Positions 1 through 64,000 of a stretch of 64,000 nt of DNA are shown one piece after another; within the stretch, counting starts at the first letter, position 1, and each line of letters begins with the position of its first letter. Both the position numbers and the translations under genes were made by a program. A model generated the notes under the pieces. That model was not told where the DNA came from. It did no database searches and saw only the letters and a list, made by a program, of their open reading frames with translations. The DNA comes from Candidatus Onthovicinus excrementipullorum (GTDB lineage Bacteria > Bacillota > Clostridia > Oscillospirales > Acutalibacteraceae): the NCBI GenBank assembly GCA_018712345.1, contig DVHG01000022.1, positions 41,566 to 105,565 of the forward strand. The letters run 5' to 3'.

Positions 1-1197
1 CGTATCGCAGAGGTACTCGTCGCTCTCATACACCTGATGGATGGTCCGCTTGGTGGCGGCATCGTCACAGCAGCCGGCGCGGAAAAGCGCGGAAATTTTA
101 CTGAAAATCTCCGGGGCGACCTCATAGCGGCCCGTTGTATTGAGCTGGTTCATATATCCGGCCACGGCCCTGTCGTCCCCATCCGTCAGATCAAAGAGCA
201 GGCGCTCCAGATTGCTGGAGATCAGAATATCCATCGACGGGGAAATCGTCGCGTGGAACGGACGGTTGCGGTCATACACGCCCGTGGTGAGGAAGTCCGT
301 CAACACGTTGTTGGCATTGGAGGCACAGATCAGCTTATTGACGGGCAGGCCCATCTTGCGTGCGTAATACGCGGCGAGGATATTGCCAAAGTTCCCGGTC
401 GGGACGGCGATATTCACCGGTGCTCCCGGCGTGATGCTGCCGTCCGCGATCATGTCGCAGTAGGCGGAGATATAATAGACGATCTGCGGCACGAGGCGGC
501 CCCAGTTGATGGAGTTCGCGGAGGAGAACATCATGTTGTGCGCCGCGAGCTTCTCCGCAATGGACCGGTCGGAGAAAATGCGCTTGACGCCGCTCTGTGC
601 ATCGTCAAAATTGCCGCGGATGGCACACACACCGACGTTGCCGCCCTCCTGCGTCATCATCTGGAGTTTCTGCATGGGGCTGACGCCGTCCTCGGGATAG
701 AAGACGAGGATCTTTGTATCCTTGACGTCTTTAAAGCCTTCGAGCGCGGCCTTGCCCGTATCGCCGGAGGTGGCGACAAGGATCACGATTGTCTTGCCGT
801 CCGCCGTCTTTTTGGCGGAGACGGTCATCAGATAGGGCAGCAGCTGGAGCGCCATATCCTTGAAGGCGCATGTCGGGCCCTTCCACAGCTCCAACAGGTG
901 GACGTTCGGCTCGATCTCCGCGAGCGGGGCGACCTTCTGCGAGGAAAAACGGCCCGTGGCGTAAGCGCCGTTGACGCAGTAATCGAGCTCCTCATCCGTA
1001 AAATCCGTCAGGTAGAGGGAGAGAATCTCCTTGGCGCGGGTCACGTAATCGGCCGAGGAAAGACGGACAATCTCCTCCATGGAGATCTGCGGGATGCTCT
1101 CCGGGACGAACAGGCCGCCGTCCGCTGAGATGCCCTGCGCGATCGCCTGGGCGGAACTGACCTTGACCGAACGGTCCCTTGTGCTGGTATAAAGCAT
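1..1197 (-). CDS. thrC: Threonine synthase, 3' end cut by window edge
   Basis: PLP enzyme that converts O-phosphohomoserine to threonine in the cytoplasm. The visible 399 codons begin MLYTSTRD and show the N-terminal threonine-synthase domain, then GPTCAFKD near residues 108-114 with the PLP-binding lysine at about 113, and the glycine-rich SGDTGKAA phosphate-binding loop further on. Bacterial ThrC is usually 470-500 residues, so roughly the last 100 are outside the window. The start is supported by GAGGAGCG at 1205-1212. It is transcribed divergently from the kinase gene at 1435. Assignment is firm. Confidence 0.93.
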   Translation of the reverse strand, partial: MLYTSTRDRSVKVSSAQAIAQGISADGGLFVPESIPQISMEEIVRLSSADYVTRAKEILSLYLTDFTDEELDYCVNGAYATGRFSSQKVAPLAEIEPNVHLLELWKGPTCAFKDMALQLLPYLMTVSAKKTADGKTIVILVATSGDTGKAALEGFKDVKDTKILVFYPEDGVSPMQKLQMMTQEGGNVGVCAIRGNFDDAQSGVKRIFSDRSIAEKLAAHNMMFSSANSINWGRLVPQIVYYISAYCDMIADGSITPGAPVNIAVPTGNFGNILAAYYARKMGLPVNKLICASNANNVLTDFLTTGVYDRNRPFHATISPSMDILISSNLERLLFDLTDGDDRAVAGYMNQLNTTGRYEVAPEIFSKISALFRAGCCDDAATKRTIHQVYESDEYLCDT

Positions 1198-1238
1198 GTT
1201 TCAACGCTCCTCTGCTTTGAGTAATGATAACTGCAATC

Positions 1239-1267
1239 ATTGTACCATACTTGAAATTAATTTTAAA
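1239..1267 (-). promoter_or_regulatory. Probable thrC promoter
   Basis: TACAAT (-10, 1239-1244) and TTTAAA (-35, 1262-1267) are separated by 17 bp and point towards thrC. The -35 box is weak. No T-box or other riboswitch is apparent in the short leader. Confidence 0.45.
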
Positions 1268-1347
1268 CCCTCAAAGCGGGTCTATTTTAATAAATCGCAT
1301 CCGATTCCGCCTTTTTTTCTCCGAAAACGCCCGGCGGGCGGTCCCCG

Positions 1348-1375
1348 TTGTATTTTTCGGCCGCCATGATATAAT
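1348..1375 (+). promoter_or_regulatory. Promoter for the APH-fold kinase gene
   Basis: TTGTAT (1348-1353), a 16-bp spacer and TATAAT (1370-1375) lie about 60 bp before the ATG at 1435. Read directly from sequence; start site unmapped. Confidence 0.6.
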
Positions 1376-1434
1376 GGAAGAAGCAGAGACCCTAACCCAT
1401 TTATTTTACATCCGCCCGAATGTGAGGAGTTCAA

Positions 1435-2361
1435 ATGTTGTTCGGTCCAAACAGGAAACATCCCATCGTAGGAGCATCCCCTGCACAGATACTTGAACAG
1501 GCCGGGCTTGCAGGCAAGCGAATTAAACGGCTGCCCTCCGGTGATGACAGCGATCCCTATCTATGTGCAGGCAGGTATGTGCTCAAACTCCCGCGGCGCG
1601 CATCAGTCGTAGATTCGCAGCGCCGTGAATTTGAGCTATACCGTTTCCTGGAGCGTGAAACACTCCCCTGTGAAATCCCAAAAGCGGTCCGGCGCGGTGA
1701 AAACTATATACTCATCACCCATCTTGGGGGAGAAGCTCTTTCTCCGCGGGATTACAGTCGATTGAGCGAGCGGGAAAGAGACTGCCTTGCACGGGATGAG
1801 GCCCGGTTTCTCCGCGCGCTCCATGCGGTTCAAACCCCCGCTGAACTCCCGCTTTTCTCCGCCGTCCGTCAGGACAAAAAAACGGACTTTTCAGGAGATC
1901 GTCAGGCTCTGATCCGTATTTTGGTATCCAAGGGGCTTTTGACCCCCAAAATAAACGGCACAATTGAGGAGATCTACCAAAGGATTTTGAATTCATCGCT
2001 TCTCCTGTGTTACTCCCCCTGCCTGATTCACAACGATTTCAGCCGGAGCAATCTGTTTTTTCGGGATAAAAGGCTGTATGGCGTGATTGACTTTGGGGAT
2101 TTCAGGATCAGTGATCCGGACAACGATTTTCTCTGTCTTCTCGATGGCAGCAGCGATGACTTTGGATTGGAATTCGGGCGCAGAGTGCTGAAATTTTATG
2201 ACCACCCGGACCCAAATGCCGTGTTGCGAAAGGCAGCTTTTTATAACGCGTACTGGCCGATTCAGCAGATTCTCCTCGGTGACGAACGCAATGATACAAA
2301 GATGGCCCGGCGGGGACTGACCACCCTTTTCCATATGGATCCGGATGATTTTCTTATATAA
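1435..2361 (+). CDS. Aminoglycoside phosphotransferase-family (APH-fold) kinase
   Basis: A 308-residue cytosolic protein of the APH/choline-kinase fold. The catalytic segment LIHNDFSRSNLFF (residues about 198-209) carries the HxD..N catalytic loop and GVIDFGD (about 216-222) carries the metal-binding aspartate. Residues 50-60 (YVLKLPRR) supply the ATP-site lysine region. The start ATG follows TGAGGAG by six bases. The overall look is closest to APH(2'')-like kinases, but substrate cannot be read from sequence: it could phosphorylate an aminoglycoside, a macrolide or a metabolite. It is a single-gene plus-strand unit convergent with the dipeptidase gene. Confidence 0.8.
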   Translation: MLFGPNRKHPIVGASPAQILEQAGLAGKRIKRLPSGDDSDPYLCAGRYVLKLPRRASVVDSQRREFELYRFLERETLPCEIPKAVRRGENYILITHLGGEALSPRDYSRLSERERDCLARDEARFLRALHAVQTPAELPLFSAVRQDKKTDFSGDRQALIRILVSKGLLTPKINGTIEEIYQRILNSSLLLCYSPCLIHNDFSRSNLFFRDKRLYGVIDFGDFRISDPDNDFLCLLDGSSDDFGLEFGRRVLKFYDHPDPNAVLRKAAFYNAYWPIQQILLGDERNDTKMARRGLTTLFHMDPDDFLI

Positions 2362-2377
2362 AGCCCCTGTAATCACA

Positions 2378-3298
2378 CTACGGCCAGCAACGCTTTAAAA
2401 AGCTGTGGGCATTCTCAAAAAAGCATTTTTTCAGCAATGGCTCCCTGACGCCGCTCTCCCGCAGCAGCCGATACAGGCGCGGGATCGTGTCCACTGTCTC
2501 AAACCCGGGGGCCATGGGGGCACCGTCGAAATCGCAGCCAAAGGCGATGCAGTCCTCTCCCCCGAGCTTTAGCAGATGCAAAATATTGGTCCGGATCCGC
2601 TCAGCGGGATCGCCGGGGCCGAGAAATTCAGGGTACAGATTTAGCCCGATCAGGCCGCGGCGGCGAATAATCTCCGCGATCTGTGCATCCCGTAGGTTGC
2701 GCAGGTGCGGCAGACAGGAGAAGCAGTCCGAATGCGTCGCCAGAACGGGCCCATCCGTACAGGCGCACACCTGCCAGAAGGTCTCCTCGTTGAGGTGGGA
2801 GAGGTCTGCCGCCATCCCGCAGCGCTCCATCTCCGTCAGGACGGCGCGCCCGCGTTCTGTCAGGCCGCCGTCTGATCTTGATCCGCCCCCAAGCTCGTTG
2901 CGGCCATCCCAGGTGAGCGTCAGGAAGCGCACCCCCAGACCGTAAAAGTAGGCAACCTTTTCCGGGTCTCCGCCCAGGGCGTTCCCACCCTCGATCGAAA
3001 GCAGGCAGGCGCATTTTTTCTCCCGGTGGGCGCGTTCTGCCTCCCCCGCTCCCCGGCAGAGGACGGCACGCCCCCGGTTGCGCTCCAGCTCCGCCCGGAA
3101 ACGGGCATAGAGCCGCTGTGTGTAATCAAATGCCGATTCCCCGCGCAGGCGCTCCGGGACAAAGAGCGCAAAGACCTGGGTCCACCGCTCAAAGCACCGC
3201 CCGCGGGAGAGGGACAGGGCCAGGTTATTCTCATACAACCCCTGACCGGTGTGCTCGCACTCACTGATCGTGTCACAGTGCAGATCAAAAAAGTTCAA
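2378..3298 (-). CDS. Membrane dipeptidase (peptidase family M19)
   Basis: A zinc dipeptidase of the renal-dipeptidase family, about 306 residues, cytosolic (no signal peptide). Metal ligands visible in family positions are H7 and D9 in FDLHCDT, E103 in SIEGGN, H168 in DLSHL and H189 in ATHSD. The canonical N-terminus MNFFDLHCDT begins at a TTG codon (3296-3298) preceded by GAGGGGG at 8 bases, so the start is TTG. Bacterial members hydrolyse dipeptides, some with D-residues. It is the last gene of the rplS-rbgA-rnhB run, after a hairpin that covers its ribosome site. Confidence 0.88.
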   Translation of the reverse strand: MNFFDLHCDTISECEHTGQGLYENNLALSLSRGRCFERWTQVFALFVPERLRGESAFDYTQRLYARFRAELERNRGRAVLCRGAGEAERAHREKKCACLLSIEGGNALGGDPEKVAYFYGLGVRFLTLTWDGRNELGGGSRSDGGLTERGRAVLTEMERCGMAADLSHLNEETFWQVCACTDGPVLATHSDCFSCLPHLRNLRDAQIAEIIRRRGLIGLNLYPEFLGPGDPAERIRTNILHLLKLGGEDCIAFGCDFDGAPMAPGFETVDTIPRLYRLLRESGVREPLLKKCFFENAHSFLKRCWP

Positions 3299-3305
3299 AA
3301 CAAAC

Positions 3306-3335
3306 GCCCCCTCTATCCCAATGGATACAGGGGGC
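3306..3335 (-). promoter_or_regulatory. Hairpin covering the dipeptidase ribosome site
   Basis: A 13-bp inverted repeat with one mismatch and a four-base loop (3306-3318 / 3323-3335). On the minus strand its second arm contains the GAGGGGG ribosome site of the TTG-started dipeptidase gene. It may act as a weak terminator after yraN or limit translation of the dipeptidase. Confidence 0.55.
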
Positions 3336-3340
3336 CAAGC

Positions 3341-3718
3341 TTAAATATTCCCGATTTCAGCAGCATCAAAGGCATTTTTCAGCCAATCGATCCGCTCCAC
3401 GGCATCAGACCGGCTGAGGAAAACTTCGATCACATCAAAGCGGCAGGGCGGGTCAATCCGCTTCTCCGCCAGATAGGCGGACGCCGTCAGGATCAGGCGG
3501 CGCTGCTTGGCCGCATCAACCGCCTCCTGCGGCGGTGCGATCATCCCGGCGGAGCGCGTTTTTACCTCCACAAAGACAAGGCAGGCACCGTCCTTCAGGA
3601 TCAAGTCAATTTCGCCAAAGCGCGAGCGGTATTTGGAGGCGATCAGACGGACCCCGCGCTCCCGCAGGTAGCGCGCCGCACACAACTCTCCGTAATCGCC
3701 GATATACTCCTGCTTCAT
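3341..3718 (-). CDS. yraN: YraN/UPF0102 family endonuclease-fold protein
   Basis: A 125-residue protein with the restriction-endonuclease-like fold of UPF0102. Visible hallmarks are GDYGELCAARYL at residues 7-18, RFGEIDLI (about 33-40) and FVEVKTRS (about 49-56), which give the E..D..ExK metal-binding pattern. The family is often found beside rnhB, as here; its cellular role is still unclear (nucleic-acid processing is inferred). The ATG overlaps the rnhB stop by four bases, implying coupled translation. Confidence 0.88.
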   Translation of the reverse strand: MKQEYIGDYGELCAARYLRERGVRLIASKYRSRFGEIDLILKDGACLVFVEVKTRSAGMIAPPQEAVDAAKQRRLILTASAYLAEKRIDPPCRFDVIEVFLSRSDAVERIDWLKNAFDAAEIGNI

Positions 3719-4329
3719 CCGGCGGCATCCCCAAGAATCTTTTTCAAAAAGGAACGCCGATGCTCCGGGCAGGGCCCGTATTTTAACAGCGCCTCCCGAT
3801 GCGCCGCCGTGCCGTACCCCTTGTGTTTTGCAAATCCGTATTCAGGATAACGTGCATCCAGCTCCAGCATAAGGCGGTCCCGCGTAACCTTGGCGAGGAT
3901 GGAGGCCGCCGCCACACTTGCGCTCAGGGCGTCCCCCTTGACGAGCGTAAACTCGTGTGCGGGGACTCCGGGCTTCTGGTTGCCGTCGATGATCGCGGCA
4001 TCCGGTACCGGACGAAGCTGCTCAAAGGCCCGGCGCATGGCCAGGAAGGTTGCCTGAAGGATATTGCACGCATCAATTTCCTGATGTGAGGCCATGGCGA
4101 TCCCATAGGATACCGCATCCCTGCGGATAATATCATACAGCGCATCGCGCTTTTTCTCCGTGAGCTTTTTGGAGTCATTGACCCCCTCCGGAATATATTC
4201 CTCCGGCAGGACGACACAGGCCGCACATACGGGGCCAGCCAACGGACCGCGCCCCGCCTCATCGATCCCGCAGACGATCTGATAGCCGCGGGCCTTCAAT
4301 TCCTGCTCATATTTCAGCCAGTCCTGCAT
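3715..4329 (-). CDS. rnhB: Ribonuclease HII
   Basis: Removes ribonucleotides and RNA from RNA-DNA hybrids. About 204 residues from the ATG at 4327-4329 (MQDWLKYEQ). GIDEAGRGPLAGP at about residues 21-33 carries the D-E of the catalytic DEDD set; VNDSKKLTEKKR follows, and HKGYGTAAHREALLKYG near the C-terminus is the family's substrate-binding tail. A longer reading from 4398 lies inside rbgA and is rejected. The ATG sits one base after the rbgA stop. Confidence 0.95.
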   Translation of the reverse strand: MQDWLKYEQELKARGYQIVCGIDEAGRGPLAGPVCAACVVLPEEYIPEGVNDSKKLTEKKRDALYDIIRRDAVSYGIAMASHQEIDACNILQATFLAMRRAFEQLRPVPDAAIIDGNQKPGVPAHEFTLVKGDALSASVAAASILAKVTRDRLMLELDARYPEYGFAKHKGYGTAAHREALLKYGPCPEHRRSFLKKILGDAAG

Positions 4330-4330
4330 C

Positions 4331-5209
4331 TTACGCACGCTCCCCCGGGATGAAATCCACCGTAATCCTGCCGAGAAGCCCGCCACGGAACTCATCAAGC
4401 AGCATGTTGCTCACCCGTTCATAGTCGATCTCGCCGCCGCGCAGGAGCATCCCGCGCCTCTGCCCGATCCGGTCAAACAGCTCCAGCGGGGCCGTCTCCG
4501 CCGCATGGTCCAACTGATAGCGCTGCTCCAACGCCGCAGGATAGTAACGCTTTAAAAATTCAATCAGACGGAAGGCAAGCGTCTCGCTGTCGAGCACCTC
4601 ATCCTTCACGGAACCGATAAAAGCGAGCGTATTACCCACGCGCTCATCCTCAAATTTGGGCCACAGGACACCGGGCGTATCGAGCAGTTCAATCCCGCTG
4701 CCAATGGCGAACCACTGGTTCTGCCGCGTGACACCGGGCCTGTCCGCCACCTTGGCCCGGCTCTTCCCGGCCATACGGTTGATAAAGGAGGACTTGCCCG
4801 TATTCGGAATCCCCACCACCATGATGCGCAGCGCGCGCCCGGCCATTCCACGGGCACGGTTGGCCTCAATGCGGTCTTTTAACACCGTGCGCACCAGAGC
4901 GGGATAGGCGTGCAGCCCCTTGCCGCTGCGGCAGTCCACTGCGAGCGAATGCTCCCCGCGGGCATCAAAATATTTCTGAAAGGCGGCCGTTTTTTCTGGG
5001 TCCGCCAAGTCGCACTTATTGAGCAGGACGATGTGCGGTTTATCCCCGATCATCTCCGCGAGTTCCGGGTTCCGGCTGCTGAGCGGGCAGCGCGCGTCAA
5101 GCAGCTCCGTCACCGCATCCACCAGCGAGAGGTTCTCCCGGATCAGGCGGCGCGTCCTGGCCATGTGGCCAGGGAACCACTGCACCGTCTGCTTTTGAAA
5201 ATCAGCCAT
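4331..5209 (-). CDS. rbgA: Ribosome biogenesis GTPase RbgA (YlqF)
   Basis: A circularly permuted GTPase needed for late assembly of the 50S subunit. The 292-residue reading from MADFQKQTVQWFPGHM shows the family motif order: G4 NKCD at 64-67, then G1 GIPNTGKSS at 133-141, then G3 DTPG at 177-180, followed by the C-terminal helical domain. The WFPGHMARTRR N-terminus is diagnostic. Its position downstream of rplS and immediately before rnhB matches the order in other Firmicutes. Start 5209 is preferred over the upstream extension, which runs into lepB. Confidence 0.95.
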   Translation of the reverse strand: MADFQKQTVQWFPGHMARTRRLIRENLSLVDAVTELLDARCPLSSRNPELAEMIGDKPHIVLLNKCDLADPEKTAAFQKYFDARGEHSLAVDCRSGKGLHAYPALVRTVLKDRIEANRARGMAGRALRIMVVGIPNTGKSSFINRMAGKSRAKVADRPGVTRQNQWFAIGSGIELLDTPGVLWPKFEDERVGNTLAFIGSVKDEVLDSETLAFRLIEFLKRYYPAALEQRYQLDHAAETAPLELFDRIGQRRGMLLRGGEIDYERVSNMLLDEFRGGLLGRITVDFIPGERA

Positions 5210-5210
5210 T

Positions 5211-5798
5211 TCACTCCACCTTCCACCGGCCGAGCGGCAAGGCCCGCCCGGCGACCTTCCCCAGCACGTAGCGCTCATCGATCAGTCCGACCTTTGAGGA
5301 GCGGCTGTCCGCCGAGTCGTTCCGGTTGTCCCCCATCACAAAGAGCATCCCCTCCGGGACGGTCAGTGGGAACTCAATATCGTCAAGCGTGTATGTCGGC
5401 TCATTGACATAGGGCTCGTCGAGCGCAATACCGTCTACATATACGACACCGGCTTCAGGGTCGATATCCACTGTCTGCCCCCCTACGGCGATCACGCGCT
5501 TGACAATGGGCGCATGGTAGGCGTTAGGCTGCGTGATAATGACGATATCCTTATATTGGGGATCATCGTATGTCGCGCTGGAGACAATCAGCCAATCCCC
5601 GTCCGAGAGGGTGGGCACCATAGAGGTGCCGTCCACCCCTGCAAAGCGGAAGAAAAAAACAAAAATCACCATGATAATAATCATGGCGGAGATAACCACG
5701 TCCGCCATGTCATAGAGCGCCGCGGCAAATTTTGACGTATTCTCCTCCGGCTGGGCCGGAGCCTGCCCGCCGGCGGCGGGCGTTTTCATTTCATCCAT
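5211..5798 (-). CDS. lepB: Signal peptidase I, first of a tandem pair
   Basis: Type I signal peptidase anchored by one N-terminal membrane segment (about residues 31-51), with a 195-residue reading from the ATG at 5798 (ribosome site GAGAGG). The catalytic serine is S59 in DGTSMVPTL and the general-base lysine K100 in IVKRVIAVGG; the MGDNRNDSADSR box follows. The region before the membrane segment is rich in Pro, Ala, Gly and Glu. It lies two bases or less upstream of rbgA and just downstream of a second signal peptidase gene, so the two probably arose by duplication. Confidence 0.93.
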   Translation of the reverse strand: MDEMKTPAAGGQAPAQPEENTSKFAAALYDMADVVISAMIIIMVIFVFFFRFAGVDGTSMVPTLSDGDWLIVSSATYDDPQYKDIVIITQPNAYHAPIVKRVIAVGGQTVDIDPEAGVVYVDGIALDEPYVNEPTYTLDDIEFPLTVPEGMLFVMGDNRNDSADSRSSKVGLIDERYVLGKVAGRALPLGRWKVE

Positions 5799-5808
5799 TA
5801 TGAACCTC

Positions 5809-6384
5809 TCAGTAAATACTCCAGTTCCCCACGGGGAAAATACGGCCCACAGCCCGCCCCTGGATCTCCCGCACGTCAATGATGCCGACATCGGAAAAGC
5901 GGCTGTCCAGCGAGATGTTGCGGTTATCGCCCATGACGAAGACGCAGCCCTCCGGCACCGTCAGCGGGAGCTTGAGCAGGGAGGAGTTGAGCGGTTTTTT
6001 CATCTTATTGAGGATATAGGGCTCGCTGATCTGTTCCCCATTGACATAGACGGCGCCAGCTTCGTAATCGATATCAATTGTATCCCCAGCCACGGCAATT
6101 ACCCGCTTGATGATTGGCTCGTGGACCTCGGCCGTATCACTGACGACGACGATATCCCCCCGCTCCGGAAAGGCGGTGGACTGGGAGATCAGCAGCCAAT
6201 CCCCGCTCGCGAGCGTCGGATTCATTGAGCGACCGGAGACGCTCACAGGACGGACCACAAAGCCGAAGAGAACGAGCAGCAGGATAACGGCGGCCATCAG
6301 TGTTGCCGCCACTTCATAGAGCGTGGCATATTTTCTGTTTTTGGTATGCTCAAAGACGACCAGATAGTCCCGCTGTCTTCTCAA
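5809..6384 (-). CDS. lepB: Signal peptidase I, second of the tandem pair
   Basis: Paralogue of the downstream signal peptidase. One membrane segment (about residues 24-44), S53 in SGRSMNPTL, K93 in IIKRVIAVAGD and MGDNRNISLDSR are all present, so it should be active. The start is uncertain. I favour TTG at 6384 (MRRQRDYL), 10 bases after GGGAGG. An ATG at 6450 has a GGAAGGGG site but lies in the loop of the apparent rplS terminator. The sequence differs clearly from its neighbour in the substrate-facing regions, which may broaden the set of cleaved exported proteins. Confidence 0.85.
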   Translation of the reverse strand: MRRQRDYLVVFEHTKNRKYATLYEVAATLMAAVILLLVLFGFVVRPVSVSGRSMNPTLASGDWLLISQSTAFPERGDIVVVSDTAEVHEPIIKRVIAVAGDTIDIDYEAGAVYVNGEQISEPYILNKMKKPLNSSLLKLPLTVPEGCVFVMGDNRNISLDSRFSDVGIIDVREIQGRAVGRIFPVGNWSIY

Positions 6385-6440
6385 AACCCTAACGCCTCCC
6401 GGACCGGGGAACCGGAAATCAAACTGTTCCAGATAAAGGA

Positions 6441-6465
6441 AAAGGGACATTCCTGTCCCCTTCCA
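6441..6465 (-). terminator. Terminator after rplS
   Basis: GGGACA / TGTCCC stem with a four-base loop (6444-6459), followed on the minus strand by TTTTCC. It probably separates high rplS expression from the downstream genes, with partial read-through. Confidence 0.65.
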
Positions 6466-6466
6466 A

Positions 6467-6808
6467 TTAAAGCTGTTCTTTAACCTTTGCGGCCTTGCCG
6501 ACACGGTTGCGCAGGTAATAGAGCTTATTCCTGCGGACTTTACCGGCACGGATCAGTTCGACAGAGCCGACATTCGGGGAGTGGAACGGGAAGACCCTCT
6601 CCACACCGACGCCGTAGGAAACACGGCGGACCGTGAACGTCTTGGAAATGCCCTCGCCCTTGATGGCGATGACCGTGCCCTCGAAGGCCTGCATCCTCTC
6701 GCGCTCACCCTCGCGGATCTTGACCTGCACACGGACGGTGCTGCCGATCTTGATCTCCGGCAGGTTCTCCTTCATGGAATCCTGCGCAATCAGTTTTAAA
6801 GCGTCCAT
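6467..6808 (-). CDS. rplS: 50S ribosomal protein L19
   Basis: Ribosomal protein at the 30S-50S interface, 113 residues from [20 protein letters not shown], with the conserved [19 protein letters not shown] and the basic end [15 protein letters not shown]. The start at 6808 is set by AAGGAGG about five bases upstream. Leads the conserved rplS-lepB-rbgA-rnhB series. Confidence 0.97.
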
Positions 6809-6819
6809 AATTTCCTCCT

Positions 6820-6910
6820 TGATTTTGCAGACGTTCATTGCCCAGCCATTGAGCAAGAGGACCGCCCGTGTATATGTCTTACGGCATATCTCCACGTCGC
6901 GGGAAAGCGA
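6820..6910 (-). promoter_or_regulatory. Structured rplS leader (L19-leader candidate)
   Basis: The transcript leader between the promoter and rplS contains a perfect CGTCGC / GCGACG hairpin near 6896-6913 and a second TTGC..GGCAA-type stem close to the ribosome site. Autoregulatory L19 leaders are known in Firmicutes; membership of that family is inference. Confidence 0.4.
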
Positions 6911-6930
6911 CGGAAAACAAATGCTATAGT

Positions 6931-6959
6931 ATGATAGCACATATGGGAGAAATTTGCAA
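6931..6959 (-). promoter_or_regulatory. rplS promoter
   Basis: TTGCAA (6954-6959), 17-bp spacer, TATCAT (6931-6936), oriented towards rplS with a leader of roughly 115 nt. Confidence 0.65.
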
Positions 6960-7006
6960 GTACTTTTCTTATTGCGGCGTCAGAGCCTGTCCGGCACAGG
7001 CGAGCT

Positions 7007-7624
7007 TCAGCCCCCCGGGCCGGAATCAGACTCCGGATCACATGCGAGCAGCACGGCCAGGTATGCAAACGCCAGCAGCGAGCGCCGCTCCGCAATGCCG
7101 CGCAGCAGGAGGAAGAAGTAGACTCCCGCTGCGGGGAACAGGGCAATTCCGCCCACGGCCAGGCAGATTTTTTCCGTGCGCGCCGCCGGCAGACGCGCCA
7201 GCATCAGGCGCAGCAGATCTCCGCCGTCGAGTCCCGGGACCGGCAGCAGATTCAGCAGCGCAGCGCAGCCGTTGACGGCGGAAAATTCCAGCCAACACCC
7301 CGCCCCGGAGATCCGCCAGCCGGCAGCCCCCGCCAGACAGGCCGCCAAATTTACCGCCGGCCCTGCAAGTGCGATCAGGAACCGCTCCCCGCGTGCGGCC
7401 AAATCCAGATCCATCGCCACACCTACCCCGCGCGCGGTCAGCGATATGCGGCGCGGCCGGATCCCGAACGCAGCAGCGCAGAGCAGGTGCCCGCCCTCGT
7501 GCAGGGCAATTGCCGCCAGAAGATCACCTACAATGGAAAGATCAAAGGCGACGAGCAAGATACAGAGTACCGCTGCAAAAGGAAAGCCGAGGCGTACCGG
7601 CACACCGCAGAGTTCAAATTCCAT
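7007..7624 (-). CDS. Site-2-type membrane metalloprotease (M50), SpoIVFB-like
   Basis: A polytopic membrane zinc protease of about 205 residues. HEGGH at residues 42-46 is the HExxH-type metal site inside a membrane segment, and NLLPVPGLDGGD supplies the third ligand aspartate. Several further hydrophobic segments follow. The size and the paired M23 gene upstream match SpoIVFB, which cleaves pro-sigma-K during sporulation. The start ATG (MEFELCG) overlaps the end of the upstream gene by 11 bases. Assignment to the sporulation protease rather than another S2P is inferred from gene pairing. Confidence 0.8.
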   Translation of the reverse strand: MEFELCGVPVRLGFPFAAVLCILLVAFDLSIVGDLLAAIALHEGGHLLCAAAFGIRPRRISLTARGVGVAMDLDLAARGERFLIALAGPAVNLAACLAGAAGWRISGAGCWLEFSAVNGCAALLNLLPVPGLDGGDLLRLMLARLPAARTEKICLAVGGIALFPAAGVYFFLLLRGIAERRSLLAFAYLAVLLACDPESDSGPGG

Positions 7625-8453
7625 CGAGCATGCCCGCAAAGACAAAGGCCGGATTATGGCGCACGCCGTCCAGCCGAATCTCAAAGTGCAGGTGCGGGCC
7701 GGTCACCTGCCCGGTCGCCCCGACGAAGGCGATCGTCTCCCCCGCGCGCACTACGGCCCCCTTCTCCGCCAGAATCTCACTGCAATGGCAGTAAAAAGTC
7801 TTCAGGCCGTTCCCGTGGTCAAGGATGATATACTTACCGCTCACGTCATCCTCCGAGATGTCGCTCACCGTGCCGTAATAGGCTGCCGCGATCCGTGTCC
7901 CCTCGGCGGCGGCGATGTCGAGCCCCGTGTGGTAGCCGTCCTCCCCGGTCACCGGATGGACACGCGCGCCGAAGGGGGAGGTTATCGTGCCATCAACGGG
8001 CAGGTAGGCACGCGAGGTCACATAGACCGGGGAAAAGGACATATTGCTGCCCGGGAATTTCAGGCTGTCCGCCATCGGGACATCCGCACCGCCCGCGCCC
8101 GTCTCCTCCAGATTCTGCTCCATCAGATCATCCCCGACGCCGTGGGACATGGCGCTTTTCACCTTTTCCCACCACGCGGAAGCCTCCACAGAGGTGATCT
8201 CCTGTGCCTGCATGGCGCGGTACTCGTCCCGGATGCCTGCAAAGGTGTCCGGCGCGGCAAAAAAAAGCGCCACAAGAATGCCAATGAGTACAGCGCACAC
8301 CACCGCCTGAACACCGATGATGGCCGTAAAGCTCCACCCCGTCTGGCGGTTTTCCCCCTCCTGGGTCCGGGTGCGCTCCGCGCGCTCAAGCCGCCGCTGG
8401 GTGAGCATATCCTCTGCCGTGGAGTCAAAGGGATCATATTCCTGTTCCGTCAT
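7614..8453 (-). CDS. Membrane-anchored M23 (LytM) protein, SpoIVFA-like
   Basis: A 279-residue protein with a charged cytoplasmic N-terminus, one membrane segment at about residues 42-66 (AIIGVQAVVCAVLIGILVALFF) and a C-terminal LytM/M23 domain. The domain keeps HTGLD (about 174-178) and GPHLHFEIR (about 254-262), so metal ligands look intact. SpoIVFA has this layout and holds SpoIVFB inactive. The 11-base overlap with the protease gene implies co-translation. The ribosome site (GGCGGTGG) is weak. Confidence 0.75.
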   Translation of the reverse strand: MTEQEYDPFDSTAEDMLTQRRLERAERTRTQEGENRQTGWSFTAIIGVQAVVCAVLIGILVALFFAAPDTFAGIRDEYRAMQAQEITSVEASAWWEKVKSAMSHGVGDDLMEQNLEETGAGGADVPMADSLKFPGSNMSFSPVYVTSRAYLPVDGTITSPFGARVHPVTGEDGYHTGLDIAAAEGTRIAAAYYGTVSDISEDDVSGKYIILDHGNGLKTFYCHCSEILAEKGAVVRAGETIAFVGATGQVTGPHLHFEIRLDGVRHNPAFVFAGMLDGI

Positions 8454-8483
8454 GTTACCACCGCCTTTTTAGATATACATATG

Positions 8484-8514
8484 AAAAAAGGCGGCCCGCC
8501 ATGACAGGGGCCGC
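8484..8514 (-). terminator. Terminator after cysK
   Basis: GCGGCCC / GGGCCGC stem (8491-8497 with 8508-8514) followed on the minus strand by CTTTTTTC. The lower part can alternatively pair with CCGCCTTTTT at 8461-8470, just before the M23 gene. Confidence 0.75.
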
Positions 8515-8528
8515 AGATGAAAAATTCG

Positions 8529-9458
8529 TCACTCCGTAAACATCGGGGTGGAGAGATAACGCTCCCCCGTATCGGGCAGGAGCACGACGATATTTTTGCC
8601 CGCGTTTTCCGGCTGCTTTGCGATCTGGGCGGCAGCCCACACCGCCGCGCCGGAGGAGATGCCGACCAAAACGCCCTCATGGCGTGCCAGTGTGCGTCCC
8701 GCCTCAAAGGCATCCCCCGCCGCAACAGGAATGATCTCATCGTAGACAGACGTATCGAGAATCTCCGGGACAAAGCCCGCGCCGATCCCCTGAATCTTAT
8801 GCGGACCGGCCTTTCCGCCGGAGAGCACCGGGGAATCCGAGGGCTCCACGGCGACAACCTTCACGTTCGGATTTTGGGACTTGAGATACTGCCCGACGCC
8901 CGTGACCGTTCCGCCCGTGCCCACACCGGCGACGAAATAATCGACCTTTCCATCCGTATCTTCCCAGATCTCCGGCCCGGTGGTGGCGATATGCGCCTGC
9001 GGATTGGCGGGGTTGGTGAACTGGGAGGGGATGATGCTGCCCGGAGTCTGTGCGGCGAGCTCCTCCGCCTTTGCGATGGCGCCGGACATGCCGCGCGCCC
9101 CCTCCGTGAGGACGATCTGGGCGCCGTACGCCTTGAGCAGATTGCGGCGCTCCACACTCATCGTCTCCGGCATGGTGAGGATGACCCGATATCCCCTTGC
9201 CGCCGCAACGGCAGCCAGACCAATGCCGGTATTCCCACTGGTGGGTTCAATGAGAACGGCGCCGGGCTTAAGCCGTCCGCTCTTTTCCGCCTCATCGATC
9301 ATCGCTGCCGCAACGCGGTCCTTAACGCTCCCCGCCGGATTGAAATACTCGAGCTTTGCCAGAATTTTGGCGTTCAGCTGATGCTCCCGCTCATAGTTGA
9401 CCAGCTCCATCAGCGGCGTACGGCCGATCAGCTGGGTGATATCCTGATAAATGCGCAT
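8529..9458 (-). CDS. cysK: Cysteine synthase A (O-acetylserine sulfhydrylase)
   Basis: PLP enzyme forming cysteine from O-acetylserine and sulfide, 309 residues from [16 protein letters not shown]. The PLP lysine lies in [12 protein letters not shown] (about residue 44), the substrate loop in [12 protein letters not shown] (about 69-80), and the phosphate-binding GTGGTVTG further on. Start set by AAGGAG nine bases upstream. It is a single-gene unit with its own strong promoter and terminator. Confidence 0.96.
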
Positions 9459-9490
9459 ATTAAAACTCCTTTCAGATATTCCTACACATT

Positions 9491-9532
9491 TAGTATGATA
9501 TATACTATACCGAAAACGCACGCTTCTGTCAA
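9491..9532 (-). promoter_or_regulatory. cysK promoter with overlapping palindrome
   Basis: TTGACA (9527-9532), 17-bp spacer and TATAGT (9504-9509). The perfect inverted repeat TAGTAT-N5-ATACTA at 9491-9507 overlaps the -10 box and start site, a typical repressor operator position. A sulfur-responsive Rrf2-type repressor such as CymR is one guess. Confidence 0.7.
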
Positions 9533-9539
9533 TATAAAA

Positions 9540-10061
9540 TCACTGTTTGAGCATTTTTATTCTCTCCCGATAGTCCGGCAGATATTGCCCGATCAGCCGA
9601 TAAAATGCGGCGGAGTGATTTTTGTGTACGATGTGCGCCAGCTCGTGTACAATGACATAGTCAACGGCCTCCTGCGGGTACAGCATCAGCCAGTAGGAAA
9701 AGCAGAGGCTGTTTTTCCCGCTGCAGCTGCCAAACCGCTTGCGTGCGGAGGTGATCTTCACGCCGGCGGGGTGTAATCCCATCAGATGTGCGTAATGCGC
9801 CACGCGCGGCGGGATCTCCGCAACTGCGCGGCGTTTGAGTTCCGCTACGGCCTCCGGCGAGGATTCATAGGGTTGTTCCCGCTCCCGGCGGATGCGGACG
9901 CGCTCCAGGTGCTTCTCCGCCCACTGCTCATGTTCCGATACAAACCGTTCGATATCCTCCAGCCGCATCCGGTGCGGCGCACGGACAAGGATGTGCAAAT
10001 CCTCTGTAATCTCCATGGAAATGCTCTGGCGCCTGCTGCGGCGCAGCTCAAATTCAAGCAT
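9540..10061 (-). CDS. YgjP-like zinc metallopeptidase-domain protein
   Basis: A 173-residue protein of the YgjP/DUF45 family. The VIVHELAHIVHKNHSAAFY segment (about residues 136-154) is a HExxH zinc site with a downstream histidine, and RKRFGSCSGKNSLCFSYWLMLYP just before it is the family signature (here read in parts). No signal peptide. Substrate is unknown; the fold resembles SprT/WSS1 proteases. The ATG follows a GGGGGAGGGGAAGG purine tract. Confidence 0.85.
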   Translation of the reverse strand: MLEFELRRSRRQSISMEITEDLHILVRAPHRMRLEDIERFVSEHEQWAEKHLERVRIRREREQPYESSPEAVAELKRRAVAEIPPRVAHYAHLMGLHPAGVKITSARKRFGSCSGKNSLCFSYWLMLYPQEAVDYVIVHELAHIVHKNHSAAFYRLIGQYLPDYRERIKMLKQ

Positions 10062-10129
10062 CCTTCCCCTCCCCCTTCCGACGTGTGAAGCCGTCTGTCT
10101 CTATTTTATCGCAAACAGGGTTTATGCGC

Positions 10130-10158
10130 AAGTAAAGCCCGCCGCAGGTGCGGCGGGC
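10130..10158 (-). terminator. Terminator after the CoA-disulfide reductase gene
   Basis: Perfect 9-bp GCCCGCCGC / GCGGCGGGC stem with a four-base loop (10137-10158), then TTTACTT on the minus strand. The U-tract is imperfect. Confidence 0.65.
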
Positions 10159-10171
10159 CCGAATTCCGTTT

Positions 10172-11866
10172 TTAAATTTTGATCCCGCAGGGGTGGGTAG
10201 GTGTGGGATCGAACTCCTGATCCTGTGCGACATAGGCGTAAAAGCGATATCCGCCGGAGAGGTTCCGGCAGTCGAACCCATCCTGCGTCAGGATGCGGCA
10301 GGCGATATAACTGCGCAGGCCGCTGAAGCAGTTGACATAGACCGGCTTCCCCCGGTCGAGTTCACCGAGGCGCTCCCGCAGCTCGTCGAGCGGGATATTG
10401 ACGGCGCCGGCGATGTGTCCATTGGCGTATTCGCCCGGTGTACGGACATCGAGCAGCGTGACGCTCCCATCGCGCTGAAGGTCGGCCACCTCCTGCCAGT
10501 GATACTGCCGGACAAGGCCGGAACGCACATTCCCGATCACAAAGCCCGCCATATTGACCGGATCCTTGGCGGAGGAATAGGGCGGCGCATAGGCGAGATC
10601 CAGCTCCTCCAGATCCTGCGCCGTCATTCCGGCCCGGATGGCGGCTGCCATCACGTCGATCCGCTTGTCCACCCCGTCAAAGCCGACGATCTGCGCGCCG
10701 AGGATGCGGCCGCTCTCCGGCTCATAGAGCGTCTTAATGGTCATGTCCGTTGCGCCGGGATAATACGTCGCATGAGAGGCGGAATAGGTCACCACGCGGT
10801 CATATGCGATTCCCGCCGCCTGTGCCGCCTTTTCGTTCAATCCGGTGGCGGCAGCCGTCATTTCAAACACCTTGATGACAGAGGACCCCTGCGCCCCGCG
10901 GTAGACGCTGGTGCGCCCGCAGATCTGGTCGGCCGCGATGCGGCCCTGCTTGTTGGCCGGCCCAGCGAGCGGGATGAGCGCAGGTGCTCCGGTGACAAAG
11001 TTGCGGATCTCCACTGCGTCCCCTACGGCGTAGATATCCTGCTGGGAGGTCTCCATCCGATCGTTGACGATGATCGCGCCCCGCGGATTCAGCGCCAGCC
11101 CGGCCGATGCGGCAAGCGCCGTATCCGGCGTCACACCGACCGCCATCAGCACAAGATCGGCGCGCACGGCCTCCTCCCCGCCGGCAAGCACCGCGAGGGA
11201 GTCCCCCTCGGGCCGGAAACCGGACACTGCTGTTTTCAGGCGGAGATCCAGCCCCTTGCCGCGCAGGTAGGCGTGCAGCTGGCAGGCCATGTCATAGTCC
11301 AGCGGCGGGAGCACCTGATCGTCCAGCTGAATGAGCGTGGTGGCAACGCCGCGCTCCATCAGGTTTTCCGCGGCCTCCAGACCGATGAAGCCGCCGCCGA
11401 TCACGACGGCCCGCTGTACCGGATAACTCTCCAGATAATCCCGGATACGGAACGTGTCCTCAACCGTGCGCAGCGTCATGATCCGCTCATCCTCCGCGCC
11501 CGGAACCGGGAGACGAATTGCCCGCGCGCCCGGGGAGAGGATCAATTTATCATAGGATTCCTCGTACTCCGTTCCGTCGTCCAGACGGCTGACGCGCACG
11601 ATCTTTTGCACCGGGTCGATCGCCACGGCCTCGTTGTGTACGCGCGCCTCGATCCGGAACCGCTTCCAGAAGCTCTGCGGTGTCTGAAGGGTCAGCGCCC
11701 GTTTCTCCTGAATCGCCCCGCCGATGTAATAGGGCAGGCCACAGTTGGCGTAGGATATAAATCCCGAGCGCTCTAAAATAATAATCTGCATTTTTTCATC
11801 CAGCCGCCGCAGCCGGGCCGCGGCCGTGGCGCCGCCCGCGACGCCGCCGATAATTACAACTTTCAT
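10172..11866 (-). CDS. CoA-disulfide reductase-like flavoprotein with C-terminal rhodanese domain
   Basis: A 564-residue pyridine nucleotide-disulfide oxidoreductase. KVVIIGGVAGGATAAA at the N-terminus binds FAD, C42 in SYANCGLPYY is the single redox cysteine typical of CoA-disulfide/NADH persulfide reductases, and VVIGGGFIGLEAAE (about 150-163) binds NAD(P)H. From about residue 455 a rhodanese domain follows (LLDVRTPGEYANGHI), with its active cysteine in NCFSGLRSY. This fusion is known to reduce CoA disulfide, persulfides or polysulfides. Start MKVV at 11866 follows AAGGAG; a GTG three codons earlier is less likely. Confidence 0.92.
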   Translation of the reverse strand: MKVVIIGGVAGGATAAARLRRLDEKMQIIILERSGFISYANCGLPYYIGGAIQEKRALTLQTPQSFWKRFRIEARVHNEAVAIDPVQKIVRVSRLDDGTEYEESYDKLILSPGARAIRLPVPGAEDERIMTLRTVEDTFRIRDYLESYPVQRAVVIGGGFIGLEAAENLMERGVATTLIQLDDQVLPPLDYDMACQLHAYLRGKGLDLRLKTAVSGFRPEGDSLAVLAGGEEAVRADLVLMAVGVTPDTALAASAGLALNPRGAIIVNDRMETSQQDIYAVGDAVEIRNFVTGAPALIPLAGPANKQGRIAADQICGRTSVYRGAQGSSVIKVFEMTAAATGLNEKAAQAAGIAYDRVVTYSASHATYYPGATDMTIKTLYEPESGRILGAQIVGFDGVDKRIDVMAAAIRAGMTAQDLEELDLAYAPPYSSAKDPVNMAGFVIGNVRSGLVRQYHWQEVADLQRDGSVTLLDVRTPGEYANGHIAGAVNIPLDELRERLGELDRGKPVYVNCFSGLRSYIACRILTQDGFDCRNLSGGYRFYAYVAQDQEFDPTPTHPCGIKI

Positions 11867-11948
11867 CCGCCACACACTCCTTTATTCTCTTCCACAGGCG
11901 GACGGATTCCGCACAAAGGAGCAATCCGCCGGCCGGTACAAATTCCGC

Positions 11949-13382
11949 TCAGGCGGGATTGCGATCCTCCCGCCCCGTTTTCTGCATCCAGGTGTCATGG
12001 ACGGCGCGGAACAGGGAAAACGGGTGATCATATGGGACGTCATACACCATATGCCAGACCATGATCCCGCCCACGCCGGCATCCAGGGCAAACGCCGTCT
12101 TATCGGCAATCATCTGCGCGCTGTTAAAATACTGCGGCGCGGTCAGCGGCGCCCCAGAGTCATCAAAAGTATTGTCATAGATCAGATTCTCATACCGCCC
12201 GATCCGCTCCGCATAGCGCGGATAGCTGCCCCAGTATTCAATGGCATTGACCGGTCTGGAATAAAACGGCACGCCAACGTCGATCTGCTCGCGCCGGAAG
12301 CCGATGCTCAGCAGGCGCTCAATACCGTTAGCCGTCCCCGGGAAAGGTGAATGATACCCATGCGTGTCAAAAATGTCATAGGTCATCAGCTCCACACGGT
12401 CAATTGCCCGCAGGACATCCCGGTCAAACCGAATCTTCCACGGTGAGGCGGCGACGGAGAGCAACCGGTCGGGCATGGCTTTTTTGATTTCCCGCAGGAA
12501 GCCGTTAAAGGCCACCCACTCGTCCGCAGAGGCGGGATATTCATAGTCAATATCATATCCCGAAAAATCGTACTTTTCCACAAATGCCCGGATATTGGCG
12601 ACCGACTCCGCCAAATGCTCTGTCATCAGGCAATGGGTTGCGCTGTTCCCCCTCCCGCTCGGGAGATGAGGATCAACGATGATCCGAATATCGCGTGCTC
12701 CAATGGCGTCCCGGAGCAGCGCCAGCTTTGCTTCGTAAGCCGCCGCATCCGTCCGGCCTCCGGTATGGTCATAAAACTCAATCTTCCCCTGTGCACTGAG
12801 GTGTGCCATTCCAAACAGAATCAGGTCCGTGACGCCGTCCAGCGCGGAAAAATCCGTCTCCGGCGTGATGGAATCCGCCACGGCATAGGCCGTGACCCGG
12901 AAGTTATCCGCGGCGATCTTTTTCTGATTATAAACGCCCAGACCGCAGACGCAGAACCGCCCCTCGGCCTGAATGACAAAGATGCGCAGGTAGCGGAAGC
13001 GCACATCGCCCACATAGCAGACCCTGCCGTTTTCGATCGTGTCGCCCTGATAGATCAGCTCATACCCGCTTTTGAGGGAATCGCTCGCGTAAATACTGAA
13101 CAGGGTGACGGATTTTCCGCGCTCAAACAGCGTGATCGTATTGAACGCGCGGCTCTCGCCGAGATCCACGGTGATGCAGCTGTTATGGCTCCTGTCACTT
13201 TTTATGGAAAAGGATTTCACCGGTCTGAGCGCCGCGTCATAGCAGCGGCACCCGTCGGCCAGATTCCACTCCCCGGCGTACACGTCACTGACGAGCGCTC
13301 CATGCAGATCGACCCCGGCCGTGTGACGGAAAAGCGAAACCGCCCTGCCCATACTTTGAAACCGTTTCAGATAATCTCCCAT
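11949..13382 (-). CDS. GH18-type glycosidase with N-terminal discoidin-like domain
   Basis: About 477 residues. The C-terminal half is a GH18 TIM barrel: YDFSGYDIDYEYP carries the DxxDxDxE catalytic motif with the acid glutamate, and VELMTYD and GGIMVWHM mark later strands. The N-terminal part (roughly residues 25-160) has the beta-sandwich look of an F5/8-type C domain (SCITVDLGESRAFNTITLFERG, FRYLRIFVIQAEG). No signal peptide is seen, so it may act inside the cell or spore. Substrate could be chitooligosaccharide, N-glycan core or peptidoglycan GlcNAc. Start 13382 has a GGGCAGGGG site; the earlier ATG overlaps the promoter -10. Confidence 0.75.
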   Translation of the reverse strand: MGDYLKRFQSMGRAVSLFRHTAGVDLHGALVSDVYAGEWNLADGCRCYDAALRPVKSFSIKSDRSHNSCITVDLGESRAFNTITLFERGKSVTLFSIYASDSLKSGYELIYQGDTIENGRVCYVGDVRFRYLRIFVIQAEGRFCVCGLGVYNQKKIAADNFRVTAYAVADSITPETDFSALDGVTDLILFGMAHLSAQGKIEFYDHTGGRTDAAAYEAKLALLRDAIGARDIRIIVDPHLPSGRGNSATHCLMTEHLAESVANIRAFVEKYDFSGYDIDYEYPASADEWVAFNGFLREIKKAMPDRLLSVAASPWKIRFDRDVLRAIDRVELMTYDIFDTHGYHSPFPGTANGIERLLSIGFRREQIDVGVPFYSRPVNAIEYWGSYPRYAERIGRYENLIYDNTFDDSGAPLTAPQYFNSAQMIADKTAFALDAGVGGIMVWHMVYDVPYDHPFSLFRAVHDTWMQKTGREDRNPA

Positions 13383-13413
13383 GTACCGCCCCTGCCCTTT
13401 CCGGTTTTTTCTC

Positions 13414-13444
13414 ATTATATAATGATTTTGCCGGAAAAATCAAG
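13414..13444 (-). promoter_or_regulatory. Promoter of the GH18-type gene
   Basis: TATAAT (13414-13419) preceded at 19 bp by TTGATT (13439-13444). The -10 overlaps an upstream in-frame ATG at 13415, which rules that ATG out as the start if this promoter is used. Confidence 0.5.
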
Positions 13445-13502
13445 TTGATATGGAAGAGGCTCAGGCAAACGGGAGCAACACGTATCTGCCGCGGCAATTG
13501 GT

Positions 13503-13811
13503 TTAACCGATCATTTCCTCCACGGCCGATTTGGGCTGCAGTCCGACGAGGCGGCGCACGGGACGCCCATTCTCAAAGAGGACAGCCGCCGGGATCCCCA
13601 TGATCTGGAACTGCTGGGCAAGCGCCGGATTTTCATCCACGTTGACCTTCCCAACGGTGATGTGCGCGTTCTCCTCCGCGACCTCATCGATGACCGGGGA
13701 GAACATACGGCACGGCGCGCACCACGGCGCCCAGAAATCCACCAGCACGGGCTTGGCGGAATTGACAACAACAGATTCAAAATTATGCTGATCGATTTTG
13801 ATAACGGACAT
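13503..13811 (-). CDS. trxA: Thioredoxin
   Basis: A 102-residue thioredoxin with the active-site motif WAPWCAPCRM (C31 and C34) and the cis-proline segment GIPAAVLFENG. Reduces protein disulfides in the cytoplasm. Start follows AAGGAGG. It stands as a single gene downstream of a Crp/Fnr regulator gene, with no thioredoxin reductase in the window. Confidence 0.95.
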   Translation of the reverse strand: MSVIKIDQHNFESVVVNSAKPVLVDFWAPWCAPCRMFSPVIDEVAEENAHITVGKVNVDENPALAQQFQIMGIPAAVLFENGRPVRRLVGLQPKSAVEEMIG

Positions 13812-13871
13812 TTTAAGTGCCTCCTTTTTTGTTCTGTGGTATCATGATACACCAAAATATCCGTTTTGACT

Positions 13872-13884
13872 GTGACTAAGTCAC
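13872..13884. promoter_or_regulatory. Perfect palindrome between Crp/Fnr gene and trxA
   Basis: GTGACTAAGTCAC is a perfect 13-bp palindrome lying four bases after the Crp/Fnr gene's stop and about 60 bp before trxA. The half-site TGTGAC resembles Crp-family half-sites, but the spacing is shorter than the usual TGTGA-N6-TCACA. Confidence 0.35.
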
Positions 13885-13888
13885 CCTT

Positions 13889-14560
13889 CTAACGGAGGCC
13901 GGGCGCGGCGATCTGCTCCAGACGCGGCCGGTCCGTCAGGCGAATGCGTCCACGCGCGAGGGATACAACCCCCTCCTCCTGAAAATATTTGAGCAGGCGC
14001 GTGATGACCTCGCGGGCGCTGCCCAGATGGTTGGCCAGTTCCTCGTGGGTCAGATGCAGATCCTCAGAATCCGCCAGATCGGCCTCCTCCACTAAAAGGG
14101 CTGCCAACCGGACATCCATTTTCTGGTAGAGAATCTGATCCATCAGCCACATGACCTCGGAAAATCGGGAGGCCATCAATTCATTTGTATATCCGGCAAC
14201 GGCGGCAGACTCCGCCATCAATTTCTTGTAGACAGCGGCCGGGATATGAAAAGCGCACGTCTCCCGCTCTGCAGCGATCGTCACATCAAACCGGATGCTG
14301 TTCACAATACACGACGCAGAGAACAGACACAGATCCCGCTCAAAAAGGCGGAAGAGCGTCAGCTCCCGCCCCTCTTCAGAGGTGGTGTAGACGCGCAGCC
14401 GCCCCTCAATGACCAGCAGCAGCCCAACGCAATCCTCCGCTCCGCCGTGCAGGACCTCCCCCGACGGGAAACGTCTGATCTGCGCGCTGCTTTCCAGCTC
14501 CTGCCGGTGACGCTCACTCAGCTTTTCCCAAAAGGGGAGATAATCTTCTAAGTGCTCCAT
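13889..14560 (-). CDS. Crp/Fnr-family transcriptional regulator
   Basis: About 223 residues from MEHLEDYLPFW (AAAGGAGG upstream). An N-terminal cyclic-nucleotide-binding-type beta barrel (FPSGEVLHGGAEDCVGLLLVIEGRLRVYTTSEEGRE, quoted in parts of the region 31-65) is followed by a long dimer helix and a winged helix-turn-helix: THEELANHLGSAREVITRLLKYF at about 168-190 is the recognition region. No FNR-type cysteine cluster at the N-terminus is visible, so a 4Fe-4S oxygen sensor is not supported. Effector unknown. Confidence 0.88.
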   Translation of the reverse strand: MEHLEDYLPFWEKLSERHRQELESSAQIRRFPSGEVLHGGAEDCVGLLLVIEGRLRVYTTSEEGRELTLFRLFERDLCLFSASCIVNSIRFDVTIAAERETCAFHIPAAVYKKLMAESAAVAGYTNELMASRFSEVMWLMDQILYQKMDVRLAALLVEEADLADSEDLHLTHEELANHLGSAREVITRLLKYFQEEGVVSLARGRIRLTDRPRLEQIAAPGLR

Positions 14561-14701
14561 AGGCCGCCTCCTTTCCCCACTATTGTACGCGCAAATGCCG
14601 CAAAAAGCAATCCTGCGCAAGGGGCGGCCATCCTGTATGTGCGGAAAATTCAGGTTTGTCTCACGGAGTCCACCACCTGTTCATCCTCTTAATTTACACC
14701 C

Positions 14702-15337
14702 TTACTCCCTGATGAAATTGGTGTAGACAAACGGTTCCTGTGTGGGCATGGGAATGCCCAGCTTACTGCCAACTTCCCTGCACTTGAGGAAATAGGCCAT
14801 ATTGCTGCCCAGCATCTCCATGGTCTGCATCCCCTCCCAGTCCAGGCGGACCTCTTCAGGGGTCGTCCCATGCACCATATTCCAATACCGGGAAGTGATG
14901 ATGGGCATCTGCATCAGGCCAAAATACTTGTTGATCTGGTCCCAGGTGGCGGTAGTGCCCGCCCGGCGTGCAGAGATTACCGCTGATGCCGGTTTAAGCA
15001 AAAATCGCTTTCCGCCGCCATTTAAGTCGGCGTAGAAGGCCCGGTCCAGAAATGAAGTAAGTGCCCCGGACGCTCCGCCCCAATGCACCGGGCTACCGAA
15101 CACAAACCCGTCATAATCCCCGGCAAGGGCCAAAAAATCATTTACGGAGTCCTGAAGGACACACCGGTTCAGCGCGGTGCATTGATGGCAGGCAATACAG
15201 CCCGATAGAGGCTTATTCCCGATCCAAAACACATCGGTATTAATTCCGTTTTTATTGAGTGCACCGGACACTGCACACAGCGCAGTATAGGTGCAGCCCT
15301 CCCTATGAGGGCTGCCGTTTACGAGCAAGACTTTCAT
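14702..15337 (-). CDS. NAD(P)H-dependent FMN reductase / flavodoxin-fold oxidoreductase
   Basis: A 211-residue flavodoxin-fold enzyme. VNGSPHREGCTYTAL (residues 6-20) is the FMN phosphate loop, and GCIACHQCTALNRCVLQD (about 46-63) is the cysteine cluster found in iron-sulfur flavoproteins and related reductases; GSPVHWGGASG binds the isoalloxazine ring. Last gene of a three-gene unit with an esterase lipoprotein (13-bp gap) and an aldo/keto reductase. Probably a quinone, azo or nitro reductase; substrate unknown. Confidence 0.85.
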   Translation of the reverse strand: MKVLLVNGSPHREGCTYTALCAVSGALNKNGINTDVFWIGNKPLSGCIACHQCTALNRCVLQDSVNDFLALAGDYDGFVFGSPVHWGGASGALTSFLDRAFYADLNGGGKRFLLKPASAVISARRAGTTATWDQINKYFGLMQMPIITSRYWNMVHGTTPEEVRLDWEGMQTMEMLGSNMAYFLKCREVGSKLGIPMPTQEPFVYTNFIRE

Positions 15338-15350
15338 CGCGGTTTCTCCT

Positions 15351-16238
15351 TTATTTGCTGTGGGATATCACCCAGTTTAAGATCGACGTGTCCTCAAACA
15401 CGATGTTTGCACCGCCGTGATAATTGCCGGTAATGCCCCGTTGATTAAAATAGGCATCATCGGGAATTTCCACTTGCAGAACACGATCGATTTCCTCATC
15501 CGTCCAGCCCGCATCCTCATACGCATCGCGCAGGCCATTATAGGCTTCTCTCGCCCGCCGGGAACCGTAGTATTCATCGCCCTGGGCCATATAAATATAG
15601 ACCGCCACACCGTTTTCCGCAATGGGAGTGAACGATCCATCCCACTGAGAGGCGCCATGGAGGTAGGCCGCATACAAATCGGGCCGTATAGCTACCGCAC
15701 GGGACATGGTCTCGCCCCCTGCGGAGTATCCTGCCGCATAAACACGGTTTGGGTCCACGGAAAAGGTTTTAAGAAAATATTCAGTCAATTCCACCGCCTG
15801 CCGGGCAGATGTCTCTCCCCAGTCGGTGAGCTGGGCGGATACCACAATCATGTCCTCATCCAGCTCTGTCCAGCACCGGAAGCCCCGCCAGTTCAGATTG
15901 GAACCGGAAGAGTCCGTTCCAAACCACATCATATCATAGCCCGGCATGGCCATCATCAGGGGATACTTCCGTCCTGTGTCATAATCCTCAGGAAGATAGT
16001 AGCTGTAGTGGATCTCCCCGGTTTCTCCGCTCAGGATCTGCTCCGCAATGAGTCCCGTCTGCACCGTTTTACCGGATGACGGTGACGTCTCCCCCCCATT
16101 CTGCACTGCGGAAGGAACACCTTGGGAACTGCCAAACATACCGGATGCTTCTTGACCGGAAGGCGCTGTACAGCCGCCCAGAAACAACGCCGTCAATATG
16201 ATACAAAGGGAAAGAGCCGCCGCTCCTTTTTTCTTCAT
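15351..16238 (-). CDS. Secreted lipoprotein esterase (alpha/beta hydrolase, PHB-depolymerase-like)
   Basis: A 295-residue lipoprotein: LFLGGCTAPSGQ places the lipidated cysteine at about residue 23, followed by a Ser/Gly-rich linker. The hydrolase domain (from about 70) shows the nucleophile elbow AAGYSAGGETMSR. This arrangement resembles PHB-depolymerase/feruloyl-esterase-type enzymes. It would act on the outer face of the membrane. Second gene of the operon that starts at the promoter near 17211. Confidence 0.82.
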   Translation of the reverse strand: MKKKGAAALSLCIILTALFLGGCTAPSGQEASGMFGSSQGVPSAVQNGGETSPSSGKTVQTGLIAEQILSGETGEIHYSYYLPEDYDTGRKYPLMMAMPGYDMMWFGTDSSGSNLNWRGFRCWTELDEDMIVVSAQLTDWGETSARQAVELTEYFLKTFSVDPNRVYAAGYSAGGETMSRAVAIRPDLYAAYLHGASQWDGSFTPIAENGVAVYIYMAQGDEYYGSRRAREAYNGLRDAYEDAGWTDEEIDRVLQVEIPDDAYFNQRGITGNYHGGANIVFEDTSILNWVISHSK

Positions 16239-16255
16239 TTTAAGCTCCTCCTGTC

Positions 16256-16292
16256 AAAAAAAGCAGAGGCGGACAAACCGTCCCCTGCTTTT
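16256..16292 (-). terminator. Intraoperon hairpin with U-run
   Basis: AGCAG..GG stem (16262-16272 with 16278-16289, with bulges) followed by seven U on the minus strand, between the aldo/keto reductase and esterase genes. It should reduce expression of the two distal genes. Confidence 0.55.
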
Positions 16293-16298
16293 ACGTTC

Positions 16299-17153
16299 TC
16301 ATACCACCCTGGTCTTCCCCATATTGGTCAGCATTTCTACAGTCGCGGGATCATAATGGGAGAAAAACAGGCTTTTTCCCTCGTCCAACCTGCGGATCGC
16401 TTCCATATCCTGATCGCTTAAAGCAAAGTCAAACACATCCAGATTCTGCTCCATCCGCTCCCTGCGCGTGGACTTTGGAATCACGACCACATCGCTTTGA
16501 ATCAGAAAACGCAGGGCAGTCTGGGCGGCGGATTTTCCATACCGGGCGCCGATTTGAGTCAGCACCGGGTTTTTAAAAAAGTCCTTCCTGCCCTCGGCAA
16601 AGGGGCCCCAAGATTCGTGCTGCACGCCATACTTTTTCATATACTCATGCGCCGTCTCCTGCTGCTGAAACACATGGGTCTCCACCTGATTGACAGCGGG
16701 CGTCACCTCCGCAAACTGGCACAGGTCAATGAGCCTGTCGGGGTAGAAGTTGCTGACACCGATAGCCCGGAGTTTCCCGGCCCTATAGGCCTCCTCCATC
16801 GCCCGATAAGTGCCGTAGTAGTCGCCAAAGGGCTGGTGGATCAGGAGCAGATCAATATAGTCTGTCTGGAGATTTTTCAGAGATTTGTCGATAGAGGCTC
16901 GGGCCTTCTCATACCCGGCGTTGGAGATCCAAACCTTGGTGGTGAGGAACAGCTCTTCCCTTGGGACGCCGCATTTGCGGACAGCATTGCCCACGGCTTG
17001 TTCATTTCCGTAGGATTGAGCGGTATCAATGGCGCGGTAGCCCGTGCCGATTGCATCGAGCACACAGCGCTCACACTCTTCACTGGAGACCTGGTACACA
17101 CCGTAGCCGAGCTTCGGCATTTTCACGCCATTGTTCAGTGTCACATATTCCAT
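16299..17153 (-). CDS. Aldo/keto reductase
   Basis: A 284-residue NADPH-dependent aldo/keto reductase. IDTAQSYGNEQAVG (about 42-55) contains the catalytic Asp and Tyr, KVWISN the lysine, LLLIHQPFGDYYGT the His-containing motif and IPKSTRRERMEQN (about 240-252) the NADPH-phosphate site. First gene after the conserved LysR-type promoter element at 17210-17235. Reduces an aldehyde or ketone of unknown identity. Confidence 0.92.
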   Translation of the reverse strand: MEYVTLNNGVKMPKLGYGVYQVSSEECERCVLDAIGTGYRAIDTAQSYGNEQAVGNAVRKCGVPREELFLTTKVWISNAGYEKARASIDKSLKNLQTDYIDLLLIHQPFGDYYGTYRAMEEAYRAGKLRAIGVSNFYPDRLIDLCQFAEVTPAVNQVETHVFQQQETAHEYMKKYGVQHESWGPFAEGRKDFFKNPVLTQIGARYGKSAAQTALRFLIQSDVVVIPKSTRRERMEQNLDVFDFALSDQDMEAIRRLDEGKSLFFSHYDPATVEMLTNMGKTRVV

Positions 17154-17187
17154 GATTGACGACTTCCTTTCCGTGATTTCTGATTCT

Positions 17188-17235
17188 ATTGTAACGGTTC
17201 TTTGAGGGTAACAGAAGTCTCAATTCGTTATGCAG
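17188..17235 (-). promoter_or_regulatory. LysR-type promoter, copy 1
   Basis: TACAAT (-10, 17188-17193), 17 bp, TTCTGT (-35, 17211-17216), immediately preceded by a conserved block reading TAACGAATTGAGAC on the minus strand. The whole 17210-17235 element matches the elements at 22110-22135 and 29275-29300 at 19 of 26 positions. An activator bound directly at the -35 box is the natural reading. Confidence 0.75.
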
Positions 17236-17276
17236 CTGTAACCGATGGGTTCACACTGTGCCGGATCTGTGTATAT

Positions 17277-17307
17277 AAAAACAGCGGGCCGCTTTCCCGC
17301 TGTTTTT
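17277..17307 (-). terminator. Terminator of the six-gene reductase operon
   Basis: AACAGCGGG / CCCGCTGTT stem with a seven-base loop and TTTTTATA after it on the minus strand; it ends the unit that begins at 22075. Confidence 0.85.
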
Positions 17308-17309
17308 CA

Positions 17310-18023
17310 TTAAGATTTTGTAATTGTATACCGCAGCCACAGAACGTTCCCGTCAAGCGGTTTCGCCTCTTTAAGCGCAAAGGATACCGGTCCATGCGGT
17401 GGCAGAAAATCAGCCTGTTCAAAGATGGATACGGAGGTGGTATTTCCATCCGCCACCGGGGCGACAATGAGGCTCAACTCATCAATAAGCCCCTCCTGCA
17501 AAAAGGACCAGTTGACCACACCGCCTCCGGCCACCATCAGACGTTCAATGCCAAAACCCACTTGCAGCTTTTGCAGCAGGAGGGCGCAGTCCAGCCGCTC
17601 CCTTCCGGCAAACAGATAGGAGATCCCCCGCTTTTTCAGATAGGCAAGATAGGACGGGGATGCCTCTTCCGTCAGTGCCTCGATAACATGAGCGGCGGGG
17701 CGGCCTTTCTTTTCCAGTGTGCCGGAAGAAAAGCCCAGATTCCCCTTGGGGTCCACGGAGACGATAAAATTCCCCACCGACCTGCCGTCCTGATTGATAT
17801 AATCCTCTTTTGGCGGAAAATCACCAGCTTGAGGCAGCTGCGGGGCCGGACCGTCGGCATAGCCCCCAAGCATCGTGGTCGTACCGTACAAAGTGGCCGG
17901 ACATCCGTAAAAGCCACGCAGCTCACCATAGGCTTTCAGGGCCGGAACAGCCCCCGGCGCGGAGAAAAAATCCCCGTCGATCTTCCCGTCCAGAGAGGTC
18001 AGCATGTGGCAGACGGTAAACAT
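17310..18023 (-). CDS. RibD-C / dihydrofolate reductase-fold protein
   Basis: About 237 residues from MFTVCHMLTSLDGKIDGD. The HMLTSLDGKI opening and LMVAGGGVVNWSFLQEGLIDELSLIVAPV near residues 170-200 are typical of the RibD C-terminal reductase domain, which binds NADPH and reduces a pyrimidine or similar substrate. No deaminase domain is attached and no riboflavin genes are nearby, so a role in riboflavin synthesis is unlikely. GGGGAGG sits seven bases before the ATG, which lies one base after the preceding gene's stop. Confidence 0.85.
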   Translation of the reverse strand: MFTVCHMLTSLDGKIDGDFFSAPGAVPALKAYGELRGFYGCPATLYGTTTMLGGYADGPAPQLPQAGDFPPKEDYINQDGRSVGNFIVSVDPKGNLGFSSGTLEKKGRPAAHVIEALTEEASPSYLAYLKKRGISYLFAGRERLDCALLLQKLQVGFGIERLMVAGGGVVNWSFLQEGLIDELSLIVAPVADGNTTSVSIFEQADFLPPHGPVSFALKEAKPLDGNVLWLRYTITKS

Positions 18024-18024
18024 C

Positions 18025-18351
18025 TTATTCCTCCCCATAGACTTCCTTGGCCATCCGCAGGGCGGCCCAGGCCTTGGGCCATCCGGCGTAGAAGGCGAGC
18101 TGAGTCAGTGCCTCGCTCATCTCAGTACGGGTGACGCCATTTTCCTTTGCCCGCTCAATATGATGAAGAAGCGAACTGTCCAGAATGCCGCTGGCCATTA
18201 AAGCAGAAACCGTGATAAGACTTCTGTCCCGGGGTGAGAGCTTGTCCTCCCGGGACCAGACCTCGCCGAACAGGACATCGTCGTTGAGCTGTGCGAATTT
18301 GGGGGCAAACTGCCCCATGGCATCTCTGCCCGCTGTTACTTTATCCATCAT
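18025..18351 (-). CDS. Carboxymuconolactone decarboxylase-family (AhpD-like) protein
   Basis: A 108-residue all-helical protein of the CMD family. FGEVWSREDKLSPRDRSLITVSALMA (28-53, shown in part) and HIERAKENGVTRTEMSEALTQLAFYAGWP are the family core, with the conserved histidine. The CxxC of peroxidase-type AhpD is absent, so thiol peroxidase activity is not supported. Fifth gene of the reductase operon. Start may be either of two adjacent ATGs. Confidence 0.85.
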   Translation of the reverse strand: MMDKVTAGRDAMGQFAPKFAQLNDDVLFGEVWSREDKLSPRDRSLITVSALMASGILDSSLLHHIERAKENGVTRTEMSEALTQLAFYAGWPKAWAALRMAKEVYGEE

Positions 18352-18374
18352 TCTCTTCCTTTCTTAAAAACATT

Positions 18375-18932
18375 CTATTTCAGACTGCCGCCATCCCGGA
18401 AGGCATTGCCCACCTTTTCACCCAGGACATGGTAGGCGTTGTGGGTGGGCTCAAAGGAAATGGGGCGGAACTTTGCAAAGTCGATGCTGCCGTCCGAATC
18501 TAAAACACGCTCGTCGGCACTGACATTGACAATTTGACCGATGATGTTGCCATCCTCATTTACTTTAAGGAACCTGCACTCTAGTGCCACGGGAAGTTCG
18601 TCAATGAGGGGAGCTTCCACAAACTCGCTTCTGGTCACGTGGAAGCCGGACTTTTCCATTTTTTTCGGTTCACTGTTCGCGGAGACGATCCCCACATAAT
18701 CGGAGGGCACCACGTGGGCGGCATCCGCAAAGCTGACGGTGAAAGCCCCGCTGCGCTTTATGTTCGCAGTAGTCCTGTGGCCGGCGCTCAGGCACAGCAC
18801 CACTTTGTCCGAATCGTACAGGCCGCCCCATGCGGCATTCATGGCATCGGCGGTACCGTCCGCATTGTATGTGCCGATAATCAGCACCGGCAGCGGGTAA
18901 AACCAGGATTTGGTTCCAAAATTTTTGCGCAT
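18375..18932 (-). CDS. Flavin reductase-domain protein (DIM6/NTAB family)
   Basis: About 185 residues of the flavin-reductase-like split beta-barrel. MNAAWGGLYDSDKVVLCLSAGHRTTANI and GAFTVSFADAAHVVPSDYVGIVS (in parts, residues 30-82) are the FMN-binding strands. Such proteins bind FMN and reduce flavin or act as flavoprotein oxidoreductases. The start at 18932 (MRKNFGTKSW) follows AAGGAG by nine bases. Confidence 0.86.
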   Translation of the reverse strand: MRKNFGTKSWFYPLPVLIIGTYNADGTADAMNAAWGGLYDSDKVVLCLSAGHRTTANIKRSGAFTVSFADAAHVVPSDYVGIVSANSEPKKMEKSGFHVTRSEFVEAPLIDELPVALECRFLKVNEDGNIIGQIVNVSADERVLDSDGSIDFAKFRPISFEPTHNAYHVLGEKVGNAFRDGGSLK

Positions 18933-18977
18933 GATATAACACTCCTTCATTTATATCGCTCAGCTTTCCGTTTCCGG

Positions 18978-19013
18978 AAAGGGAGCACAAGGCGCCACGC
19001 CTGTGCTCCCTTT
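18978..19013 (-). terminator. Strong intraoperon hairpin
   Basis: AAGGGAGCACA / TGTGCTCCCTT with an inner GGCG/CGCC extension, between an aldo/keto reductase and the flavin-reductase gene. Only three U follow, so it may stabilise mRNA ends or attenuate rather than fully terminate. Confidence 0.5.
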
Positions 19014-19022
19014 TGCTGAAAT

Positions 19023-19868
19023 TTACTTCTGTTCATCCACGGGGGGCACCATCTCCGCATAGCCTTTCAGCATTTCAGGGGTGCTGATATAGTAGCGTTT
19101 CTTTTGGTCCATTGCGGCAATCCTTGCCATTTCCTCCCCTGTGAGGGAAAAGTCAAACAGATCGAAATTGTCCTTGATATGGGCCGGATTTTTGGAGCCG
19201 GGGATGACAATGTTGCCGTCCTGAATATGCCAGCGCAGGATGATCTGGGCGTTGGATTTGCCATACTTTTCGGCCAGCTCCGTGAACACCGGCTCCTGAA
19301 TGAGCGCTCTGTCGCCATGGCCGAGAGGATACCACGCCTGAATGACAATTCCCTCTTTGTTCAGGAACTGTTTCAGCTCCTTCTCCTGGGAGTAGGGATG
19401 GACCTCCGTTTGCAGCACGGCCGGCTTCACTTCACAGATACCCAGAATCTCCTGAATCTGCTCCACTGTAAAGTTAGACAGGCCGATGGCCCTGACCTTC
19501 CCCTCCCTGTAGGCCTTTTCCATCAGCTTGTACCCGGCGATGTAGTTGCCGGCGGGCTGGTGAATGAGCAGCAGGTCAATATAGTCGGTATCCAGCCGCT
19601 CCAGCGTCTTTTCCACTGCATCCGCCTGCTCGTAAAAGCTGGGCCACAGCTTGGTCTCCAGGAAGATTTCCTCCCGCGGGAGCCCGGACTTCTTCATCGC
19701 GCGGCCCACAGCCTTTTCATTCACGTAGGCATTGGCCGTGTCGATCAGGCGATAGCCGCACTGGAGTGCGCTGAGGACGGAGGCCTCCGCCTCATCCGGG
19801 CTCAGCAGGAAGGTGCCGATCCCCGCCATAGGCATTTTCACGCCATTGTTCAATGTTGCGTATTCCAT
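19023..19868 (-). CDS. Aldo/keto reductase
   Basis: About 281 residues, closely related in layout to the reductase at 16299: MEYATLNNGVKMPMAGIG start, IDTANAYVNEKAVG catalytic Asp/Tyr segment, ETKLW lysine, LLLIHQPAGNY and IPGSKNPAHIKDN cofactor segment. The near-identical starts (MEYVTLNNGVKMPKLG in the other) point to a duplication within the island. Has a possible extra promoter of its own upstream. Confidence 0.92.
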   Translation of the reverse strand: MEYATLNNGVKMPMAGIGTFLLSPDEAEASVLSALQCGYRLIDTANAYVNEKAVGRAMKKSGLPREEIFLETKLWPSFYEQADAVEKTLERLDTDYIDLLLIHQPAGNYIAGYKLMEKAYREGKVRAIGLSNFTVEQIQEILGICEVKPAVLQTEVHPYSQEKELKQFLNKEGIVIQAWYPLGHGDRALIQEPVFTELAEKYGKSNAQIILRWHIQDGNIVIPGSKNPAHIKDNFDLFDFSLTGEEMARIAAMDQKKRYYISTPEMLKGYAEMVPPVDEQK

Positions 19869-19889
19869 ACAAAACATCCTTTCGTTTTT

Positions 19890-19918
19890 ATTTTATCATA
19901 TAGAACATTACGATTCAA
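19890..19918 (-). promoter_or_regulatory. Possible internal promoter
   Basis: TTGAAT (19913-19918), 17 bp, TAAAAT (19890-19895), overlapping the stop of the zinc alcohol dehydrogenase gene and pointing to the aldo/keto reductase at 19868. Confidence 0.5.
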
Positions 19919-20991
19919 TCGTTGTATATAACCGGTTTAATGAGTGAACGGTCATGATTCAGGAAAAGGCCCATTGCCTCCGGGATTTTATCCATCCCAT
20001 GGTAACAATGGGTGATGAGCTTTTCCGGTGACACCCGGCCGCAGGCGACAAGCTGAGCCATACGGGACATCCACAGCCGTCCACCACGGCACCCCACGCC
20101 CTTGATGGTTTTATCCCCATAGCCGAACCCCCACACCGTGGGATTAATTTCAATAGGAGTACTGCTGAAGTACGCACTCATATTCACCAGAGTGCCTCCC
20201 TTTTTTAAAATGGAGAGCCCTTTGCTCAGTTCTCTCTCACTGCCGCCGCACAGGATTATCCCATCTACCGGACCTCCGTTGTCTTTGACGATCTGCCGGA
20301 GATAGTCGTCATCATGGTAATCCACCAGGTGAGTGGCGCCATATTCTCTCGCCACTTCAAAACATTTCTGCCGGGAGCCGATGGCAAACACATTGCCCGC
20401 GCCATGCAGGACCGCGGCCCGAACGGCCATCAGTCCTACCGGACCAATGCCCAAAACCGCCACTGAGGAACCAAATTCCGGACTCAGCTGACGCATGCCC
20501 TCAAATGCGGTACACATCATATCCGGCACCATAACCGCCTGTTCCAGCGTGACTCCTTCAGGGATAGGGGCAAGATTCATGTCCGCGTCCCGGATATAAT
20601 ATTCTTCCACAAAGGAACCTCCCCGATCCGGGAAATCCACACCGGCGTACATATTGTCCTGATGCTGCTTGGCCAAGCCATCCTGAGCCTCAAGACTGCG
20701 CCATACGGGCATGACCGAGCAAACGATAACGCGATCGCCCACCTTAAAATCATGTACATCTGCGCCTACCTTTACAATCTCCCCACACATCTCGTGCCCG
20801 ATTGCCTTGTTCAGCAAATACGGCAAGGAGGCACATCCAGTGGCGCACAAGTGGGCATCGCTGGTACAAGGGGACCAGATCAGTGGCCGGATCAGCGCCC
20901 CGGTCGGACAGAGTTCTTCCGCTACAGGGCAGTGATCGCTGATCGCCATGGTGCTTTTCCCGGTAATAACCACGCCCTTCACATATCTCAT
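19915..20991 (-). CDS. Zinc-dependent alcohol dehydrogenase, secondary-alcohol type
   Basis: About 358 residues of the medium-chain dehydrogenase family. SPCTSDAH (about 38-45) and IGHEMCGEIVKVG carry the catalytic zinc ligands; VAVLGIGPVGLMAVRAAVLHGAG (about 175-197, in part) is the Rossmann turn with GSRQKC after the second strand, the NADP-type pattern of clostridial isopropanol dehydrogenases; DRVIVCSVMPVWRSLE is also shared with that group. Likely interconverts ketones and secondary alcohols. Start MRYVKG at 20991 follows AAAGGGG. Confidence 0.9.
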   Translation of the reverse strand: MRYVKGVVITGKSTMAISDHCPVAEELCPTGALIRPLIWSPCTSDAHLCATGCASLPYLLNKAIGHEMCGEIVKVGADVHDFKVGDRVIVCSVMPVWRSLEAQDGLAKQHQDNMYAGVDFPDRGGSFVEEYYIRDADMNLAPIPEGVTLEQAVMVPDMMCTAFEGMRQLSPEFGSSVAVLGIGPVGLMAVRAAVLHGAGNVFAIGSRQKCFEVAREYGATHLVDYHDDDYLRQIVKDNGGPVDGIILCGGSERELSKGLSILKKGGTLVNMSAYFSSTPIEINPTVWGFGYGDKTIKGVGCRGGRLWMSRMAQLVACGRVSPEKLITHCYHGMDKIPEAMGLFLNHDRSLIKPVIYND

Positions 20992-21064
20992 ATTGAAACA
21001 CCCCTTTCTTATATTGGTCTTTGTTCCTATGGTATTAAAAATCCACAGCATTCTTCTTTGATCT

Positions 21065-22075
21065 TTATTTGTTCAACGGACTGCCGCCGAATACCTCTGA
21101 CATCTGCATGTGATTCAGCGCTTCGTCCAGCACCTCTACTTCCTGTGGAGACAGCATCACATCCGCAGCGCCGGCATTTTCTGCCATCCGGTCCGGCTTG
21201 CGTGTGCCGGGGATGGGTACGATCCAAGGCTTTTTGCACAGCATCCACGCCAGGGAAATCTGCGCCGGGGTAGCATTTTTTTGGGCGGCAAGATGGTGGA
21301 GCAGCTCCAGCAGCTTTTGATTCCGCTCCACCGCTTCGTCCGCAAACTGGGGCATAGCGGCCCGGTAGTCATACCGCCTGTCAAAGTGCTCGCCTTTTCC
21401 GTATTTACCGGTTAAAAAGCCGTTGGCCATGGGAGAAAAGGCAACCAAGCCCACCTTCAACTCTTCCAAAACTGGAAACAGCGGCTCATAGTGGCGTGCC
21501 ATCATGGAATAGCGGTTCTGCACTGCGGTCACCGGACACACGGCATGCGCCCGGCGCAGGTAATCCTCGTTTGCCTCCGAGATGCCCCAATGGGTAATTT
21601 TGCCCTCAAGGATGAGGTCAGCCATGACACCTGCTACTTCTTCGGGAGGGATGTGGGGATCTATTCGGTGTTGAAAATACAGGTCAATATGGTCCGTGCC
21701 CAGACGTTTTAAGGATCCCTCTACCGACTGCCGGATGCTCTCCGGCCGGGAATCCGGAATGAGGGGCAGCGGTATTTTTCCGCTCTCAAAGTCAAACCGT
21801 AGGCCAAATTTGGTGGCGATGACGACCTTATCCCGCACCGGAGCCAGAGCCTCGCCCACCAGCCGTTCATTCATATGCGGATCATCCGGCGTTCCATAGA
21901 CCTCAGCAGTATCAAAAAATGTGTAACCCATCTCCGCCGCCTGCCGCAGCAGACGCACAGCTTCCTTCTCTTCCATGGGTGCGCCATAGGCATGGGAAAA
22001 GCCCATGCAGCCCAATCCTACAGCGGAAACACTCAGATTTTTCCCTAATATCCTTGCAACCATTCGCTCGTTCAT
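21065..22075 (-). CDS. Aldo/keto reductase (YajO/Tas-type)
   Basis: A 336-residue aldo/keto reductase opening RILGKNLSVSAVGLGCMGFSH. FFDTAEVYG holds the catalytic Asp/Tyr, VIATKFG the lysine, YFQHRIDP the His motif, VPIPGTRKPDRMAEN the cofactor site. First gene after promoter element copy 2. The ATG at 22075 is very close to AGGAGG; the ATG four codons later (22063) may be the real start. Confidence 0.92.
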   Translation of the reverse strand: MNERMVARILGKNLSVSAVGLGCMGFSHAYGAPMEEKEAVRLLRQAAEMGYTFFDTAEVYGTPDDPHMNERLVGEALAPVRDKVVIATKFGLRFDFESGKIPLPLIPDSRPESIRQSVEGSLKRLGTDHIDLYFQHRIDPHIPPEEVAGVMADLILEGKITHWGISEANEDYLRRAHAVCPVTAVQNRYSMMARHYEPLFPVLEELKVGLVAFSPMANGFLTGKYGKGEHFDRRYDYRAAMPQFADEAVERNQKLLELLHHLAAQKNATPAQISLAWMLCKKPWIVPIPGTRKPDRMAENAGAADVMLSPQEVEVLDEALNHMQMSEVFGGSPLNK

Positions 22076-22087
22076 CTCCTCCTGCTT

Positions 22088-22135
22088 ATTATAAATCCTA
22101 TCCCTGCAAAACAGAAGTTTCCGTTTGTTACGCAG
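22088..22135 (-). promoter_or_regulatory. LysR-type promoter, copy 2
   Basis: TATAAT (22088-22093), 17 bp, TTCTGT (22111-22116), preceded by the conserved block (TAACAAACGGAAAC on the minus strand). Element 22110-22135 is the most divergent of the three but keeps CTGC..TAAC.AA and ACTTCTGTT. Confidence 0.72.
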
Positions 22136-22149
22136 TGTTAACTTAAAGG

Positions 22150-23511
22150 TTATGGCTTCTCTTTATCGTCTGCCCTTAGCCCCTTAAAAGTGTGTGCGTA
22201 CATTCCAAGGGAGACAGGCAGCATGATGATCTCCACCACCAGCTGCGTCCAGATCATACCATACAGCCCAAAAACCACATTCATCAGCAGGAGCAGCGGA
22301 ATGTTGAGGACACCCTGGCGGCTGAAGGTGAGGATGGAGGATTGTACTCCCTTACCCATGGCCTGCAGGGTGTAGCTGATAAGGAAATTCACCGAGGTCA
22401 GCGGTACGGCCAGACAGGCGATGCGCAGGAATGATGCGCCCAAGGTGCTGGTCTGCTCCTCCGGGATAAACAAATGCAGGATCTGAGGTGCAAAAACGGC
22501 AAAGCCAACCACAAAGCAGGCAGACATCACAATTGCCGCCTTCCAGGAAAACACGGAAACACGGCGCATCCGCTGATAGTTTTTAGATGCAAAATTATAT
22601 CCCACCAAAGGCATAAAGCCCTGACAGAGCCCCATGGAGACGTTCAGCGGGAACTGGTCAATCCGCTTGACAATACCATAAGCCGCTACCGGGATATCTC
22701 CGTAGCCGGAAGCCAGACGGACCATCACCATATTGGAGGCGTTGCCCAAAGCGGTGGCCAGTGCAGAGGCCAGCCCCACTGAAAAAACAGGGCCGATAAA
22801 ACGAAACGTAAAATATCTGGGATGGAGTGAAACTGCCGTTTTCCCGCTCAGACGCAAATACCGGATGAAGAAAAACACCACCGAAGCGGCATTGGAAAAA
22901 GCTGTGGCAATGGCGGCCCCCTCAACATCCATATGAGCTCCGAAAATCAGCACAGGATCCAGCACAACATTTAAAATACCGCCGAACATCATCCCAGCAC
23001 TGGCCTGTTTGGCATGGCCCTCACTGCGCAAAAGATGTCCGAGTGTCAGGCTTAGCATGGTAGGCACACCGCCAAGCACGACTACCCAGACAAGATAGCT
23101 TTCCGCATAGCGGTAAGTATCCGGACTGGCCCCCAGAAAATTTAAAAGCGGTGCGCGGGCAAAGTACGTTGCCAGAGAAAACAGCAGGGTTACTGTGGCA
23201 CCGCCCCACACACTGAAGGCTGCCACACGCTTAATATCTTTATGGTTCTGCTCCCCCAGCATCCGGGAAATCAGACTGCTGCCGCCCAGCCCGAACAGAT
23301 TACCCAAAGCGGTAAGCAAATTGAACCATGGCGATACCAGAGAGACCGCCGCCACCATGGCAGGGTCCCCAATTTGACCGATAAAGAAGGTGTCGGCCAG
23401 ATTGTAGATCATAGTCACTACCTGACTGATAATGGTGGGGACTGCCAGCTTTGCCACCGCTTTTGGCACAGGCATAGATTCGAATAAATATCTTTCAGAT
23501 TTTTCCTCCAT
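22150..23511 (-). CDS. MATE-family multidrug/Na+ efflux transporter
   Basis: A polytopic membrane antiporter of about 453 residues with some 12 hydrophobic segments. ALTPTIISQVVTMIYNLADTFFIGQIGDPAMVAAVS-like N-terminal segment (quoted loosely from residues about 20-55) and the matching VGYNFASKNYQRMRR half-repeat are MATE hallmarks. It is the last gene of the 29.2-kb operon, so it may export the substrate or product handled by the reductases. Start at 23511 (MEEKSERYLFE, after AGAAGGAAA) is preferred; an ATG at 23550 is possible. Confidence 0.88.
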   Translation of the reverse strand: MEEKSERYLFESMPVPKAVAKLAVPTIISQVVTMIYNLADTFFIGQIGDPAMVAAVSLVSPWFNLLTALGNLFGLGGSSLISRMLGEQNHKDIKRVAAFSVWGGATVTLLFSLATYFARAPLLNFLGASPDTYRYAESYLVWVVVLGGVPTMLSLTLGHLLRSEGHAKQASAGMMFGGILNVVLDPVLIFGAHMDVEGAAIATAFSNAASVVFFFIRYLRLSGKTAVSLHPRYFTFRFIGPVFSVGLASALATALGNASNMVMVRLASGYGDIPVAAYGIVKRIDQFPLNVSMGLCQGFMPLVGYNFASKNYQRMRRVSVFSWKAAIVMSACFVVGFAVFAPQILHLFIPEEQTSTLGASFLRIACLAVPLTSVNFLISYTLQAMGKGVQSSILTFSRQGVLNIPLLLLMNVVFGLYGMIWTQLVVEIIMLPVSLGMYAHTFKGLRADDKEKP

Positions 23512-23553
23512 TGTCTGTAAATTTCCTTCTTTCTCAAACAACCGGAACATAAT

Positions 23554-23582
23554 CAGGCCCTTCCCGAAAACTTCCGGAAGGG
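23554..23582 (-). terminator. Intraoperon hairpin before the MATE gene
   Basis: GGCCCTTCC / GGAAGGGCC inverted repeat around GAAAACTT-type loop. No U-run follows on the minus strand, so it is more likely an mRNA-stabilising or attenuating structure. Confidence 0.4.
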
Positions 23583-23601
23583 CCATCACATTTTAGTTTT
23601 T

Positions 23602-24132
23602 CTAAATCGATTGTCCGGCCCGGAACGCCTCTTTTATAGCCTTTGTTCCCGTTACTTCACCCTTTTGATAGACGCCGGGCCCATAAATCACGTGCCGCAC
23701 CTTAGCCCCCGGCAGACAGTCGGTAAAACCGTACAGACCATCCGTTGTGCGTTTCATTGCCCGTGCCCCGGCAGCGGCCGTGGCAATAAAGATGAATTCC
23801 TTATTTTTAATTTCGGTATACCGGGGCAATGTACGGTCAATCATGGTTTTCATCTGACCATCCATGGAGTAGAAATAGACCGGTGTTGCCAAAACGATCA
23901 CATCCGCAGCAATCATTTTTTCAAGCAGGGTGTCCATGTCATCCTTCTGCACGCATCTCCCTGTTCCACGGCACCCATAGCAGGCACGGCAGGAGCCAAT
24001 TTTCAGATCCTGCACATAAATTTTTTCCGCATTATTGCCGGATTCACGAGCGCCGCGGATCAATGCATCGCACAGCAGATCGGAATTCCCGCCCTTACGG
24101 GGGCTTCCGGCTAAAACTAAAACCTTTTTCAT
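23602..24132 (-). CDS. Flavodoxin-fold NAD(P)H:FMN oxidoreductase
   Basis: About 176 residues: LAGSPRKGGNSDLLCDAL (residues 7-24) is the FMN phosphate loop; KIGSCRACYGCRGTGRCVQKDD (about 48-69, in part) is a Cys cluster of the iron-sulfur-flavoprotein type; ATPVYFYSMDGQMKTMIDRTLP binds flavin. Likely a quinone or aromatic reductase or small electron carrier. Start at 24132 fits the family N-terminus exactly; longer readings run into the next gene. Confidence 0.88.
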   Translation of the reverse strand: MKKVLVLAGSPRKGGNSDLLCDALIRGARESGNNAEKIYVQDLKIGSCRACYGCRGTGRCVQKDDMDTLLEKMIAADVIVLATPVYFYSMDGQMKTMIDRTLPRYTEIKNKEFIFIATAAAGARAMKRTTDGLYGFTDCLPGAKVRHVIYGPGVYQKGEVTGTKAIKEAFRAGQSI

Positions 24133-24145
24133 CTTATACGCCTCT

Positions 24146-24910
24146 TTACAACTGATGATTGGCTGCGATGATATCCTCAAGCGAAACGTGCTCATTGCGG
24201 AAGCGGGCCTCCGGGTTCCGCTCCGAGGGAGTGAGCCCGATTGCCTTGGACGGGCAATGGTGTACACAGGCCAGGCAGAAATCGCAGGAATTTTGGGTAC
24301 GGGTGGCTTTTCCATTTTCGAGCACGTAAAGCCCACGCGGGCAAACCCTGGTACAGACGCCGCAGGCCACACACCGATCAGTTATGGCAATCGCACTGCC
24401 GTTGATGCGCTCCGGATGTTGTGCGAACATGTGCTGTACCGTTTTATAGAGCATCTTGCTCCGCAGGCCGGCCTTGGGAATGTGTCGGGCTCTGTTTTGA
24501 ACAGCGCTTTTCACGGTGTCAATTTCATGCTCAATCTGATGCTCCTTTGCGGACTGCTCGTTCATGTCAAAGGCCGGGAGATAGTTGTCCACCATCCGGA
24601 TAGTGTGCACATAGTCCACGTGAACCCCGCACTGTGCCGCAAAATCGGCACTCCACCGGGCGGCCACAGTATCATCGTTGCCATAGGTCAATACCATGTA
24701 GAAGTAGTCCGTCTGAAACGTGGATTTTTCCAAGAATTCCCGTACGATTTTCGGCAGTTCACCCGCATAGACGGGGGCAACGATCCCGATCGATTCATCG
24801 GAAAATTTTAGTTCCCGCCCCTTTAAGGCCTGCGGGATGCTAATTGGATTCTCCGTTAACAGGCGTGCCACATACAGGCTGTTGCCCGTGGCTGTAAAAT
24901 AAAAGATCAC
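24146..24910 (-). CDS. EFR1-family flavodoxin-ferredoxin
   Basis: A 254-residue fusion of an N-terminal flavodoxin domain (MIFYFTATGNSLYVARLL, VAPVYAGELPKIVREFL) and a C-terminal 2x[4Fe-4S] ferredoxin with CVACGVCTRVCP and CDFCLACVHHCP at about 180-225. It should pass electrons between ferredoxin-type donors and flavoproteins. The ATG overlaps the stop of the fused esterase gene by four bases, tying their expression together. Confidence 0.9.
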   Translation of the reverse strand: MIFYFTATGNSLYVARLLTENPISIPQALKGRELKFSDESIGIVAPVYAGELPKIVREFLEKSTFQTDYFYMVLTYGNDDTVAARWSADFAAQCGVHVDYVHTIRMVDNYLPAFDMNEQSAKEHQIEHEIDTVKSAVQNRARHIPKAGLRSKMLYKTVQHMFAQHPERINGSAIAITDRCVACGVCTRVCPRGLYVLENGKATRTQNSCDFCLACVHHCPSKAIGLTPSERNPEARFRNEHVSLEDIIAANHQL

Positions 24911-26283
24911 GATGTGCTTTCGCCTCCCGAAAAAATATTAGTGAGAAACCGATCGTAGTCCGGAATCCACCCGCCGCGTGCACCAAAGCCGTGGGGCATC
25001 CCATCCAGCTGCAAACGCTCCACAGATACTCCGGCTGCCTCCGCTGCGTCGGCATTGGCAAGGAACTGGTTATAGAACGGGTCCCGCGTGCCGTAGCAGT
25101 AAAAGGTGGGCGGCAGGTTTCCGGAGCGCAGGAGATCCACATCGGTTGTTCCCACACTCAGCCGGCCATAGAAGGAGTAGATCATCCCGCAGGCCGCCGC
25201 ATCTGCGGAAAGGCGATCCAGCGCATCCGGTCGGTAGTCCGGGTCCAGTGCCGTGCCGTTGATCCGGCCATCAAAATTCAGCAGCATCTCGCCGCTCAAT
25301 ATCCCGCCGGCGGAAAAGCCCATCACGGCGATATCGTCCGCATCAATGCCATATTCTCCGGCGTGCGCGCGGACAAACCGCACCGCCCGTGCCAGATCCA
25401 GCGCGCCCTCCTGCTGCGTATAGGGGCGCAGTCGGTAGTCCACTACAAAGCTCTGGTACCCGAGCACACTCAACGCCTCTGCCACATCTACCCCCTCCGG
25501 CTGGTCACTGCGGAACTGGAACGCCCCGCCTGGGCAGATGAGCACGGCCCCTTTGACCGGTGTACCTTCCGGAACCGGAAAGCTTGTGAGATAGGGCCGA
25601 AAATCCGGGTCATCAGAATATCCGCCATTATTGACGGTGTATTCCGTAGTGGCGGGCGCGTTGCCCTCCTCCCACAGGTACAGCACCTGCTGTTTGCCCG
25701 GTGTCACGGTGGCGGTGGCCACCGTATTGCCGTTCCCGCTCTCCGGGACAAAGGCTCCGTCCGAAAGACCAAGCCCCTGCGCCCACTGCTCAATTTCCTG
25801 TTGTGTAGTGTCCGCGGAGAAAAGCAGGGCGCTGTCCCCCATCAGTGCGCCGGGCTGGAGCTGGGAAATGGCGGAGAAGATAACATTGGAATCATTGCCC
25901 TCTCCCAATACAAAGGGGTAAATGGTCCGCGCACCAAAATCATTGTTTTTCAGAAAAGTCTGTACCTTCTCCGGCAGAGCACCGCCCACTGAAGCGAAGC
26001 CCAGCAGCACAAACTCGTAATCGCTCGCCTCCAGAACGGCATTCTGTGTGATGTCTACAAGAGATCCACCCAACACATTTTTCAGAACGGCAGCAGTCTG
26101 CGCCACGGCATCACCGTCCTGTGCAGAGGCGTAGGCGATCAGGATATTGGATTGCTGCATGGCGCTGTCCTCCTTATTCTGAAGCGTATCATCCGTTTGC
26201 GAGAGGAGATCCTGGGTATTCCCGCATGCGGCCAGCCCCACCGACAATGCGAAGGCCAGAACCACTGCAAGAATTCTTTTCAT
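24907..26283 (-). CDS. Lipoprotein with flavodoxin-like domain fused to alpha/beta hydrolase
   Basis: About 458 residues. A lipoprotein signal (LSVGLAACGNTQ, Cys near residue 20) leads to a flavodoxin-fold region (about 45-185: ILIAYASAQDGDAVAQTA, DYEFVLLGFASVGG), then a BD-FAE-type esterase domain (about 210-450: VLICPGGAFQFRSD oxyanion loop, MGFSAGGILSGEM nucleophile elbow, MPHGFG catalytic histidine). The flavodoxin part lacks the usual T-x-T/S-G-N-T phosphate loop, so FMN binding is doubtful. Extracellular anchoring of a flavodoxin-esterase fusion is unusual. Start MKRILA follows GGGAGG. Confidence 0.8.
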   Translation of the reverse strand: MKRILAVVLAFALSVGLAACGNTQDLLSQTDDTLQNKEDSAMQQSNILIAYASAQDGDAVAQTAAVLKNVLGGSLVDITQNAVLEASDYEFVLLGFASVGGALPEKVQTFLKNNDFGARTIYPFVLGEGNDSNVIFSAISQLQPGALMGDSALLFSADTTQQEIEQWAQGLGLSDGAFVPESGNGNTVATATVTPGKQQVLYLWEEGNAPATTEYTVNNGGYSDDPDFRPYLTSFPVPEGTPVKGAVLICPGGAFQFRSDQPEGVDVAEALSVLGYQSFVVDYRLRPYTQQEGALDLARAVRFVRAHAGEYGIDADDIAVMGFSAGGILSGEMLLNFDGRINGTALDPDYRPDALDRLSADAAACGMIYSFYGRLSVGTTDVDLLRSGNLPPTFYCYGTRDPFYNQFLANADAAEAAGVSVERLQLDGMPHGFGARGGWIPDYDRFLTNIFSGGESTS

Positions 26284-26310
26284 AAGAAGCGCCTCCCTCA
26301 CCACTGTCTC

Positions 26311-26970
26311 TTACAGGTTCAACCCTTCGATCCAGGTTCGAACATCTTCCTCTGTCACCCCGGAAGAGAAGCGCTCGCCCTCCAGCCAGTTGCCGGTGCC
26401 CGCCATCTCCGCCAGCAGCTCGCCGCTCTGACCAAGACCTGAGCTTGCAGAGGTGCAGAACGGAATCACCGTTTTCCCGGTAAAGTCATTGGCTTCCACA
26501 AAGCCATCCACCGGCCAGGCCGCGATCCCCCACCAGATGGGATATCCAATAAATACGGTATCATAGGAATCCCAGTTATCTACCGTATCAGCAGTGAGTG
26601 CCACATCCCGCTCATCGGGGTTCTCGTGCTCGCGCACTACCCTGCTGCCCTCATCGGTCCAGTTCAGGTCCGCATCCGTGTAGGGGTCGGCAGGCACCAG
26701 CTCAAACAGGTCTCCGCCGGTTGCTTTGGCAATGTAATTGGCGGCCTCCTCTGTGTTCCCGGTTGCCGAGTAATAGACGACGAGTGTTTTCCCCGTTCCC
26801 TCTTCTGGAGTTCCCTGTGCGCCGGGGACGGAAGACTCTCCGGTAGCGGCCGCCGAACCCGCAGGCGCGGATGACGCCGGATCGGAAGTGCCGGAGGGAT
26901 TGGAATCACTGCACGCCGCAAGGCTGAACACAAGAGCGATTCCCAGGAATAATGCGGTTAGTTTTTTCAT
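26311..26970 (-). CDS. Flavodoxin lipoprotein
   Basis: About 219 residues: lipobox SLAACSDSN, a Ser/Ala/Gly-rich linker, then a flavodoxin domain starting LVVYYSATGNTEEAANYIAK, with YDTVFIGYPIWWGIAAWPV as the flavin-stacking loop and FCTSASSGLGQS. These are intact FMN-binding motifs. A membrane-anchored extracellular flavodoxin implies electron transfer or quinone reduction at the outer face. Start at 26970 follows AAAGGAG. Confidence 0.9.
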   Translation of the reverse strand: MKKLTALFLGIALVFSLAACSDSNPSGTSDPASSAPAGSAAATGESSVPGAQGTPEEGTGKTLVVYYSATGNTEEAANYIAKATGGDLFELVPADPYTDADLNWTDEGSRVVREHENPDERDVALTADTVDNWDSYDTVFIGYPIWWGIAAWPVDGFVEANDFTGKTVIPFCTSASSGLGQSGELLAEMAGTGNWLEGERFSSGVTEEDVRTWIEGLNL

Positions 26971-26984
26971 TTTGACTGCTCCTT

Positions 26985-28154
26985 TCATTCAAAACACTCA
27001 TGAAAAATCTGCAAGATTTCCTCATGAGTCATTTTCCTGTAGCTTCCGGCTGAAATCCCGCAGGAATCTGCGATTTCCTTCAGCACGGTCTGATCGGTCA
27101 TCCCCAGTTCCCGCAGCGTGGTGGGCAGGCCGATCTCTTTGATGAAAGACGCCAGCGCTTCAACACCGGCCAGGGCAAGCGCCTCATCACTTCTCCCGTC
27201 CCGGGAAATTCCCCAGACATTCTCGGCAAAGCGAATAAATTTGGGCAGGCCGTCCCGATAGATGTGGCGGTAGTACACCGGATGCAGCACCGCCAGGCCG
27301 CAGCCATGATTGCAGTTGGTATAGGCCCCCAGCTGGTGCTCCATGTTGTGGCACTCAAAGTCGCACTTTTTGCCCATCTTGATCACGCGATTCTCCGCCA
27401 TGGTGGCATCCCACATCAGGTTGCTGCGGGCAGTATAGTCCTCTGGGTTCCGGATAGCGGCGCGCAGGTTGCGAATGACACTCCTCATCAGGGCCTCCAT
27501 GATGTCATCGGAGACGTTGTCCTCATTGGGCTCGCTGAAATAGGTCTCCATAATATGGCTGAGAATGTCAAATCCGCCGGATATCATCTGCTTTACCGGT
27601 ACGCTGTAGGTATAAGTTGGATCCAGCAGGGCAAATTGGGGATTCAGCCTGGGGTAATCCCTGCCGGTTTTCACCTTCTTTTCCTCATTGGTGATAACCG
27701 CACCGCCGTTGCATTCACTGCCGGTCCCTGCCACCGTGACAATGACGCCCAGCGGCAGTGGCTCAAAGTCGATGACGCCGGGATGTGCCCAGAAGTCCTC
27801 CCAGATATCGCCCGCATACCGTGCGGCCAGAGACACCGCCTTACAGCAGTCCATCACCGATCCGCCGCCGATGCCGAGTATCATTTCCACATGGTTTTCA
27901 CGGGCCAGCTTTGCGCCCTCCTGTACTTTGGCATAGGTGGGGTTGGCCATAATGCCCGAAAACTCCACAATATTTTTACCGGCCGCTTTTAAAATCCCGG
28001 TGACCTCATCATAAACACCGTTGCGTTTGATGGAACCACCGCCATAGGCCAGCATTACCGTGGCGTAGGGTTTCACCTTGCAGCTGAGGTATTCTTTCAC
28101 ACAGCCCTTGCCAAAATACACTTTTGTGGCGTTTTCAAAAATAAAGTTGTTCAT
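26985..28154 (-). CDS. Iron-containing alcohol dehydrogenase (BdhA/YqhD type)
   Basis: A 389-residue group III dehydrogenase. GGGSIKRNGVYDEV and LGIGGGSVMDCCKAV bind NAD(P); metal ligands are expected in WDATMAENRVIKMG and the CHNMEHQLGAYTNCNHGCGLAVL segment. Related YqhD/BDH enzymes use NADPH to reduce aldehydes, which fits the rest of the island. Follows the esterase gene by 40 bp in the operon from promoter copy 3. Confidence 0.93.
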   Translation of the reverse strand: MNNFIFENATKVYFGKGCVKEYLSCKVKPYATVMLAYGGGSIKRNGVYDEVTGILKAAGKNIVEFSGIMANPTYAKVQEGAKLARENHVEMILGIGGGSVMDCCKAVSLAARYAGDIWEDFWAHPGVIDFEPLPLGVIVTVAGTGSECNGGAVITNEEKKVKTGRDYPRLNPQFALLDPTYTYSVPVKQMISGGFDILSHIMETYFSEPNEDNVSDDIMEALMRSVIRNLRAAIRNPEDYTARSNLMWDATMAENRVIKMGKKCDFECHNMEHQLGAYTNCNHGCGLAVLHPVYYRHIYRDGLPKFIRFAENVWGISRDGRSDEALALAGVEALASFIKEIGLPTTLRELGMTDQTVLKEIADSCGISAGSYRKMTHEEILQIFHECFE

Positions 28155-28194
28155 GTAAAAGGCTTCCTTTCCTGATAATCTGATTTAGGTTTAG

Positions 28195-29223
28195 CTACAT
28201 CTGCGCTTCCCAAAAGGACACCGCTTCATTGATCCATCCCTCGGCAGCAGTTCCGGTCCCCAGCCCAAAGCCGTGGCTCAGTCCTGGATAGTGGTGAAAT
28301 TCCGTGGGAATTTCCATGGCGTCCAGCGCCTCAAGGCGGCGCTGCATGGTGCGCCAGTTGGCGATCCAATCGTTTTCTCCCACGCAGGCAAAGGTTGGCG
28401 GATCGTTTACTGTATAATCCGAATGTCCGGTGTACTGCATGATGACGGCTCCCGGTCGGGGCAGGTCATCCCCGCCAAAGACTGCCGGGCCGTAAGAGCC
28501 CAGCCACGCCGCCATCCGTCCGCCCGCGGATCCACCCCAGAGAGAATAGCAGTCCGTATCCACTTCAAGCTCCTGCGCATGTTCAAAAATAAAACTGATG
28601 GCCCGGGCCAAATCTTCACAGGCCGTCTGCGCGCCGGGACGGTAAATTAGGGCAAAGGCGTTATAGCCCAGCTTTGACAGTTCCAGGGCGTGGGGAAAGC
28701 TGTCCTGCATGGCCCCCACATAGGCGAACCCACCGCCCGCATTGCACACGGCGAATTTTTCACCGGGAGTCCCCTTGAAGAAAAACAAGCCGGTGTCCTC
28801 TTTCTCCGGGTCCGCTGCCTTTTCTTCCTCCGTATAGATATCGTAAAACACTGTATCCCCCGCCGCGGCGTGCTCTTTCAGGTAATTGACGATTTCCACC
28901 GTCTTATTCGGGTCAATATTATTGTACCAGGTGAGCTGGAGATCTCCCAATGTATCCCCGCTGTAATAACCGCTGTCTACCGGAAAAATCAGCCTGCCCC
29001 ACGCCCCAAAGGCGGAGTCACTGATGACCTCTGAAATTTTTGTATCCGCCGTATAGGGATCACTGCTATCTGTCTGCACGGAATCTGCTCCTCCTATTTC
29101 CTGCCGCGTGGTTTCCACCCTTTCCGTATTTGCGGCGCCGCTGGTTCCCACGGCCGTTCTGCAGCCGGTAAAACAAAGCACCAGCAAGCAGAGAAGCACA
29201 GCGAGAGAAACCACCCTACTCAT
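28195..29223 (-). CDS. Secreted alpha/beta hydrolase lipoprotein (BD-FAE-like)
   Basis: A 342-residue lipoprotein (LVLCFTGCRTAV, Cys near 21) with a linker to about residue 60 and an esterase domain: NAGGGFAYVG oxyanion loop, LWGGSAGGRMAAWLGSYG nucleophile elbow and GLSHGFG catalytic histidine. Similar in plan to the esterase half of the gene at 24907. First gene after promoter copy 3. Confidence 0.82.
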   Translation of the reverse strand: MSRVVSLAVLLCLLVLCFTGCRTAVGTSGAANTERVETTRQEIGGADSVQTDSSDPYTADTKISEVISDSAFGAWGRLIFPVDSGYYSGDTLGDLQLTWYNNIDPNKTVEIVNYLKEHAAAGDTVFYDIYTEEEKAADPEKEDTGLFFFKGTPGEKFAVCNAGGGFAYVGAMQDSFPHALELSKLGYNAFALIYRPGAQTACEDLARAISFIFEHAQELEVDTDCYSLWGGSAGGRMAAWLGSYGPAVFGGDDLPRPGAVIMQYTGHSDYTVNDPPTFACVGENDWIANWRTMQRRLEALDAMEIPTEFHHYPGLSHGFGLGTGTAAEGWINEAVSFWEAQM

Positions 29224-29252
29224 ATGACTTCACCGCCCTTCTTTCTGTCTTT

Positions 29253-29300
29253 ATTATAAAAAAATCGAGACCTCAACAGAAGTCTCGATTCGTTATGTGG
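29253..29300 (-). promoter_or_regulatory. LysR-type promoter, copy 3
   Basis: TATAAT (29253-29258), 17 bp, TTCTGT (29276-29281), preceded by the conserved block TAACGAATCGAGAC (minus strand); full element 29275-29300. It lies directly downstream of the LysR gene and drives the esterase-to-MATE operon. Confidence 0.75.
29259..29293 (-). terminator. LysR gene terminator superimposed on promoter copy 3
   Basis: AATCGAGAC / GTCTCGATT inverted repeat with a 10-base loop followed by seven U on the minus strand. The left arm of the stem is the conserved regulatory block and the U-run merges with the spacer before TATAAT. Confidence 0.7.
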
Positions 29301-29334
29301 TATATACCAAAAGGTTTATAGTCAATAGCGCAGA

Positions 29335-30237
29335 TCACGATGCTGTTACCTTTTCCACCGCATTCAAAAACTGCCGGACGACCGACGATGGAGTTGGGGC
29401 GTGGAGCAACCCAAACGGAATGGTATAGTTCCACTCCACCGGCATGATTTTCAGCAGGGGATGCACATACCGCCAGTTTTCAATCGCCATCAGCACACAG
29501 CCCCGGTTCTCGCACTGGTTGAACGCCTCCACATCGTAAAAATCAAAGTCCACAATGTGGATCTGAGGGTGGTTCTTCCACAGATCATCCCGGAGCAGGT
29601 CCACATAGTGGCTCCAATCCCGGCGCATGAGCATCAGATTCTCCCCGTACAGGTCCTGTACCGTCAGGCGGTCCTTCTGTGCCAGCCGGTGGTGGACGGA
29701 AACCGCACAGCAAATAGGTTCCCGTGAAATTTCCAGCCCCGCGCATCTGCGCAGGTTCAGCATCGTCTCATCAAAAATTCCGGCGACCACATCAATGTTC
29801 CGGCCAAGGTTCCCCAAGATCTCCCGGGCATTTTCAGGGGTGTTGTCAAACGGGATAAGCTGGAATTTGACATTGGGACAGTATTCCTGCACCTTGGGCC
29901 ACAGATCCACCAATACCTGAGCCGGCGTCATGGGGGAGGTGCCAATACGGATCAGGCTCTCACTCTCCTGCATGGCGTTTCTGGCCCGCGTCACGGAGTC
30001 CTTGCAGTATTGAATGATATATTTTGCGTCCTGATACAGTGACTGCCCCGCCTTAGTCAACGACAGCCCCCGGTGGGTACGGACAAAAAGCTGTAAATTC
30101 AGGCTCTCCTCCAACAGGTTGATCTGCTTGATAACAGCAGGCGGAGAAATATACAGATTTTCAGCAGCTTTATTAAAGCTCCCCGACTCTGCCACGCAGA
30201 GAAAGGTTTCCAACTGGGGATTATACACAGCAATCAC
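29335..30237 (-). CDS. LysR-family regulator, probable activator of the redox island
   Basis: A 300-residue LysR regulator with an N-terminal winged helix-turn-helix (TFLCVAESGSFNKAAENLYISPPAVIKQINLLEESL, region 9-44, shown in part) and a periplasmic-binding-like effector domain. Start codon is GTG. Its position at the head of a long run of reductase genes with three shared promoter elements suggests that it binds those elements. Effector unknown; an aldehyde, quinone or other electrophile is plausible. Confidence 0.88.
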   Translation of the reverse strand: MIAVYNPQLETFLCVAESGSFNKAAENLYISPPAVIKQINLLEESLNLQLFVRTHRGLSLTKAGQSLYQDAKYIIQYCKDSVTRARNAMQESESLIRIGTSPMTPAQVLVDLWPKVQEYCPNVKFQLIPFDNTPENAREILGNLGRNIDVVAGIFDETMLNLRRCAGLEISREPICCAVSVHHRLAQKDRLTVQDLYGENLMLMRRDWSHYVDLLRDDLWKNHPQIHIVDFDFYDVEAFNQCENRGCVLMAIENWRYVHPLLKIMPVEWNYTIPFGLLHAPTPSSVVRQFLNAVEKVTAS

Positions 30238-30314
30238 CGTCCTTTTTCTCCTCTGTTGTAAAACTGCCGGTTTTCCGCAGCCATAGGGGTTGTATTTGGG
30301 AATATTATACTTTC

Positions 30315-30342
30315 ATTTTATGCTTTTTTCAAACAATGTCAA
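30315..30342 (-). promoter_or_regulatory. LysR gene promoter
   Basis: TTGACA (30337-30342), 16 bp, TAAAAT (30315-30320); a second TATAAT lies further downstream at about 30303-30308. The conserved 26-bp element is not present here. Confidence 0.5.
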
Positions 30343-30510
30343 CGGGTGTTTACTGCCCTCCTGCAAAAAACAACCACCCCCGGCCGATGGTGGAACAATC
30401 CTCGCCGCCCTTTCCGGGTGGCTCCCCCTCTCATATTTAGAAACAGGAGCGACTTTACTCACTATATCTGAAAGCAAACCTTCCGTTGAGTAAAAAGATC
30501 CGGGAGCCGT

Positions 30511-30539
30511 TTGACAAACCCGCCAAGGACCGGTAGAAT
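30511..30539 (+). promoter_or_regulatory. Promoter of the alpha/beta hydrolase gene
   Basis: Consensus TTGACA (30511-30516), 17 bp, TAGAAT (30534-30539), 35 bp before the ATG at 30575. Confidence 0.8.
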
Positions 30540-30574
30540 GGAAGAAAAACGATATACGAATGGAGAAAAAGCAG

Positions 30575-31546
30575 ATGAAAAAGTCTCTCAAATTACTCCT
30601 TGGCATGGCCGGCGCTGCGGGACTTGCCGCGGGCTCTCTCTATGCGGCAGCCGACCTGCTGCATACCTTTGTCATGGATAACAAAAAGCAGTTCCCGCTA
30701 AAATTCAAGGCAAACAGTCCGCTGGTCCCCGTGGAGATTGATAAGATGATGCCGGCCATCCGTACCGGGCGGGAATGGCTCGCGCGGCAGGAAGTGCAGA
30801 CCTACACCATGGTAAACCGCCGCGGGCAAAAGCTGACCGGCTATTACATCCCGCCCAGAGGTGATTCCAATGTGATCGTCTTCTTCTGTCACGGGTTCAA
30901 GGGGAACGGGAAATCGGATATCTGCCTGTTCGGCGAGCGGTACACGGAGGATTTTGGGTACGGGATCTTCAGCGTGGATCACACTGGCTCCGGCGAGAGC
31001 GAGGGGCAATACGCCGGCTTTTGCTATCTGGAGGCCCTGGACGGCGTGGAGTGGCTCCACTACCTGAATGCTGTCCTCCCGGGGCGGCAGTTTATTCTGC
31101 ACGGCGGCTCCATGGGCGGCGCGACCGTGCTGCGCATGACCGGCGAGCCTGACCTGCCGGGGAACGTCAAATTCGCCGTAGGGGACTGTGGATTTACGAG
31201 CGCATGGGATGAATTCACCTACGAGCTGCGCCATGCCCATGCCCCGGTGCACCCGATGATTGACCTGTTTAATTTAATCAACATTAAAAAAGCCGGATAC
31301 GACCTTCGGGAGGCCAGCGCGATTGACGCCGTACGCCGCTCGCATACGCCAACGCTCATCATCCACGGGGAGCGGGATACCTTTGTCCCCGCGTACATGG
31401 CGCAGGAGCTCTACGACGCCTGTGCGGCGGAAAAGGAGCTGGTGATCGTCAAGGACGCCACGCATGAGCTCAGCGCGGTCTATGATCCGGCGCTCTATTA
31501 CGGAAAAATCCACGAATTTGCGGACAGATATCTGGATCACAATTAA
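30575..31546 (+). CDS. Alpha/beta hydrolase with N-terminal membrane anchor
   Basis: About 323 residues. An N-terminal hydrophobic segment (about 4-24) is followed by a serine hydrolase domain: VFFCHGFKGNGKSD oxyanion region, LHGGSMGGATVLRM nucleophile elbow (about residue 185), LIIHGERDTFVP with the acid and DATHELS with the histidine. Resembles the YqkD/cinnamoyl-ester-hydrolase-like family in Firmicutes. ATG at 30575 is chosen because GGAG lies nine bases upstream; the ATG at 30560 has poor spacing. Single-gene unit. Confidence 0.85.
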   Translation: MKKSLKLLLGMAGAAGLAAGSLYAAADLLHTFVMDNKKQFPLKFKANSPLVPVEIDKMMPAIRTGREWLARQEVQTYTMVNRRGQKLTGYYIPPRGDSNVIVFFCHGFKGNGKSDICLFGERYTEDFGYGIFSVDHTGSGESEGQYAGFCYLEALDGVEWLHYLNAVLPGRQFILHGGSMGGATVLRMTGEPDLPGNVKFAVGDCGFTSAWDEFTYELRHAHAPVHPMIDLFNLINIKKAGYDLREASAIDAVRRSHTPTLIIHGERDTFVPAYMAQELYDACAAEKELVIVKDATHELSAVYDPALYYGKIHEFADRYLDHN

Positions 31547-31605
31547 ACATCGGCCCCGGCCCCAGAATGGCCAGGAGCCTTTCTTCACAGGGGACAGCAT
31601 CCTTC

Positions 31606-31649
31606 AGCTCCCGTGCCCGTTTCGGGCTGTGGGGGCTCTTTTTGTTTTT
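31606..31649 (+). terminator. Terminator after the hydrolase gene
   Basis: GCCCG-TTT-CGGGC core with extended imperfect AGCTCCC/GGGGGCT arms, followed by CTTTTTGTTTTT. Confidence 0.7.
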
Positions 31650-32538
31650 ACCGGCTCTCTGGAGAAGTACTCTTAAGCAACAGCCGAACTAGGCTCTTCA
31701 GCGGGGCATTCCCCTGCATGGATTTATAGTAGATTCCAAATGAGACTGGGTCCACGCGCTCAATCGGAATCTGCGTGAGGGGCGCGTCCGGCGGGGTAAA
31801 CAGATCCGGGATCACAGAGACCCCAAAGCCGGCCTGTACCAGAACGGTTGCAGCCTCCGGCGACTCGCAGAAATAAAAATCTGAAAAAGCGCGGCCGTCC
31901 ATGAGCTGCCCCTGCACCCGCGCCATATCCCCCTGCGATCGCGCCGGATCAAGCAGGACGAGCTTTTCCCGCCTGAGGTCTTCGATCGTCACCGATTCCC
32001 GGACAGACAGCGGATTCTCCGGGGAGCAGACGCACACCACCGGTACACTGCTCAGTTCCTTATAGACAGCGGCGATTTTTTTCAGCCGCGGCTCGCGGAA
32101 TCCGATCACGGCGTCCACATCATCTTCCTCCAGCATCCGGTACAGATAGTGAGAGGGGACCACCTGCAGCCTGGGGTGCAGATTCGGATATACTTTCACA
32201 AGCTGCCGGAGCACGGGAGCCAGCAAAAACAGATGGGTATAGCTGTAACACCCCAGCGACAGCACCTGAAATTCCTGATCCTGGGGATTTTCAAATCGTT
32301 TCTTTGCCCGCTCGGCCAGCGCCACCATCCGGCGCGCGTCATTCAGGAAGGCGCCCCCCTCCTCTGTCAGCCGGACGATCCGGGTCGTGCGCTTGAAGAG
32401 CTTGACGTTCAGTTCCCGCTCCAGGGAGTGAATCTGCTGGGTGACTGCGGGCTGCGTTACATGGAGCTGTTCGGCCGCCCGGGCGAAATTTAGAGTGTCC
32501 GCAACCGCTAAAAAACAGGTGAGCTGAAAAGTATTCAT
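31648..32538 (-). CDS. LysR-family transcriptional regulator
   Basis: A 296-residue regulator with N-terminal helix-turn-helix (FARAAEQLHVTQPAVTQQIHSLE, about 18-40, in part) and an effector domain containing the usual VSVIPDLF segment. Start follows AGGAG. It is divergent from the MarR-ABC operon and distinct from the LysR at 29335. Targets unknown. Confidence 0.88.
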   Translation of the reverse strand: MNTFQLTCFLAVADTLNFARAAEQLHVTQPAVTQQIHSLERELNVKLFKRTTRIVRLTEEGGAFLNDARRMVALAERAKKRFENPQDQEFQVLSLGCYSYTHLFLLAPVLRQLVKVYPNLHPRLQVVPSHYLYRMLEEDDVDAVIGFREPRLKKIAAVYKELSSVPVVCVCSPENPLSVRESVTIEDLRREKLVLLDPARSQGDMARVQGQLMDGRAFSDFYFCESPEAATVLVQAGFGVSVIPDLFTPPDAPLTQIPIERVDPVSFGIYYKSMQGNAPLKSLVRLLLKSTSPESR

Positions 32539-32628
32539 GGCCTACTCCTATGGAGATCAAACTCCTATTAATAAGATTTTATTATTAATAATAACATATT
32601 TTAAATTCACTTTCAAGTTATGCGCTAT

Positions 32629-32649
32629 TATAATAGTTCACAGGTGAAC
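32629..32649 (+). promoter_or_regulatory. MarR operon promoter and operator
   Basis: TATAAT at 32629-32634 is followed at once by the perfect inverted repeat GTTCAC-AG-GTGAAC (32636-32649), which would cover the transcription start. This is the expected place for autorepression by the MarR protein encoded 50 bp downstream. The -35 box is weak. Confidence 0.65.
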
Positions 32650-32695
32650 AGTTTGATATAAAACGGAATTTCACCAAAACCGGAAGAAAGGAGTT

Positions 32696-33151
32696 ATGAT
32701 CCTGATGGAAATTCAGATCATTTTACTGCTTAAACAGTTGAGCTTATCCCTGGAGCAATACGGACGGGAGCAGCTCAAGAGTCTGGGCATTTCCCCCACA
32801 CAGGGGATCGCGCTGGACTATCTTTTATCCCAGCAGGGGCGCACCCGCTATGCCTCCGAACTGCACCACGATTTTGGGATCTCCAAGCCGGCGATTTCCG
32901 CCACGCTGAAAGGTTTGAAGAAAAAAGGATATGTGGAGACCGCCGTCAATCCGGAGGACGACCGGAAAAAGCAGATCCTGCTGACCCAAAAAGCACGGGA
33001 GATTGAAAAGAAAATTAATGAGAACCTGCTGGAACAGCAGGCGCAGCTGTGCCGCGGTATCCCGGAACAGCAGCTGGTGATCTTTTCAGATGTGCTGCGT
33101 GCCATGATCCGGAATGTAAAAAGAGAACCCGTAAGGAGGGATGACGCATGA
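32696..33151 (+). CDS. MarR-family transcriptional regulator
   Basis: A 151-residue winged-helix dimeric repressor. ISPTQGIALDYLLSQ precedes the helix-turn-helix YASELHHDFGISKPAISATLKGLKKKGYVE (about 50-79, in part), and NPEDDRKKQILLT is the wing. The ATG at 32696 is only two bases from GGAG, so the ATG at 32705 may be used. The next gene starts within its stop codon (ATGA), so it is co-transcribed with the two ABC exporter genes and probably represses them. Confidence 0.92.
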   Translation: MILMEIQIILLLKQLSLSLEQYGREQLKSLGISPTQGIALDYLLSQQGRTRYASELHHDFGISKPAISATLKGLKKKGYVETAVNPEDDRKKQILLTQKAREIEKKINENLLEQQAQLCRGIPEQQLVIFSDVLRAMIRNVKREPVRRDDA

Positions 33152-34914
33152 TAAAAACGTTGCTGCGGCAGGTGCGCCAGTACAAGAAGGCCTCCGTACT
33201 GGCGCCGATTTTCACCGGCCTGGAGGTCCTGATGGAGGTTTTGATCCCCTTTGTAACCGCGTCCATCATTGATAAGGGGATTGAGGCCGGGAATATCCAT
33301 CAGGTTTACTTATATGGCGGTATCATGCTTGTGATGGCCTTCTTCAGCCTGATGTTCGGAATCCTGGCGGGCAAATATGCCGCAAGGGCCTCCTCCGGCT
33401 TTGCCTGCAACCTGCGGGAGGGCATGTATGAAAACGTACAGACCTTTTCCTTCTCCAATATTGATAAGTATTCCACGGCGGGACTTGTCACGCGGATGAC
33501 GACTGATGTCACCAATGTGCAGAATGCATACCAGATGATCCTGCGCATCGCGGTTCGTGCGCCGCTGATGCTGATATGCAGCATGGTGATGTGCTTTTTT
33601 ATCAGCGCCAGGCTCAGTTCGGTCTTCCTGATCGCGGTTGTTTTTCTCTCCGCAGCGCTGGTGCTCATCATGACCAAGACCACCAAAATTTTCAACCAGG
33701 TGTTCCGCAGGTATGATGATCTGAACGCAAGCGTACAGGAAAATGTCTCCGCCATCCGCGTTGTGAAAGCGTTTGTCCGCGAGGATCACGAAAACAGCAA
33801 GTTTCAAAAGGCCGCGGAAAAGCTGTACCGCCTGTTTGTAAAGGCCGAGGGGATTCTCGCGCTCAACAACCCAATCATGATGCTGGTAGTCTACGGCTGC
33901 ATCATCGCCCTCTCCTGGTTCGGAGCCAAATTCATCGTCGTGGGCGATCTGACCACCGGTGAGCTGACCTCCATGTTCAGCTATGTAATGAGCGTGCTTA
34001 TGTCCCTGATGATGCTCTCAATGGTCTTTGTGATGATCACCATGAGCGCCGCCAGCGGAAGGCGTATCGCGGAGGTTCTGGAGGAGAAAGCTGATCTGAC
34101 CAATCCGCCCCAGCCGGAGACGGAGATCCCGGACGGCCGCATCGACTTTAACCACGTCCACTTTTCCTACAAGCACGGGACCGGTGAGGAGACACTGCGC
34201 GACATTGATCTGCACATTCAGTCGGGCGAAACGATCGGAATCATCGGCGGGACCGGGTGCGGCAAATCCAGCCTGGTCAACCTTGTCAGCCGGTTGTACG
34301 ATGTGGATGCGGGCAGCGTCTGCGTCGGCGGGAAGGACGTGCGCACCTATGATATGGAGGTGCTGCGCAATCAGGTTGCCGTAGTCCTGCAAAAGAACAT
34401 CCTCTTTTCCGGCACCATACTGGATAACCTCCGCTGGGGCAAGGAGGACGCCACTGAGGAGGAATGCATAGAGGCCTGCCGCCAGGCCTGCGCGGATGAG
34501 TTCATCGAACGGTTCCCGGATAAGTACAACACCTGGATCGAGCAGGGCGGCAGCAATGTATCCGGCGGGCAGAAGCAGCGGCTGTGCATTGCGCGGGCGC
34601 TCCTGAAAAAGCCCAAGGTTCTCATTCTGGATGACTCCACCAGCGCCGTGGATACGGCAACAGACGCCAGGATCCGCGACGCCTTTGCCCACAAAATCCC
34701 CGGCACGACAAAGCTGATCATCGCTCAGCGAATCTCCAGCGTACAGGATGCAGACCGCATTCTGGTCCTCGATAACGGGACCGTCAACGGATTTGACACG
34801 CATGAAAATCTGCTGAAGGACAACAAAATTTACCGGGAGATCTACGAGGCACAGACAAAGGGCGGCGGCGATTTTGACCAGGCGCCCGAGAGCGGGAAAG
34901 GAGGGGCTCAATGA
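33148..34914 (+). CDS. ABC exporter subunit (membrane + ATPase), first half of heterodimer
   Basis: A 588-residue half-transporter: six membrane segments to about residue 310, then an ATPase domain with Walker A GGTGCGKSS, signature NVSGGQKQR and Walker B VLILDDSTSAVD. Note the D in place of the catalytic E after Walker B (LILDD-S): this is the degenerate site typical of one half of heterodimeric exporters such as BmrC/D or LmrC/D. Starts in the MarR stop codon (ATGA) with AAGGAGG upstream. Confidence 0.93.
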   Translation: MIKTLLRQVRQYKKASVLAPIFTGLEVLMEVLIPFVTASIIDKGIEAGNIHQVYLYGGIMLVMAFFSLMFGILAGKYAARASSGFACNLREGMYENVQTFSFSNIDKYSTAGLVTRMTTDVTNVQNAYQMILRIAVRAPLMLICSMVMCFFISARLSSVFLIAVVFLSAALVLIMTKTTKIFNQVFRRYDDLNASVQENVSAIRVVKAFVREDHENSKFQKAAEKLYRLFVKAEGILALNNPIMMLVVYGCIIALSWFGAKFIVVGDLTTGELTSMFSYVMSVLMSLMMLSMVFVMITMSAASGRRIAEVLEEKADLTNPPQPETEIPDGRIDFNHVHFSYKHGTGEETLRDIDLHIQSGETIGIIGGTGCGKSSLVNLVSRLYDVDAGSVCVGGKDVRTYDMEVLRNQVAVVLQKNILFSGTILDNLRWGKEDATEEECIEACRQACADEFIERFPDKYNTWIEQGGSNVSGGQKQRLCIARALLKKPKVLILDDSTSAVDTATDARIRDAFAHKIPGTTKLIIAQRISSVQDADRILVLDNGTVNGFDTHENLLKDNKIYREIYEAQTKGGGDFDQAPESGKGGAQ

Positions 34915-36806
34915 TGAAAAAGCAAAAACGAAGCAAGACGGATATCAGGCAGCTGATCCGTGTGATGGGGCGTGTACTGGGCTACATGCTCAAGAACTAT
35001 AAATTCTCCTTTTTCCTGGTAGTGGTATGTATTCTGGGCTCCGCGCTGGCCACACTGCGCGGCACGCTCTTTATGCAGAGCCTGATCGACGATTACATCC
35101 TCCCGCTGACACAGGCGCAGACCCCGGACTTTGCCCCGCTGGCGGGTGCACTGCTCTCCGTGGCCGTCACATACGCAATCGGCATCCTGTGTGCCTATGC
35201 CTACAACCGGATCATGGTCAACGTCAGCCAGGGGACCATGCGCAATCTGAGGATCGAGCTGTTCCAGCACATGGAATCCCTGCCGATCAAATACTTTGAT
35301 ACGCATGCGCACGGAGATATCATGTCGGTCTATACAAACGATGTGGATACGCTGCGCCAGCTGATCAGCCAGAGCATCCCCCAGCTGATCAACTCGGTGG
35401 TGACATTCCTCACCTCCTTCATCAGCATGCTGGTTCTGGATATCCCGCTGACGCTTCTCACACTCGCCATGATCGGTGTGATGCTGCTGGTCACTACCCG
35501 GATCGCAGGAAAATCGGCCACCTACTTTGCCAAACAGCAAAAGGACCTTGGGACCGTCAACGGCTATATTGAGGAGATGATGGACGGCCAGAAGGTAGTC
35601 AAGGTGTTCTGCCATGAGGAAAAGAGTGTGGAACAATTCCGCAGGCTGAACGAAGAGCTGCGCGAGAGCGCGGATAAGGCAAACACCTTCTCCAATATCA
35701 CCATGCCCGTCAACGCGAACATCGGCAACATCAGCTACGTGCTCTGCGCGGTGATCGGTGCACTTCTGGCCCTAAATGGCTACGCCGGTCTGACGCTCGG
35801 CACGCTGATCTCCTTCCTGTCGCTGAACAAGAGCTCCACCCAGCCGGTCAGCCAGATCAGCCAGCAGACGAACAGCATCGTCATGGCGATGGCGGGCGCA
35901 CAGCGCGTTTTCGACCTGATGGATGAACAGCCCGAGACGGATAACGGCTACGTGGAGCTCGTCAACGCGGTGGAAAACACCGACGGCAGCCTGACGGAGA
36001 CAAAAGAGCGCACCGGCATCTGGGCGTGGAAGCACCCGCATCGGGCCGACGGGACGGTCACCTACACAAAGCTGGAGGGGGACGTCACCTTCGACGATGT
36101 GGACTTTGGCTACGATGAGAACAAGATCGTGCTGCACAACATTAAGCTGTACGCCACCCCGGGGCAGAAGATCGCCTTTGTCGGCAGTACGGGAGCCGGG
36201 AAGACTACCATCACCAACCTGATCAACCGCTTTTATGATATCGCGGATGGCAAGATCCGCTATGACGGGATCAATATTAACAAGATCAAAAAGCCCGACC
36301 TCCGCCGCTCCCTGGGCATGGTACTGCAGGACACGCACCTGTTCACCGGCACCGTGATGGACAATATCCGGTACGGTCGTCTGGATGCGACCGACGAGGA
36401 GTGCATTGAAGCTGCCAAGCTGGCCAATGCAGACGGCTTTATCCGCAGGCTGCCGGACGGCTATCAGACAGTCCTGACGGGAGACGGCGCAAACCTCAGC
36501 CAGGGGCAGCGCCAGCTGCTCGCCATTGCGCGGGCCGCCGTGGCCGATCCTCCCGTTCTGATTCTGGATGAGGCCACCTCCTCCATCGATACCCGGACCG
36601 AGGCCCTTGTTCAGGAGGGCATGGACCGGCTGATGAAGGGGCGGACCACATTCGTGATCGCGCACCGTCTGTCCACCGTGAAAAACTCCGACTGCATCAT
36701 GGTGCTCGAGCAGGGCCGTATCATTGAGCGCGGCACGCACGACCAGCTACTTGAGGAAAAGGGACGGTACTATCAACTGTACACCGGCAACGCAATTGGC
36801 GCGTAA
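34911..36806 (+). CDS. ABC exporter subunit (membrane + ATPase), second half of heterodimer
   Basis: A 631-residue half-transporter with six membrane segments and an ATPase domain: Walker A GSTGAGKTT, signature NLSQGQRQL and Walker B VLILDEATSSID with the catalytic glutamate. A roughly 60-residue insertion just before the ATPase domain (NAVENTDGSLTETKERTGIWAW...) is typical of the larger partner. Its start overlaps the partner's stop by four bases. Together they should form a multidrug or peptide exporter controlled by the MarR repressor. Confidence 0.93.
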   Translation: MMKKQKRSKTDIRQLIRVMGRVLGYMLKNYKFSFFLVVVCILGSALATLRGTLFMQSLIDDYILPLTQAQTPDFAPLAGALLSVAVTYAIGILCAYAYNRIMVNVSQGTMRNLRIELFQHMESLPIKYFDTHAHGDIMSVYTNDVDTLRQLISQSIPQLINSVVTFLTSFISMLVLDIPLTLLTLAMIGVMLLVTTRIAGKSATYFAKQQKDLGTVNGYIEEMMDGQKVVKVFCHEEKSVEQFRRLNEELRESADKANTFSNITMPVNANIGNISYVLCAVIGALLALNGYAGLTLGTLISFLSLNKSSTQPVSQISQQTNSIVMAMAGAQRVFDLMDEQPETDNGYVELVNAVENTDGSLTETKERTGIWAWKHPHRADGTVTYTKLEGDVTFDDVDFGYDENKIVLHNIKLYATPGQKIAFVGSTGAGKTTITNLINRFYDIADGKIRYDGININKIKKPDLRRSLGMVLQDTHLFTGTVMDNIRYGRLDATDEECIEAAKLANADGFIRRLPDGYQTVLTGDGANLSQGQRQLLAIARAAVADPPVLILDEATSSIDTRTEALVQEGMDRLMKGRTTFVIAHRLSTVKNSDCIMVLEQGRIIERGTHDQLLEEKGRYYQLYTGNAIGA

Positions 36807-36830
36807 GGCGTCCGATCGCGTTCGAACACA

Positions 36831-36881
36831 AAACGGCGGTATGCCCGGATGTGGGCATACCGCCGTTTCCAATTCTTTTTT
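36831..36881. terminator. Bidirectional terminator
   Basis: Perfect 16-bp stem AAACGGCGGTATGCCC / GGGCATACCGCCGTTT with a six-base loop (36831-36868), then CCAATTCTTTTTT on the plus strand. It serves the ABC operon and also lies just after the convergent aldo/keto reductase gene. Confidence 0.9.
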
Positions 36882-36884
36882 GTT

Positions 36885-37979
36885 CTATTTGCCAAAATAC
36901 GCGGCGATCTCCTGCATGCGCTGCGTCTGGACGACGTGGAATGGGCAGCGCCTGTCACAGTGGCCGCAGCCGATGCAGTCGGATGCCTTTTTCTCCAGCG
37001 CATCATAGTGATTCCCGGCCAGTTCATCGCCGGCCTGCGCCAGATCATAGTACTTGTTGATCAGCCCGACATCCAGCCCGGCCGGGCACGGCTGGCAGTG
37101 GTTGCAGTAGACGCAGACGCCCTCTGCATCCTGCGGGGCAAAGGTCCCGAGGACGGAGTAATCCCGCTCCGCCGGGGAGGCATTCAGGAAGCCGAGCACG
37201 CGCCGCAGATCCTCCCGGTTCCGAACCCCGGGCAGCACAGTCAAAACGCCCGGCTTATCCAGCGCGTACTGGATGCACTGGTACTCCGTGAGCGCCCGGC
37301 GAAACGGCGAGGTCGCCGCGTTCAGCAACTGGCCGCCCGCAAACGCCTTCATCACGGAGATGCCAACGCCCTCCGCCTCACACCGGCGGTACAGCGCCAT
37401 CCGCTCGTCCACACTGCCGATGGCGTACTCCCCATGCCGGTAATCATAGGCGGGGTTGATGCTGAACATGAGCATGTCGAGGATCCCCATATTGAGAACC
37501 TTCTGCACGACTGCGGGCGTGTGGGAGGAAAGGCCGATATGGCGCACTACCCCCTCCTCCTTCAGCCGCAGAATATCGTCCAGGATCCCGTGGGAGATCA
37601 CCTGCTCCAGATCGGCCTCCTCGTCGATGCAGTGGATGAATCCGAAATCGATATAGTCGGTCTTGAGCGCGTTCAGCTGCCAATCCACGGAGCGGCGGAT
37701 TACATCGCGGTCCAGACTCCAGCCGTACTTTCCGCTGCTGTAATCCGCGCCGAAATGCACCTGAAAGTGAACCCGATCTCTCCCACCTGCAACGGCCCGG
37801 CCGATAGCCGCGAACGGGGCGGCGTCCGCGGACGCCAGATCAAAATAATTGACCCCGTTTTCCACTGCCAGTGCGGCAGTCGCCTCGATCTCACACTCCC
37901 CGGCGCTGCCGATGGCACTTGTTCCAAAGCCGATGACGCCAATCTGCTCATCCCCTTTGGGCAGTTTGCGATATTCCAT
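36885..37979 (-). CDS. Aldo/keto reductase with C-terminal 4Fe-4S ferredoxin domain
   Basis: A 364-residue protein: AKR barrel to about residue 275 (FGTSAIGSAGE, YFDLASADA, DFGFIHCIDEE) and a ferredoxin-like tail with CNHCQPCP and CIGCGHCDRRCP. The usual catalytic Tyr position (YFDLASADA) lacks the DxxxxY tyrosine, so chemistry may differ from ordinary NADPH aldo/keto reductases; the clusters suggest ferredoxin-linked electron transfer. Forms an operon with the related gene upstream (18-bp gap). Confidence 0.9.
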   Translation of the reverse strand: MEYRKLPKGDEQIGVIGFGTSAIGSAGECEIEATAALAVENGVNYFDLASADAAPFAAIGRAVAGGRDRVHFQVHFGADYSSGKYGWSLDRDVIRRSVDWQLNALKTDYIDFGFIHCIDEEADLEQVISHGILDDILRLKEEGVVRHIGLSSHTPAVVQKVLNMGILDMLMFSINPAYDYRHGEYAIGSVDERMALYRRCEAEGVGISVMKAFAGGQLLNAATSPFRRALTEYQCIQYALDKPGVLTVLPGVRNREDLRRVLGFLNASPAERDYSVLGTFAPQDAEGVCVYCNHCQPCPAGLDVGLINKYYDLAQAGDELAGNHYDALEKKASDCIGCGHCDRRCPFHVVQTQRMQEIAAYFGK

Positions 37980-37997
37980 CCTGTTGATCCCCCTGTG

Positions 37998-39131
37998 TTA
38001 TGCATTCATCATGTGCGCAAAGTCCGCCATGGCCTCTGAGATCTTAATCTGCTGCGGACAGACGGCCTCACAGCTGCGGCAGCCGATGCAGGCGCTCGGC
38101 TGCTTCTCCGCCGGGATGGCGGACAGTGCCATCGGCGCGATGAAACCGCCCTGTGTGAACCGGTGCTCATTGTACAGGGAGAGCAGTTCCGGGATATCCA
38201 GCCCCTGCGGGCAGTGGCTGACGCAGTAGTGGCACGCCGTACAGGGCAGCACCTTCTGCTGCACCATTCCATCCGCGATGGCGAGCAGCGTGTGCATCTC
38301 CTCGTCGCTGAGTGGCCGGTCCTCCTCAAAGGTTTTGATATTCGCCTGCAGCTGCTCCATATTGGACATGCCGGAGAGCGTCACCGTCACGCCCGGGACT
38401 GTCTGGAGGAAGCGGAACGCCCACGCTGGGATCGTCTCCTCCGGCCGGAGCGATTTCAGGCGCGCCTCGTCGTCCTGCGTGAGTTTGGCCAGACGCCCAC
38501 CGCGCAGCGGCTCCATCACCCAGACGGGGATATTCCACTGTGCCAGCAGCTCCACCTTGGCCTTGGCATCCTGAAAGCTCCAGTCCAGATAGTTGAGCTG
38601 GATCTGGCAGAACTCCATATCGTCCCCGTAGGCGTCGAGGAAGCGCTTCATCACCTCGTAGCTCCCGTGGACGGAGAAGCCGAGATGGCGGATGCGGCCC
38701 GCCTTTTTCTGCTGCATCAGGTAGGTATGGATGCCATACTTTTCATCCAGATAGGCGTCTATGTTCATCTCACAGACATTGTGAAACAGGTAAAAGTCAA
38801 AGTACTCCACGCGGCACTTTTTCAACTGCTGCTCAAAGATCTGCTCCACCTTATCCATATTGGAGAGGTCATAGCCCGGGAACTTGTCGGCCAGGCAATA
38901 CTTCTCACGCGGGTACCGGCTGAGCGCCTTCCCCATGACGAGCTCCGAATTGCCGTTGTGGTATCCCCACGCCGTATCGTAATAATTAATGCCGTGCGCC
39001 ATAGCGTAGTCCACCATCTCCAGCGCGGCCGCCTCGTCGATGCGGGAATCATCGCCGTCAATGACGGGCAGGCGCATGGCCCCGAGTCCCAGGGCTGACA
39101 GCTTCATCCCCTGATAGTCCCTGTAAATCAT
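37998..39131 (-). CDS. Aldo/keto reductase with C-terminal 4Fe-4S ferredoxin domain
   Basis: About 377 residues. MIYRDYQGMKLSALGLGAMRLP opens the AKR barrel, NYYDTAWGYHNGNSE keeps the catalytic Asp and Tyr, and the tail has CTACHYCVSHCPQGLD and CIGCRSCEAVCPQQI. The ATG at 39131 follows AAGGAG by ten bases; a GTG three codons upstream is less likely. First gene after a MerR-type promoter. Confidence 0.92.
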   Translation of the reverse strand: MIYRDYQGMKLSALGLGAMRLPVIDGDDSRIDEAAALEMVDYAMAHGINYYDTAWGYHNGNSELVMGKALSRYPREKYCLADKFPGYDLSNMDKVEQIFEQQLKKCRVEYFDFYLFHNVCEMNIDAYLDEKYGIHTYLMQQKKAGRIRHLGFSVHGSYEVMKRFLDAYGDDMEFCQIQLNYLDWSFQDAKAKVELLAQWNIPVWVMEPLRGGRLAKLTQDDEARLKSLRPEETIPAWAFRFLQTVPGVTVTLSGMSNMEQLQANIKTFEEDRPLSDEEMHTLLAIADGMVQQKVLPCTACHYCVSHCPQGLDIPELLSLYNEHRFTQGGFIAPMALSAIPAEKQPSACIGCRSCEAVCPQQIKISEAMADFAHMMNA

Positions 39132-39194
39132 TGTATACACACTCCTTTTTTCCGCCTGAGCGTGAGGGATCCCCCTCCGCTTTATTTTAATTTC

Positions 39195-39225
39195 ATTATA
39201 CTACCTGGAGCCCACTCCAAGTCAA
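39195..39225 (-). promoter_or_regulatory. MerR-type promoter (19-bp spacer with dyad)
   Basis: TTGACT (39220-39225), a 19-bp spacer and TATAAT (39195-39200). The spacer is filled by the dyad ACCTGGAG-CCCA-CTCCAAGT (39203-39222; one mismatch). Over-long spacers with a central dyad are the signature of MerR-family activator sites. No merR gene is in the window. Confidence 0.8.
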
Positions 39226-39261
39226 GACATGGTTTAAAAGATCTATAATATAACTTGAAAA

Positions 39262-39305
39262 GCAGCTCCGTCGGCCGGAGCTAAACCACCGGCTGACGGA
39301 GCTGC
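39262..39305 (-). terminator. Terminator of the BceAB-like operon
   Basis: GCAGCTCCGTC / GACGGAGCTGC outer stem with an inner GGCCGG/CCGGCT extension, followed by TTTTC on the minus strand. Confidence 0.8.
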
Positions 39306-39328
39306 ACATAATTTTATCACCGATCATA

Positions 39329-41329
39329 TCAGGCGGTATACAGAACATTCCGCCGGGCGATCAGATAGGTAGCCGCGAAGTAAAGGACATAGATCATGGT
39401 AATCATGGCGGCGACGGCGGCTGTGACCGACCATGCTGACGATAAAAGTGCAGCGTACCCGAAGTTCTCCATCATCCTGCCAATAATCGCCGCAATCGGG
39501 ACCGTGGATGCGATCGGAATGATAAAAGGCAGAAAGAAAAACGCGGCAAGCTGTCGGAACAGAGCCTGGCGCTGTTCCCGACGTCCACAGCCGATACGGA
39601 ACAGGATGGCATAGCGGCGGCGATCGTCATTCAGCCCGGCGAGCACCTTGAGCGCAAGCACGGCGATAGCCAGGAGCACAAAGGTAACGGAGACATACAG
39701 CGCACCGACGATCAGAACCGCCAACGTGCCATTCTGGTACTGGCGGGAGAGCTCTTTAATTCCCCACTGAATCCCGGAGCCCTGTACGCCAATCTGATCC
39801 TGAATGTCCTGATGCTGCTCCGCATCCAAAATCCCCTGTTGGAGTTCTGTAGCGTCCGCTCCCCCCTCCTTCAGATCATATCCGACGTGATAGGAAGCCA
39901 CCGGCATATCCATCACCATGCTGTCGGGGACAACCGTCACCGCATATTCATCAATAAATGTAGGCAGTTCCCGGCTCGTACCGCCATATATGGCAGTTAC
40001 ACCATTTTTCTGCAGCACTATGTCTGCGTACACATCGGTCTCAAATGTCAAATTTTGGACGATAAAATACTGATTTTGTCCCAGTTGCAGCGGCTTTAGC
40101 CCCACATTGGCAAGCAGTTTGTTGTAGGAGCTAAGCGGTATATAGAAATCCGCAACACCATCATAGGCCCACCAGGTATGCCTGGTGATATCCTGCGAGC
40201 CATCTGTATAAATCCGGTACGGGTACTCCCCCGTCACAGCGCAGTATGATTCGATGATATTAGCTATTTCCCGGACGCTATCCTCAAATTCCCCCTCCGC
40301 CTCCGGGCCGAAGAAAGAAGTTTCCCGCTCATCAGGTGCAAAGGTTACCATCACGTCAAACGGCATGGCACGGTCGAGCGAGGCATCCAGCGTGGACTTG
40401 TATGCGAGTGCGGCGTCGGCCCCGATAACGGAAAACGCGATGAGTACCGAGAGAATGCCCGCAATGACAGCGTTCGCTCCGAGCTGCCCGGAGAGCTGCC
40501 GCAGCACAAAGGTATTGCTCCCCCGGGCACAAAACTTCCGGCTGTGCATGAGAAGCCACACAATACTGCGGCACAGCCCTGCGTGGAACAGAAACAGGCA
40601 CGCCGCAAAGAAAATCAGGCAGTAAAGCCATCCCATTGAATTACCATTTTCCACCGCTATCTGTGTCATCTGACGGTCAAAGATAAAAAAGCTGGCGACG
40701 ATGCCTGCAAGAGAGGCTGCGGAGATCCCCAACCACAGCACAGGATGGCGTGCGCTCCGGGTGACCTTTCTATCCCCGTGGATCAGTTCCTGGATTGTGG
40801 CCTGTTTCAGGTAACGTCCGGCGGCAAGTGAGGCCAGCAGGAACACTGCCGCTACAAGTACCACCGTCAGCACGAGCGCCTTGACCGAATACCCGGCCAT
40901 ATCGAGTTCCATTTCCATCAGGTTCATTACAAGCATCATCAAACCCTGATAGAAGAACAGCCCCAGTACGATTCCCAGTACGAGTGCGGCCGCACCAAGG
41001 AGCAGCATTTCCAATATAAAGAGGGTACGGATATTCCGCCGCGTCATCCCGAGCGTCAGATACGTGCCAAACTCCCGCTTGCGCAGGCGGAGCAGAAACG
41101 ATGTGGCATACCCGAGCACAAAGGCCACCACGAGCGACACCAGCACGGAGAGCGCGGTCAGCCCCCGGCTCATATCTTGAAATCCCTGGGAAAAGGCAGA
41201 TAGTTCCTCGCTATAAATCACGTTATGGATCGCAAACATCAGCGCCACCGTAAAGGTGACGGTGATGAAATAGATCAGATAGTTGCCCACCTGACGGCGG
41301 ACGTTGCGCAGGGCGAGCTTAGCGAACAT
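39329..41329 (-). CDS. BceB/FtsX-type ABC permease
   Basis: About 666 residues with two FtsX membrane blocks (roughly residues 15-200 and 215-310, then 540-660) and a large extracellular domain between about residues 320 and 530. This ten-segment plan with one big external domain is the BceB architecture that senses and frees lipid II-binding antimicrobial peptides such as bacitracin. Start ATG at 41329 follows GGGAGG by eight bases and overlaps the ATPase gene by 11 bases. Confidence 0.9.
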   Translation of the reverse strand: MFAKLALRNVRRQVGNYLIYFITVTFTVALMFAIHNVIYSEELSAFSQGFQDMSRGLTALSVLVSLVVAFVLGYATSFLLRLRKREFGTYLTLGMTRRNIRTLFILEMLLLGAAALVLGIVLGLFFYQGLMMLVMNLMEMELDMAGYSVKALVLTVVLVAAVFLLASLAAGRYLKQATIQELIHGDRKVTRSARHPVLWLGISAASLAGIVASFFIFDRQMTQIAVENGNSMGWLYCLIFFAACLFLFHAGLCRSIVWLLMHSRKFCARGSNTFVLRQLSGQLGANAVIAGILSVLIAFSVIGADAALAYKSTLDASLDRAMPFDVMVTFAPDERETSFFGPEAEGEFEDSVREIANIIESYCAVTGEYPYRIYTDGSQDITRHTWWAYDGVADFYIPLSSYNKLLANVGLKPLQLGQNQYFIVQNLTFETDVYADIVLQKNGVTAIYGGTSRELPTFIDEYAVTVVPDSMVMDMPVASYHVGYDLKEGGADATELQQGILDAEQHQDIQDQIGVQGSGIQWGIKELSRQYQNGTLAVLIVGALYVSVTFVLLAIAVLALKVLAGLNDDRRRYAILFRIGCGRREQRQALFRQLAAFFFLPFIIPIASTVPIAAIIGRMMENFGYAALLSSAWSVTAAVAAMITMIYVLYFAATYLIARRNVLYTA

Positions 41330-42086
41330 CCGCCTCACCTCCCAGGGACGCCATCACGGGCAGAATCTCATGGTACACCGCCTGTCGGCTGCGGTCCCCG
41401 CGCAGGAGCTCGTTCCAGATCTTGCCGTCCTTTAAAAACAGGATGCGGCTGGCGTAGGAGGCGACGACCGCGTCGTGCGTCACCATCAAAATGGTGGAGC
41501 CGAGTGCACGGTTCATCCGCTCAAAGGTGTGCATCAGATTGCGGGAGTTTGCGGAGTCCAGCGCGCCGGTGGGCTCGTCGGCGAGGACGAGCGCCGGGTG
41601 CGTGATAATCGCCCGTGCACAGGCTGCCCGCTGACGCTGGCCGCCGGAGAGCTCGTAGGGAAACTTCCCGAGCTGGTCGGTCACGCCGAGCTGTTCTGCG
41701 ACGTGTTGGAGCTCCCGCTGCGTCTGATCGAGCGGAACACGCTTGAGGTTTAAAGGCAGGACGATATTCTCCCCAACCGTGAGCGTATCGAGCAGGTTGT
41801 ACTCCTGAAAGATAAATCCCAGCTTGTCACGCCGGAAGGATGAGAGGGCATCCTCCTTTTGCGAGACGATGCTCTGCCCCTCCACTGTGATATCGCCGGA
41901 GCTGACGCGGTCGATGGTGGCGATCACATTGAGCAACGTGCTCTTGCCGGAGCCGGAAGCACCCATGATGGCGGTAAAATCCCCTTCATTTACAGAAAAG
42001 GAAATCCCGTCGAGCGCCTTGGTGACGGTGCTGCCGCTGCCGTAATATTTGGTCACATTTCGAACGTTTAAAATTTCTTTTGCCAT
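41319..42086 (-). CDS. BceA-type ABC transporter ATPase
   Basis: A 255-residue ATPase: Walker A GASGSGKST, signature LSGGQRQR, Walker B ALVLADEPTGALD, all intact; of the MacB/LolD/BceA subclass. Partner of the downstream permease. Its ribosome site GGAGG is buried in a hairpin (42095-42130). Confidence 0.93.
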   Translation of the reverse strand: MAKEILNVRNVTKYYGSGSTVTKALDGISFSVNEGDFTAIMGASGSGKSTLLNVIATIDRVSSGDITVEGQSIVSQKEDALSSFRRDKLGFIFQEYNLLDTLTVGENIVLPLNLKRVPLDQTQRELQHVAEQLGVTDQLGKFPYELSGGQRQRAACARAIITHPALVLADEPTGALDSANSRNLMHTFERMNRALGSTILMVTHDAVVASYASRILFLKDGKIWNELLRGDRSRQAVYHEILPVMASLGGEADVR

Positions 42087-42094
42087 AAATAAAA

Positions 42095-42130
42095 CCTCCG
42101 TTTCGCCCTAATCTTAACACGAAACGGAGG
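42095..42130 (-). promoter_or_regulatory. Terminator-like hairpin over the BceA-type ribosome site
   Basis: Perfect 11-bp inverted repeat CCTCCGTTTCG / CGAAACGGAGG with a 14-base loop, followed on the minus strand by TTTTATTT and then the ATG at 42086. The downstream arm contains the GGAGG ribosome site. It separates the sensor-kinase gene from the transporter genes. Confidence 0.7.
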
Positions 42131-42161
42131 CAACCGTTCTAACACAGAGCCTGTGCTTTCC

Positions 42162-43139
42162 TTACGCTTTTGTAAGAGAGGCAAAGGCAAGGCGGAATCG
42201 GGTGTACTGCCCCTGCTCCGATTCAATCGTCAGCTCGATATTCAGGCGTTCACACAGCTCACGCACAATGTACAGCCCCATCCCCGTGCTGCCGCCGCGG
42301 GTGCGGCCATTTGTTCCGGTGAAGCCGCGCTCCGTCACGCGCGGGAGATCGTGCGCCGGGATGCCGATGCCATTATCCGCCACCGTGACCGCACCGTCCG
42401 CCGCCGTGATGGCGACCGTGCAGCCCGGGCAGTACTGGGCGCAGTTGACAAGCAGCTGCTTGAGGATAAAACAGAACGCCTTATCGTCCGTGCAGACGGT
42501 AAAATCCCCCTGCGTCTGCACGCGGATGCCGGCAGAGATCAGCAGCTCCATTTGGCTTTTAATGGCCTCATCGATCACTGCTGCCACGGACACCTCGCGG
42601 ATGACTGTATCCTTTTCCGCCGTGCGCAGGCGCGCATAGTAGAGAATACTCTCCGTCAGGTTGTCCGCGCGTTTGAGTTCCCGCCGGAGCTTGCGCGGAT
42701 CGCCGCCGTTTGCGAGAATCAGGGAACAGGCCGTCAGAGGCGTCTTGATCTCGTGAATCCACTGCTCCACATAGTCACCGTACGATTCCCGCTCCTGCCG
42801 GGCGTCCTCCACGGCGCCGATCGCGCTGCGGGAGACGGTTTTCATGATTTCAAAGTATTGCCGTTCCACAGCGTCCTGCGGCTCCGGCAGCAGCTCACCG
42901 AGCAGGTAGGGCTCCTCCAACTGACCGGCCAACCGATCAAGTCGGGCAATCCGTCTGCGCGTGAGCAGGAACGTAACGGCCAGCCATGCGGCGATCAGCA
43001 ATGCCGCGCCCGCCGCCATCAGGAGGACGAGCTTCCACCCGCTGCCTGTGGCGGCAATCAATCCGCAGACCAGCAGCACGGCAATCCCCCAAAAGCAGAG
43101 GGTGACGGCTTTGGACGCCAGAAAGTCGCGCAGCTTCAT
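42162..43139 (-). CDS. BceS-type intramembrane-sensing histidine kinase
   Basis: A 325-residue kinase with two close membrane helices (about 13-57) and almost no extracellular loop, then HisKA-type segment QWIHEIKTPLTACSLIL with the phospho-histidine and an ATPase domain (QLLVNCAQYC N box, VADNGIGIPAHDLPRV G1, GGSTGMGLYIV G2). In Bce systems such kinases receive the signal from the ABC transporter. Overlaps the regulator gene by four bases. Confidence 0.92.
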   Translation of the reverse strand: MKLRDFLASKAVTLCFWGIAVLLVCGLIAATGSGWKLVLLMAAGAALLIAAWLAVTFLLTRRRIARLDRLAGQLEEPYLLGELLPEPQDAVERQYFEIMKTVSRSAIGAVEDARQERESYGDYVEQWIHEIKTPLTACSLILANGGDPRKLRRELKRADNLTESILYYARLRTAEKDTVIREVSVAAVIDEAIKSQMELLISAGIRVQTQGDFTVCTDDKAFCFILKQLLVNCAQYCPGCTVAITAADGAVTVADNGIGIPAHDLPRVTERGFTGTNGRTRGGSTGMGLYIVRELCERLNIELTIESEQGQYTRFRLAFASLTKA

Positions 43140-43747
43140 AGGCGGTACCCCACTCCGCGCACGGTGCGGATATAATCCTGTGCGCCAAGTTTTTTCAGCT
43201 TGTCGCGCAGGCGGTTGATATTGACATAGAGCGTGTTTTCATCCACATACAGACTGTTCTGCCACAGGTCCTCGATGATCTCCTCCCGCGTGCAAAGCTC
43301 CTTGCGCATCAGGCAGGTCAGGATGCGTGTCTCATTGCGCGTCAACTCGGCGCTCTGATCGCGGAAGGTGACCTTCATCCCCGCGAGATCGAGCGTCAGC
43401 TCCCGGCTGTTGAGGAGGGTGCCGTTTTTCCGCCGGAGCAGGCGTTCGATCCGCGCAAGCAGTACCGAGGAATGGTAGGGCTTTCGGATGTAGTCATCCG
43501 CGCCCATGCCGAAGCCGAGCAGTTCATCCTCCGCAGAATCACGCGCTGTGAGGAAGATGACCGGCACATCGGAGTGCATCCGCAGCTTACGGCAGCGCTC
43601 AAACCCGCTCTCCCCCGGCAGGTTGATATCGAGCAGTGCCAGCTCGCACGGCGGCTCCTCCACCACCTGATACCCGTTGGACCGGAGCAACTGCGTCAGT
43701 TCCTCGCGGATGCTTGCGTCGTCCTCTGCAATTAAAATTCTGTCCAT
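43136..43747 (-). CDS. BceR-type (OmpR/PhoB) response regulator
   Basis: About 203 residues: receiver domain with acidic pocket EDD, phospho-acceptor D in LALLDINLPGE and lysine in YIRKPYHSS, then an OmpR-type winged helix (LTRNETRILTCLM, VDENTLYVNINRLRDKL, IRTVRGVGYRL). ATG at 43747 gives the best spacing to GGAG. Likely activates the transporter genes downstream. Confidence 0.94.
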   Translation of the reverse strand: MDRILIAEDDASIREELTQLLRSNGYQVVEEPPCELALLDINLPGESGFERCRKLRMHSDVPVIFLTARDSAEDELLGFGMGADDYIRKPYHSSVLLARIERLLRRKNGTLLNSRELTLDLAGMKVTFRDQSAELTRNETRILTCLMRKELCTREEIIEDLWQNSLYVDENTLYVNINRLRDKLKKLGAQDYIRTVRGVGYRL

Positions 43748-43777
43748 CATACACTCCAAGTTTCAAATAGCGATTCC

Positions 43778-43945
43778 CTATTTCCGCTTTTTGGATTTAA
43801 AAGCCCCAACTACAACTAAAACAATGCTGAGTATTCCCAGGGAAATATAGACGGCATCCGGGACTGTGAAAACGAATTTATCAATAGCGCTCATCACAAT
43901 GTAAATAGCAAATCCCAGAATAATTAAAATACTTCTCTCTTTCAT
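43778..43945 (-). CDS. Small two-helix membrane protein of unknown function
   Basis: A 55-residue protein: MKERSILIILGFAIYIVMS forms helix 1, a short loop (IDKFVFTVPD) with charge follows, then AVYISLGILSIVLVVVGAF helix 2 and the basic tail KSKKRK. GGGGAG lies six bases before the ATG. It is 30 bp upstream of the response regulator gene and may be its operon leader. Not matched to a named family; an accessory to the antimicrobial-peptide system is a guess. Confidence 0.7.
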   Translation of the reverse strand: MKERSILIILGFAIYIVMSAIDKFVFTVPDAVYISLGILSIVLVVVGAFKSKKRK

Positions 43946-43985
43946 TCTACTCCCCTTTTCGTTCCAGCTTCCTATCGAGCGGGCT

Positions 43986-46373
43986 TTAATACTCCATCGC
44001 GTCCAGCTCCTCCAGTGGGCCGCGCAGAGCTTTGGACAGGCCTGCCGGGATCTTCCCCTCCCGGACAAGGCCGCGGTAGCGCGCCGTCTTTTTGATATTG
44101 GAGCCCTGGTAGCGCGCGACGATGGCAATCGCCTGCTCGTGCTTTGGCGCGCTCTTTTTCTCCTCAACCCCCCGGACTGTTACGATGACTGTATCACCCG
44201 GGCGAACACCAGTGAGATCGACCGTCAGATAGTCTGTGCCGGAGACAGCACCCTCAACCGCATCCGGTGCGTCGATTTTAATATTTTGGGCCGCTGTAGG
44301 CAGGATATTGCGGAAGCTCAGACGGTAGTGCATCTGAGCCCGGACAACACCGGCATCGCCCGTATAGGGGTTGATCTTAAACGTGACAGTATTGCCGTCC
44401 TCCGCAATCTCAAACCGGCGCTTGGCGCAATGGCCGTCGCGGTAAGCCATGCTCTCGCCGTCGTCCTCGTACAGGTCATACACGCCGTTGCCGTTGAAAA
44501 GTACCAGCTCCAGATCGGTAGGTAATTCCGCGCCGTTGGAGGCCTCATCGAGGTCAAGCGGCAGAATCGTCCCCGCCTTCGCCAGCAGCGGGAAGGATTC
44601 CAGCGTGCGGTACATGGTGATAAAGCCGCGCTGATGGTAGATATTCCCTGTGAAGAAATCCGTGTACTTCTCGCCATCCAACCACACCTTGACCGGAGCC
44701 ATCAGCGTTTTGGCGTTCGTATGCTTCGTGATGGGGGCTGCGATTAGCGACGGGCCAAACAGGAACTGATTTTTGACCTTATAGGCCTCCGGATCATCGG
44801 GATGGGAATAGTACATCGGCTCGATCAAAGCGCGTCCGTTTACGTGCGTCTGATAGTTGGCGGAATAGAGGTACGGAATCAGCCGGCGGCGCAGGCGCAG
44901 CCAGTCCGTGGCCATGTACTCCGTGGATTTCTGGTACTTCCACGGCTCCTTCCCCAGGAAGGCGTTGGAGGTGGAGTGCAGCCGGTTGATTGGGCTGAGC
45001 ACGCCGAGCTGGAGCCAGCGCAGGTAGAGCTCGTCATCCCGGACACCGAAGTGATGGCCGCCGATATCGTGGCTCCACCACGTGTAACCGATATTAGAGG
45101 CCGTAGCGGTAAAGTACGGCTGGAACGCCAGAGTGCGCCAGGTAATGGCGCTGTCTCCGGAGAAGCCGAGCGGATAGCGGTGGCTGCCCACGCCCGCATA
45201 GCGGGAGAGGATGAGACCGCGCTTGCCGTTGCGTGCGCTGTCAATATAGTGGTAGTGGTTGAGCGGCCACAGCGGATCGAGGCCAGGAACCTTTGTCTTT
45301 TTGCCCTGCTGCCAATCAATCCACCAGAAATCCACGCCGTCCTGCTCGTACCCGTGGTGCAGGTATTTAAAATATGCCGCGATAAACTTGGGATCGCTGA
45401 CGTCGAACTCAATTCGCTGCTTGGATTCCGGATCAATCCCCATAGCGCGCGCCATCTCCGGGTAGGCATCTTCAAAGAAGCGGATGCCCGCCGCCGGATG
45501 GACATTGAGCGTGATTTTCAAATGGCGGCGCTTGAGATCCTGCAAAAAGGTGTGGTAATCCGGAAACAGTTCCGTGTTCCAGGAGTAACCCGTCCACCCC
45601 TCCGAGGAATCATACCGTTTGCTGATGGTGTTGATTTGGTACTTATTACGGGCGCGATCGCCAAATTTATCCACGACGTCCACCCAGTGCCAGTCCATGT
45701 CCACGGTGGCAACGGTGAGTGGGATCTGCTTTCGCTCAAACATATCCATCAGGTTGAGATATTCCTGTTGGGTATACGCCCAGTACCGGCTCCACCAGTT
45801 GCCCAGACAGAAGCGCGGCAGCAGTGGAGTGTGACCTGTGAGATCAAAGAATTCGCGGAGTCCGCCGCGGTAGTCGCGCCCATAGGCGAGATAATACTTG
45901 TCATCCGTGCCGGCGGGGCGCGGAGTGATCGTACCGTCCTCCGTAAGGATCAGCGATTTGCTGTCATCGATCACCGTTGCGCCGCTGCGGGAAAAGATTC
46001 CATCTTTGAGCGGCGTTGCACCGTTGGTCATATCGAGTGTGCGGCAGGTACCCTTGAGATTGCCACGGAAGCCTCGGATCGTACCAAAGCCGTCAAGCTC
46101 CATGCGGCGCATTTTTCGGGCACGGATATCATAGTGAAACGCACACTTTTCTGTGCGGATGACGAGCTGTCCTCTCTTCTTTTCCGCGGTGAAGCGCGGC
46201 GTCTGAAAACTGCGGTACCACACGGCCTGCGTCGGGCTGTCGCAGAAATTTCCGTGTTCCACGCGGATCATGCATGGCGTCAGAACACTGATGCGCACCC
46301 CCTCTTCAATCACGGTACAGGCATCCGCCGTCCTGGATGCCGTGTGAATGCCAAATTCCTGTGCAAACTCCAT
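43986..46373 (-). CDS. Glycoside hydrolase family 31 (alpha-glucosidase/alpha-xylosidase)
   Basis: About 795 residues, cytosolic. N-terminal beta domain, then the catalytic barrel with WWIDWQQG near residue 350 (nucleophile Asp) and GFSGDSAITW near residue 405 (acid/base Asp), followed by distal beta domains and a basic C-terminal extension of about 60 residues (KHEQAIAIVARYQGSNIKKTARYRG...) that is not typical of the family. The nucleophile motif WxDWQQG differs from the common WxDMNE, so specificity cannot be named. Start at 46373 follows AAGGGAG. Confidence 0.88.
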   Translation of the reverse strand: MEFAQEFGIHTASRTADACTVIEEGVRISVLTPCMIRVEHGNFCDSPTQAVWYRSFQTPRFTAEKKRGQLVIRTEKCAFHYDIRARKMRRMELDGFGTIRGFRGNLKGTCRTLDMTNGATPLKDGIFSRSGATVIDDSKSLILTEDGTITPRPAGTDDKYYLAYGRDYRGGLREFFDLTGHTPLLPRFCLGNWWSRYWAYTQQEYLNLMDMFERKQIPLTVATVDMDWHWVDVVDKFGDRARNKYQINTISKRYDSSEGWTGYSWNTELFPDYHTFLQDLKRRHLKITLNVHPAAGIRFFEDAYPEMARAMGIDPESKQRIEFDVSDPKFIAAYFKYLHHGYEQDGVDFWWIDWQQGKKTKVPGLDPLWPLNHYHYIDSARNGKRGLILSRYAGVGSHRYPLGFSGDSAITWRTLAFQPYFTATASNIGYTWWSHDIGGHHFGVRDDELYLRWLQLGVLSPINRLHSTSNAFLGKEPWKYQKSTEYMATDWLRLRRRLIPYLYSANYQTHVNGRALIEPMYYSHPDDPEAYKVKNQFLFGPSLIAAPITKHTNAKTLMAPVKVWLDGEKYTDFFTGNIYHQRGFITMYRTLESFPLLAKAGTILPLDLDEASNGAELPTDLELVLFNGNGVYDLYEDDGESMAYRDGHCAKRRFEIAEDGNTVTFKINPYTGDAGVVRAQMHYRLSFRNILPTAAQNIKIDAPDAVEGAVSGTDYLTVDLTGVRPGDTVIVTVRGVEEKKSAPKHEQAIAIVARYQGSNIKKTARYRGLVREGKIPAGLSKALRGPLEELDAMEY

Positions 46374-46434
46374 GATAATCTCCCTTTCCTCACAGCAATC
46401 AACCACTACAAAAATCAGCGGTATTCCACGCCCT

Positions 46435-46463
46435 ATTTTATCATCATTCCACATCAATGACAA
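46435..46463 (-). promoter_or_regulatory. GH31 gene promoter
   Basis: TTGTCA (46458-46463), 17 bp, TAAAAT (46435-46440), about 60 bp upstream of the ATG. Confidence 0.7.
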
Positions 46464-46632
46464 TCCCCTATCCACAGGACCAAACGCATCCAACAAAAAG
46501 TGCGGAATTCGGCGGGGAACATCTATCGCTTTCTTCCATTGTTTTTGTCTTGTGTTGGGAATAAAATAGTAGCAGGGAAAAATTCAGCAGATATACACAG
46601 AAAAACTTCAACAAGCTTGGTGGTTCACTACA

Positions 46633-48051
46633 ATGAAAAAGAGTTATGAAATTGACATGTGCAACGGCCCGCTGCTCGGGAAGATCCTGCGCTTCTCCAT
46701 CCCGCTGATGTTCTCCGGTATTCTACAGCTGCTGTTCAACGCGGCGGACATCATCGTGGTCGGGCGGTTCACGAGCAGCGACGCGTTGGCGGCTGTAGGT
46801 TCCACGACCTCGCTAAACAACCTGATTATCAACCTGTTCCTCGGCCTGTCCATCGGCAGCAGCGTGGTGGTGGCGCGGTATTACGGGGCGCAGGACTGGA
46901 AAAAAGTCGGCGAGAGCGTACACACCTCTATCCTGATCAGTGCGCTCGCGGGCGTGGCACTGATCTTCCTTGGTATTGCGCTGGCCCGCCCGCTGCTGGA
47001 GGCAATGGGAACGCCGGAAAACGTGCTGGATCAAGCCGTCCTGTACATGCGTATTATTTTTGTGGGGATGCCGGCTATGATGGTCTATAACTTTGGGGCG
47101 GCAATCCTGCGCGCCGTGGGCGACACCAGGCGGCCGCTGATTTTCCTGCTGATCTCAGGCATTATCAACGTTTGCCTAAACCTGTTCTTTGTGATCGTGT
47201 TTGAGATGGGGGTTGCGGGCGTCTCACTGGCGACGGTGATCTCACAGTTTATCTCCGCAGCGCTGGTTGTAATCTGTCTGGTGCGCAGCGGGAGTCACTA
47301 CCGGCTGACACTCACCGGCCTGCGCATCTCCAAAAAAGTCCTGCTTGAGATCCTGCGGGTTGGCCTGCCGGCCGGGATCCAGAGCACGGTGTTCAACATC
47401 TCCAACGTGCTGATCCAGTCCTCCATCAACTCCTTTGGCTCCATTGCTGTGGCGGGTAATACAGCCGCCGCCAATCTGGAGGGATTTGTCTACACCTCCA
47501 TGAACGCGATTTATCAGGCGTCGCTGAGCTTTACGAGCCAAAATGTCGGCGCGCGGAAGACGGAGCGCATTGTCCCCATTCTGGTGCGCTGTCTGGCATG
47601 TGTGGTGGTGATCGGCGTGGGGCTAAGCACGATCGTCCTGCTCCTGAACCGGGAATTTCTCGGAATTTACTCCTCTGATCCCGCGGTGATCGAGTATGGC
47701 GTCGGCCGATTAAAGGTCGTCTGCCTGACGTACTTCCTGTGCGGCATCATGGATGTAACCTGCGGCTCGATCCGCGGGCTTGGCTATTCCGTCACGCCGA
47801 CCATCGTCTCCCTGATCGGTGCCTGCGGGCTGCGGATCGTATGGATTTATACGATTTTCAACCTGGTAGATCGGTCGCTCTTCACACTCTACCTCTCCTA
47901 CCCGGTCACCTGGATCATTACATTCGCCGCGCATTTGATCTGCTTCATTGTGTACTTCCAGCGCTGGAAACAAAAGGATGCGCGCTGGAAGGCAGGGCAT
48001 GCCCTGCCTACGGCAGCAGAGTCCGTACACCCTGCCGCCTCTAAAGTGTGA
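46633..48051 (+). CDS. MATE-family efflux transporter
   Basis: A 472-residue 12-helix antiporter. PLMFSGILQLLFNAADIIVVGRF (about 22-44, in part) and the second-half LPAGIQSTVFNISNVLIQSSINSFG are the two MATE half-repeats, with VVARYYGAQDWKKVGES between helices. Distinct in sequence from the MATE gene at 22150. The ribosome site (GGTGG) is weak. Divergent from GH31 and convergent with the sugar transporter gene. Confidence 0.9.
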   Translation: MKKSYEIDMCNGPLLGKILRFSIPLMFSGILQLLFNAADIIVVGRFTSSDALAAVGSTTSLNNLIINLFLGLSIGSSVVVARYYGAQDWKKVGESVHTSILISALAGVALIFLGIALARPLLEAMGTPENVLDQAVLYMRIIFVGMPAMMVYNFGAAILRAVGDTRRPLIFLLISGIINVCLNLFFVIVFEMGVAGVSLATVISQFISAALVVICLVRSGSHYRLTLTGLRISKKVLLEILRVGLPAGIQSTVFNISNVLIQSSINSFGSIAVAGNTAAANLEGFVYTSMNAIYQASLSFTSQNVGARKTERIVPILVRCLACVVVIGVGLSTIVLLLNREFLGIYSSDPAVIEYGVGRLKVVCLTYFLCGIMDVTCGSIRGLGYSVTPTIVSLIGACGLRIVWIYTIFNLVDRSLFTLYLSYPVTWIITFAAHLICFIVYFQRWKQKDARWKAGHALPTAAESVHPAASKV

Positions 48052-48188
48052 GAATACTCAGTAAAACGCATTTTCACTCTTGAGCAGTCACGTTTTGCAA
48101 CACAGCCCTCATCTTCCGCGGCACAGTAAAAACAGTGTGGCACATCAACAGACGGCAAAACGACTCTTTCGTTCATAAAATACAAAAG

Positions 48189-48222
48189 GCAGGCCCCGCC
48201 GGAATACTTTGGCGGGGCCTGC
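48189..48222 (-). terminator. Terminator after the GPH-type transporter gene
   Basis: Perfect 12-bp GCAGGCCCCGCC / GGCGGGGCCTGC stem with a ten-base loop, then TTTTGTATTTT on the minus strand. It can also end the convergent MATE transcript. Confidence 0.88.
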
Positions 48223-48234
48223 TGTCATTTAGAC

Positions 48235-50700
48235 TTATTTATTCTTTTTATCATTCTTTTTCTCAGCTTTTTTCATTGCCTTTTCAGCCTTGAGCTTCTC
48301 CTTCATGGCTTTCTGCTCGGCCTCCAGCGCCTTCTCCTTCTCCTCAGCAAGACGCGCCGCTTCTTCCGCACGTGCCTTGGCCTCCTCATACATCGCCTTG
48401 ATCTCCTCATAGTGCGTGTAGTTCTCAGCCTGGGTGATCAGCTTCTTGGCATCAACGTAAGGCTTTGCAAGACGGTTATAGTAGGAGTTCTGGTCAGTGG
48501 CCTTTTTGATATCCGCGTCAATGACCTTCTTTTCCGCCTTGAGCTGTGCAACCTGCGCTTTCAATTCGGCAACTTTTGCCTGATCCTTCGCCTTTTTGGC
48601 GGCGTAGATCTGCTCCTCAAGCGCTGTACGCGCCTCAAGATTCTTATCCTCACGCTCGAAAAGCGACTCAAAGACACTGACATCAAACTCTTCAATCTTA
48701 CCGTTATGCTTTGTCTCGATAACCTTTTTACTGTAAAAGCGGTTCTTGGCCGACGTAATTGCAGCAGAACGCTCCTCTTTTTCCACCTTGGTCTTCTTGG
48801 GCATGGCCTTTGCTCTGGCAAGAACCTCCTCCAGATATTCCATGCTATCCGCCGTCAGACCGCTCAGGCCCGCTGCGTACAGTTTCTTGGCCTCTTCAAG
48901 CTTAAACTGCCACTCCGGCGTATTAAACTTATTCATCTCCGCCATGACAACCTTGGAGATCTCAATATTATCATTGTAATCCACTGCATCACGATAGGCC
49001 TTACGCGCCGCACGCTTCTGCTCCTTGGAACCCGACTTCTTAACCTTCCTGATCTCGGCTTTCATCGCTTTAAGATCCTTGGGTGAAGCGTTTGCCATGA
49101 CTGCGGACTCCTCAATCATATCAATAGTGGACACGATGTCCTTGTCATTGAGTACACCGTTGCCGTAGTCCTCAAACATAGCGCGCAGCTGAAGCACCTT
49201 AACGATGCTGCGCTGGCGCAGCTCCGTCATATCATAGAAGAAGTACGGGATAAAGTTCAGAACAGCGCCAATCACGGACAGAAGGACGATCATGGAAAAT
49301 ACGCCCTGGAAGATATCGTTGATAAACAGGACGTTATAGGGGGACTCCATGACCTTGTCGTATGTCCATCCCGTAATACTCATGATCTCATTGGCGTTTG
49401 CCGCCAAATCCACCTGATTAATACCCAAAGACTCATAGACAGCGGGGACAATTCCGCTCGTCCCGAGGGTAATGACCGTACCGATCAGACCGACCGTGGC
49501 GAACATGCCGTCGATCCGCTCACCGGTTAAGTACTGCTGGTAGTCACGGATATCTGCGTTGACTGCCGGTGTCAAAATAACACCAAAGGAGGTCATCAGA
49601 TAGTTGCCGAACAGGACCACGGCAATATAGAGCACCATCTTTGCCGGCTCAGCCGCGACCACGGGCCACAGGAGCGCCAGGAATGCGGCGTTGACCGCAT
49701 TCGTCACGATCAGGACCTTCTTTTTGCCCCACTTACGGATGGCAAACGGCGCAGCCAGCATACCCCAGAGGTTTGCATTACTGACGATCATTTGGACCAC
49801 CGTAAAGACACCAGCGCTGACACCATCCTCATTGTGGTACTGGTAGCACCACTGCAGCATATTGCCGTAGGTGGTCTCCAGGAAGCCGACCCAGCCGGCC
49901 AGAGAGATGACCCAGAACAGCTTGTTTTTGGCGACAGCACGGATGGCGTCAAGGAATTTGATGCGGATAACGTGCGTCTTAGCCTGGATGATTTTCTCCT
50001 GCGTATTGGCGTAAATGTACACTGAGCAGAGGACGCCTACAATCGCAAACGGTGGATAAAGCACGCGATAGAGCTTCATATCATACAGATCGTTATTGGT
50101 GAGCACCTGAGCTACAAGCGGCAGCAGCGCAGTGGCAATGGACGGTGCCAGCGAGTAGACGATGGATTTGATCGCCAAAACGTCTGAACGCTCCTTGGTA
50201 TCCGGGGAGAGAACCATGATCAGGTTCTCATAAGAATCATAGAAGAAGGAATAGAAGAACTGGAACCCGATGTTGAAGAGCAGAACAATAATTCCCTTGA
50301 CGATCTCGCTCTCGATCTTCTCATAGGGCGTCCACACCATACCGATGACAAGCAGGCAGGTAGGGAATGCCATGTACATCATATAGGGCCTGTATTTACC
50401 CTTTTTGCTTCTGGCATTATCAATGATGTTCGCCCGGATCGCCGTCGCCGGAAAAGAGACAACAATGGAGATGGCATACAGGACATACATCAGCGTTGGC
50501 GAAATACCAATCGCGTTACCGATGATGACGTTTGTACTGCTGAGCATTAGCTGCTGGACACAGTAGATCAGGAAGTACATACCGATACCGCCAAAGGAGT
50601 AGGCAAACACCTCTTTAAAAGGCATGTACCGCCCCGGCATGGGCCGCTTCCAGTACACTCTGGCATCCGAAAGCAGCTTTTGGACTTTGCTTAAATTCAA
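48235..50700 (-). CDS. GPH/MFS sugar-type transporter with long charged coiled-coil tail
   Basis: About 821 residues from a TTG at 50700 (MNLSKVQKLL, eight bases after GGGGG). The first ~500 residues are a 12-helix glycoside-pentoside-hexuronide:cation symporter-type domain (MYFLIYCVQQLMLSSTNVIIG, SDVLAIKSIVYSLAPS, YQQYLTGERIDGM). The last ~320 residues are hydrophilic, Lys/Glu/Ala-rich and helical (RAALEEQIYAAKKAKDQAKV-like heptads ending KKAEKKNDKKNK), with predicted coiled coil. The tail is not a known EIIA regulatory domain. Substrate unknown. Confidence 0.82.
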   Translation of the reverse strand: MNLSKVQKLLSDARVYWKRPMPGRYMPFKEVFAYSFGGIGMYFLIYCVQQLMLSSTNVIIGNAIGISPTLMYVLYAISIVVSFPATAIRANIIDNARSKKGKYRPYMMYMAFPTCLLVIGMVWTPYEKIESEIVKGIIVLLFNIGFQFFYSFFYDSYENLIMVLSPDTKERSDVLAIKSIVYSLAPSIATALLPLVAQVLTNNDLYDMKLYRVLYPPFAIVGVLCSVYIYANTQEKIIQAKTHVIRIKFLDAIRAVAKNKLFWVISLAGWVGFLETTYGNMLQWCYQYHNEDGVSAGVFTVVQMIVSNANLWGMLAAPFAIRKWGKKKVLIVTNAVNAAFLALLWPVVAAEPAKMVLYIAVVLFGNYLMTSFGVILTPAVNADIRDYQQYLTGERIDGMFATVGLIGTVITLGTSGIVPAVYESLGINQVDLAANANEIMSITGWTYDKVMESPYNVLFINDIFQGVFSMIVLLSVIGAVLNFIPYFFYDMTELRQRSIVKVLQLRAMFEDYGNGVLNDKDIVSTIDMIEESAVMANASPKDLKAMKAEIRKVKKSGSKEQKRAARKAYRDAVDYNDNIEISKVVMAEMNKFNTPEWQFKLEEAKKLYAAGLSGLTADSMEYLEEVLARAKAMPKKTKVEKEERSAAITSAKNRFYSKKVIETKHNGKIEEFDVSVFESLFEREDKNLEARTALEEQIYAAKKAKDQAKVAELKAQVAQLKAEKKVIDADIKKATDQNSYYNRLAKPYVDAKKLITQAENYTHYEEIKAMYEEAKARAEEAARLAEEKEKALEAEQKAMKEKLKAEKAMKKAEKKNDKKNK

Positions 50701-50735
50701 GACTATTACCCCCACGTACAAAATTCAACGAGACA

Positions 50736-50764
50736 ATTATAACACCAAACAATCATTCTTACAA
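50736..50764 (-). promoter_or_regulatory. Promoter of the GPH-type transporter gene
   Basis: TTGTAA (50759-50764), 17 bp, TATAAT (50736-50741), giving a leader of about 30 nt. Confidence 0.7.
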
Positions 50765-50794
50765 GAAAATTGTTTCAGAATAGCATGGTTTTAT

Positions 50795-50810
50795 AATTTG
50801 TATACAAATT
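50795..50810. promoter_or_regulatory. 16-bp perfect palindrome upstream of transporter promoter
   Basis: AATTTGTATACAAATT is a perfect palindrome centred about 40 bp upstream of the -35 box. The TTGTATACAA core resembles GntR-family operators. An activator site is plausible from its position. Confidence 0.5.
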
Positions 50811-51090
50811 GTATGTCTAAATTTTGACGTGCTTCTCAACAGTTGATGAACTAAATAAGATTAACGGAAAAGGCCTGAAAAAGCAGACTTTGAAAGCGTA
50901 TACACCAAAAAACCTACCTGTTGCCATACTGTTTCAAATGTTTTAACCTCTTTTGCCCGTCCTGAAGGAAGTGATTCATTGTCCCGATCACGCAAACCTG
51001 TACGCACAACTTTTGTGTTCAATATGCCCTTTCACTCCCAATGCAGCAAAAATCGTCCGATTTTTCATTTAAGAAGGGTGTACATATAAA
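50811..51090. other. Intergenic stretch with no recognised gene
   Basis: About 280 bp between the palindrome and the Dabb gene terminator. No ORF with a ribosome site, RNA gene or repeat was recognised. Confidence 0.5.
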
Positions 51091-51116
51091 ATGAGCCCTG
51101 CCGCACGGGCAGGGCC
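51091..51116 (-). terminator. Terminator after the Dabb gene
   Basis: GCCCTGCC / GGCAGGGC stem with a five-base loop (51095-51115), followed by TCATTTTATAT on the minus strand. Confidence 0.65.
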
Positions 51117-51155
51117 GTTTAAAAGAACATCTTAATACTATCGGGCGGCTGGGTG

Positions 51156-51452
51156 TCAAAAATTCAGGCAAGCCCTGTCGCACGTATAGGGACGAACACA
51201 GGCATCCGCCACCGCGATATGCGCCGGATGAGACGCATATACCGCAATATCTCCCGGATCGCTATGCTCTGTAACCAGCGCCATCTCATGCGTTGTCCCG
51301 GGAAGCGGGGCGGTAATAAACTGCACCTTCAGCAGGCCCGGGACCTGACCGACAAGTGCCTCCAGCCGTTCCTTCATCTCCGCCAAAAGCTTTGGCTTAT
51401 CCTCTGGTGCAACATCAGACTTAAAGTTCCACATTACCACATGTGTCGCCAC
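51156..51452 (-). CDS. Stress-responsive alpha/beta barrel (Dabb) domain protein
   Basis: A 98-residue dimeric ferredoxin-like-fold protein. THVVMWNFKSDVAPED opens the domain and MALVTEHSDPGDIAVYASHPAHIAVADAC is its characteristic second half (in parts). The true start is GTG at 51452, eight bases after AAGGAGG. Function of most Dabb proteins is unknown; some act on polyketides or olivetolate-like compounds. Confidence 0.85.
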   Translation of the reverse strand: MATHVVMWNFKSDVAPEDKPKLLAEMKERLEALVGQVPGLLKVQFITAPLPGTTHEMALVTEHSDPGDIAVYASHPAHIAVADACVRPYTCDRACLNF

Positions 51453-51659
51453 TGACAATTCCTCCTTTTTATGAGGGACACCTCTGCATTTCAATAACTT
51501 TTCAGGGATTTCTTTTTCATTATATATAATATTATAAATTACTCTATCATAATCGAGCGGAAAGATCAAGCCAAAACCGACATCCGTTACTGCATTATCT
51601 GGACAAAATGCTCAAAAGAGTACCGATATACTTGAGATGAAAGATCTCTTGAATTTGGA

Positions 51660-51759
51660 TATAATAAAGATCCAGGGAACTGTCGGACGAACGGCCGGTT
51701 CCAAACGATTGATTGTAGACTAACCGCTCCTTTGGATGTGGGGCGGTCAGTCTTTTTTT
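51660..51759 (+). ncRNA. Candidate antisense RNA (type I antitoxin)
   Basis: TATAAT at 51660-51665 could start a transcript of roughly 90 nt that folds into a GGAAC...GTTCC hairpin near 51675-51702 and ends at a strong terminator: GACTAACCGC / GCGGTCAGTC (51718-51727 with 51743-51752) plus seven T (51753-51759). No -35 consensus is visible. It converges with, and overlaps, the 3' end of the peptide gene on the other strand, the arrangement of TxpA/RatA and Fst type I systems. RNA existence is inferred. Confidence 0.5.
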
Positions 51760-51812
51760 ATTGCTATGACGAGTAACAGTAAAATCACCATAAAGGCGAT
51801 TATGTACTCCAT
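51747..51812 (-). CDS. 21-residue hydrophobic peptide, candidate type I toxin
   Basis: The ORF reads MEYIIAF, a run of Met/Val/Ile/Leu, then AIKKD and TGA: one membrane-spanning stretch with an acidic N-terminus and a Lys-Lys-Asp end. AGGAGG (51821-51826) lies eight bases before the ATG, and a consensus promoter lies upstream. The stop codon is inside the stem of a hairpin shared with a convergent transcript. Size, composition and layout match small membrane toxins of type I systems; a leader peptide is the alternative. I cannot assign a named family. Confidence 0.68.
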   Translation of the reverse strand: MEYIIAFMVILLLLVIAIKKD

Positions 51813-51866
51813 CGGCAACACCTCCTCCCTCCTGCAGACAGCAGGGAAGAAAGAGGAACCAACCGC

Positions 51867-51883
51867 TCACCGTTTCTCGGTGA
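51867..51883 (-). promoter_or_regulatory. Leader hairpin of the peptide mRNA
   Basis: TCACCG / CGGTGA with a five-base loop near the 5' end of the 83-nt leader. A second, imperfect pairing of the C/T-rich tract (about 51840-51856, minus strand) with the AGGAGGG ribosome region could limit translation, as in known type I toxin mRNAs. Confidence 0.5.
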
Positions 51884-51901
51884 ACCCCTTGCATCTCTGG
51901 T

Positions 51902-51930
51902 ATTATATCAGACCTCCGGCATGCTGTCAA
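51902..51930 (-). promoter_or_regulatory. Consensus promoter of the 21-residue peptide gene
   Basis: TTGACA (51925-51930), exactly 17 bp, TATAAT (51902-51907): both boxes match the sigma-A consensus fully. Predicted start near 51895. Confidence 0.88.
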
Positions 51931-51956
51931 AGGCCTGAAACAACCTTGAATTTCTA

Positions 51957-51991
51957 AAGGACAAGTGCGACAATTTGTCGCACTTGTCCTT
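51957..51991 (-). terminator. Long palindrome / terminator after the adhesin gene
   Basis: A perfect 17-bp inverted repeat around a single base (AAGGACAAGTGCGACAA and its complement). On the minus strand it is followed by TAGAAATTC, not a U-run, so termination may rely on the exceptionally stable stem. Confidence 0.6.
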
Positions 51992-52006
51992 ACCTATCTC
52001 AGGAGA

Positions 52007-55000
52007 TTAGCTCTCCTTGCGCCGCCTGTGCAGCAGGAGGATCCCACAAGCTGCAGCCGCGGCGATGAACACCGCAGTACTCATCCCGGTGTCGCCCGTA
52101 TCCGGGACATCCGGCACCAGCGCGTTGTGGAAGGTCAGCTCCGCCATCTCGTCGGCTTTGATCTCCACTGTTTGATCGGCGGGCAGCACGTACTTCTCTC
52201 CGTCCCCGTTGATCTCCGCCACGGTGTATTCGCCGGGCCGCAGACCCTCGATCAAGATCTCGCCGTTCTCATCCGTCGCGAACATCTGATCGTAGGCATG
52301 GCCGGTGTAGTCCGTACCCGTCACGCGGAACTCGATCCCCGCGACATTGCCGTCCTCCGCCGTCTTGACGATGTGCAGCTTACCGGTCTGCGCCGCGTTG
52401 GCAAACCCGACGCCCGGCTCCGTCTCTACCGTCACAGTTTCGCCGTCATTGATAATGCTGAAATAGTAGACATTATCGTCCTGAATGAAATATTCCGGCG
52501 CTTTGGTCTCTCGCAGGAAGTAGCCGCCGTAAACGAGCCCACCGAGCGTATATACGCCGCTTTCCTCCGTCAGCAGTCCGGCCTGAATATCAATCTTCGG
52601 GTCAAACTCCCGGTTGCCGTCCACGTCGCGGTAAACGGTGAACTCTGCGCCGGTCAGCCGGTTGTCCGGGTAGTCCTGATCGATCTTGATGACCTGGACA
52701 CTGCCGGTGATGATCTGGTTGGCAATGCTCTCGATCTCGACGGTCTGCCCCTCCTCTGTAATGGAGACGGGGATCACCCGGTCTGTCAGCAAAAAGCCGG
52801 TCGGCGGGGCGATCTCCGCCACCAGATAGTCGCCATAGGGAATATCGAAGAAGCCGAACGCCCCGATCTCATTGCTTATACAGGTAGACAGGGCGGTATC
52901 TTCGGTGAACACCGTCTCGTCCGCACGGAACAGGCCAATCAGCGCACCGCCCAGCGCGAAGCCGTCCTGGTCTACTTTGTAGCCTGTGATATTGCCGCGC
53001 TTGATCTCGTTCGGGATCGCCTGGCCGTCGTTCGCTGTGATATGCACCGTCTGGATCATCTGGTCCTGATACGTGAAGGTCACCAGGTATTTGATCCCGT
53101 TCAGGATATAGTGCTCATCCGTTGCGATCTCCTGCACGTAGTAGCTGCCCTGCGGTAAGTCGCTGGCAAAGGCGGCTTTCAGGTTTTCGTCCAGCCCGAT
53201 GATCTCGATTAGGCCATCCTTGGGGATCGCTGTCCCGTCGGCTGCCGTGATCGTCTCGTTGGCATATAGGCCGAACCGGATATTTTGATATTCGCTATTT
53301 GTTCCGATTCCGAACTGGCCGTCTTGCTCCAGCCCCTTCCCAAGATCGAGCTGAAGCTTCTGCCGCTCGTTCTGGAACGACGTTCCGGCCTGCACGACCT
53401 CCACATACTGTCCTGCATAGGACAGAGTGACATACTGCGGTTCGGTATTGAGCACATAGCCGTTCGGGGCTTTTGTCTCCACAATGCGGTAGCGGCCCAG
53501 ATACAGCTTATCGCTCGTGTCCTTGGTGCCGGTGGTAATTGTATCCACCAGCGTATCCTTGGCATAGTGCAGCGTGCCGTCCGGGGTGATGATATCCTCG
53601 TCCGAGTAGATCTCATACACCGCACCGCTCAGGGTGCCGTTGGTATATACGGGCTGATAAAGAGAAGTGCCGTCGTCGCTCGTTGTCACCTGCACCGTGG
53701 AGAAGATCTCGCCCGTTTTGCCGACGGTGATCTGTCCCTTCTGCGCCGTATCGGAGATCACAACCTCTACCGTGGTCGAATCGATCCCATTGACATAGAA
53801 GTCCACAGGATCCGAATTCAGGACATACCCATAGGGGGCCTGTACCTCCACTGCCTGATAATACCCCATCGGCAGCGGCTCCGGCATCATGAGCCATCCC
53901 TCGGCGTTGGTATAGAACGTGTCAATGTATTCATCTGAGGGATAGGGCACGTGCTGCACGATGTACTGGTGCGTGGCCATATCCACGATCTTGACGCCCA
54001 TGCCGGACAGCGGCACGGTTTTGCCCGTCTCCGCGTCCTGCTTGACGATTTTGATCGGGGATTTCACCTGCGGGTTCTCGACGTAATAGCTGAGGGTCTG
54101 ACCCTGCTCGGAGATCACCACGCGGAAATCGCTGACAAGCTCCGTACCGGCTGCACCCTTAACCTGGTGGAACGTGTAATCCCCGTAGGGCAGCTGCTTG
54201 GTAATCGCATACCCGTTTGCGTTGGTGGTGAGGTAGTCGCGCTCACTGGCCTTGGCTGCACTATAGGAAGCAGCGGAGGTCAGATACACCTCAAACTCGG
54301 CACCGGCCTCCGGCTGCTTGATCTGGTCGTCACCCATGCCAGACGCGCCAGTATCGAGGAATTTGTGGATCTGCACCTGCCCCTTGATAACCTGCTCATT
54401 GACAGTGGCCTGAATCGTGTTGTACTCCACGGTGAAGTTCCCCGGCTGCGCGCCCACAGGATAGACGGTGCTGTCCAGATTGTACCCCGGTGCAGGGGAG
54501 ATCTCCTGGATGGTCCAGCCGTCGCCGCAGGTGTATGTACCGGAGCTGAACTGGCCGCCGTTGGCCGTGGTCATGCGCTCCACGAGCTGACCGTCATGGT
54601 ACAGGCCGTACACCGCGCCGTCCAAAGAGGCGTCGCCCTGGGCTGTACCGGCCTCAAGATCCTTTTTCTGCCCGGAGACGGTGAACTTCTTCAGCTTGTT
54701 GTTAAAGCTGGCGGTCGCCGTCTGCCCCGCCTGTACGGTGATTTGCGCGCTGTTCGGCTGCACGTACTGGGTGGGCGTGTTGACCTCCGTCACCGTGTAG
54801 GTGCCGGGGTTGAGTCCTGTGGCCAGAACCGAGCCGTTCGCCTGCGTGGTGACGGTGCGGTCAATGCCGTTGCCGGTGATGCGGAACTGCTTGCCGGAGA
54901 CGTTTCCATCCTCCGCGCTCTTGACGATCTCAATATTGCCCGTGGCGATCTTCAGCTTAAAGTACGCGTGCACGGGGTCCGGTGTGCCCTGGTCAAAGCG

Positions 55001-55900
55001 GCAGACCGCCTGATAGTCGTCCTTGTTTGTAAAGACTTTCAGTTTGCCGGAGGTGACGCCCGTCTCGCCGCTGGTCTCGATCGTCTTCTGCGCGCTGACG
55101 GTCCCATTCTCTACATCGGTGCGGCTGGTGGTGACCTTGAGCGTGTTGGCGTTCACATGGGTGAACGTCACGCCGTCCATGATGAAATTCCACGCATTGG
55201 ACACGCCGTTATCGTCGTGCAGCGTCGCCTCATACAGCCCCGTCGAGGGGTTGTAGTACAGGTTATGGGTGGGAGCAGTATATTGCGAGGAAGCTGAATA
55301 ACTTGGAATAGTCCTGAAATTCAGTATCTTTTCCTTAATGGAGTAATAGATGCTGGTGAGGTTGGCAAAGCCGGACTTCTGGAAGTCCGCGACGAGCGCC
55401 GCCTCGTTGGGGCCATTAAACACGCCCTCCGCGATGCTCCAGATCAGCGCCTGTGTGGCCCAGCGGGCGGAATCCCGATCATATGCATACGCCCACGACG
55501 GGTTGTCCTTCGTGTAGTCGTTGTATCCAAAGGCAACCGCATAATTGATGCGCTGGATCTGTTCCTGTGTCAGCTCGTCATAATTTCCGGCGTCAATCTC
55601 GTTCCGGCTCATGTCGGAGCCCTCATTCTGCCCGGAGGGCACCATGAACTGCAGGCAGTAGACCTCCCGCAGATTGCTCCGGCTCGGCCCCATGAGGATG
55701 TCGTCGAACTGGCCGACCTTCCCCTGCGTGAAGCGCCCACCGTAATTGCCGCTGATGGTGAATTTGTTCCCCACGCCCACCACGCGGTAGAGGTACTCCT
55801 CCCCCGCCGCGGTGGCGGACAGCGGCAGCAGGCTCACCGCCAACAGCGCGGCCAGCGCCGCAGAGAGAAATTGGCGCAATTTTGTTGAAAATTTTTTCAT
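52007..55900 (-). CDS. Cell-wall adhesin: thioester domain, SpaA/Cna-B repeats, VPDTG sorting signal
   Basis: A 1297-residue surface protein. Signal peptide (about 1-32, ending ATAAGEE); a thioester-type domain at about 60-190 with YCLQFMV and RWATQALIWSIAEG (Cys and Gln of the expected internal thioester, as in TQXA adhesins); then about nine SpaA/Cna-B beta-sandwich repeats, each with a K..D/N..E pattern for isopeptide bonds and the E-x-APxGY strand (for example ETKAPNGYVLN); finally VPDTGDTG, a membrane helix (AVFIAAAAACGILLL) and HRRRKES. The sorting motif is VPDTG rather than LPXTG. No sortase gene is in the window. Likely covalent attachment to host or diet surfaces. Confidence 0.9.
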   Translation of the reverse strand: MKKFSTKLRQFLSAALAALLAVSLLPLSATAAGEEYLYRVVGVGNKFTISGNYGGRFTQGKVGQFDDILMGPSRSNLREVYCLQFMVPSGQNEGSDMSRNEIDAGNYDELTQEQIQRINYAVAFGYNDYTKDNPSWAYAYDRDSARWATQALIWSIAEGVFNGPNEAALVADFQKSGFANLTSIYYSIKEKILNFRTIPSYSASSQYTAPTHNLYYNPSTGLYEATLHDDNGVSNAWNFIMDGVTFTHVNANTLKVTTSRTDVENGTVSAQKTIETSGETGVTSGKLKVFTNKDDYQAVCRFDQGTPDPVHAYFKLKIATGNIEIVKSAEDGNVSGKQFRITGNGIDRTVTTQANGSVLATGLNPGTYTVTEVNTPTQYVQPNSAQITVQAGQTATASFNNKLKKFTVSGQKKDLEAGTAQGDASLDGAVYGLYHDGQLVERMTTANGGQFSSGTYTCGDGWTIQEISPAPGYNLDSTVYPVGAQPGNFTVEYNTIQATVNEQVIKGQVQIHKFLDTGASGMGDDQIKQPEAGAEFEVYLTSAASYSAAKASERDYLTTNANGYAITKQLPYGDYTFHQVKGAAGTELVSDFRVVISEQGQTLSYYVENPQVKSPIKIVKQDAETGKTVPLSGMGVKIVDMATHQYIVQHVPYPSDEYIDTFYTNAEGWLMMPEPLPMGYYQAVEVQAPYGYVLNSDPVDFYVNGIDSTTVEVVISDTAQKGQITVGKTGEIFSTVQVTTSDDGTSLYQPVYTNGTLSGAVYEIYSDEDIITPDGTLHYAKDTLVDTITTGTKDTSDKLYLGRYRIVETKAPNGYVLNTEPQYVTLSYAGQYVEVVQAGTSFQNERQKLQLDLGKGLEQDGQFGIGTNSEYQNIRFGLYANETITAADGTAIPKDGLIEIIGLDENLKAAFASDLPQGSYYVQEIATDEHYILNGIKYLVTFTYQDQMIQTVHITANDGQAIPNEIKRGNITGYKVDQDGFALGGALIGLFRADETVFTEDTALSTCISNEIGAFGFFDIPYGDYLVAEIAPPTGFLLTDRVIPVSITEEGQTVEIESIANQIITGSVQVIKIDQDYPDNRLTGAEFTVYRDVDGNREFDPKIDIQAGLLTEESGVYTLGGLVYGGYFLRETKAPEYFIQDDNVYYFSIINDGETVTVETEPGVGFANAAQTGKLHIVKTAEDGNVAGIEFRVTGTDYTGHAYDQMFATDENGEILIEGLRPGEYTVAEINGDGEKYVLPADQTVEIKADEMAELTFHNALVPDVPDTGDTGMSTAVFIAAAAACGILLLHRRRKES

Positions 55901-56017
55901 TACAAATCTCCTTTTTCTAATATAAGAATCCGTGGTAGAGAGGATTTCCGTTCGGTGTCCTGAAAACCAGGTGTAACATATGTACTTACGCTATTTATAT
56001 AAACCAACGATACCCCG

Positions 56018-56030
56018 TTTTGTGACAAAA
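56018..56030. promoter_or_regulatory. TTTGTGACAAA operator-like palindrome, adhesin copy
   Basis: TTTTGTGACAAAA is a perfect 13-bp palindrome about 120 bp upstream of the adhesin start. The minus strand reads TTGTCA as a possible -35, with ATATAAA about 20 bp later. A second copy is at 58356-58368. Confidence 0.5.
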
Positions 56031-56168
56031 TATCTCAAAATTTTTATTGAAGGAAATAGTGCTTTGCGCAAAGAATACTTTAACCATACAAACTCCCGTC
56101 CCACACTTTAAGGCTTCCCTTGAGAGTGATTCCCCTGTTAGATGCAAAAGGTCTGTGCATGTTTCTTT

Positions 56169-56311
56169 AGGCTTCCCCTTGAGGGGAAGCTGTCGCCGTA
56201 AGGCGACTGATGAGGTGGAAAAGCCGACGTTTTACAGGAACTCGGCATAACCCGCAGAAACCACCTCATCCACCGCAAGCGGTCCCCCTTCCCCTCCGAG
56301 GGGAAGGCTTG
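56169..56311. repeat. Palindromic intergenic repeat, copy A
   Basis: About 143 bp. Hairpin CTTCCCC/GGGGAAG, then GTCGCCGTAAGGCGAC (56192-56207, GTAA loop), then GATGAGGTGG (56209-56218), which pairs with CCACCTCATC (56261-56270), and an end hairpin CTTCCCCTCCGAGGGGAAG. No ORF with a ribosome site. Non-autonomous MITE-like or RNA-structured repeat; no transposase nearby. Confidence 0.85.
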
Positions 56312-56334
56312 AGTGGTCTGTACAAATTAACATC

Positions 56335-56525
56335 GGCTTCCCTTTGAGGGTAATTCCCCTGTTAGGGGAAATGTCCGCGGAGCGGACAAAAGGGGCCCGC
56401 CTGCGGAGCAGGAGCTGTCGCCGTAAGGCGACTGATGAGGTGGAAAGCCAGCGTAAAACGCACTATACCACCTCATCCGTCTCGGCCTGCGGCCTCGCCA
56501 CCTTCCCCTCAAGGGGAAGGCTTGA
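56335..56525. repeat. Palindromic intergenic repeat, copy B (with extra module)
   Basis: About 190 bp. Same ends and GTCGCCGTAAGGCGAC core as copy A, plus an inserted module containing TTCCCCTGTTAGGGGAA, TGTCCGCGGAGCGGACA and CCTGCGGAGCAGG hairpins. CCACCTCATCC and the terminal AAGGGGAAGGCTTG are conserved. Confidence 0.85.
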
Positions 56526-56546
56526 ATAGCCCGTGCCAACCATCCC

Positions 56547-56755
56547 GGCCCCCCTGTGTAAGGAGCGATTCCTCTGTTAAGGGAAATGTCCGCGCAGCGG
56601 ACAAAAAGGTCCCGCCTGCGGAGCAGGCTGGATTGGCGCAGGCCAAGACTGAGGGATTGTCAATTAAATCCGCCTGTTTTGCAAATCAAGTCGTATAACA
56701 ATCCCTCCACTGCCGTACGGCGGTCCCCCTCCCTTTACACAAGGGAGGCTTTAGC
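56547..56755. repeat. Palindromic intergenic repeat, copy C (chimeric)
   Basis: Begins like the copy B module (TGTCCGCGCAGCGGACA, CCTGCGGAGCAGG) but then switches to a different repeat end: GAGGGATTGT pairs with ACAATCCCTC (about 56651-56707), followed by CCGTACGG and TTTACACAAGGGAGGCTT. It looks like a fusion of two repeat families. Confidence 0.75.
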
Positions 56756-56970
56756 TATACAAACTCACTCACAAAAGAAAGATAATGTTGCAAAAACCAA
56801 TAAGAAATGTTGTCCAATAGATATTTAAGTGCTTATAAATCAATTAATTTAATACACTGTGAATTTTGCAGGAAATAGAAGAAGTTGAATTAAATTTGCA
56901 ATTATTTGTTTAATTTGGTTGTTTTATTAAATGGAAATATCTTTTATACTTCCACAGGAAGGAGGTGAAC
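56756..56970. other. AT-rich leader region of the small-protein gene
   Basis: About 215 bp, markedly more AT-rich than its surroundings. TATACT at 56945-56950 lies nine bases before AGGAGG. No other gene was recognised. Confidence 0.5.
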
Positions 56971-56973
56971 ATG

Positions 56974-57162
56974 ATGAATAAATCGGAGTTTCTCAAGTCG
57001 CTTGAATCCATTCGCGAGAGCTTTCAGGAGAATTCCATGACTGTACTCAACTGCCCGGAGCTGGAGGACGACGCCTGCACGGCGATCGCCTCCGTCATCT
57101 TTGCGGCGGATGACGCCATGCGGGATTTCTCCGAACTTCTCGCCGAATACTTAGGCGACTAA
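56974..57162 (+). CDS. Small acidic helical protein, paralogue 1
   Basis: A 62-residue protein (MNKSEFLKSLESIRESFQ...) with no signal peptide, predicted all-helical and acidic. It is about 40 percent identical by eye to the protein at 58885: both share SLxSIREx FxEN, a central VLN, Asp-rich turn, IAS/ILA-VIF/LLF-A and RDFS near the C-terminus. Start is set by AGGAGG eight bases upstream and by the same spacing in the paralogue; ATG 56971 and GTG 56965 are alternatives. Not matched to any family known to me. Confidence 0.75.
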   Translation: MNKSEFLKSLESIRESFQENSMTVLNCPELEDDACTAIASVIFAADDAMRDFSELLAEYLGD

Positions 57163-57169
57163 AAACAGC

Positions 57170-57197
57170 GGATAGGCGGCCGAAAGACCGCCTATCC
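57170..57197 (+). terminator. Hairpin after small-protein gene 1
   Basis: Perfect GGATAGGCGG / CCGCCTATCC stem with an eight-base loop, eight bases after the stop. No T-run follows on the plus strand. Confidence 0.6.
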
Positions 57198-57210
57198 CTC
57201 CCAGTGAAGA

Positions 57211-57239
57211 AAAAAGGAGAGACTGCAAGTCTCTCCTTT
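57211..57239 (-). terminator. Terminator of the lipoprotein gene
   Basis: AAAGGAGAGACT / AGTCTCTCCTTT stem with a three-base loop, followed by a T-run (TTTTTTC) on the minus strand. Confidence 0.8.
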
Positions 57240-57284
57240 AACAGAATTGATGATCATGGAAGCCTGTACATCATAGATGACAAG

Positions 57285-57950
57285 TCAAGTTAATGTTCCG
57301 CGATAGAGTTTCCAACAATAACAACCATCATCACGTGTACCCAGATATTCTACATAAAATAAATTGCATCCACCATCATTATACTCCACCAATGCACTTT
57401 CATATAATCTTTGAGCAATTTCTTCCATCGTCATCGTGGGATAAAAATTTCCGGGAACTTCTAACCACCCCATATCACAAGGAACATCCGGCGGCACATT
57501 GGGGTGATCATAGAACCACATTAAATCTGGATTGGCCTTGATTTTCTGATGCACCATCTCAATGACCGTATCCGGATCAAAATCGGGCTTTGGGATGGGA
57601 TCGGGATCTGGCTGCGGTATTTGGCCGGAGCCGCTGCCGCCGCCATTCTGCTGACCGGACCCGGAATCACCGTCCGCGCCGCCCTGAGGATCATCCTGCC
57701 CGCCATCGGAGGACCCGCCGTCCGTTTTAGAGTCCGGCTCGGCCTGCGTGGGCGTCTCAGTTTCCGTCTCCGCAACGCTCTCCGTCTCCGCCGCACTGGC
57801 CGGCTCCACCGGCTCGAGTACCGCCACTGCTTCCGTATTCGTTCCCGATGTGGTGTCCCCATCGCTCCCTTTATTCCCGCACGCCGCAAAGCTGAATATT
57901 AGTGCCGCGCTTACTCCCACCGCCAGCAGCCTTACAATGCGATTTCTCAT
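57285..57950 (-). CDS. Lipoprotein of unknown function with acidic linker
   Basis: About 221 residues from MRNRIVRLLAV. Lipobox FSFAACGNKG (Cys near 23), then about 95 residues of low-complexity Ser/Thr/Glu/Gly/Asp linker (TETETPTQAEPDSK, GGADGDSGSGQQNGGGSG), then a Pro-Asp repeat and a small folded domain of about 85 residues with several cysteines (PCDMG, GGCNLF, GCYCWKLY). The C-terminal domain is not recognised. Likely displayed at the cell surface. Start chosen by spacing from AGGAGG. Confidence 0.7.
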   Translation of the reverse strand: MRNRIVRLLAVGVSAALIFSFAACGNKGSDGDTTSGTNTEAVAVLEPVEPASAAETESVAETETETPTQAEPDSKTDGGSSDGGQDDPQGGADGDSGSGQQNGGGSGSGQIPQPDPDPIPKPDFDPDTVIEMVHQKIKANPDLMWFYDHPNVPPDVPCDMGWLEVPGNFYPTMTMEEIAQRLYESALVEYNDGGCNLFYVEYLGTRDDGCYCWKLYRGTLT

Positions 57951-58043
57951 GCTCATGCCTCCTATGATTTGTGCACTTTCTTTTAACATTATATATTAAA
58001 ATAAAGATATGGAATTCTGCTGCATTTTACGCTAAAATCCTTT

Positions 58044-58255
58044 ACGGATGGGTTTTCCACCTCATCCGTCACGGCTTGCGCCGTGCACCTTCCCCCCGAG
58101 GGGAAGGCTTGAATGGCCTGTACTGACCATCCCGGCTCCCCTGTGTAAGGGGTAATTCCCCTGTTAGGGGAAATGTCCGCGCAGCGGACAAAAGGGTGCC
58201 AGCCTGCGGAGCAGAAGCTGTCGCCGTAAAGCGACTGATGAGATGGAAGGCCAGC
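58044..58255. repeat. Palindromic intergenic repeat, copy D
   Basis: Carries the right half of one unit (CCACCTCATCCG, GGCTTGCGCC, CCCGAGGGGAAGGCTTG) directly followed by the left half of another (TTCCCCTGTTAGGGGAA, TGTCCGCGCAGCGGACA, CCTGCGGAGCAG, GTCGCCGTAAAGCGAC, GATGAGATGG). It lies between the lipoprotein gene and the operator-like palindrome at 58356. Confidence 0.82.
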
Positions 58256-58355
58256 GTCTCGCATTCAGCCAGCGCAGATGCTTTTGAAAAAGTGAAAATA
58301 ATCATGATTTAAATGTATGAAATTCACCACATCTATAATAACCAGCGAACAACCG

Positions 58356-58368
58356 ATTTGTGACAAAT
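58356..58368. promoter_or_regulatory. TTTGTGACAAA operator-like palindrome, lipoprotein copy
   Basis: ATTTGTGACAAAT is a perfect 13-bp palindrome. Flanking bases (ATAACCAGCGAA..CCG before it) resemble those at 56018 (ATAAACCAACGAT..CCCCG). It points to the lipoprotein gene, but copy D of the repeat lies in between. Confidence 0.48.
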
Positions 58369-58374
58369 ATTAAC

Positions 58375-58760
58375 ATTGTTATAGTAAAAAATTCACCGTC
58401 AGAATTCTACACGTATTTATAGCTATAATGCCTGCCTTATTTTTCCAAGGGAATGCTGTTTTATACCGCCGCATAAAGGGCTGGCCCTGACGCATCCACC
58501 GGCAGTGCCGTCACGCCGGTCCCGTGAATTCCACTACTACACGATGGGGGACACACCGCCTTATTATACGCCACTGACAGAGGTGGGCGGCCGTACAGCC
58601 GCCCACTCTTAACTATATGGGGTTATCCGTACTTTATGCGGCAATCACGATGACCGTTCCACCCCTTTTCCCCTCCGGCCATCATCGCCGTATTTAGGCA
58701 GGATATTGAGCTGATTTCTCCGTAAATATTTACTGTGCAGCACCATATTACAACAAAATT
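58375..58760. other. Intergenic stretch without recognised gene
   Basis: About 385 bp. Contains one perfect GTGGGCGGC / GCCGCCCAC hairpin (58583-58606) and short in-frame runs without ribosome sites. Nothing else was recognised. Confidence 0.5.
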
Positions 58761-58763
58761 TGA

Positions 58764-58769
58764 TATAAT
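58764..58769 (+). promoter_or_regulatory. Possible -10 box upstream of small-protein gene 2
   Basis: TATAAT about 115 bp before the ATG, without a good -35 box. Confidence 0.35.
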
Positions 58770-58884
58770 GTAACCGGCGGATACATAAATCGGCCCATTA
58801 CGGCGTGTGAGGATGCCTAAATTCTTATTCTCAACTTTCCACATCGAAGTATTTTTATACTGTCTTGGAAAGGAGGTGAATACG

Positions 58885-59070
58885 ATGAATCGTGAAATTT
58901 TCTCCTCTCTCGATTCCATTCGGGAGAACTTTATGGAAAATGCCCTCGCCGTTTTAAACAACTCTCAACTGGACGATGCGATTTTTGAGACGATCCTCGC
59001 ACTCCTCTTTGCGATGGACGGCGCTTGCCGGGACTTTTCCAAAGCTGTCTCCCAGTACATGGAGCAGTAA
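58885..59070 (+). CDS. Small helical protein, paralogue 2
   Basis: A 61-residue protein (MNREIFSSLDSIRENF...) paralogous to that at 56974. Both are preceded by TTTTATACT, nine bases, AGGAGGTGAA and an eight-base gap to ATG, and both end at a GC-rich hairpin. It is less acidic in the middle and has a more hydrophobic helix (IFETILALLFAMDGACRDF). No signal peptide; may self-associate or bind a partner. Function unknown. Confidence 0.75.
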   Translation: MNREIFSSLDSIRENFMENALAVLNNSQLDDAIFETILALLFAMDGACRDFSKAVSQYMEQ

Positions 59071-59076
59071 AGGGCA

Positions 59077-59099
59077 GGGCGGCGATAAGCCGCCCTTTT
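59077..59099 (+). terminator. Terminator after small-protein gene 2
   Basis: GGGCGGC / GCCGCCC stem with a five-base loop followed by TTTTCC, seven bases after the stop codon. Confidence 0.85.
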
Positions 59100-59300
59100 C
59101 CTTCCCTCGGGAAAATTTGAGCAGGGCCCCGACAAAAGTGGCGGCGCCAGCAAAGGCATCCGAGGAAATCAGCCGGAAGGATAACCCTACGCGCAAAAAT
59201 TTAACACGTAAGAAACGGATGTGTCAATTTGCCGGCAGCATAATTCAGTGCTTTATTTTGTCATTGCCCCCGCCGTGTACATTCTGATCCTATCCATGAT
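59100..59300. other. Intergenic stretch without recognised gene
   Basis: About 200 bp between two convergent terminators; nothing recognised. Confidence 0.5.
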
Positions 59301-59346
59301 ATAAAAACACCCCAAATCCCGGATACATTCAGGATTCAGGGTGTTT
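59301..59346 (-). terminator. Terminator of the glycan-degradation operon
   Basis: AACACCC..ATCC / GGAT..GGGTGTT interrupted stem, followed by TTTTATATC on the minus strand, 75 bp after the beta-helix stop. Confidence 0.75.
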
Positions 59347-59419
59347 GGTATGGCAGGTAAAATTCAAAACTCACCAGGGGCGAACAATCGGATCAGCCGC
59401 GCCCACCGGGCTGAACTGC

Positions 59420-61573
59420 TCAGCTGCTCCGCTCCGGTGAACAGGTTGCAGTCCGCCCCATCTGCCCAAACGGAAGCTGCTCAAACCCTTCCGGCGGCTG
59501 TGTCAACTGATAGATACCGGCTGATTCAAACGGATTCGCTTTCAGCCGATAGGCGAAATTATTGTAAACCTCGCTGTACTGCTCCACGCGCCTTGCAAAA
59601 TCGCCCATCGTTTTTTTCCGGTTGACTACCACATTGCTTTTCACGGTGCTTCCGGCTGGATTGGCGGCAAAGGCCGGATCATCCGTGTGTTCAAAGTCGT
59701 CCGACAGGGCCGCAAGCTCAGGATAGGCGTTTTCCCAGACCTCGGAGTGGATATCAACCTCCTCCAGGCTCTTCCAGAGCGTTGAATCCGGCGTATTGGC
59801 ATGGGTGAACCAGCCGCCGTCCTCAATCCCGGCGATTGCGCGGTCATCATACTGAATGGGAACCCCGGCGTTTACAATCAGATTATTTTCGATCATCAGA
59901 TCGCGCCCGCCGCCGAGTAAAAATCCACAGCCCGGGATATTGAGCAGGAAGTTGCCATACGCCTGCTGGCCGGAGAGTGCGTCGTCAAAATAAATCCCGC
60001 TGGGTGCAAATTCACCGGAGCCGATGTTGTAAATGCAGTTATAGCGGATCACATTCCCATAGCTGCTCCAGCTGCGGCCCGCGTAGATCGCCCCGGCATC
60101 CGAGGACTCCAGCACGACGTCATGGATTACATTGTACTCAATGATGTGATTATTGCCCGTGTAGGTGATCGCCTCATGGGGAGAGTTATAAATTTCATTG
60201 TGGCTGCATGTGCCTCCCACGCCATTCAGGCTGACAGCCGCCTGATACGTACGGTAGACCTGCGACCAGTCATGGATCAGGTTGTTTGTCGCCACATTCC
60301 CTGAGGACTGCAGGGTTTGCCGGTCTCCGCCGGTGAGGATGAGACCGCCCTTCCCGGTGGCGGTGATCTCATTATCCTCCGCCAGAATGTGCTCCCCCGT
60401 CAGTTCAATGGCATTCTCGCCCACGTTGCGGATGGTGCAGCCGCGGATGGTGATATGATTCCCGCTGCCTTTGATCGCACTCGCCCGTGTGCCGGTAAAG
60501 GTGATGCCGTCAAAGGTGACGTTCTCCGCGCCGTCAATCGTCACAAGATTTTCTGTCTCCAGAGAGAGTTCAACAGTCTGCTGCTCAAATCCCGCAGGCG
60601 GGATAAAATAGAGCTTGAGGCCGTCGCGGTCGATATACCACTCGCCCTCCTGATCGAGCTCCTCGAACACATTGAAAAAGTAATAGGGAGCCCCCTCTTT
60701 AAAGCCATAGACGCTGGCATACTCGGTGGTAATCGTGTTATCCCCGACCGAGGCGAGCGGCGTGGTGGAATCCGCCCAGTCGTACTGGAAGTAGCCAAAC
60801 ATCCAGACATCCGGGCTCTGCGCCCAGGATTTGACCCGCTCAATGACATCGGCGGGCGCTTCAAAGGTGCCGCCGCGCGGGAACTTCATCGTCTCCCAGC
60901 CGGCGTTGGTCTGTGTTCCCGCGCTCGTGTAAACTTCACGGGAATCGCCGTTATCGACAATCTTGCCCGTGTACAGATACTCGCCCGTGTTCGGGTAGCG
61001 GGAGAGCGTCATGCGCTTGCCGTTGCAGAACAGCTCACAGTAGAGACTGCCGGATGCATCATACTTTTCCGCCGTATTGTACTGACCAAAGGCGCGCACC
61101 TGACCGATCCGATCCGCCGTGACGCCGTACCCGCTCAGGTCCAGCACGCGGATATCCCCCTCATACGGCTGGAAATCGGCTGCATGGAGCGTAAGGCCGC
61201 CGTTGAAAACGGCCTCATTCTCCGCGTAAAAGGTGATGCCGCTGTCCGCCTGGGTCAGCGTGATCGCGGAGACATTGTACTCGCCGTCCACGAGAAAAAT
61301 CACCTTTTCCTCCTTGTTCAGCGACCGCGCCAGCTCGACGGCCCGCTGCGGGGTGCGCACCGGTGCTTCCGCCGTTCCGGGATTGGCGTCATCCCCATCC
61401 GGAGCGACAAAGACATCGCCCTGCTTTACCTCGCGCTCCCGCTGCTCCGGGACACTCAGGTTCACCGGCGCGGGCTGTGGATCGTCCATCTGATCCTGCG
61501 GTGTACAGGCGGCAAGAGCCGCAGTCAGGCATGCGGGTAAAATCAGGCAGAGTGCTTTTTTTAATCTGTTCAT
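59420..61573 (-). CDS. Right-handed beta-helix lipoprotein, probable glycan-active enzyme
   Basis: A 717-residue lipoprotein (LTAALAACTPQD, Cys near 23). FVAPDGDDANPGTAEAPVRTPQRAVELAR (about 55-83, in part) is the opening typical of secreted parallel-beta-helix enzymes (pectate-lyase-like, GH141/GH120-like), and residues about 350-600 show repeated NxI/NxV turns (NVTFDGITFTGT, HILAEDNEITATG, NHIIEYNVIHDVV, NVIRYNCIYNIG). Exact activity cannot be assigned. Its ATG overlaps the upstream gene's stop by four bases. Confidence 0.82.
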   Translation of the reverse strand: MNRLKKALCLILPACLTAALAACTPQDQMDDPQPAPVNLSVPEQREREVKQGDVFVAPDGDDANPGTAEAPVRTPQRAVELARSLNKEEKVIFLVDGEYNVSAITLTQADSGITFYAENEAVFNGGLTLHAADFQPYEGDIRVLDLSGYGVTADRIGQVRAFGQYNTAEKYDASGSLYCELFCNGKRMTLSRYPNTGEYLYTGKIVDNGDSREVYTSAGTQTNAGWETMKFPRGGTFEAPADVIERVKSWAQSPDVWMFGYFQYDWADSTTPLASVGDNTITTEYASVYGFKEGAPYYFFNVFEELDQEGEWYIDRDGLKLYFIPPAGFEQQTVELSLETENLVTIDGAENVTFDGITFTGTRASAIKGSGNHITIRGCTIRNVGENAIELTGEHILAEDNEITATGKGGLILTGGDRQTLQSSGNVATNNLIHDWSQVYRTYQAAVSLNGVGGTCSHNEIYNSPHEAITYTGNNHIIEYNVIHDVVLESSDAGAIYAGRSWSSYGNVIRYNCIYNIGSGEFAPSGIYFDDALSGQQAYGNFLLNIPGCGFLLGGGRDLMIENNLIVNAGVPIQYDDRAIAGIEDGGWFTHANTPDSTLWKSLEEVDIHSEVWENAYPELAALSDDFEHTDDPAFAANPAGSTVKSNVVVNRKKTMGDFARRVEQYSEVYNNFAYRLKANPFESAGIYQLTQPPEGFEQLPFGQMGRTATCSPERSS

Positions 61574-63639
61574 TCTTCACCCTCCTCGGCCGGGCAAGCC
61601 GATGTGATCTCAAAATGGAACCGGGCATTTTCCTCATACCAGAGCGGGAAATTCGTCCCCCATACATTATCATATAGGACATAGGTAATCCCCTGACGCC
61701 CGGCATCTTCAAACCGGTTATCAAACTCCAGAATCTTCCCGCGCCCGATGGAGAGCAGCGGCGCATGGCGGTTCGTCCACCGGAAGCGTCCGCCCGCAGT
61801 GTTCAGCTCCATCTCCTGTACGGCGTGCAGGTTCCGTCCGCCCATGGAAACAACTGAAGCAGGATCAATCCACTCCCCCAGCTTGCGCAGGCGAATGCCA
61901 CCCGCCGCCGGGAAAAGATGCAGGAAAACGGCCTCCGTCAGCCTGTTGGCATCCTTCCCAAACCATGCGGTGTCGAATTGCAGCCCCGCCGGACTGAGGC
62001 GGTAGATCAGCTGAATGATGCGCGGCGCGCCCTGATCTTCACACAGGCCGGGCTCACACGCCAGATCCACACCGATACAGACTTCATCCGTTCCCCGCCC
62101 ATGGCAGACAGCCCTGCGCACCGTGTACGGGAAACGCCCGACGCGATACTTCCCGCGCACGTACTTCAGCAGTGGGCGCGCAAAGTCCGGTACGGACCAG
62201 CCGAAGGTCTCCTTATAATTGCGGGTATAGTGCGTCAGCCAGAAATCATAATCCGAGTCGGAATAGGAACGGTACTCAAATATGGGCTCCTCGTTCTCAC
62301 GGATTACCGGCTGCCCGTTATAAGTCAGCGCGCCGATCCCTCCGTATTGATTCAGGCGGAAGGTCCAGCCCCCGCAATGGCACGGCGCGTACGGATCCTG
62401 TGCTCCGGACAGCGTTTCCGGTGCTGCGGGCCGCAGCCATGCGAGCGCCTGATTGGCCTCCTGCCGGTGGGCGGTTGAAAGCGCGGCCACGGCCTGATCC
62501 AGATAGGCGCGCTGCTCCGCCCAGCTCTTCTCAATGACACTGTAGGAGCCGCGGCGGTAGCCGCCGATCCTGCGGTTCCACAGGGTCAGAAGATTGTGCG
62601 GAAAATCGCGGAGCGGGTGGCTGATCCGCACCCGATCTGCCTGCCGAGCCCGCTGGAAATCCGTTTTTAAATAATGCTCATAATCCGCAAAGAATTTTTT
62701 CACATCCATGCCGCAGGTGTGTTCGGCCACGCAGAGCAGGGAATCCGTGAACGCGACATACTCCTTGCTGCCCCTCTGAAGCGAGCCGTCCATCAGCCAC
62801 CTGCCCTTGAGCGCCATAAGCTCCCGCAATGCGGCAGATTTATACGGATCCGACGCACTGCCGTGAATCCATGTGTCGCCGATCTCCCCTTCCAATACGG
62901 GCAGATGCTCCCGCCTTGCCCAAATGGCCTCGGCAAAATGGTCCAGCGTCCCCGCCGACACTTCATAGCCGGGGAATTCCTGCTGGATTTTGGCGAGTTT
63001 TTCCACAACCCGCGCGGGTTCCGGCGCCCCGTGATTATCATGCGTGTGGTCAAAATAGAGCACTTCCTCGATCAGATCACAGCGAAACTCCCCGCCGTAA
63101 TCGCCGGAGTACACCACGACCACCTCATCCGTCCCGCTGCGCCACCGGAAGCACGGCGGAACCTCCGGCACAGCCGATGCCCCATTTACACCGATGTGCA
63201 GCATTTTGATGCCATGGCGCGCGAGCAGATGGACCAGGCCGCGTGTGTGTCCCGGTACATCCGTCATTTTGGCTGCAACTGTTTTACGCCCGCGCAGCAC
63301 ATCCAGCCGGTCCACAATGGAGAGGCCGTAATCCAACGTATCTTCATCCATCAGCTCCGTATGCGTTGTAAACGGCAGCGCGTGCGGAACAACATCTCCT
63401 CTTTTGAGTGCGGCGAGCAGGCGCTCCTGCTGTGTGGGCGTGCCGTGTTCCAACGCCTCCTTGAAAATCCAGGAGCCCGTGGTCCAGATAAAGTTTTTCT
63501 GTTCCGGCGTGTTGACCTGCTCCGCGAGCTCAATCGCGTTTGGGATAAAAGTATCCAGATACATCCGGTAGACGTTCTCCGCATAGTCCGTAAAACCGAG
63601 ATCCAGATGTGTTTTGGAGACAACGATGACTTTTTTCAT
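61570..63639 (-). CDS. DUF5054 / GH38-like glycoside hydrolase
   Basis: A 689-residue cytosolic protein. KTHLDLGFTD (H11, D13) and KMTDVPGHTRGL (D127) mirror the metal-binding HxD and nucleophile Asp of GH38-type alpha-mannosidases, and TTGSWIFKEAL fits the same domain. The C-terminal half is a beta-rich domain. DUF5054 proteins occur in glycan-utilisation loci; the substrate is unknown. Start codon ATG preceded by GGAGGGATTTT. Middle gene of a three-gene operon. Confidence 0.82.
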   Translation of the reverse strand: MKKVIVVSKTHLDLGFTDYAENVYRMYLDTFIPNAIELAEQVNTPEQKNFIWTTGSWIFKEALEHGTPTQQERLLAALKRGDVVPHALPFTTHTELMDEDTLDYGLSIVDRLDVLRGRKTVAAKMTDVPGHTRGLVHLLARHGIKMLHIGVNGASAVPEVPPCFRWRSGTDEVVVVYSGDYGGEFRCDLIEEVLYFDHTHDNHGAPEPARVVEKLAKIQQEFPGYEVSAGTLDHFAEAIWARREHLPVLEGEIGDTWIHGSASDPYKSAALRELMALKGRWLMDGSLQRGSKEYVAFTDSLLCVAEHTCGMDVKKFFADYEHYLKTDFQRARQADRVRISHPLRDFPHNLLTLWNRRIGGYRRGSYSVIEKSWAEQRAYLDQAVAALSTAHRQEANQALAWLRPAAPETLSGAQDPYAPCHCGGWTFRLNQYGGIGALTYNGQPVIRENEEPIFEYRSYSDSDYDFWLTHYTRNYKETFGWSVPDFARPLLKYVRGKYRVGRFPYTVRRAVCHGRGTDEVCIGVDLACEPGLCEDQGAPRIIQLIYRLSPAGLQFDTAWFGKDANRLTEAVFLHLFPAAGGIRLRKLGEWIDPASVVSMGGRNLHAVQEMELNTAGGRFRWTNRHAPLLSIGRGKILEFDNRFEDAGRQGITYVLYDNVWGTNFPLWYEENARFHFEITSACPAEEGEE

Positions 63640-63699
63640 AAAATCCCTCCTCTGCCGGCAGGACCGGAATTTATATCACCCGCCACAAATGCCCGCGGA

Positions 63700-64000
63700 T
63701 CACCCGAGATCGTGATGATCGGTGATCTCTACGACCGGTTTGTCGCAGTGCTCCAGCTCCAGCACTACAATCTCGTTTTCCTCTTTCAGAAGTGCGCCCG
63801 GCAGATAGAGCGTCTTCTGCGGACCTTTTTTCCAGTACCGTCCCAGATTGAAGCCGTTGATGTAGACCACGCCCTTAGTAAACCCGTCCAGCCGTACAAA
63901 GCTCTCCGCCTGGGAATTTGCCTTGAATTTCCCGCGGAAGAAGATTGGATACTTGGCCGCGCCGCGCGTAAAATCGAGCTTTTCGATATTGTCAAGCGGG
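63700..64000 (-). CDS. Beta-galactosidase (GH35-like), C-terminal end only
   Basis: The last 99 residues of a protein cut by the window edge: FVRLDGFTKGVVYINGFNLGRYWKKGPQKTLYLP (in part) and NEIVVLELE are the galactose-binding jelly-roll end typical of GH35 beta-galactosidases. The catalytic barrel is outside the window. It ends 60 bp before the DUF5054 gene, in the same operon. Confidence 0.78.
   Translation of the reverse strand, partial: PLDNIEKLDFTRGAAKYPIFFRGKFKANSQAESFVRLDGFTKGVVYINGFNLGRYWKKGPQKTLYLPGALLKEENEIVVLELEHCDKPVVEITDHHDLG

Follow-up and report, generated by a model that had tools for sequence, protein, structure and literature searches.

The window analysed here, a 64,000-nucleotide stretch of a contig from Candidatus Onthovicinus excrementipullorum, contains three operons of reductase-type genes preceded by three similar promoters and, beside them, a gene for a LysR-type regulator. 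The locus raises the questions of whether a single activator serves all three promoters, how its operator is constructed and what the gene products may act upon. A first-pass annotation of the same DNA had proposed one LysR activator controlling the reduction and export of a carbonyl, quinone or similar compound, partly at the outer membrane face.

Regulator and genes of the island

Profile searches bore out the initial description of the 16 downstream genes except in minor points; an EFR1-type ferredoxin-flavodoxin (24146-24910) is part of the first operon as well. The genes and the evidence used for their assignment are as follows.

29335..30237, minus strand: lysR, LysR-type regulator of 300 aa, predicted activator of the island (Pfam domains)
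28195..29223, minus strand: lipoprotein alpha/beta-hydrolase, esterase-like (Pfam BD-FAE/Abhydrolase_3; lipobox by eye)
26985..28154, minus strand: iron-containing alcohol dehydrogenase, YqhD/butanol-dehydrogenase-like (NCBIfam PRK15138; PDB 1vlj, 4qgs/1oj7 YqhD)
26311..26988, minus strand: lipoprotein flavodoxin (Flavodoxin_4 5.7e-41; PDB 4ici, 4j8p; lipobox by eye)
24907..26304, minus strand: lipoprotein with partial flavodoxin-like domain (Flavodoxin_4 1.5e-4, below cut-off) and alpha/beta hydrolase (Abhydrolase_3 3.8e-15; lipobox by eye)
24146..24910, minus strand: EFR1-family ferredoxin with flavodoxin-like N-terminus (NCBIfam NF038196 179 bits, cut-off 75)
23602..24132, minus strand: NADPH-dependent FMN reductase-like protein (FMN_red 1.7e-24)
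22150..23589, minus strand: MATE exporter (MatE 2e-49)
21065..22075, minus strand: aldo/keto reductase, first gene of operon 2 (Aldo_ket_red 1e-73)
19915..21051, minus strand: zinc alcohol dehydrogenase (ADH_zinc_N, ADH_N)
19023..19877, minus strand: aldo/keto reductase, DkgA/YvgN-like (NCBIfam DkgA; PDB YvgN, DkgA)
18375..18950, minus strand: flavin reductase-like protein (profile search)
18025..18351, minus strand: carboxymuconolactone decarboxylase family protein (CMD 3.3e-22)
17310..18038, minus strand: RibD C-terminal domain protein (profile search)
16299..17153, minus strand: aldo/keto reductase, first gene of operon 3 (profile search)
15351..16238, minus strand: lipoprotein alpha/beta-hydrolase, Peptidase_S9-like (lipobox by eye)
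14702..15337, minus strand: FMN reductase-like protein, last gene of operon 3 (FMN_red 2.6e-25)

Profiles (HTH_1 7.5e-22, LysR_substrate 7.8e-12) and an AlphaFold model (mean pLDDT 88, pTM 0.71) give the regulator an N-terminal winged HTH and a C-terminal LysR substrate domain, the nearest solved folds being CbnR, CcmR, OxyR and BenM. An identity as OxyR is not supported: the two NCBIfam OxyR models score 57.3 bits (cut-off 329) and 60.3 bits (cut-off 500). The subfamily comprises 5762 protein clusters at E<=1e-80; among the best 120 of these few names are given, all of them the generic 'LysR family transcriptional regulator'. Residues C165 and C242 are kept in 91/91 aligned relatives. Two other regulator genes are found near the island, a second LysR at 31648 and a Crp-like gene at 13889.

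The YqhD-like dehydrogenase and the DkgA-like reductases suggest detoxification of reactive carbonyls, and to this extent the carbonyl reduction first proposed is retained, by homology only. The best NCBIfam model for the dehydrogenase at 26985..28154 is PRK15138, which we take to be YqhD (253.9 bits, cut-off 645), and for the reductase at 19023..19877 it is DkgA (239.7 bits, cut-off 425); because both scores are well below the equivalog cut-offs, the substrate assignment is a loose one. Partner genes were counted in the 58 related loci that extend 5 kb or more beyond lysR: the YqhD-like dehydrogenase is the most frequent (41), followed by the lipoprotein flavodoxin (38) and by aldo/keto reductases (31 and 26). 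At the thresholds used, none of the 58 yielded the zinc dehydrogenase or the EFR1 ferredoxin, both of which the window has in its operons. As to export, a MATE gene was found in 12/58, and nothing was found that points to quinones. Placement at the outer membrane is not supported either: almost all named hosts of related loci belong to the Clostridia, which are mostly monoderm, and the lipoproteins would therefore face outward from the cytoplasmic membrane.

A genuine if lesser possibility is that the regulon is catabolic instead of protective, its substrate being a dietary ester, flavonoid, quinone or sugar derivative that the lipoprotein hydrolases set free. Such hydrolases, the flavodoxins and a carboxymuconolactone decarboxylase family protein would be unusual in a simple aldehyde stress operon, and most named hosts are gut bacteria; the commonest partners listed above are nevertheless all reductive, and no complete catabolic route is seen among the 16 genes.

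Architecture and conservation of the operator

Direct reading of the minus strand gives CTGCATAACGAATTGAGACTTCTGTT at 17210-17235, CTGCGTAACAAACGGAAACTTCTGTT at 22110-22135 and CCACATAACGAATCGAGACTTCTGTT at 29275-29300, which share 19/26 positions, and the observation of three like promoters is thereby confirmed from the sequence. At each site TTCTGT is followed, exactly 17 bp further as had been claimed, by TACAAT (17193-17188) or TATAAT (22093-22088 and 29258-29253). Within the source genome (2,451,417 bases) the pattern TTCTGT-N17-TAYAAT is restricted to these three sites, with 0 matches in the reversed control; TAACRAAYNGRRACTTCTGTT also retrieves only these sites, each with 0 mismatches, when up to 3 are allowed, a loose threshold at which its reversed control gives 3 matches.

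29253..29320, minus strand: operator/promoter 3, fused type (matrix score 60.9)
22088..22155, minus strand: operator/promoter 2, plain type (matrix score 50.6)
17188..17255, minus strand: operator/promoter 1, plain type, dyad AACC-CATC-GGTT (matrix score 44.2)

The predicted operator is longer than first stated, consisting of an AACC-N4-GGT dyad near -65, ACTGCATAACRAAT, and GAGACTTCTG over a poor -35. In operator 3 the dyad is AACC-TTTT-GGT, followed by ACCACATAACGAAT, by GAGACTTCTG over the -35 and by the TATAAT at 29258-29253, while the upstream half of operator 2, AACC-TTTA-AGTT, overlaps the MATE stop codon (22152-22150). The earlier description of an element fused to the -35 box is correct at all three sites as far as it goes, and missed the upstream dyad as well as the more unusual fusion at site 3, where a hairpin forms the predicted terminator of lysR.

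Conservation was assessed in 80 loci fetched solely for a relative of the island LysR. The motif built from the three window sites is present in 59/80, with 78 matches against 1 for the reversed pattern. A 44-bp matrix, trained on 73 of these sites so that training and test share loci, gives 110 matches in 72/80 loci and 0 in reversed/complemented controls. The refuting condition set in the first-pass annotation, a motif missing where LysR and the operons persist, was thus decided for the regulon; 8/80 loci have no matrix site. Among 127 distinct sites, fused or plain, the 17-bp spacer is kept at 63/71 fused and 53/56 plain ones, the spacer sequence itself not being conserved in the plain type. 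The dyad near -65 is conserved in part, its right half GGT being found at 44/71 fused and 36/56 plain sites. A strict T-N11-A in the expected register is present at 56/127 sites (49/71 fused, 7/56 plain) and, by reading, at none of the three window sites.

A predicted terminator within operator 3

29258..29291, minus strand: predicted intrinsic terminator of lysR, within operator 3 (fold and stem covariation)

On the lysR sense strand, directly 3' of the gene, operator 3 supplies one arm of a predicted stable hairpin with a U-run. The stem has 13 pairs, G-U included (29291-29279 with 29274-29262), the loop is 29278-29275, and a run of seven T (29264-29258) ends on the first base of the -10. 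The fold reaches -18.9 kcal/mol (z -6.06), and no strong hairpin is seen at operator 2 (z -1.48) or operator 1 (z -1.08). Site 3 is therefore predicted to form the intrinsic terminator of lysR as well, and as the operator arm lies within that hairpin, one short stretch would be operator, promoter and terminator at once.

This arrangement recurs in relatives. At least 10/13 stem pairs can be formed at 64/70 lysR-adjacent sites versus 10/61 elsewhere; among the 64, L100 duplicates L009, and five carry fewer than 5 T ahead of the -10, including L038, a doubtful, low-scoring site without a -10. In an alignment of 69 fused sites 94.9% of cells are paired, 9/13 pairs show changes on both sides, and double changes number 32 versus 7.2 (sd 2.0) in shuffles; sliding the alignment by one column lowers pairing to 50-61%. 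The 7 nt before the -10 contain on average 5.94 T at fused and 1.93 T at plain sites. The gap from the lysR stop to the dyad is at most 20 nt in 56/61 fused copies (median 11 nt), which leaves hardly any room for another terminator, and none was found in the 52/52 fused copies that the script could anchor, a script that missed one terminator visible by eye in L094. Two loci (L088 and L089) combine an unfused operator with a separate terminator.

It is unlikely that the hairpin is instead a second DNA dyad, an extra LysR half-site or a cruciform, placed by chance before a T-rich spacer. In favour of such a dyad, plain and fused sites alike conserve GAGACTTC, so that the left arm is operator; 10 fused sites do not adjoin lysR, and stem column 38/51 is unpaired in 17/69 rows, mostly as A-C (15/67 rows in a separate count), which weakens an RNA stem. 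The 56 distinct plain operators nevertheless lack a paired right arm, which the operator thus does not need; position 40/49 is only T-G (37) or T-A (32) in 69 rows, as suits RNA; and the T-run accompanies the hairpin in copies with hardly any space for a substitute. Moreover, among the 24 lysR loci that lack an operator nearby, four (L021, L048, L052, L064) keep a GAGACTTC/GGGACTTC hairpin behind lysR, against a shuffle rate of 1.25% per locus. A T-run accompanies it in 3/4, and in none of the four does TATAAT/TACAAT occur within some 190 nt; the other 20 have no acceptable relic hairpin.

Co-occurrence of operator and regulator

Among 391 genomes of the class, the extended motif is present in 9 and the island LysR (E<=1e-90) in 14, both being found in 8 versus about 0.3 expected if independent. 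The sole motif-only genome has a single match, with 3 mismatches. In the six LysR genomes that lack the pattern, LysR is 54-61% identical, and one of the six (G432) nonetheless has the fused element. In the 80 loci, 98/110 matrix sites are followed within 500 bp by a homologue of an island gene (tblastn E<=1e-15); 6 of the remaining 12 are within 400 bp of a contig end. Upstream of lysR itself, a matrix site within 400 bp was found for only 1 (L036, divergent) among 93 copies; for 4 of the 93 the upstream sequence is shorter than 400 bp. The single-activator regulon first proposed, as judged from genome comparison, is well supported.

That the motif belongs to another regulator, such as the second LysR or the Crp-like gene, with the island LysR merely travelling along, is very improbable. 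Both genes are indeed close to the island, yet loci picked by the island LysR alone hold the motif, the two co-occur genome-wide, and the dyad follows the lysR stop at a median of 11 nt in 61 fused copies; the ORFs called across the 80 loci take the second LysR as their best label in 6 cases (24-38% identity) and the Crp-like protein in 0. A recent duplication of one promoter with no shared regulator, which the location of all three within one 12-kb stretch might suggest, is largely excluded and has next to no likelihood, as the window spacers differ, only operator positions, -10 and 17-bp spacing being kept, and the same pattern is conserved in distant genomes including Scardovia (L081).

Proposed mechanism and significance

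The three promoters share one conserved operator, probably bound and activated by LysR, and the copy beside lysR also forms the predicted terminator of that gene. The sequences show the motif, its spacing and conservation with LysR, the covarying hairpin potential and too little space for another terminator; binding by LysR, activation, termination, the inducer and the substrates of the enzymes are inferred. LysR would occupy the AACC-N4-GGT dyad centred near -65 and reach over TAACRAATNGAGACTTCTG to the weak -35 (TTCTGN). In the presence of an inducer, putatively a reactive carbonyl or related electrophile, it would place RNA polymerase on the near-consensus -10 exactly 17 bp away. The 16 products (YqhD-like and zinc alcohol dehydrogenases, three aldo/keto reductases, flavin/flavodoxin-type reductases, lipoprotein hydrolases, the MATE exporter and others) would then hydrolyse, reduce and export the inducing compound. 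At site 3 the conserved half GAGACTTC lies within the 5' arm of the predicted 13-pair hairpin with the T-run ending at the -10, so that transcription of lysR would stop within the promoter of the next operon, which would insulate that operon from lysR read-through.

A more doubtful extension is that LysR at operator 3 blocks RNA polymerase finishing lysR before the hairpin is made, the mRNA without its protective 3' stem being degraded. LysR would in that case limit its own level via a terminator built from its own operator, in place of the self-repression from the 5' side that is usual where LysR genes are divergent.

No description of the regulon was found in the literature searched, and the fusion of operator and predicted lysR terminator appears to be new here. 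Its design is compact: termination of the regulator and initiation of the target would use the same bases, which allows a direct test of the mutual influence among termination, operator occupancy and initiation. The operator is also a ready marker for predicting regulon targets in gut Clostridia and Scardovia, and the LysR subfamily is very large.

Comparison with known systems

The gene content suggests that the island is a LysR analogue of E. coli yqhC-yqhD-dkgA. Published accounts place YqhC with yqhD and dkgA in aldehyde defence (PMC5297802, PMC8262776). The two systems share one adjacent activator, a likely role in carbonyl detoxification and, as far as the loose assignments above hold, a core of YqhD-type dehydrogenase and DkgA-type reductase. 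They differ in that YqhC is an AraC/XylS-type activator encoded divergently in Gram-negatives, whereas the island, in Clostridia, has a LysR-type regulator in tandem with its target and spreads over three operons that include lipoprotein hydrolases, flavodoxins and a MATE exporter.

The regulator resembles CbnR, BenM and OxyR in its HTH_1 and LysR_substrate domains and in its fold. The predicted operator resembles in part the canonical LysR-type layout, an upstream dyad near -65 and a second site up to the -35. Canonical LysR-type genes are often divergent from their target and self-repressing from a 5' operator, whereas the operator here is 3' of lysR. The regulator of nemRA-gloA is of the TetR type and, unlike the island LysR, a repressor of another family. 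It is described as an electrophile regulator with conserved cysteines (PMC5297802); the island LysR likewise has conserved cysteines, C165 and C242, whose role is putative. Finally, the hairpin at site 3 has the stem, 4-nt loop and T-run of ordinary intrinsic terminators between tandem operons, and differs from these in that the activator's predicted operator makes up its 5' arm and its T-run adjoins the -10 of the promoter that follows.

Conserved predicted operators of the LysR gene

The first-pass annotation had proposed that a single LysR-type activator controls an island of 16 reductase, lipoprotein and MATE genes arranged in three operons, each preceded by a conserved element fused to its -35 box. 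The following features are concerned:

17188..17255, minus strand, site 1
22088..22155, minus strand, site 2
29253..29320, minus strand, site 3
29335-30237, minus strand, lysR

Direct reading bore out the three 26-bp elements, identical at 19 of 26 positions in all three, as well as a TACAAT or TATAAT box 17 bp after TTCTGT at every site. The pattern TTCTGT-N17-TAYAAT occurs three times in the whole 2.45-Mb genome of the organism, always at sites 1-3 (reversed control 0). A 21-bp core searched with up to three mismatches likewise retrieves sites 1-3 only, each at 0 mismatches, the reversed pattern giving three matches at this same loose level. The upstream half of site 2 contains the stop codon of the MATE gene. 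No Rfam family reaches its gathering score between 10000 and 36000 of the window.

For comparison, loci were chosen solely by the presence of a relative of the LysR protein and the best 80 of 175 were used. These relatives display 71-90% identity and originate from Lachnospiraceae, Oscillospiraceae, other Clostridia and Scardovia wiggsiae. A motif derived from the window sites alone matches 59 of these 80 loci (78 matches; reversed control 1). A 44-bp matrix (51 bits) yields 110 matches in 72 of the 80 and none when the sequence is reversed or complemented; it was built on 73 sites from those loci and its count is hence no independent test. Among 391 genomes of the class, the extended pattern was found in 9, the LysR (E<=1e-90) in 14 and both in 8, of which G101, G153 and G441 are apparently sources of loci already used for deriving the pattern. 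G129, G195, G302 and G365 are new genomes combining the pattern with a LysR merely 59-66% identical. The six LysR genomes out of 14 that lack the extended pattern all show 54-61% identity. At the family level, the LysR search was positive in 7 of 120 genomes. The proposed single-LysR regulon is well supported by this comparative evidence, the motif following the LysR across loci and genomes.

A predicted terminator within the operator

The surprising part is a predicted fusion of terminator, operator and promoter. Read as RNA, site 3 forms an uninterrupted 13-pair stem, counting G-U pairs, capped by a 4-nt loop (-18.9 kcal/mol, z -6.06), followed by a T-run extending to the first base of the -10 box. 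Operators holding such a hairpin are referred to as fused and the others as plain. At least 10 of the 13 pairs are formed in 64 of 70 lysR-adjacent sites (62 distinct sequences, with L100, a copy of L009, counted and L038 doubtful) versus 10 of 61 sites elsewhere, the remaining 51 having 3-9 pairs. In an alignment of 69 distinct sequences out of 73 fused sites, 94.9% of the stem cells are paired and both sides have changed in 9 of 13 pairs. Double changes number 32 against 7.2 in shuffles (0/500 as high) and pairing is lost on sliding; the rows being related to one another, these figures are not probabilities. Columns 33/56 display a clear change from UA to AU (37 versus 16 rows), with UG in 6. 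The seven nucleotides preceding the -10 box contain on average 5.94 T in fused sites and 1.93 in plain ones.

The dyad starts no more than 20 nt past the lysR stop codon in 56 of 61 fused copies (median 11) and overlaps the stop codon or the gene end in 11 of the 61. A scripted search detected no further terminator ahead of the operator in the 52 fused lysR-adjacent copies that it could anchor. The unfused operators of L088 and L089 do have a separate terminator before them. One terminator visible by eye in locus L094 was overlooked by the script. Four of 24 lysR loci without a nearby operator retain a GAGACTTC/GGGACTTC hairpin lacking TATAAT/TACAAT, with a T-run in three of the four; no relic was accepted behind lysR in the other 20. 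L098, scored as a fifth relic (5/24), was dropped as it matches 6 of 8 letters and overlaps its own operator region. Since 56 distinct operators lack the hairpin and a few loci keep the hairpin without an operator, the two are separable both ways. The best reading is that the predicted terminator of lysR has been built onto its own operator. No LysR operator was found among reports of terminator/promoter overlap, as judged by titles and abstract starts in a literature whose subscription part lay partly outside the scope.

Distribution of the fused element

A covariance-model search, with stricter filters beyond 40 genomes, located the fused element in 7 of the 391 class genomes, five of them with the LysR. 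In G482 (locus L110), only two short stretches of lysR, of 63 and 89 residues, accompany the fused element and a reductase resembling DkgA (80% identity); the element persists beside a fragmentary regulator. The G259 match is marginal (E 0.007) and no island genes were found in its 3-kb locus. In a quick lysR tree, from which the copies L100 and L102 were left out and any stop symbols in translated matches deleted, L087-L098 group together (10 rows, SH-aLRT 99) with no fused row, and L099, which is fused, sits on a very long branch. In G365 (L087, L088), lysR is present twice (64-66% identity), and the pattern marks five operator sites across ~35 kb, the matrix six; none of them is fused. In the actinobacterium Scardovia wiggsiae (locus L081), a 72% identical LysR occurs together with island genes and a fused operator, an arrangement that points to transfer between phyla.

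Content of the proposed regulon and neighbouring genes

Genes were counted by tblastn, longest-ORF gene calling being crude. An island-gene homologue lies within 500 bp downstream on the same strand for 98 of the 110 matrix sites (best 80 of 175 loci). The 70 fused sites are followed by the lipoprotein hydrolase in 38 cases and the iron dehydrogenase in 16; the first aldo/keto reductase follows 22 of 40 plain sites. Of the loci, 58 extend 5 kb or more beyond lysR; among these the iron dehydrogenase occurs in 41, the lipoprotein flavodoxin in 38, the aldo/keto reductases in 31, 26 and 13, the lipoprotein hydrolase in 29, the flavin reductase in 19 and MATE in 12. Neither the zinc dehydrogenase nor the EFR1 ferredoxin seen in the window turned up in any of the 58 at the tblastn thresholds used. 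No description of a LysR combined with an aldo-keto reductase and a flavodoxin was found in the literature searched, many subscription papers being outside its scope.

The best NCBIfam model for the iron dehydrogenase is PRK15138, which we take to be YqhD, and for the second aldo/keto reductase DkgA, both scores being under the equivalog cut-off; the PDB matches 4qgs and 1oj7 of the former carry the name YqhD. The E. coli activator YqhC is reported to switch on yqhD and dkgA, and glyoxal and furfural act as inducers (PMC5297802, PMC8262776). By analogy with this case, reactive carbonyls are proposed with moderate confidence as the class of both inducer and substrate.

Further features of the window, around the island and farther away, are:

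10172-11875, minus strand, pyridine nucleotide-disulphide oxidoreductase fused to a rhodanese domain, beside the island
11949-13415, minus strand, GH18-like protein, beside the island
13503-13811, minus strand, thioredoxin, beside the island
13889-14620, minus strand, Crp-like regulator, beside the island
31648-32538, minus strand, second LysR gene, beyond the island
32696-33151, plus strand, MarR-type regulator, beyond the island, ahead of the ABC exporter gene
33148-34914, ABC exporter gene, after the MarR-type regulator
34911-36806, further ABC-like ORF, by reading
52007-55900, minus strand, 1297-aa protein with six SpaA prealbumin-like stretches

The genes at 10172-14620 (minus strand) may form a thiol/persulfide stress cluster and the 1297-aa product is probably a surface protein. 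Pfam searches at 1e-8 gave nothing for the ORFs 57285-57989 and 59420-61573.

The regulator and its own expression

The AlphaFold model of the regulator (mean pLDDT 88) shows a LysR fold and is closest to the solved folds of CbnR, CcmR, OxyR and BenM. Each of cysteines 78, 120, 165, 176, 177 and 242 is kept by 73 or more of the 80 close relatives. Across 91 aligned relatives of 54-90% identity (copies L100 and L102 left out, internal stops written X), C165 and C242 are invariant, C120 is kept in 88 and C177 in 84. OxyR-like disulfide sensing was set aside, the OxyR models scoring far under their cut-offs; the conserved cysteines are a hint that the protein is possibly a thiol sensor.

An operator within 400 bp upstream of the lysR start is seen in merely one of 93 copies (L036, divergent), four copies having less than 400 bp upstream, and 5' self-regulation through the motif is therefore not the rule. 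This rarity is the basis for considering feedback from the 3' end, whereby LysR bound to operator 3 would block the polymerase finishing lysR, the terminator stem would be lost and the lysR mRNA degraded. We regard such feedback as unlikely.

Operator layout

The consensus reads, in order, an AACC-N4-GGT dyad near -65 (centre reckoned backwards from the -10 box), ACTGCA, TAACNAATNGAGACTTCTG, 17 bp and TATAAT, the predicted -35 box being TTCTGN within TAACNAATNGAGACTTCTG. After merging identical site sequences and leaving out the copies L100 (of L009) and L102 (of L016), the 71 distinct fused sites include 63 with the 17-bp spacing and 44 with the right dyad half GGT; for the 56 distinct plain sites the figures are 53 and 36. 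Merely 56 of the 127 distinct sites satisfy the LysR rule in its strict form, T-N11-A. Classical LysR activators occupy an upstream site near -65 and make a second contact reaching the -35 box. The predicted operator described here has a similar layout, with its dyad near -65 and a putative second contact extending to -35.
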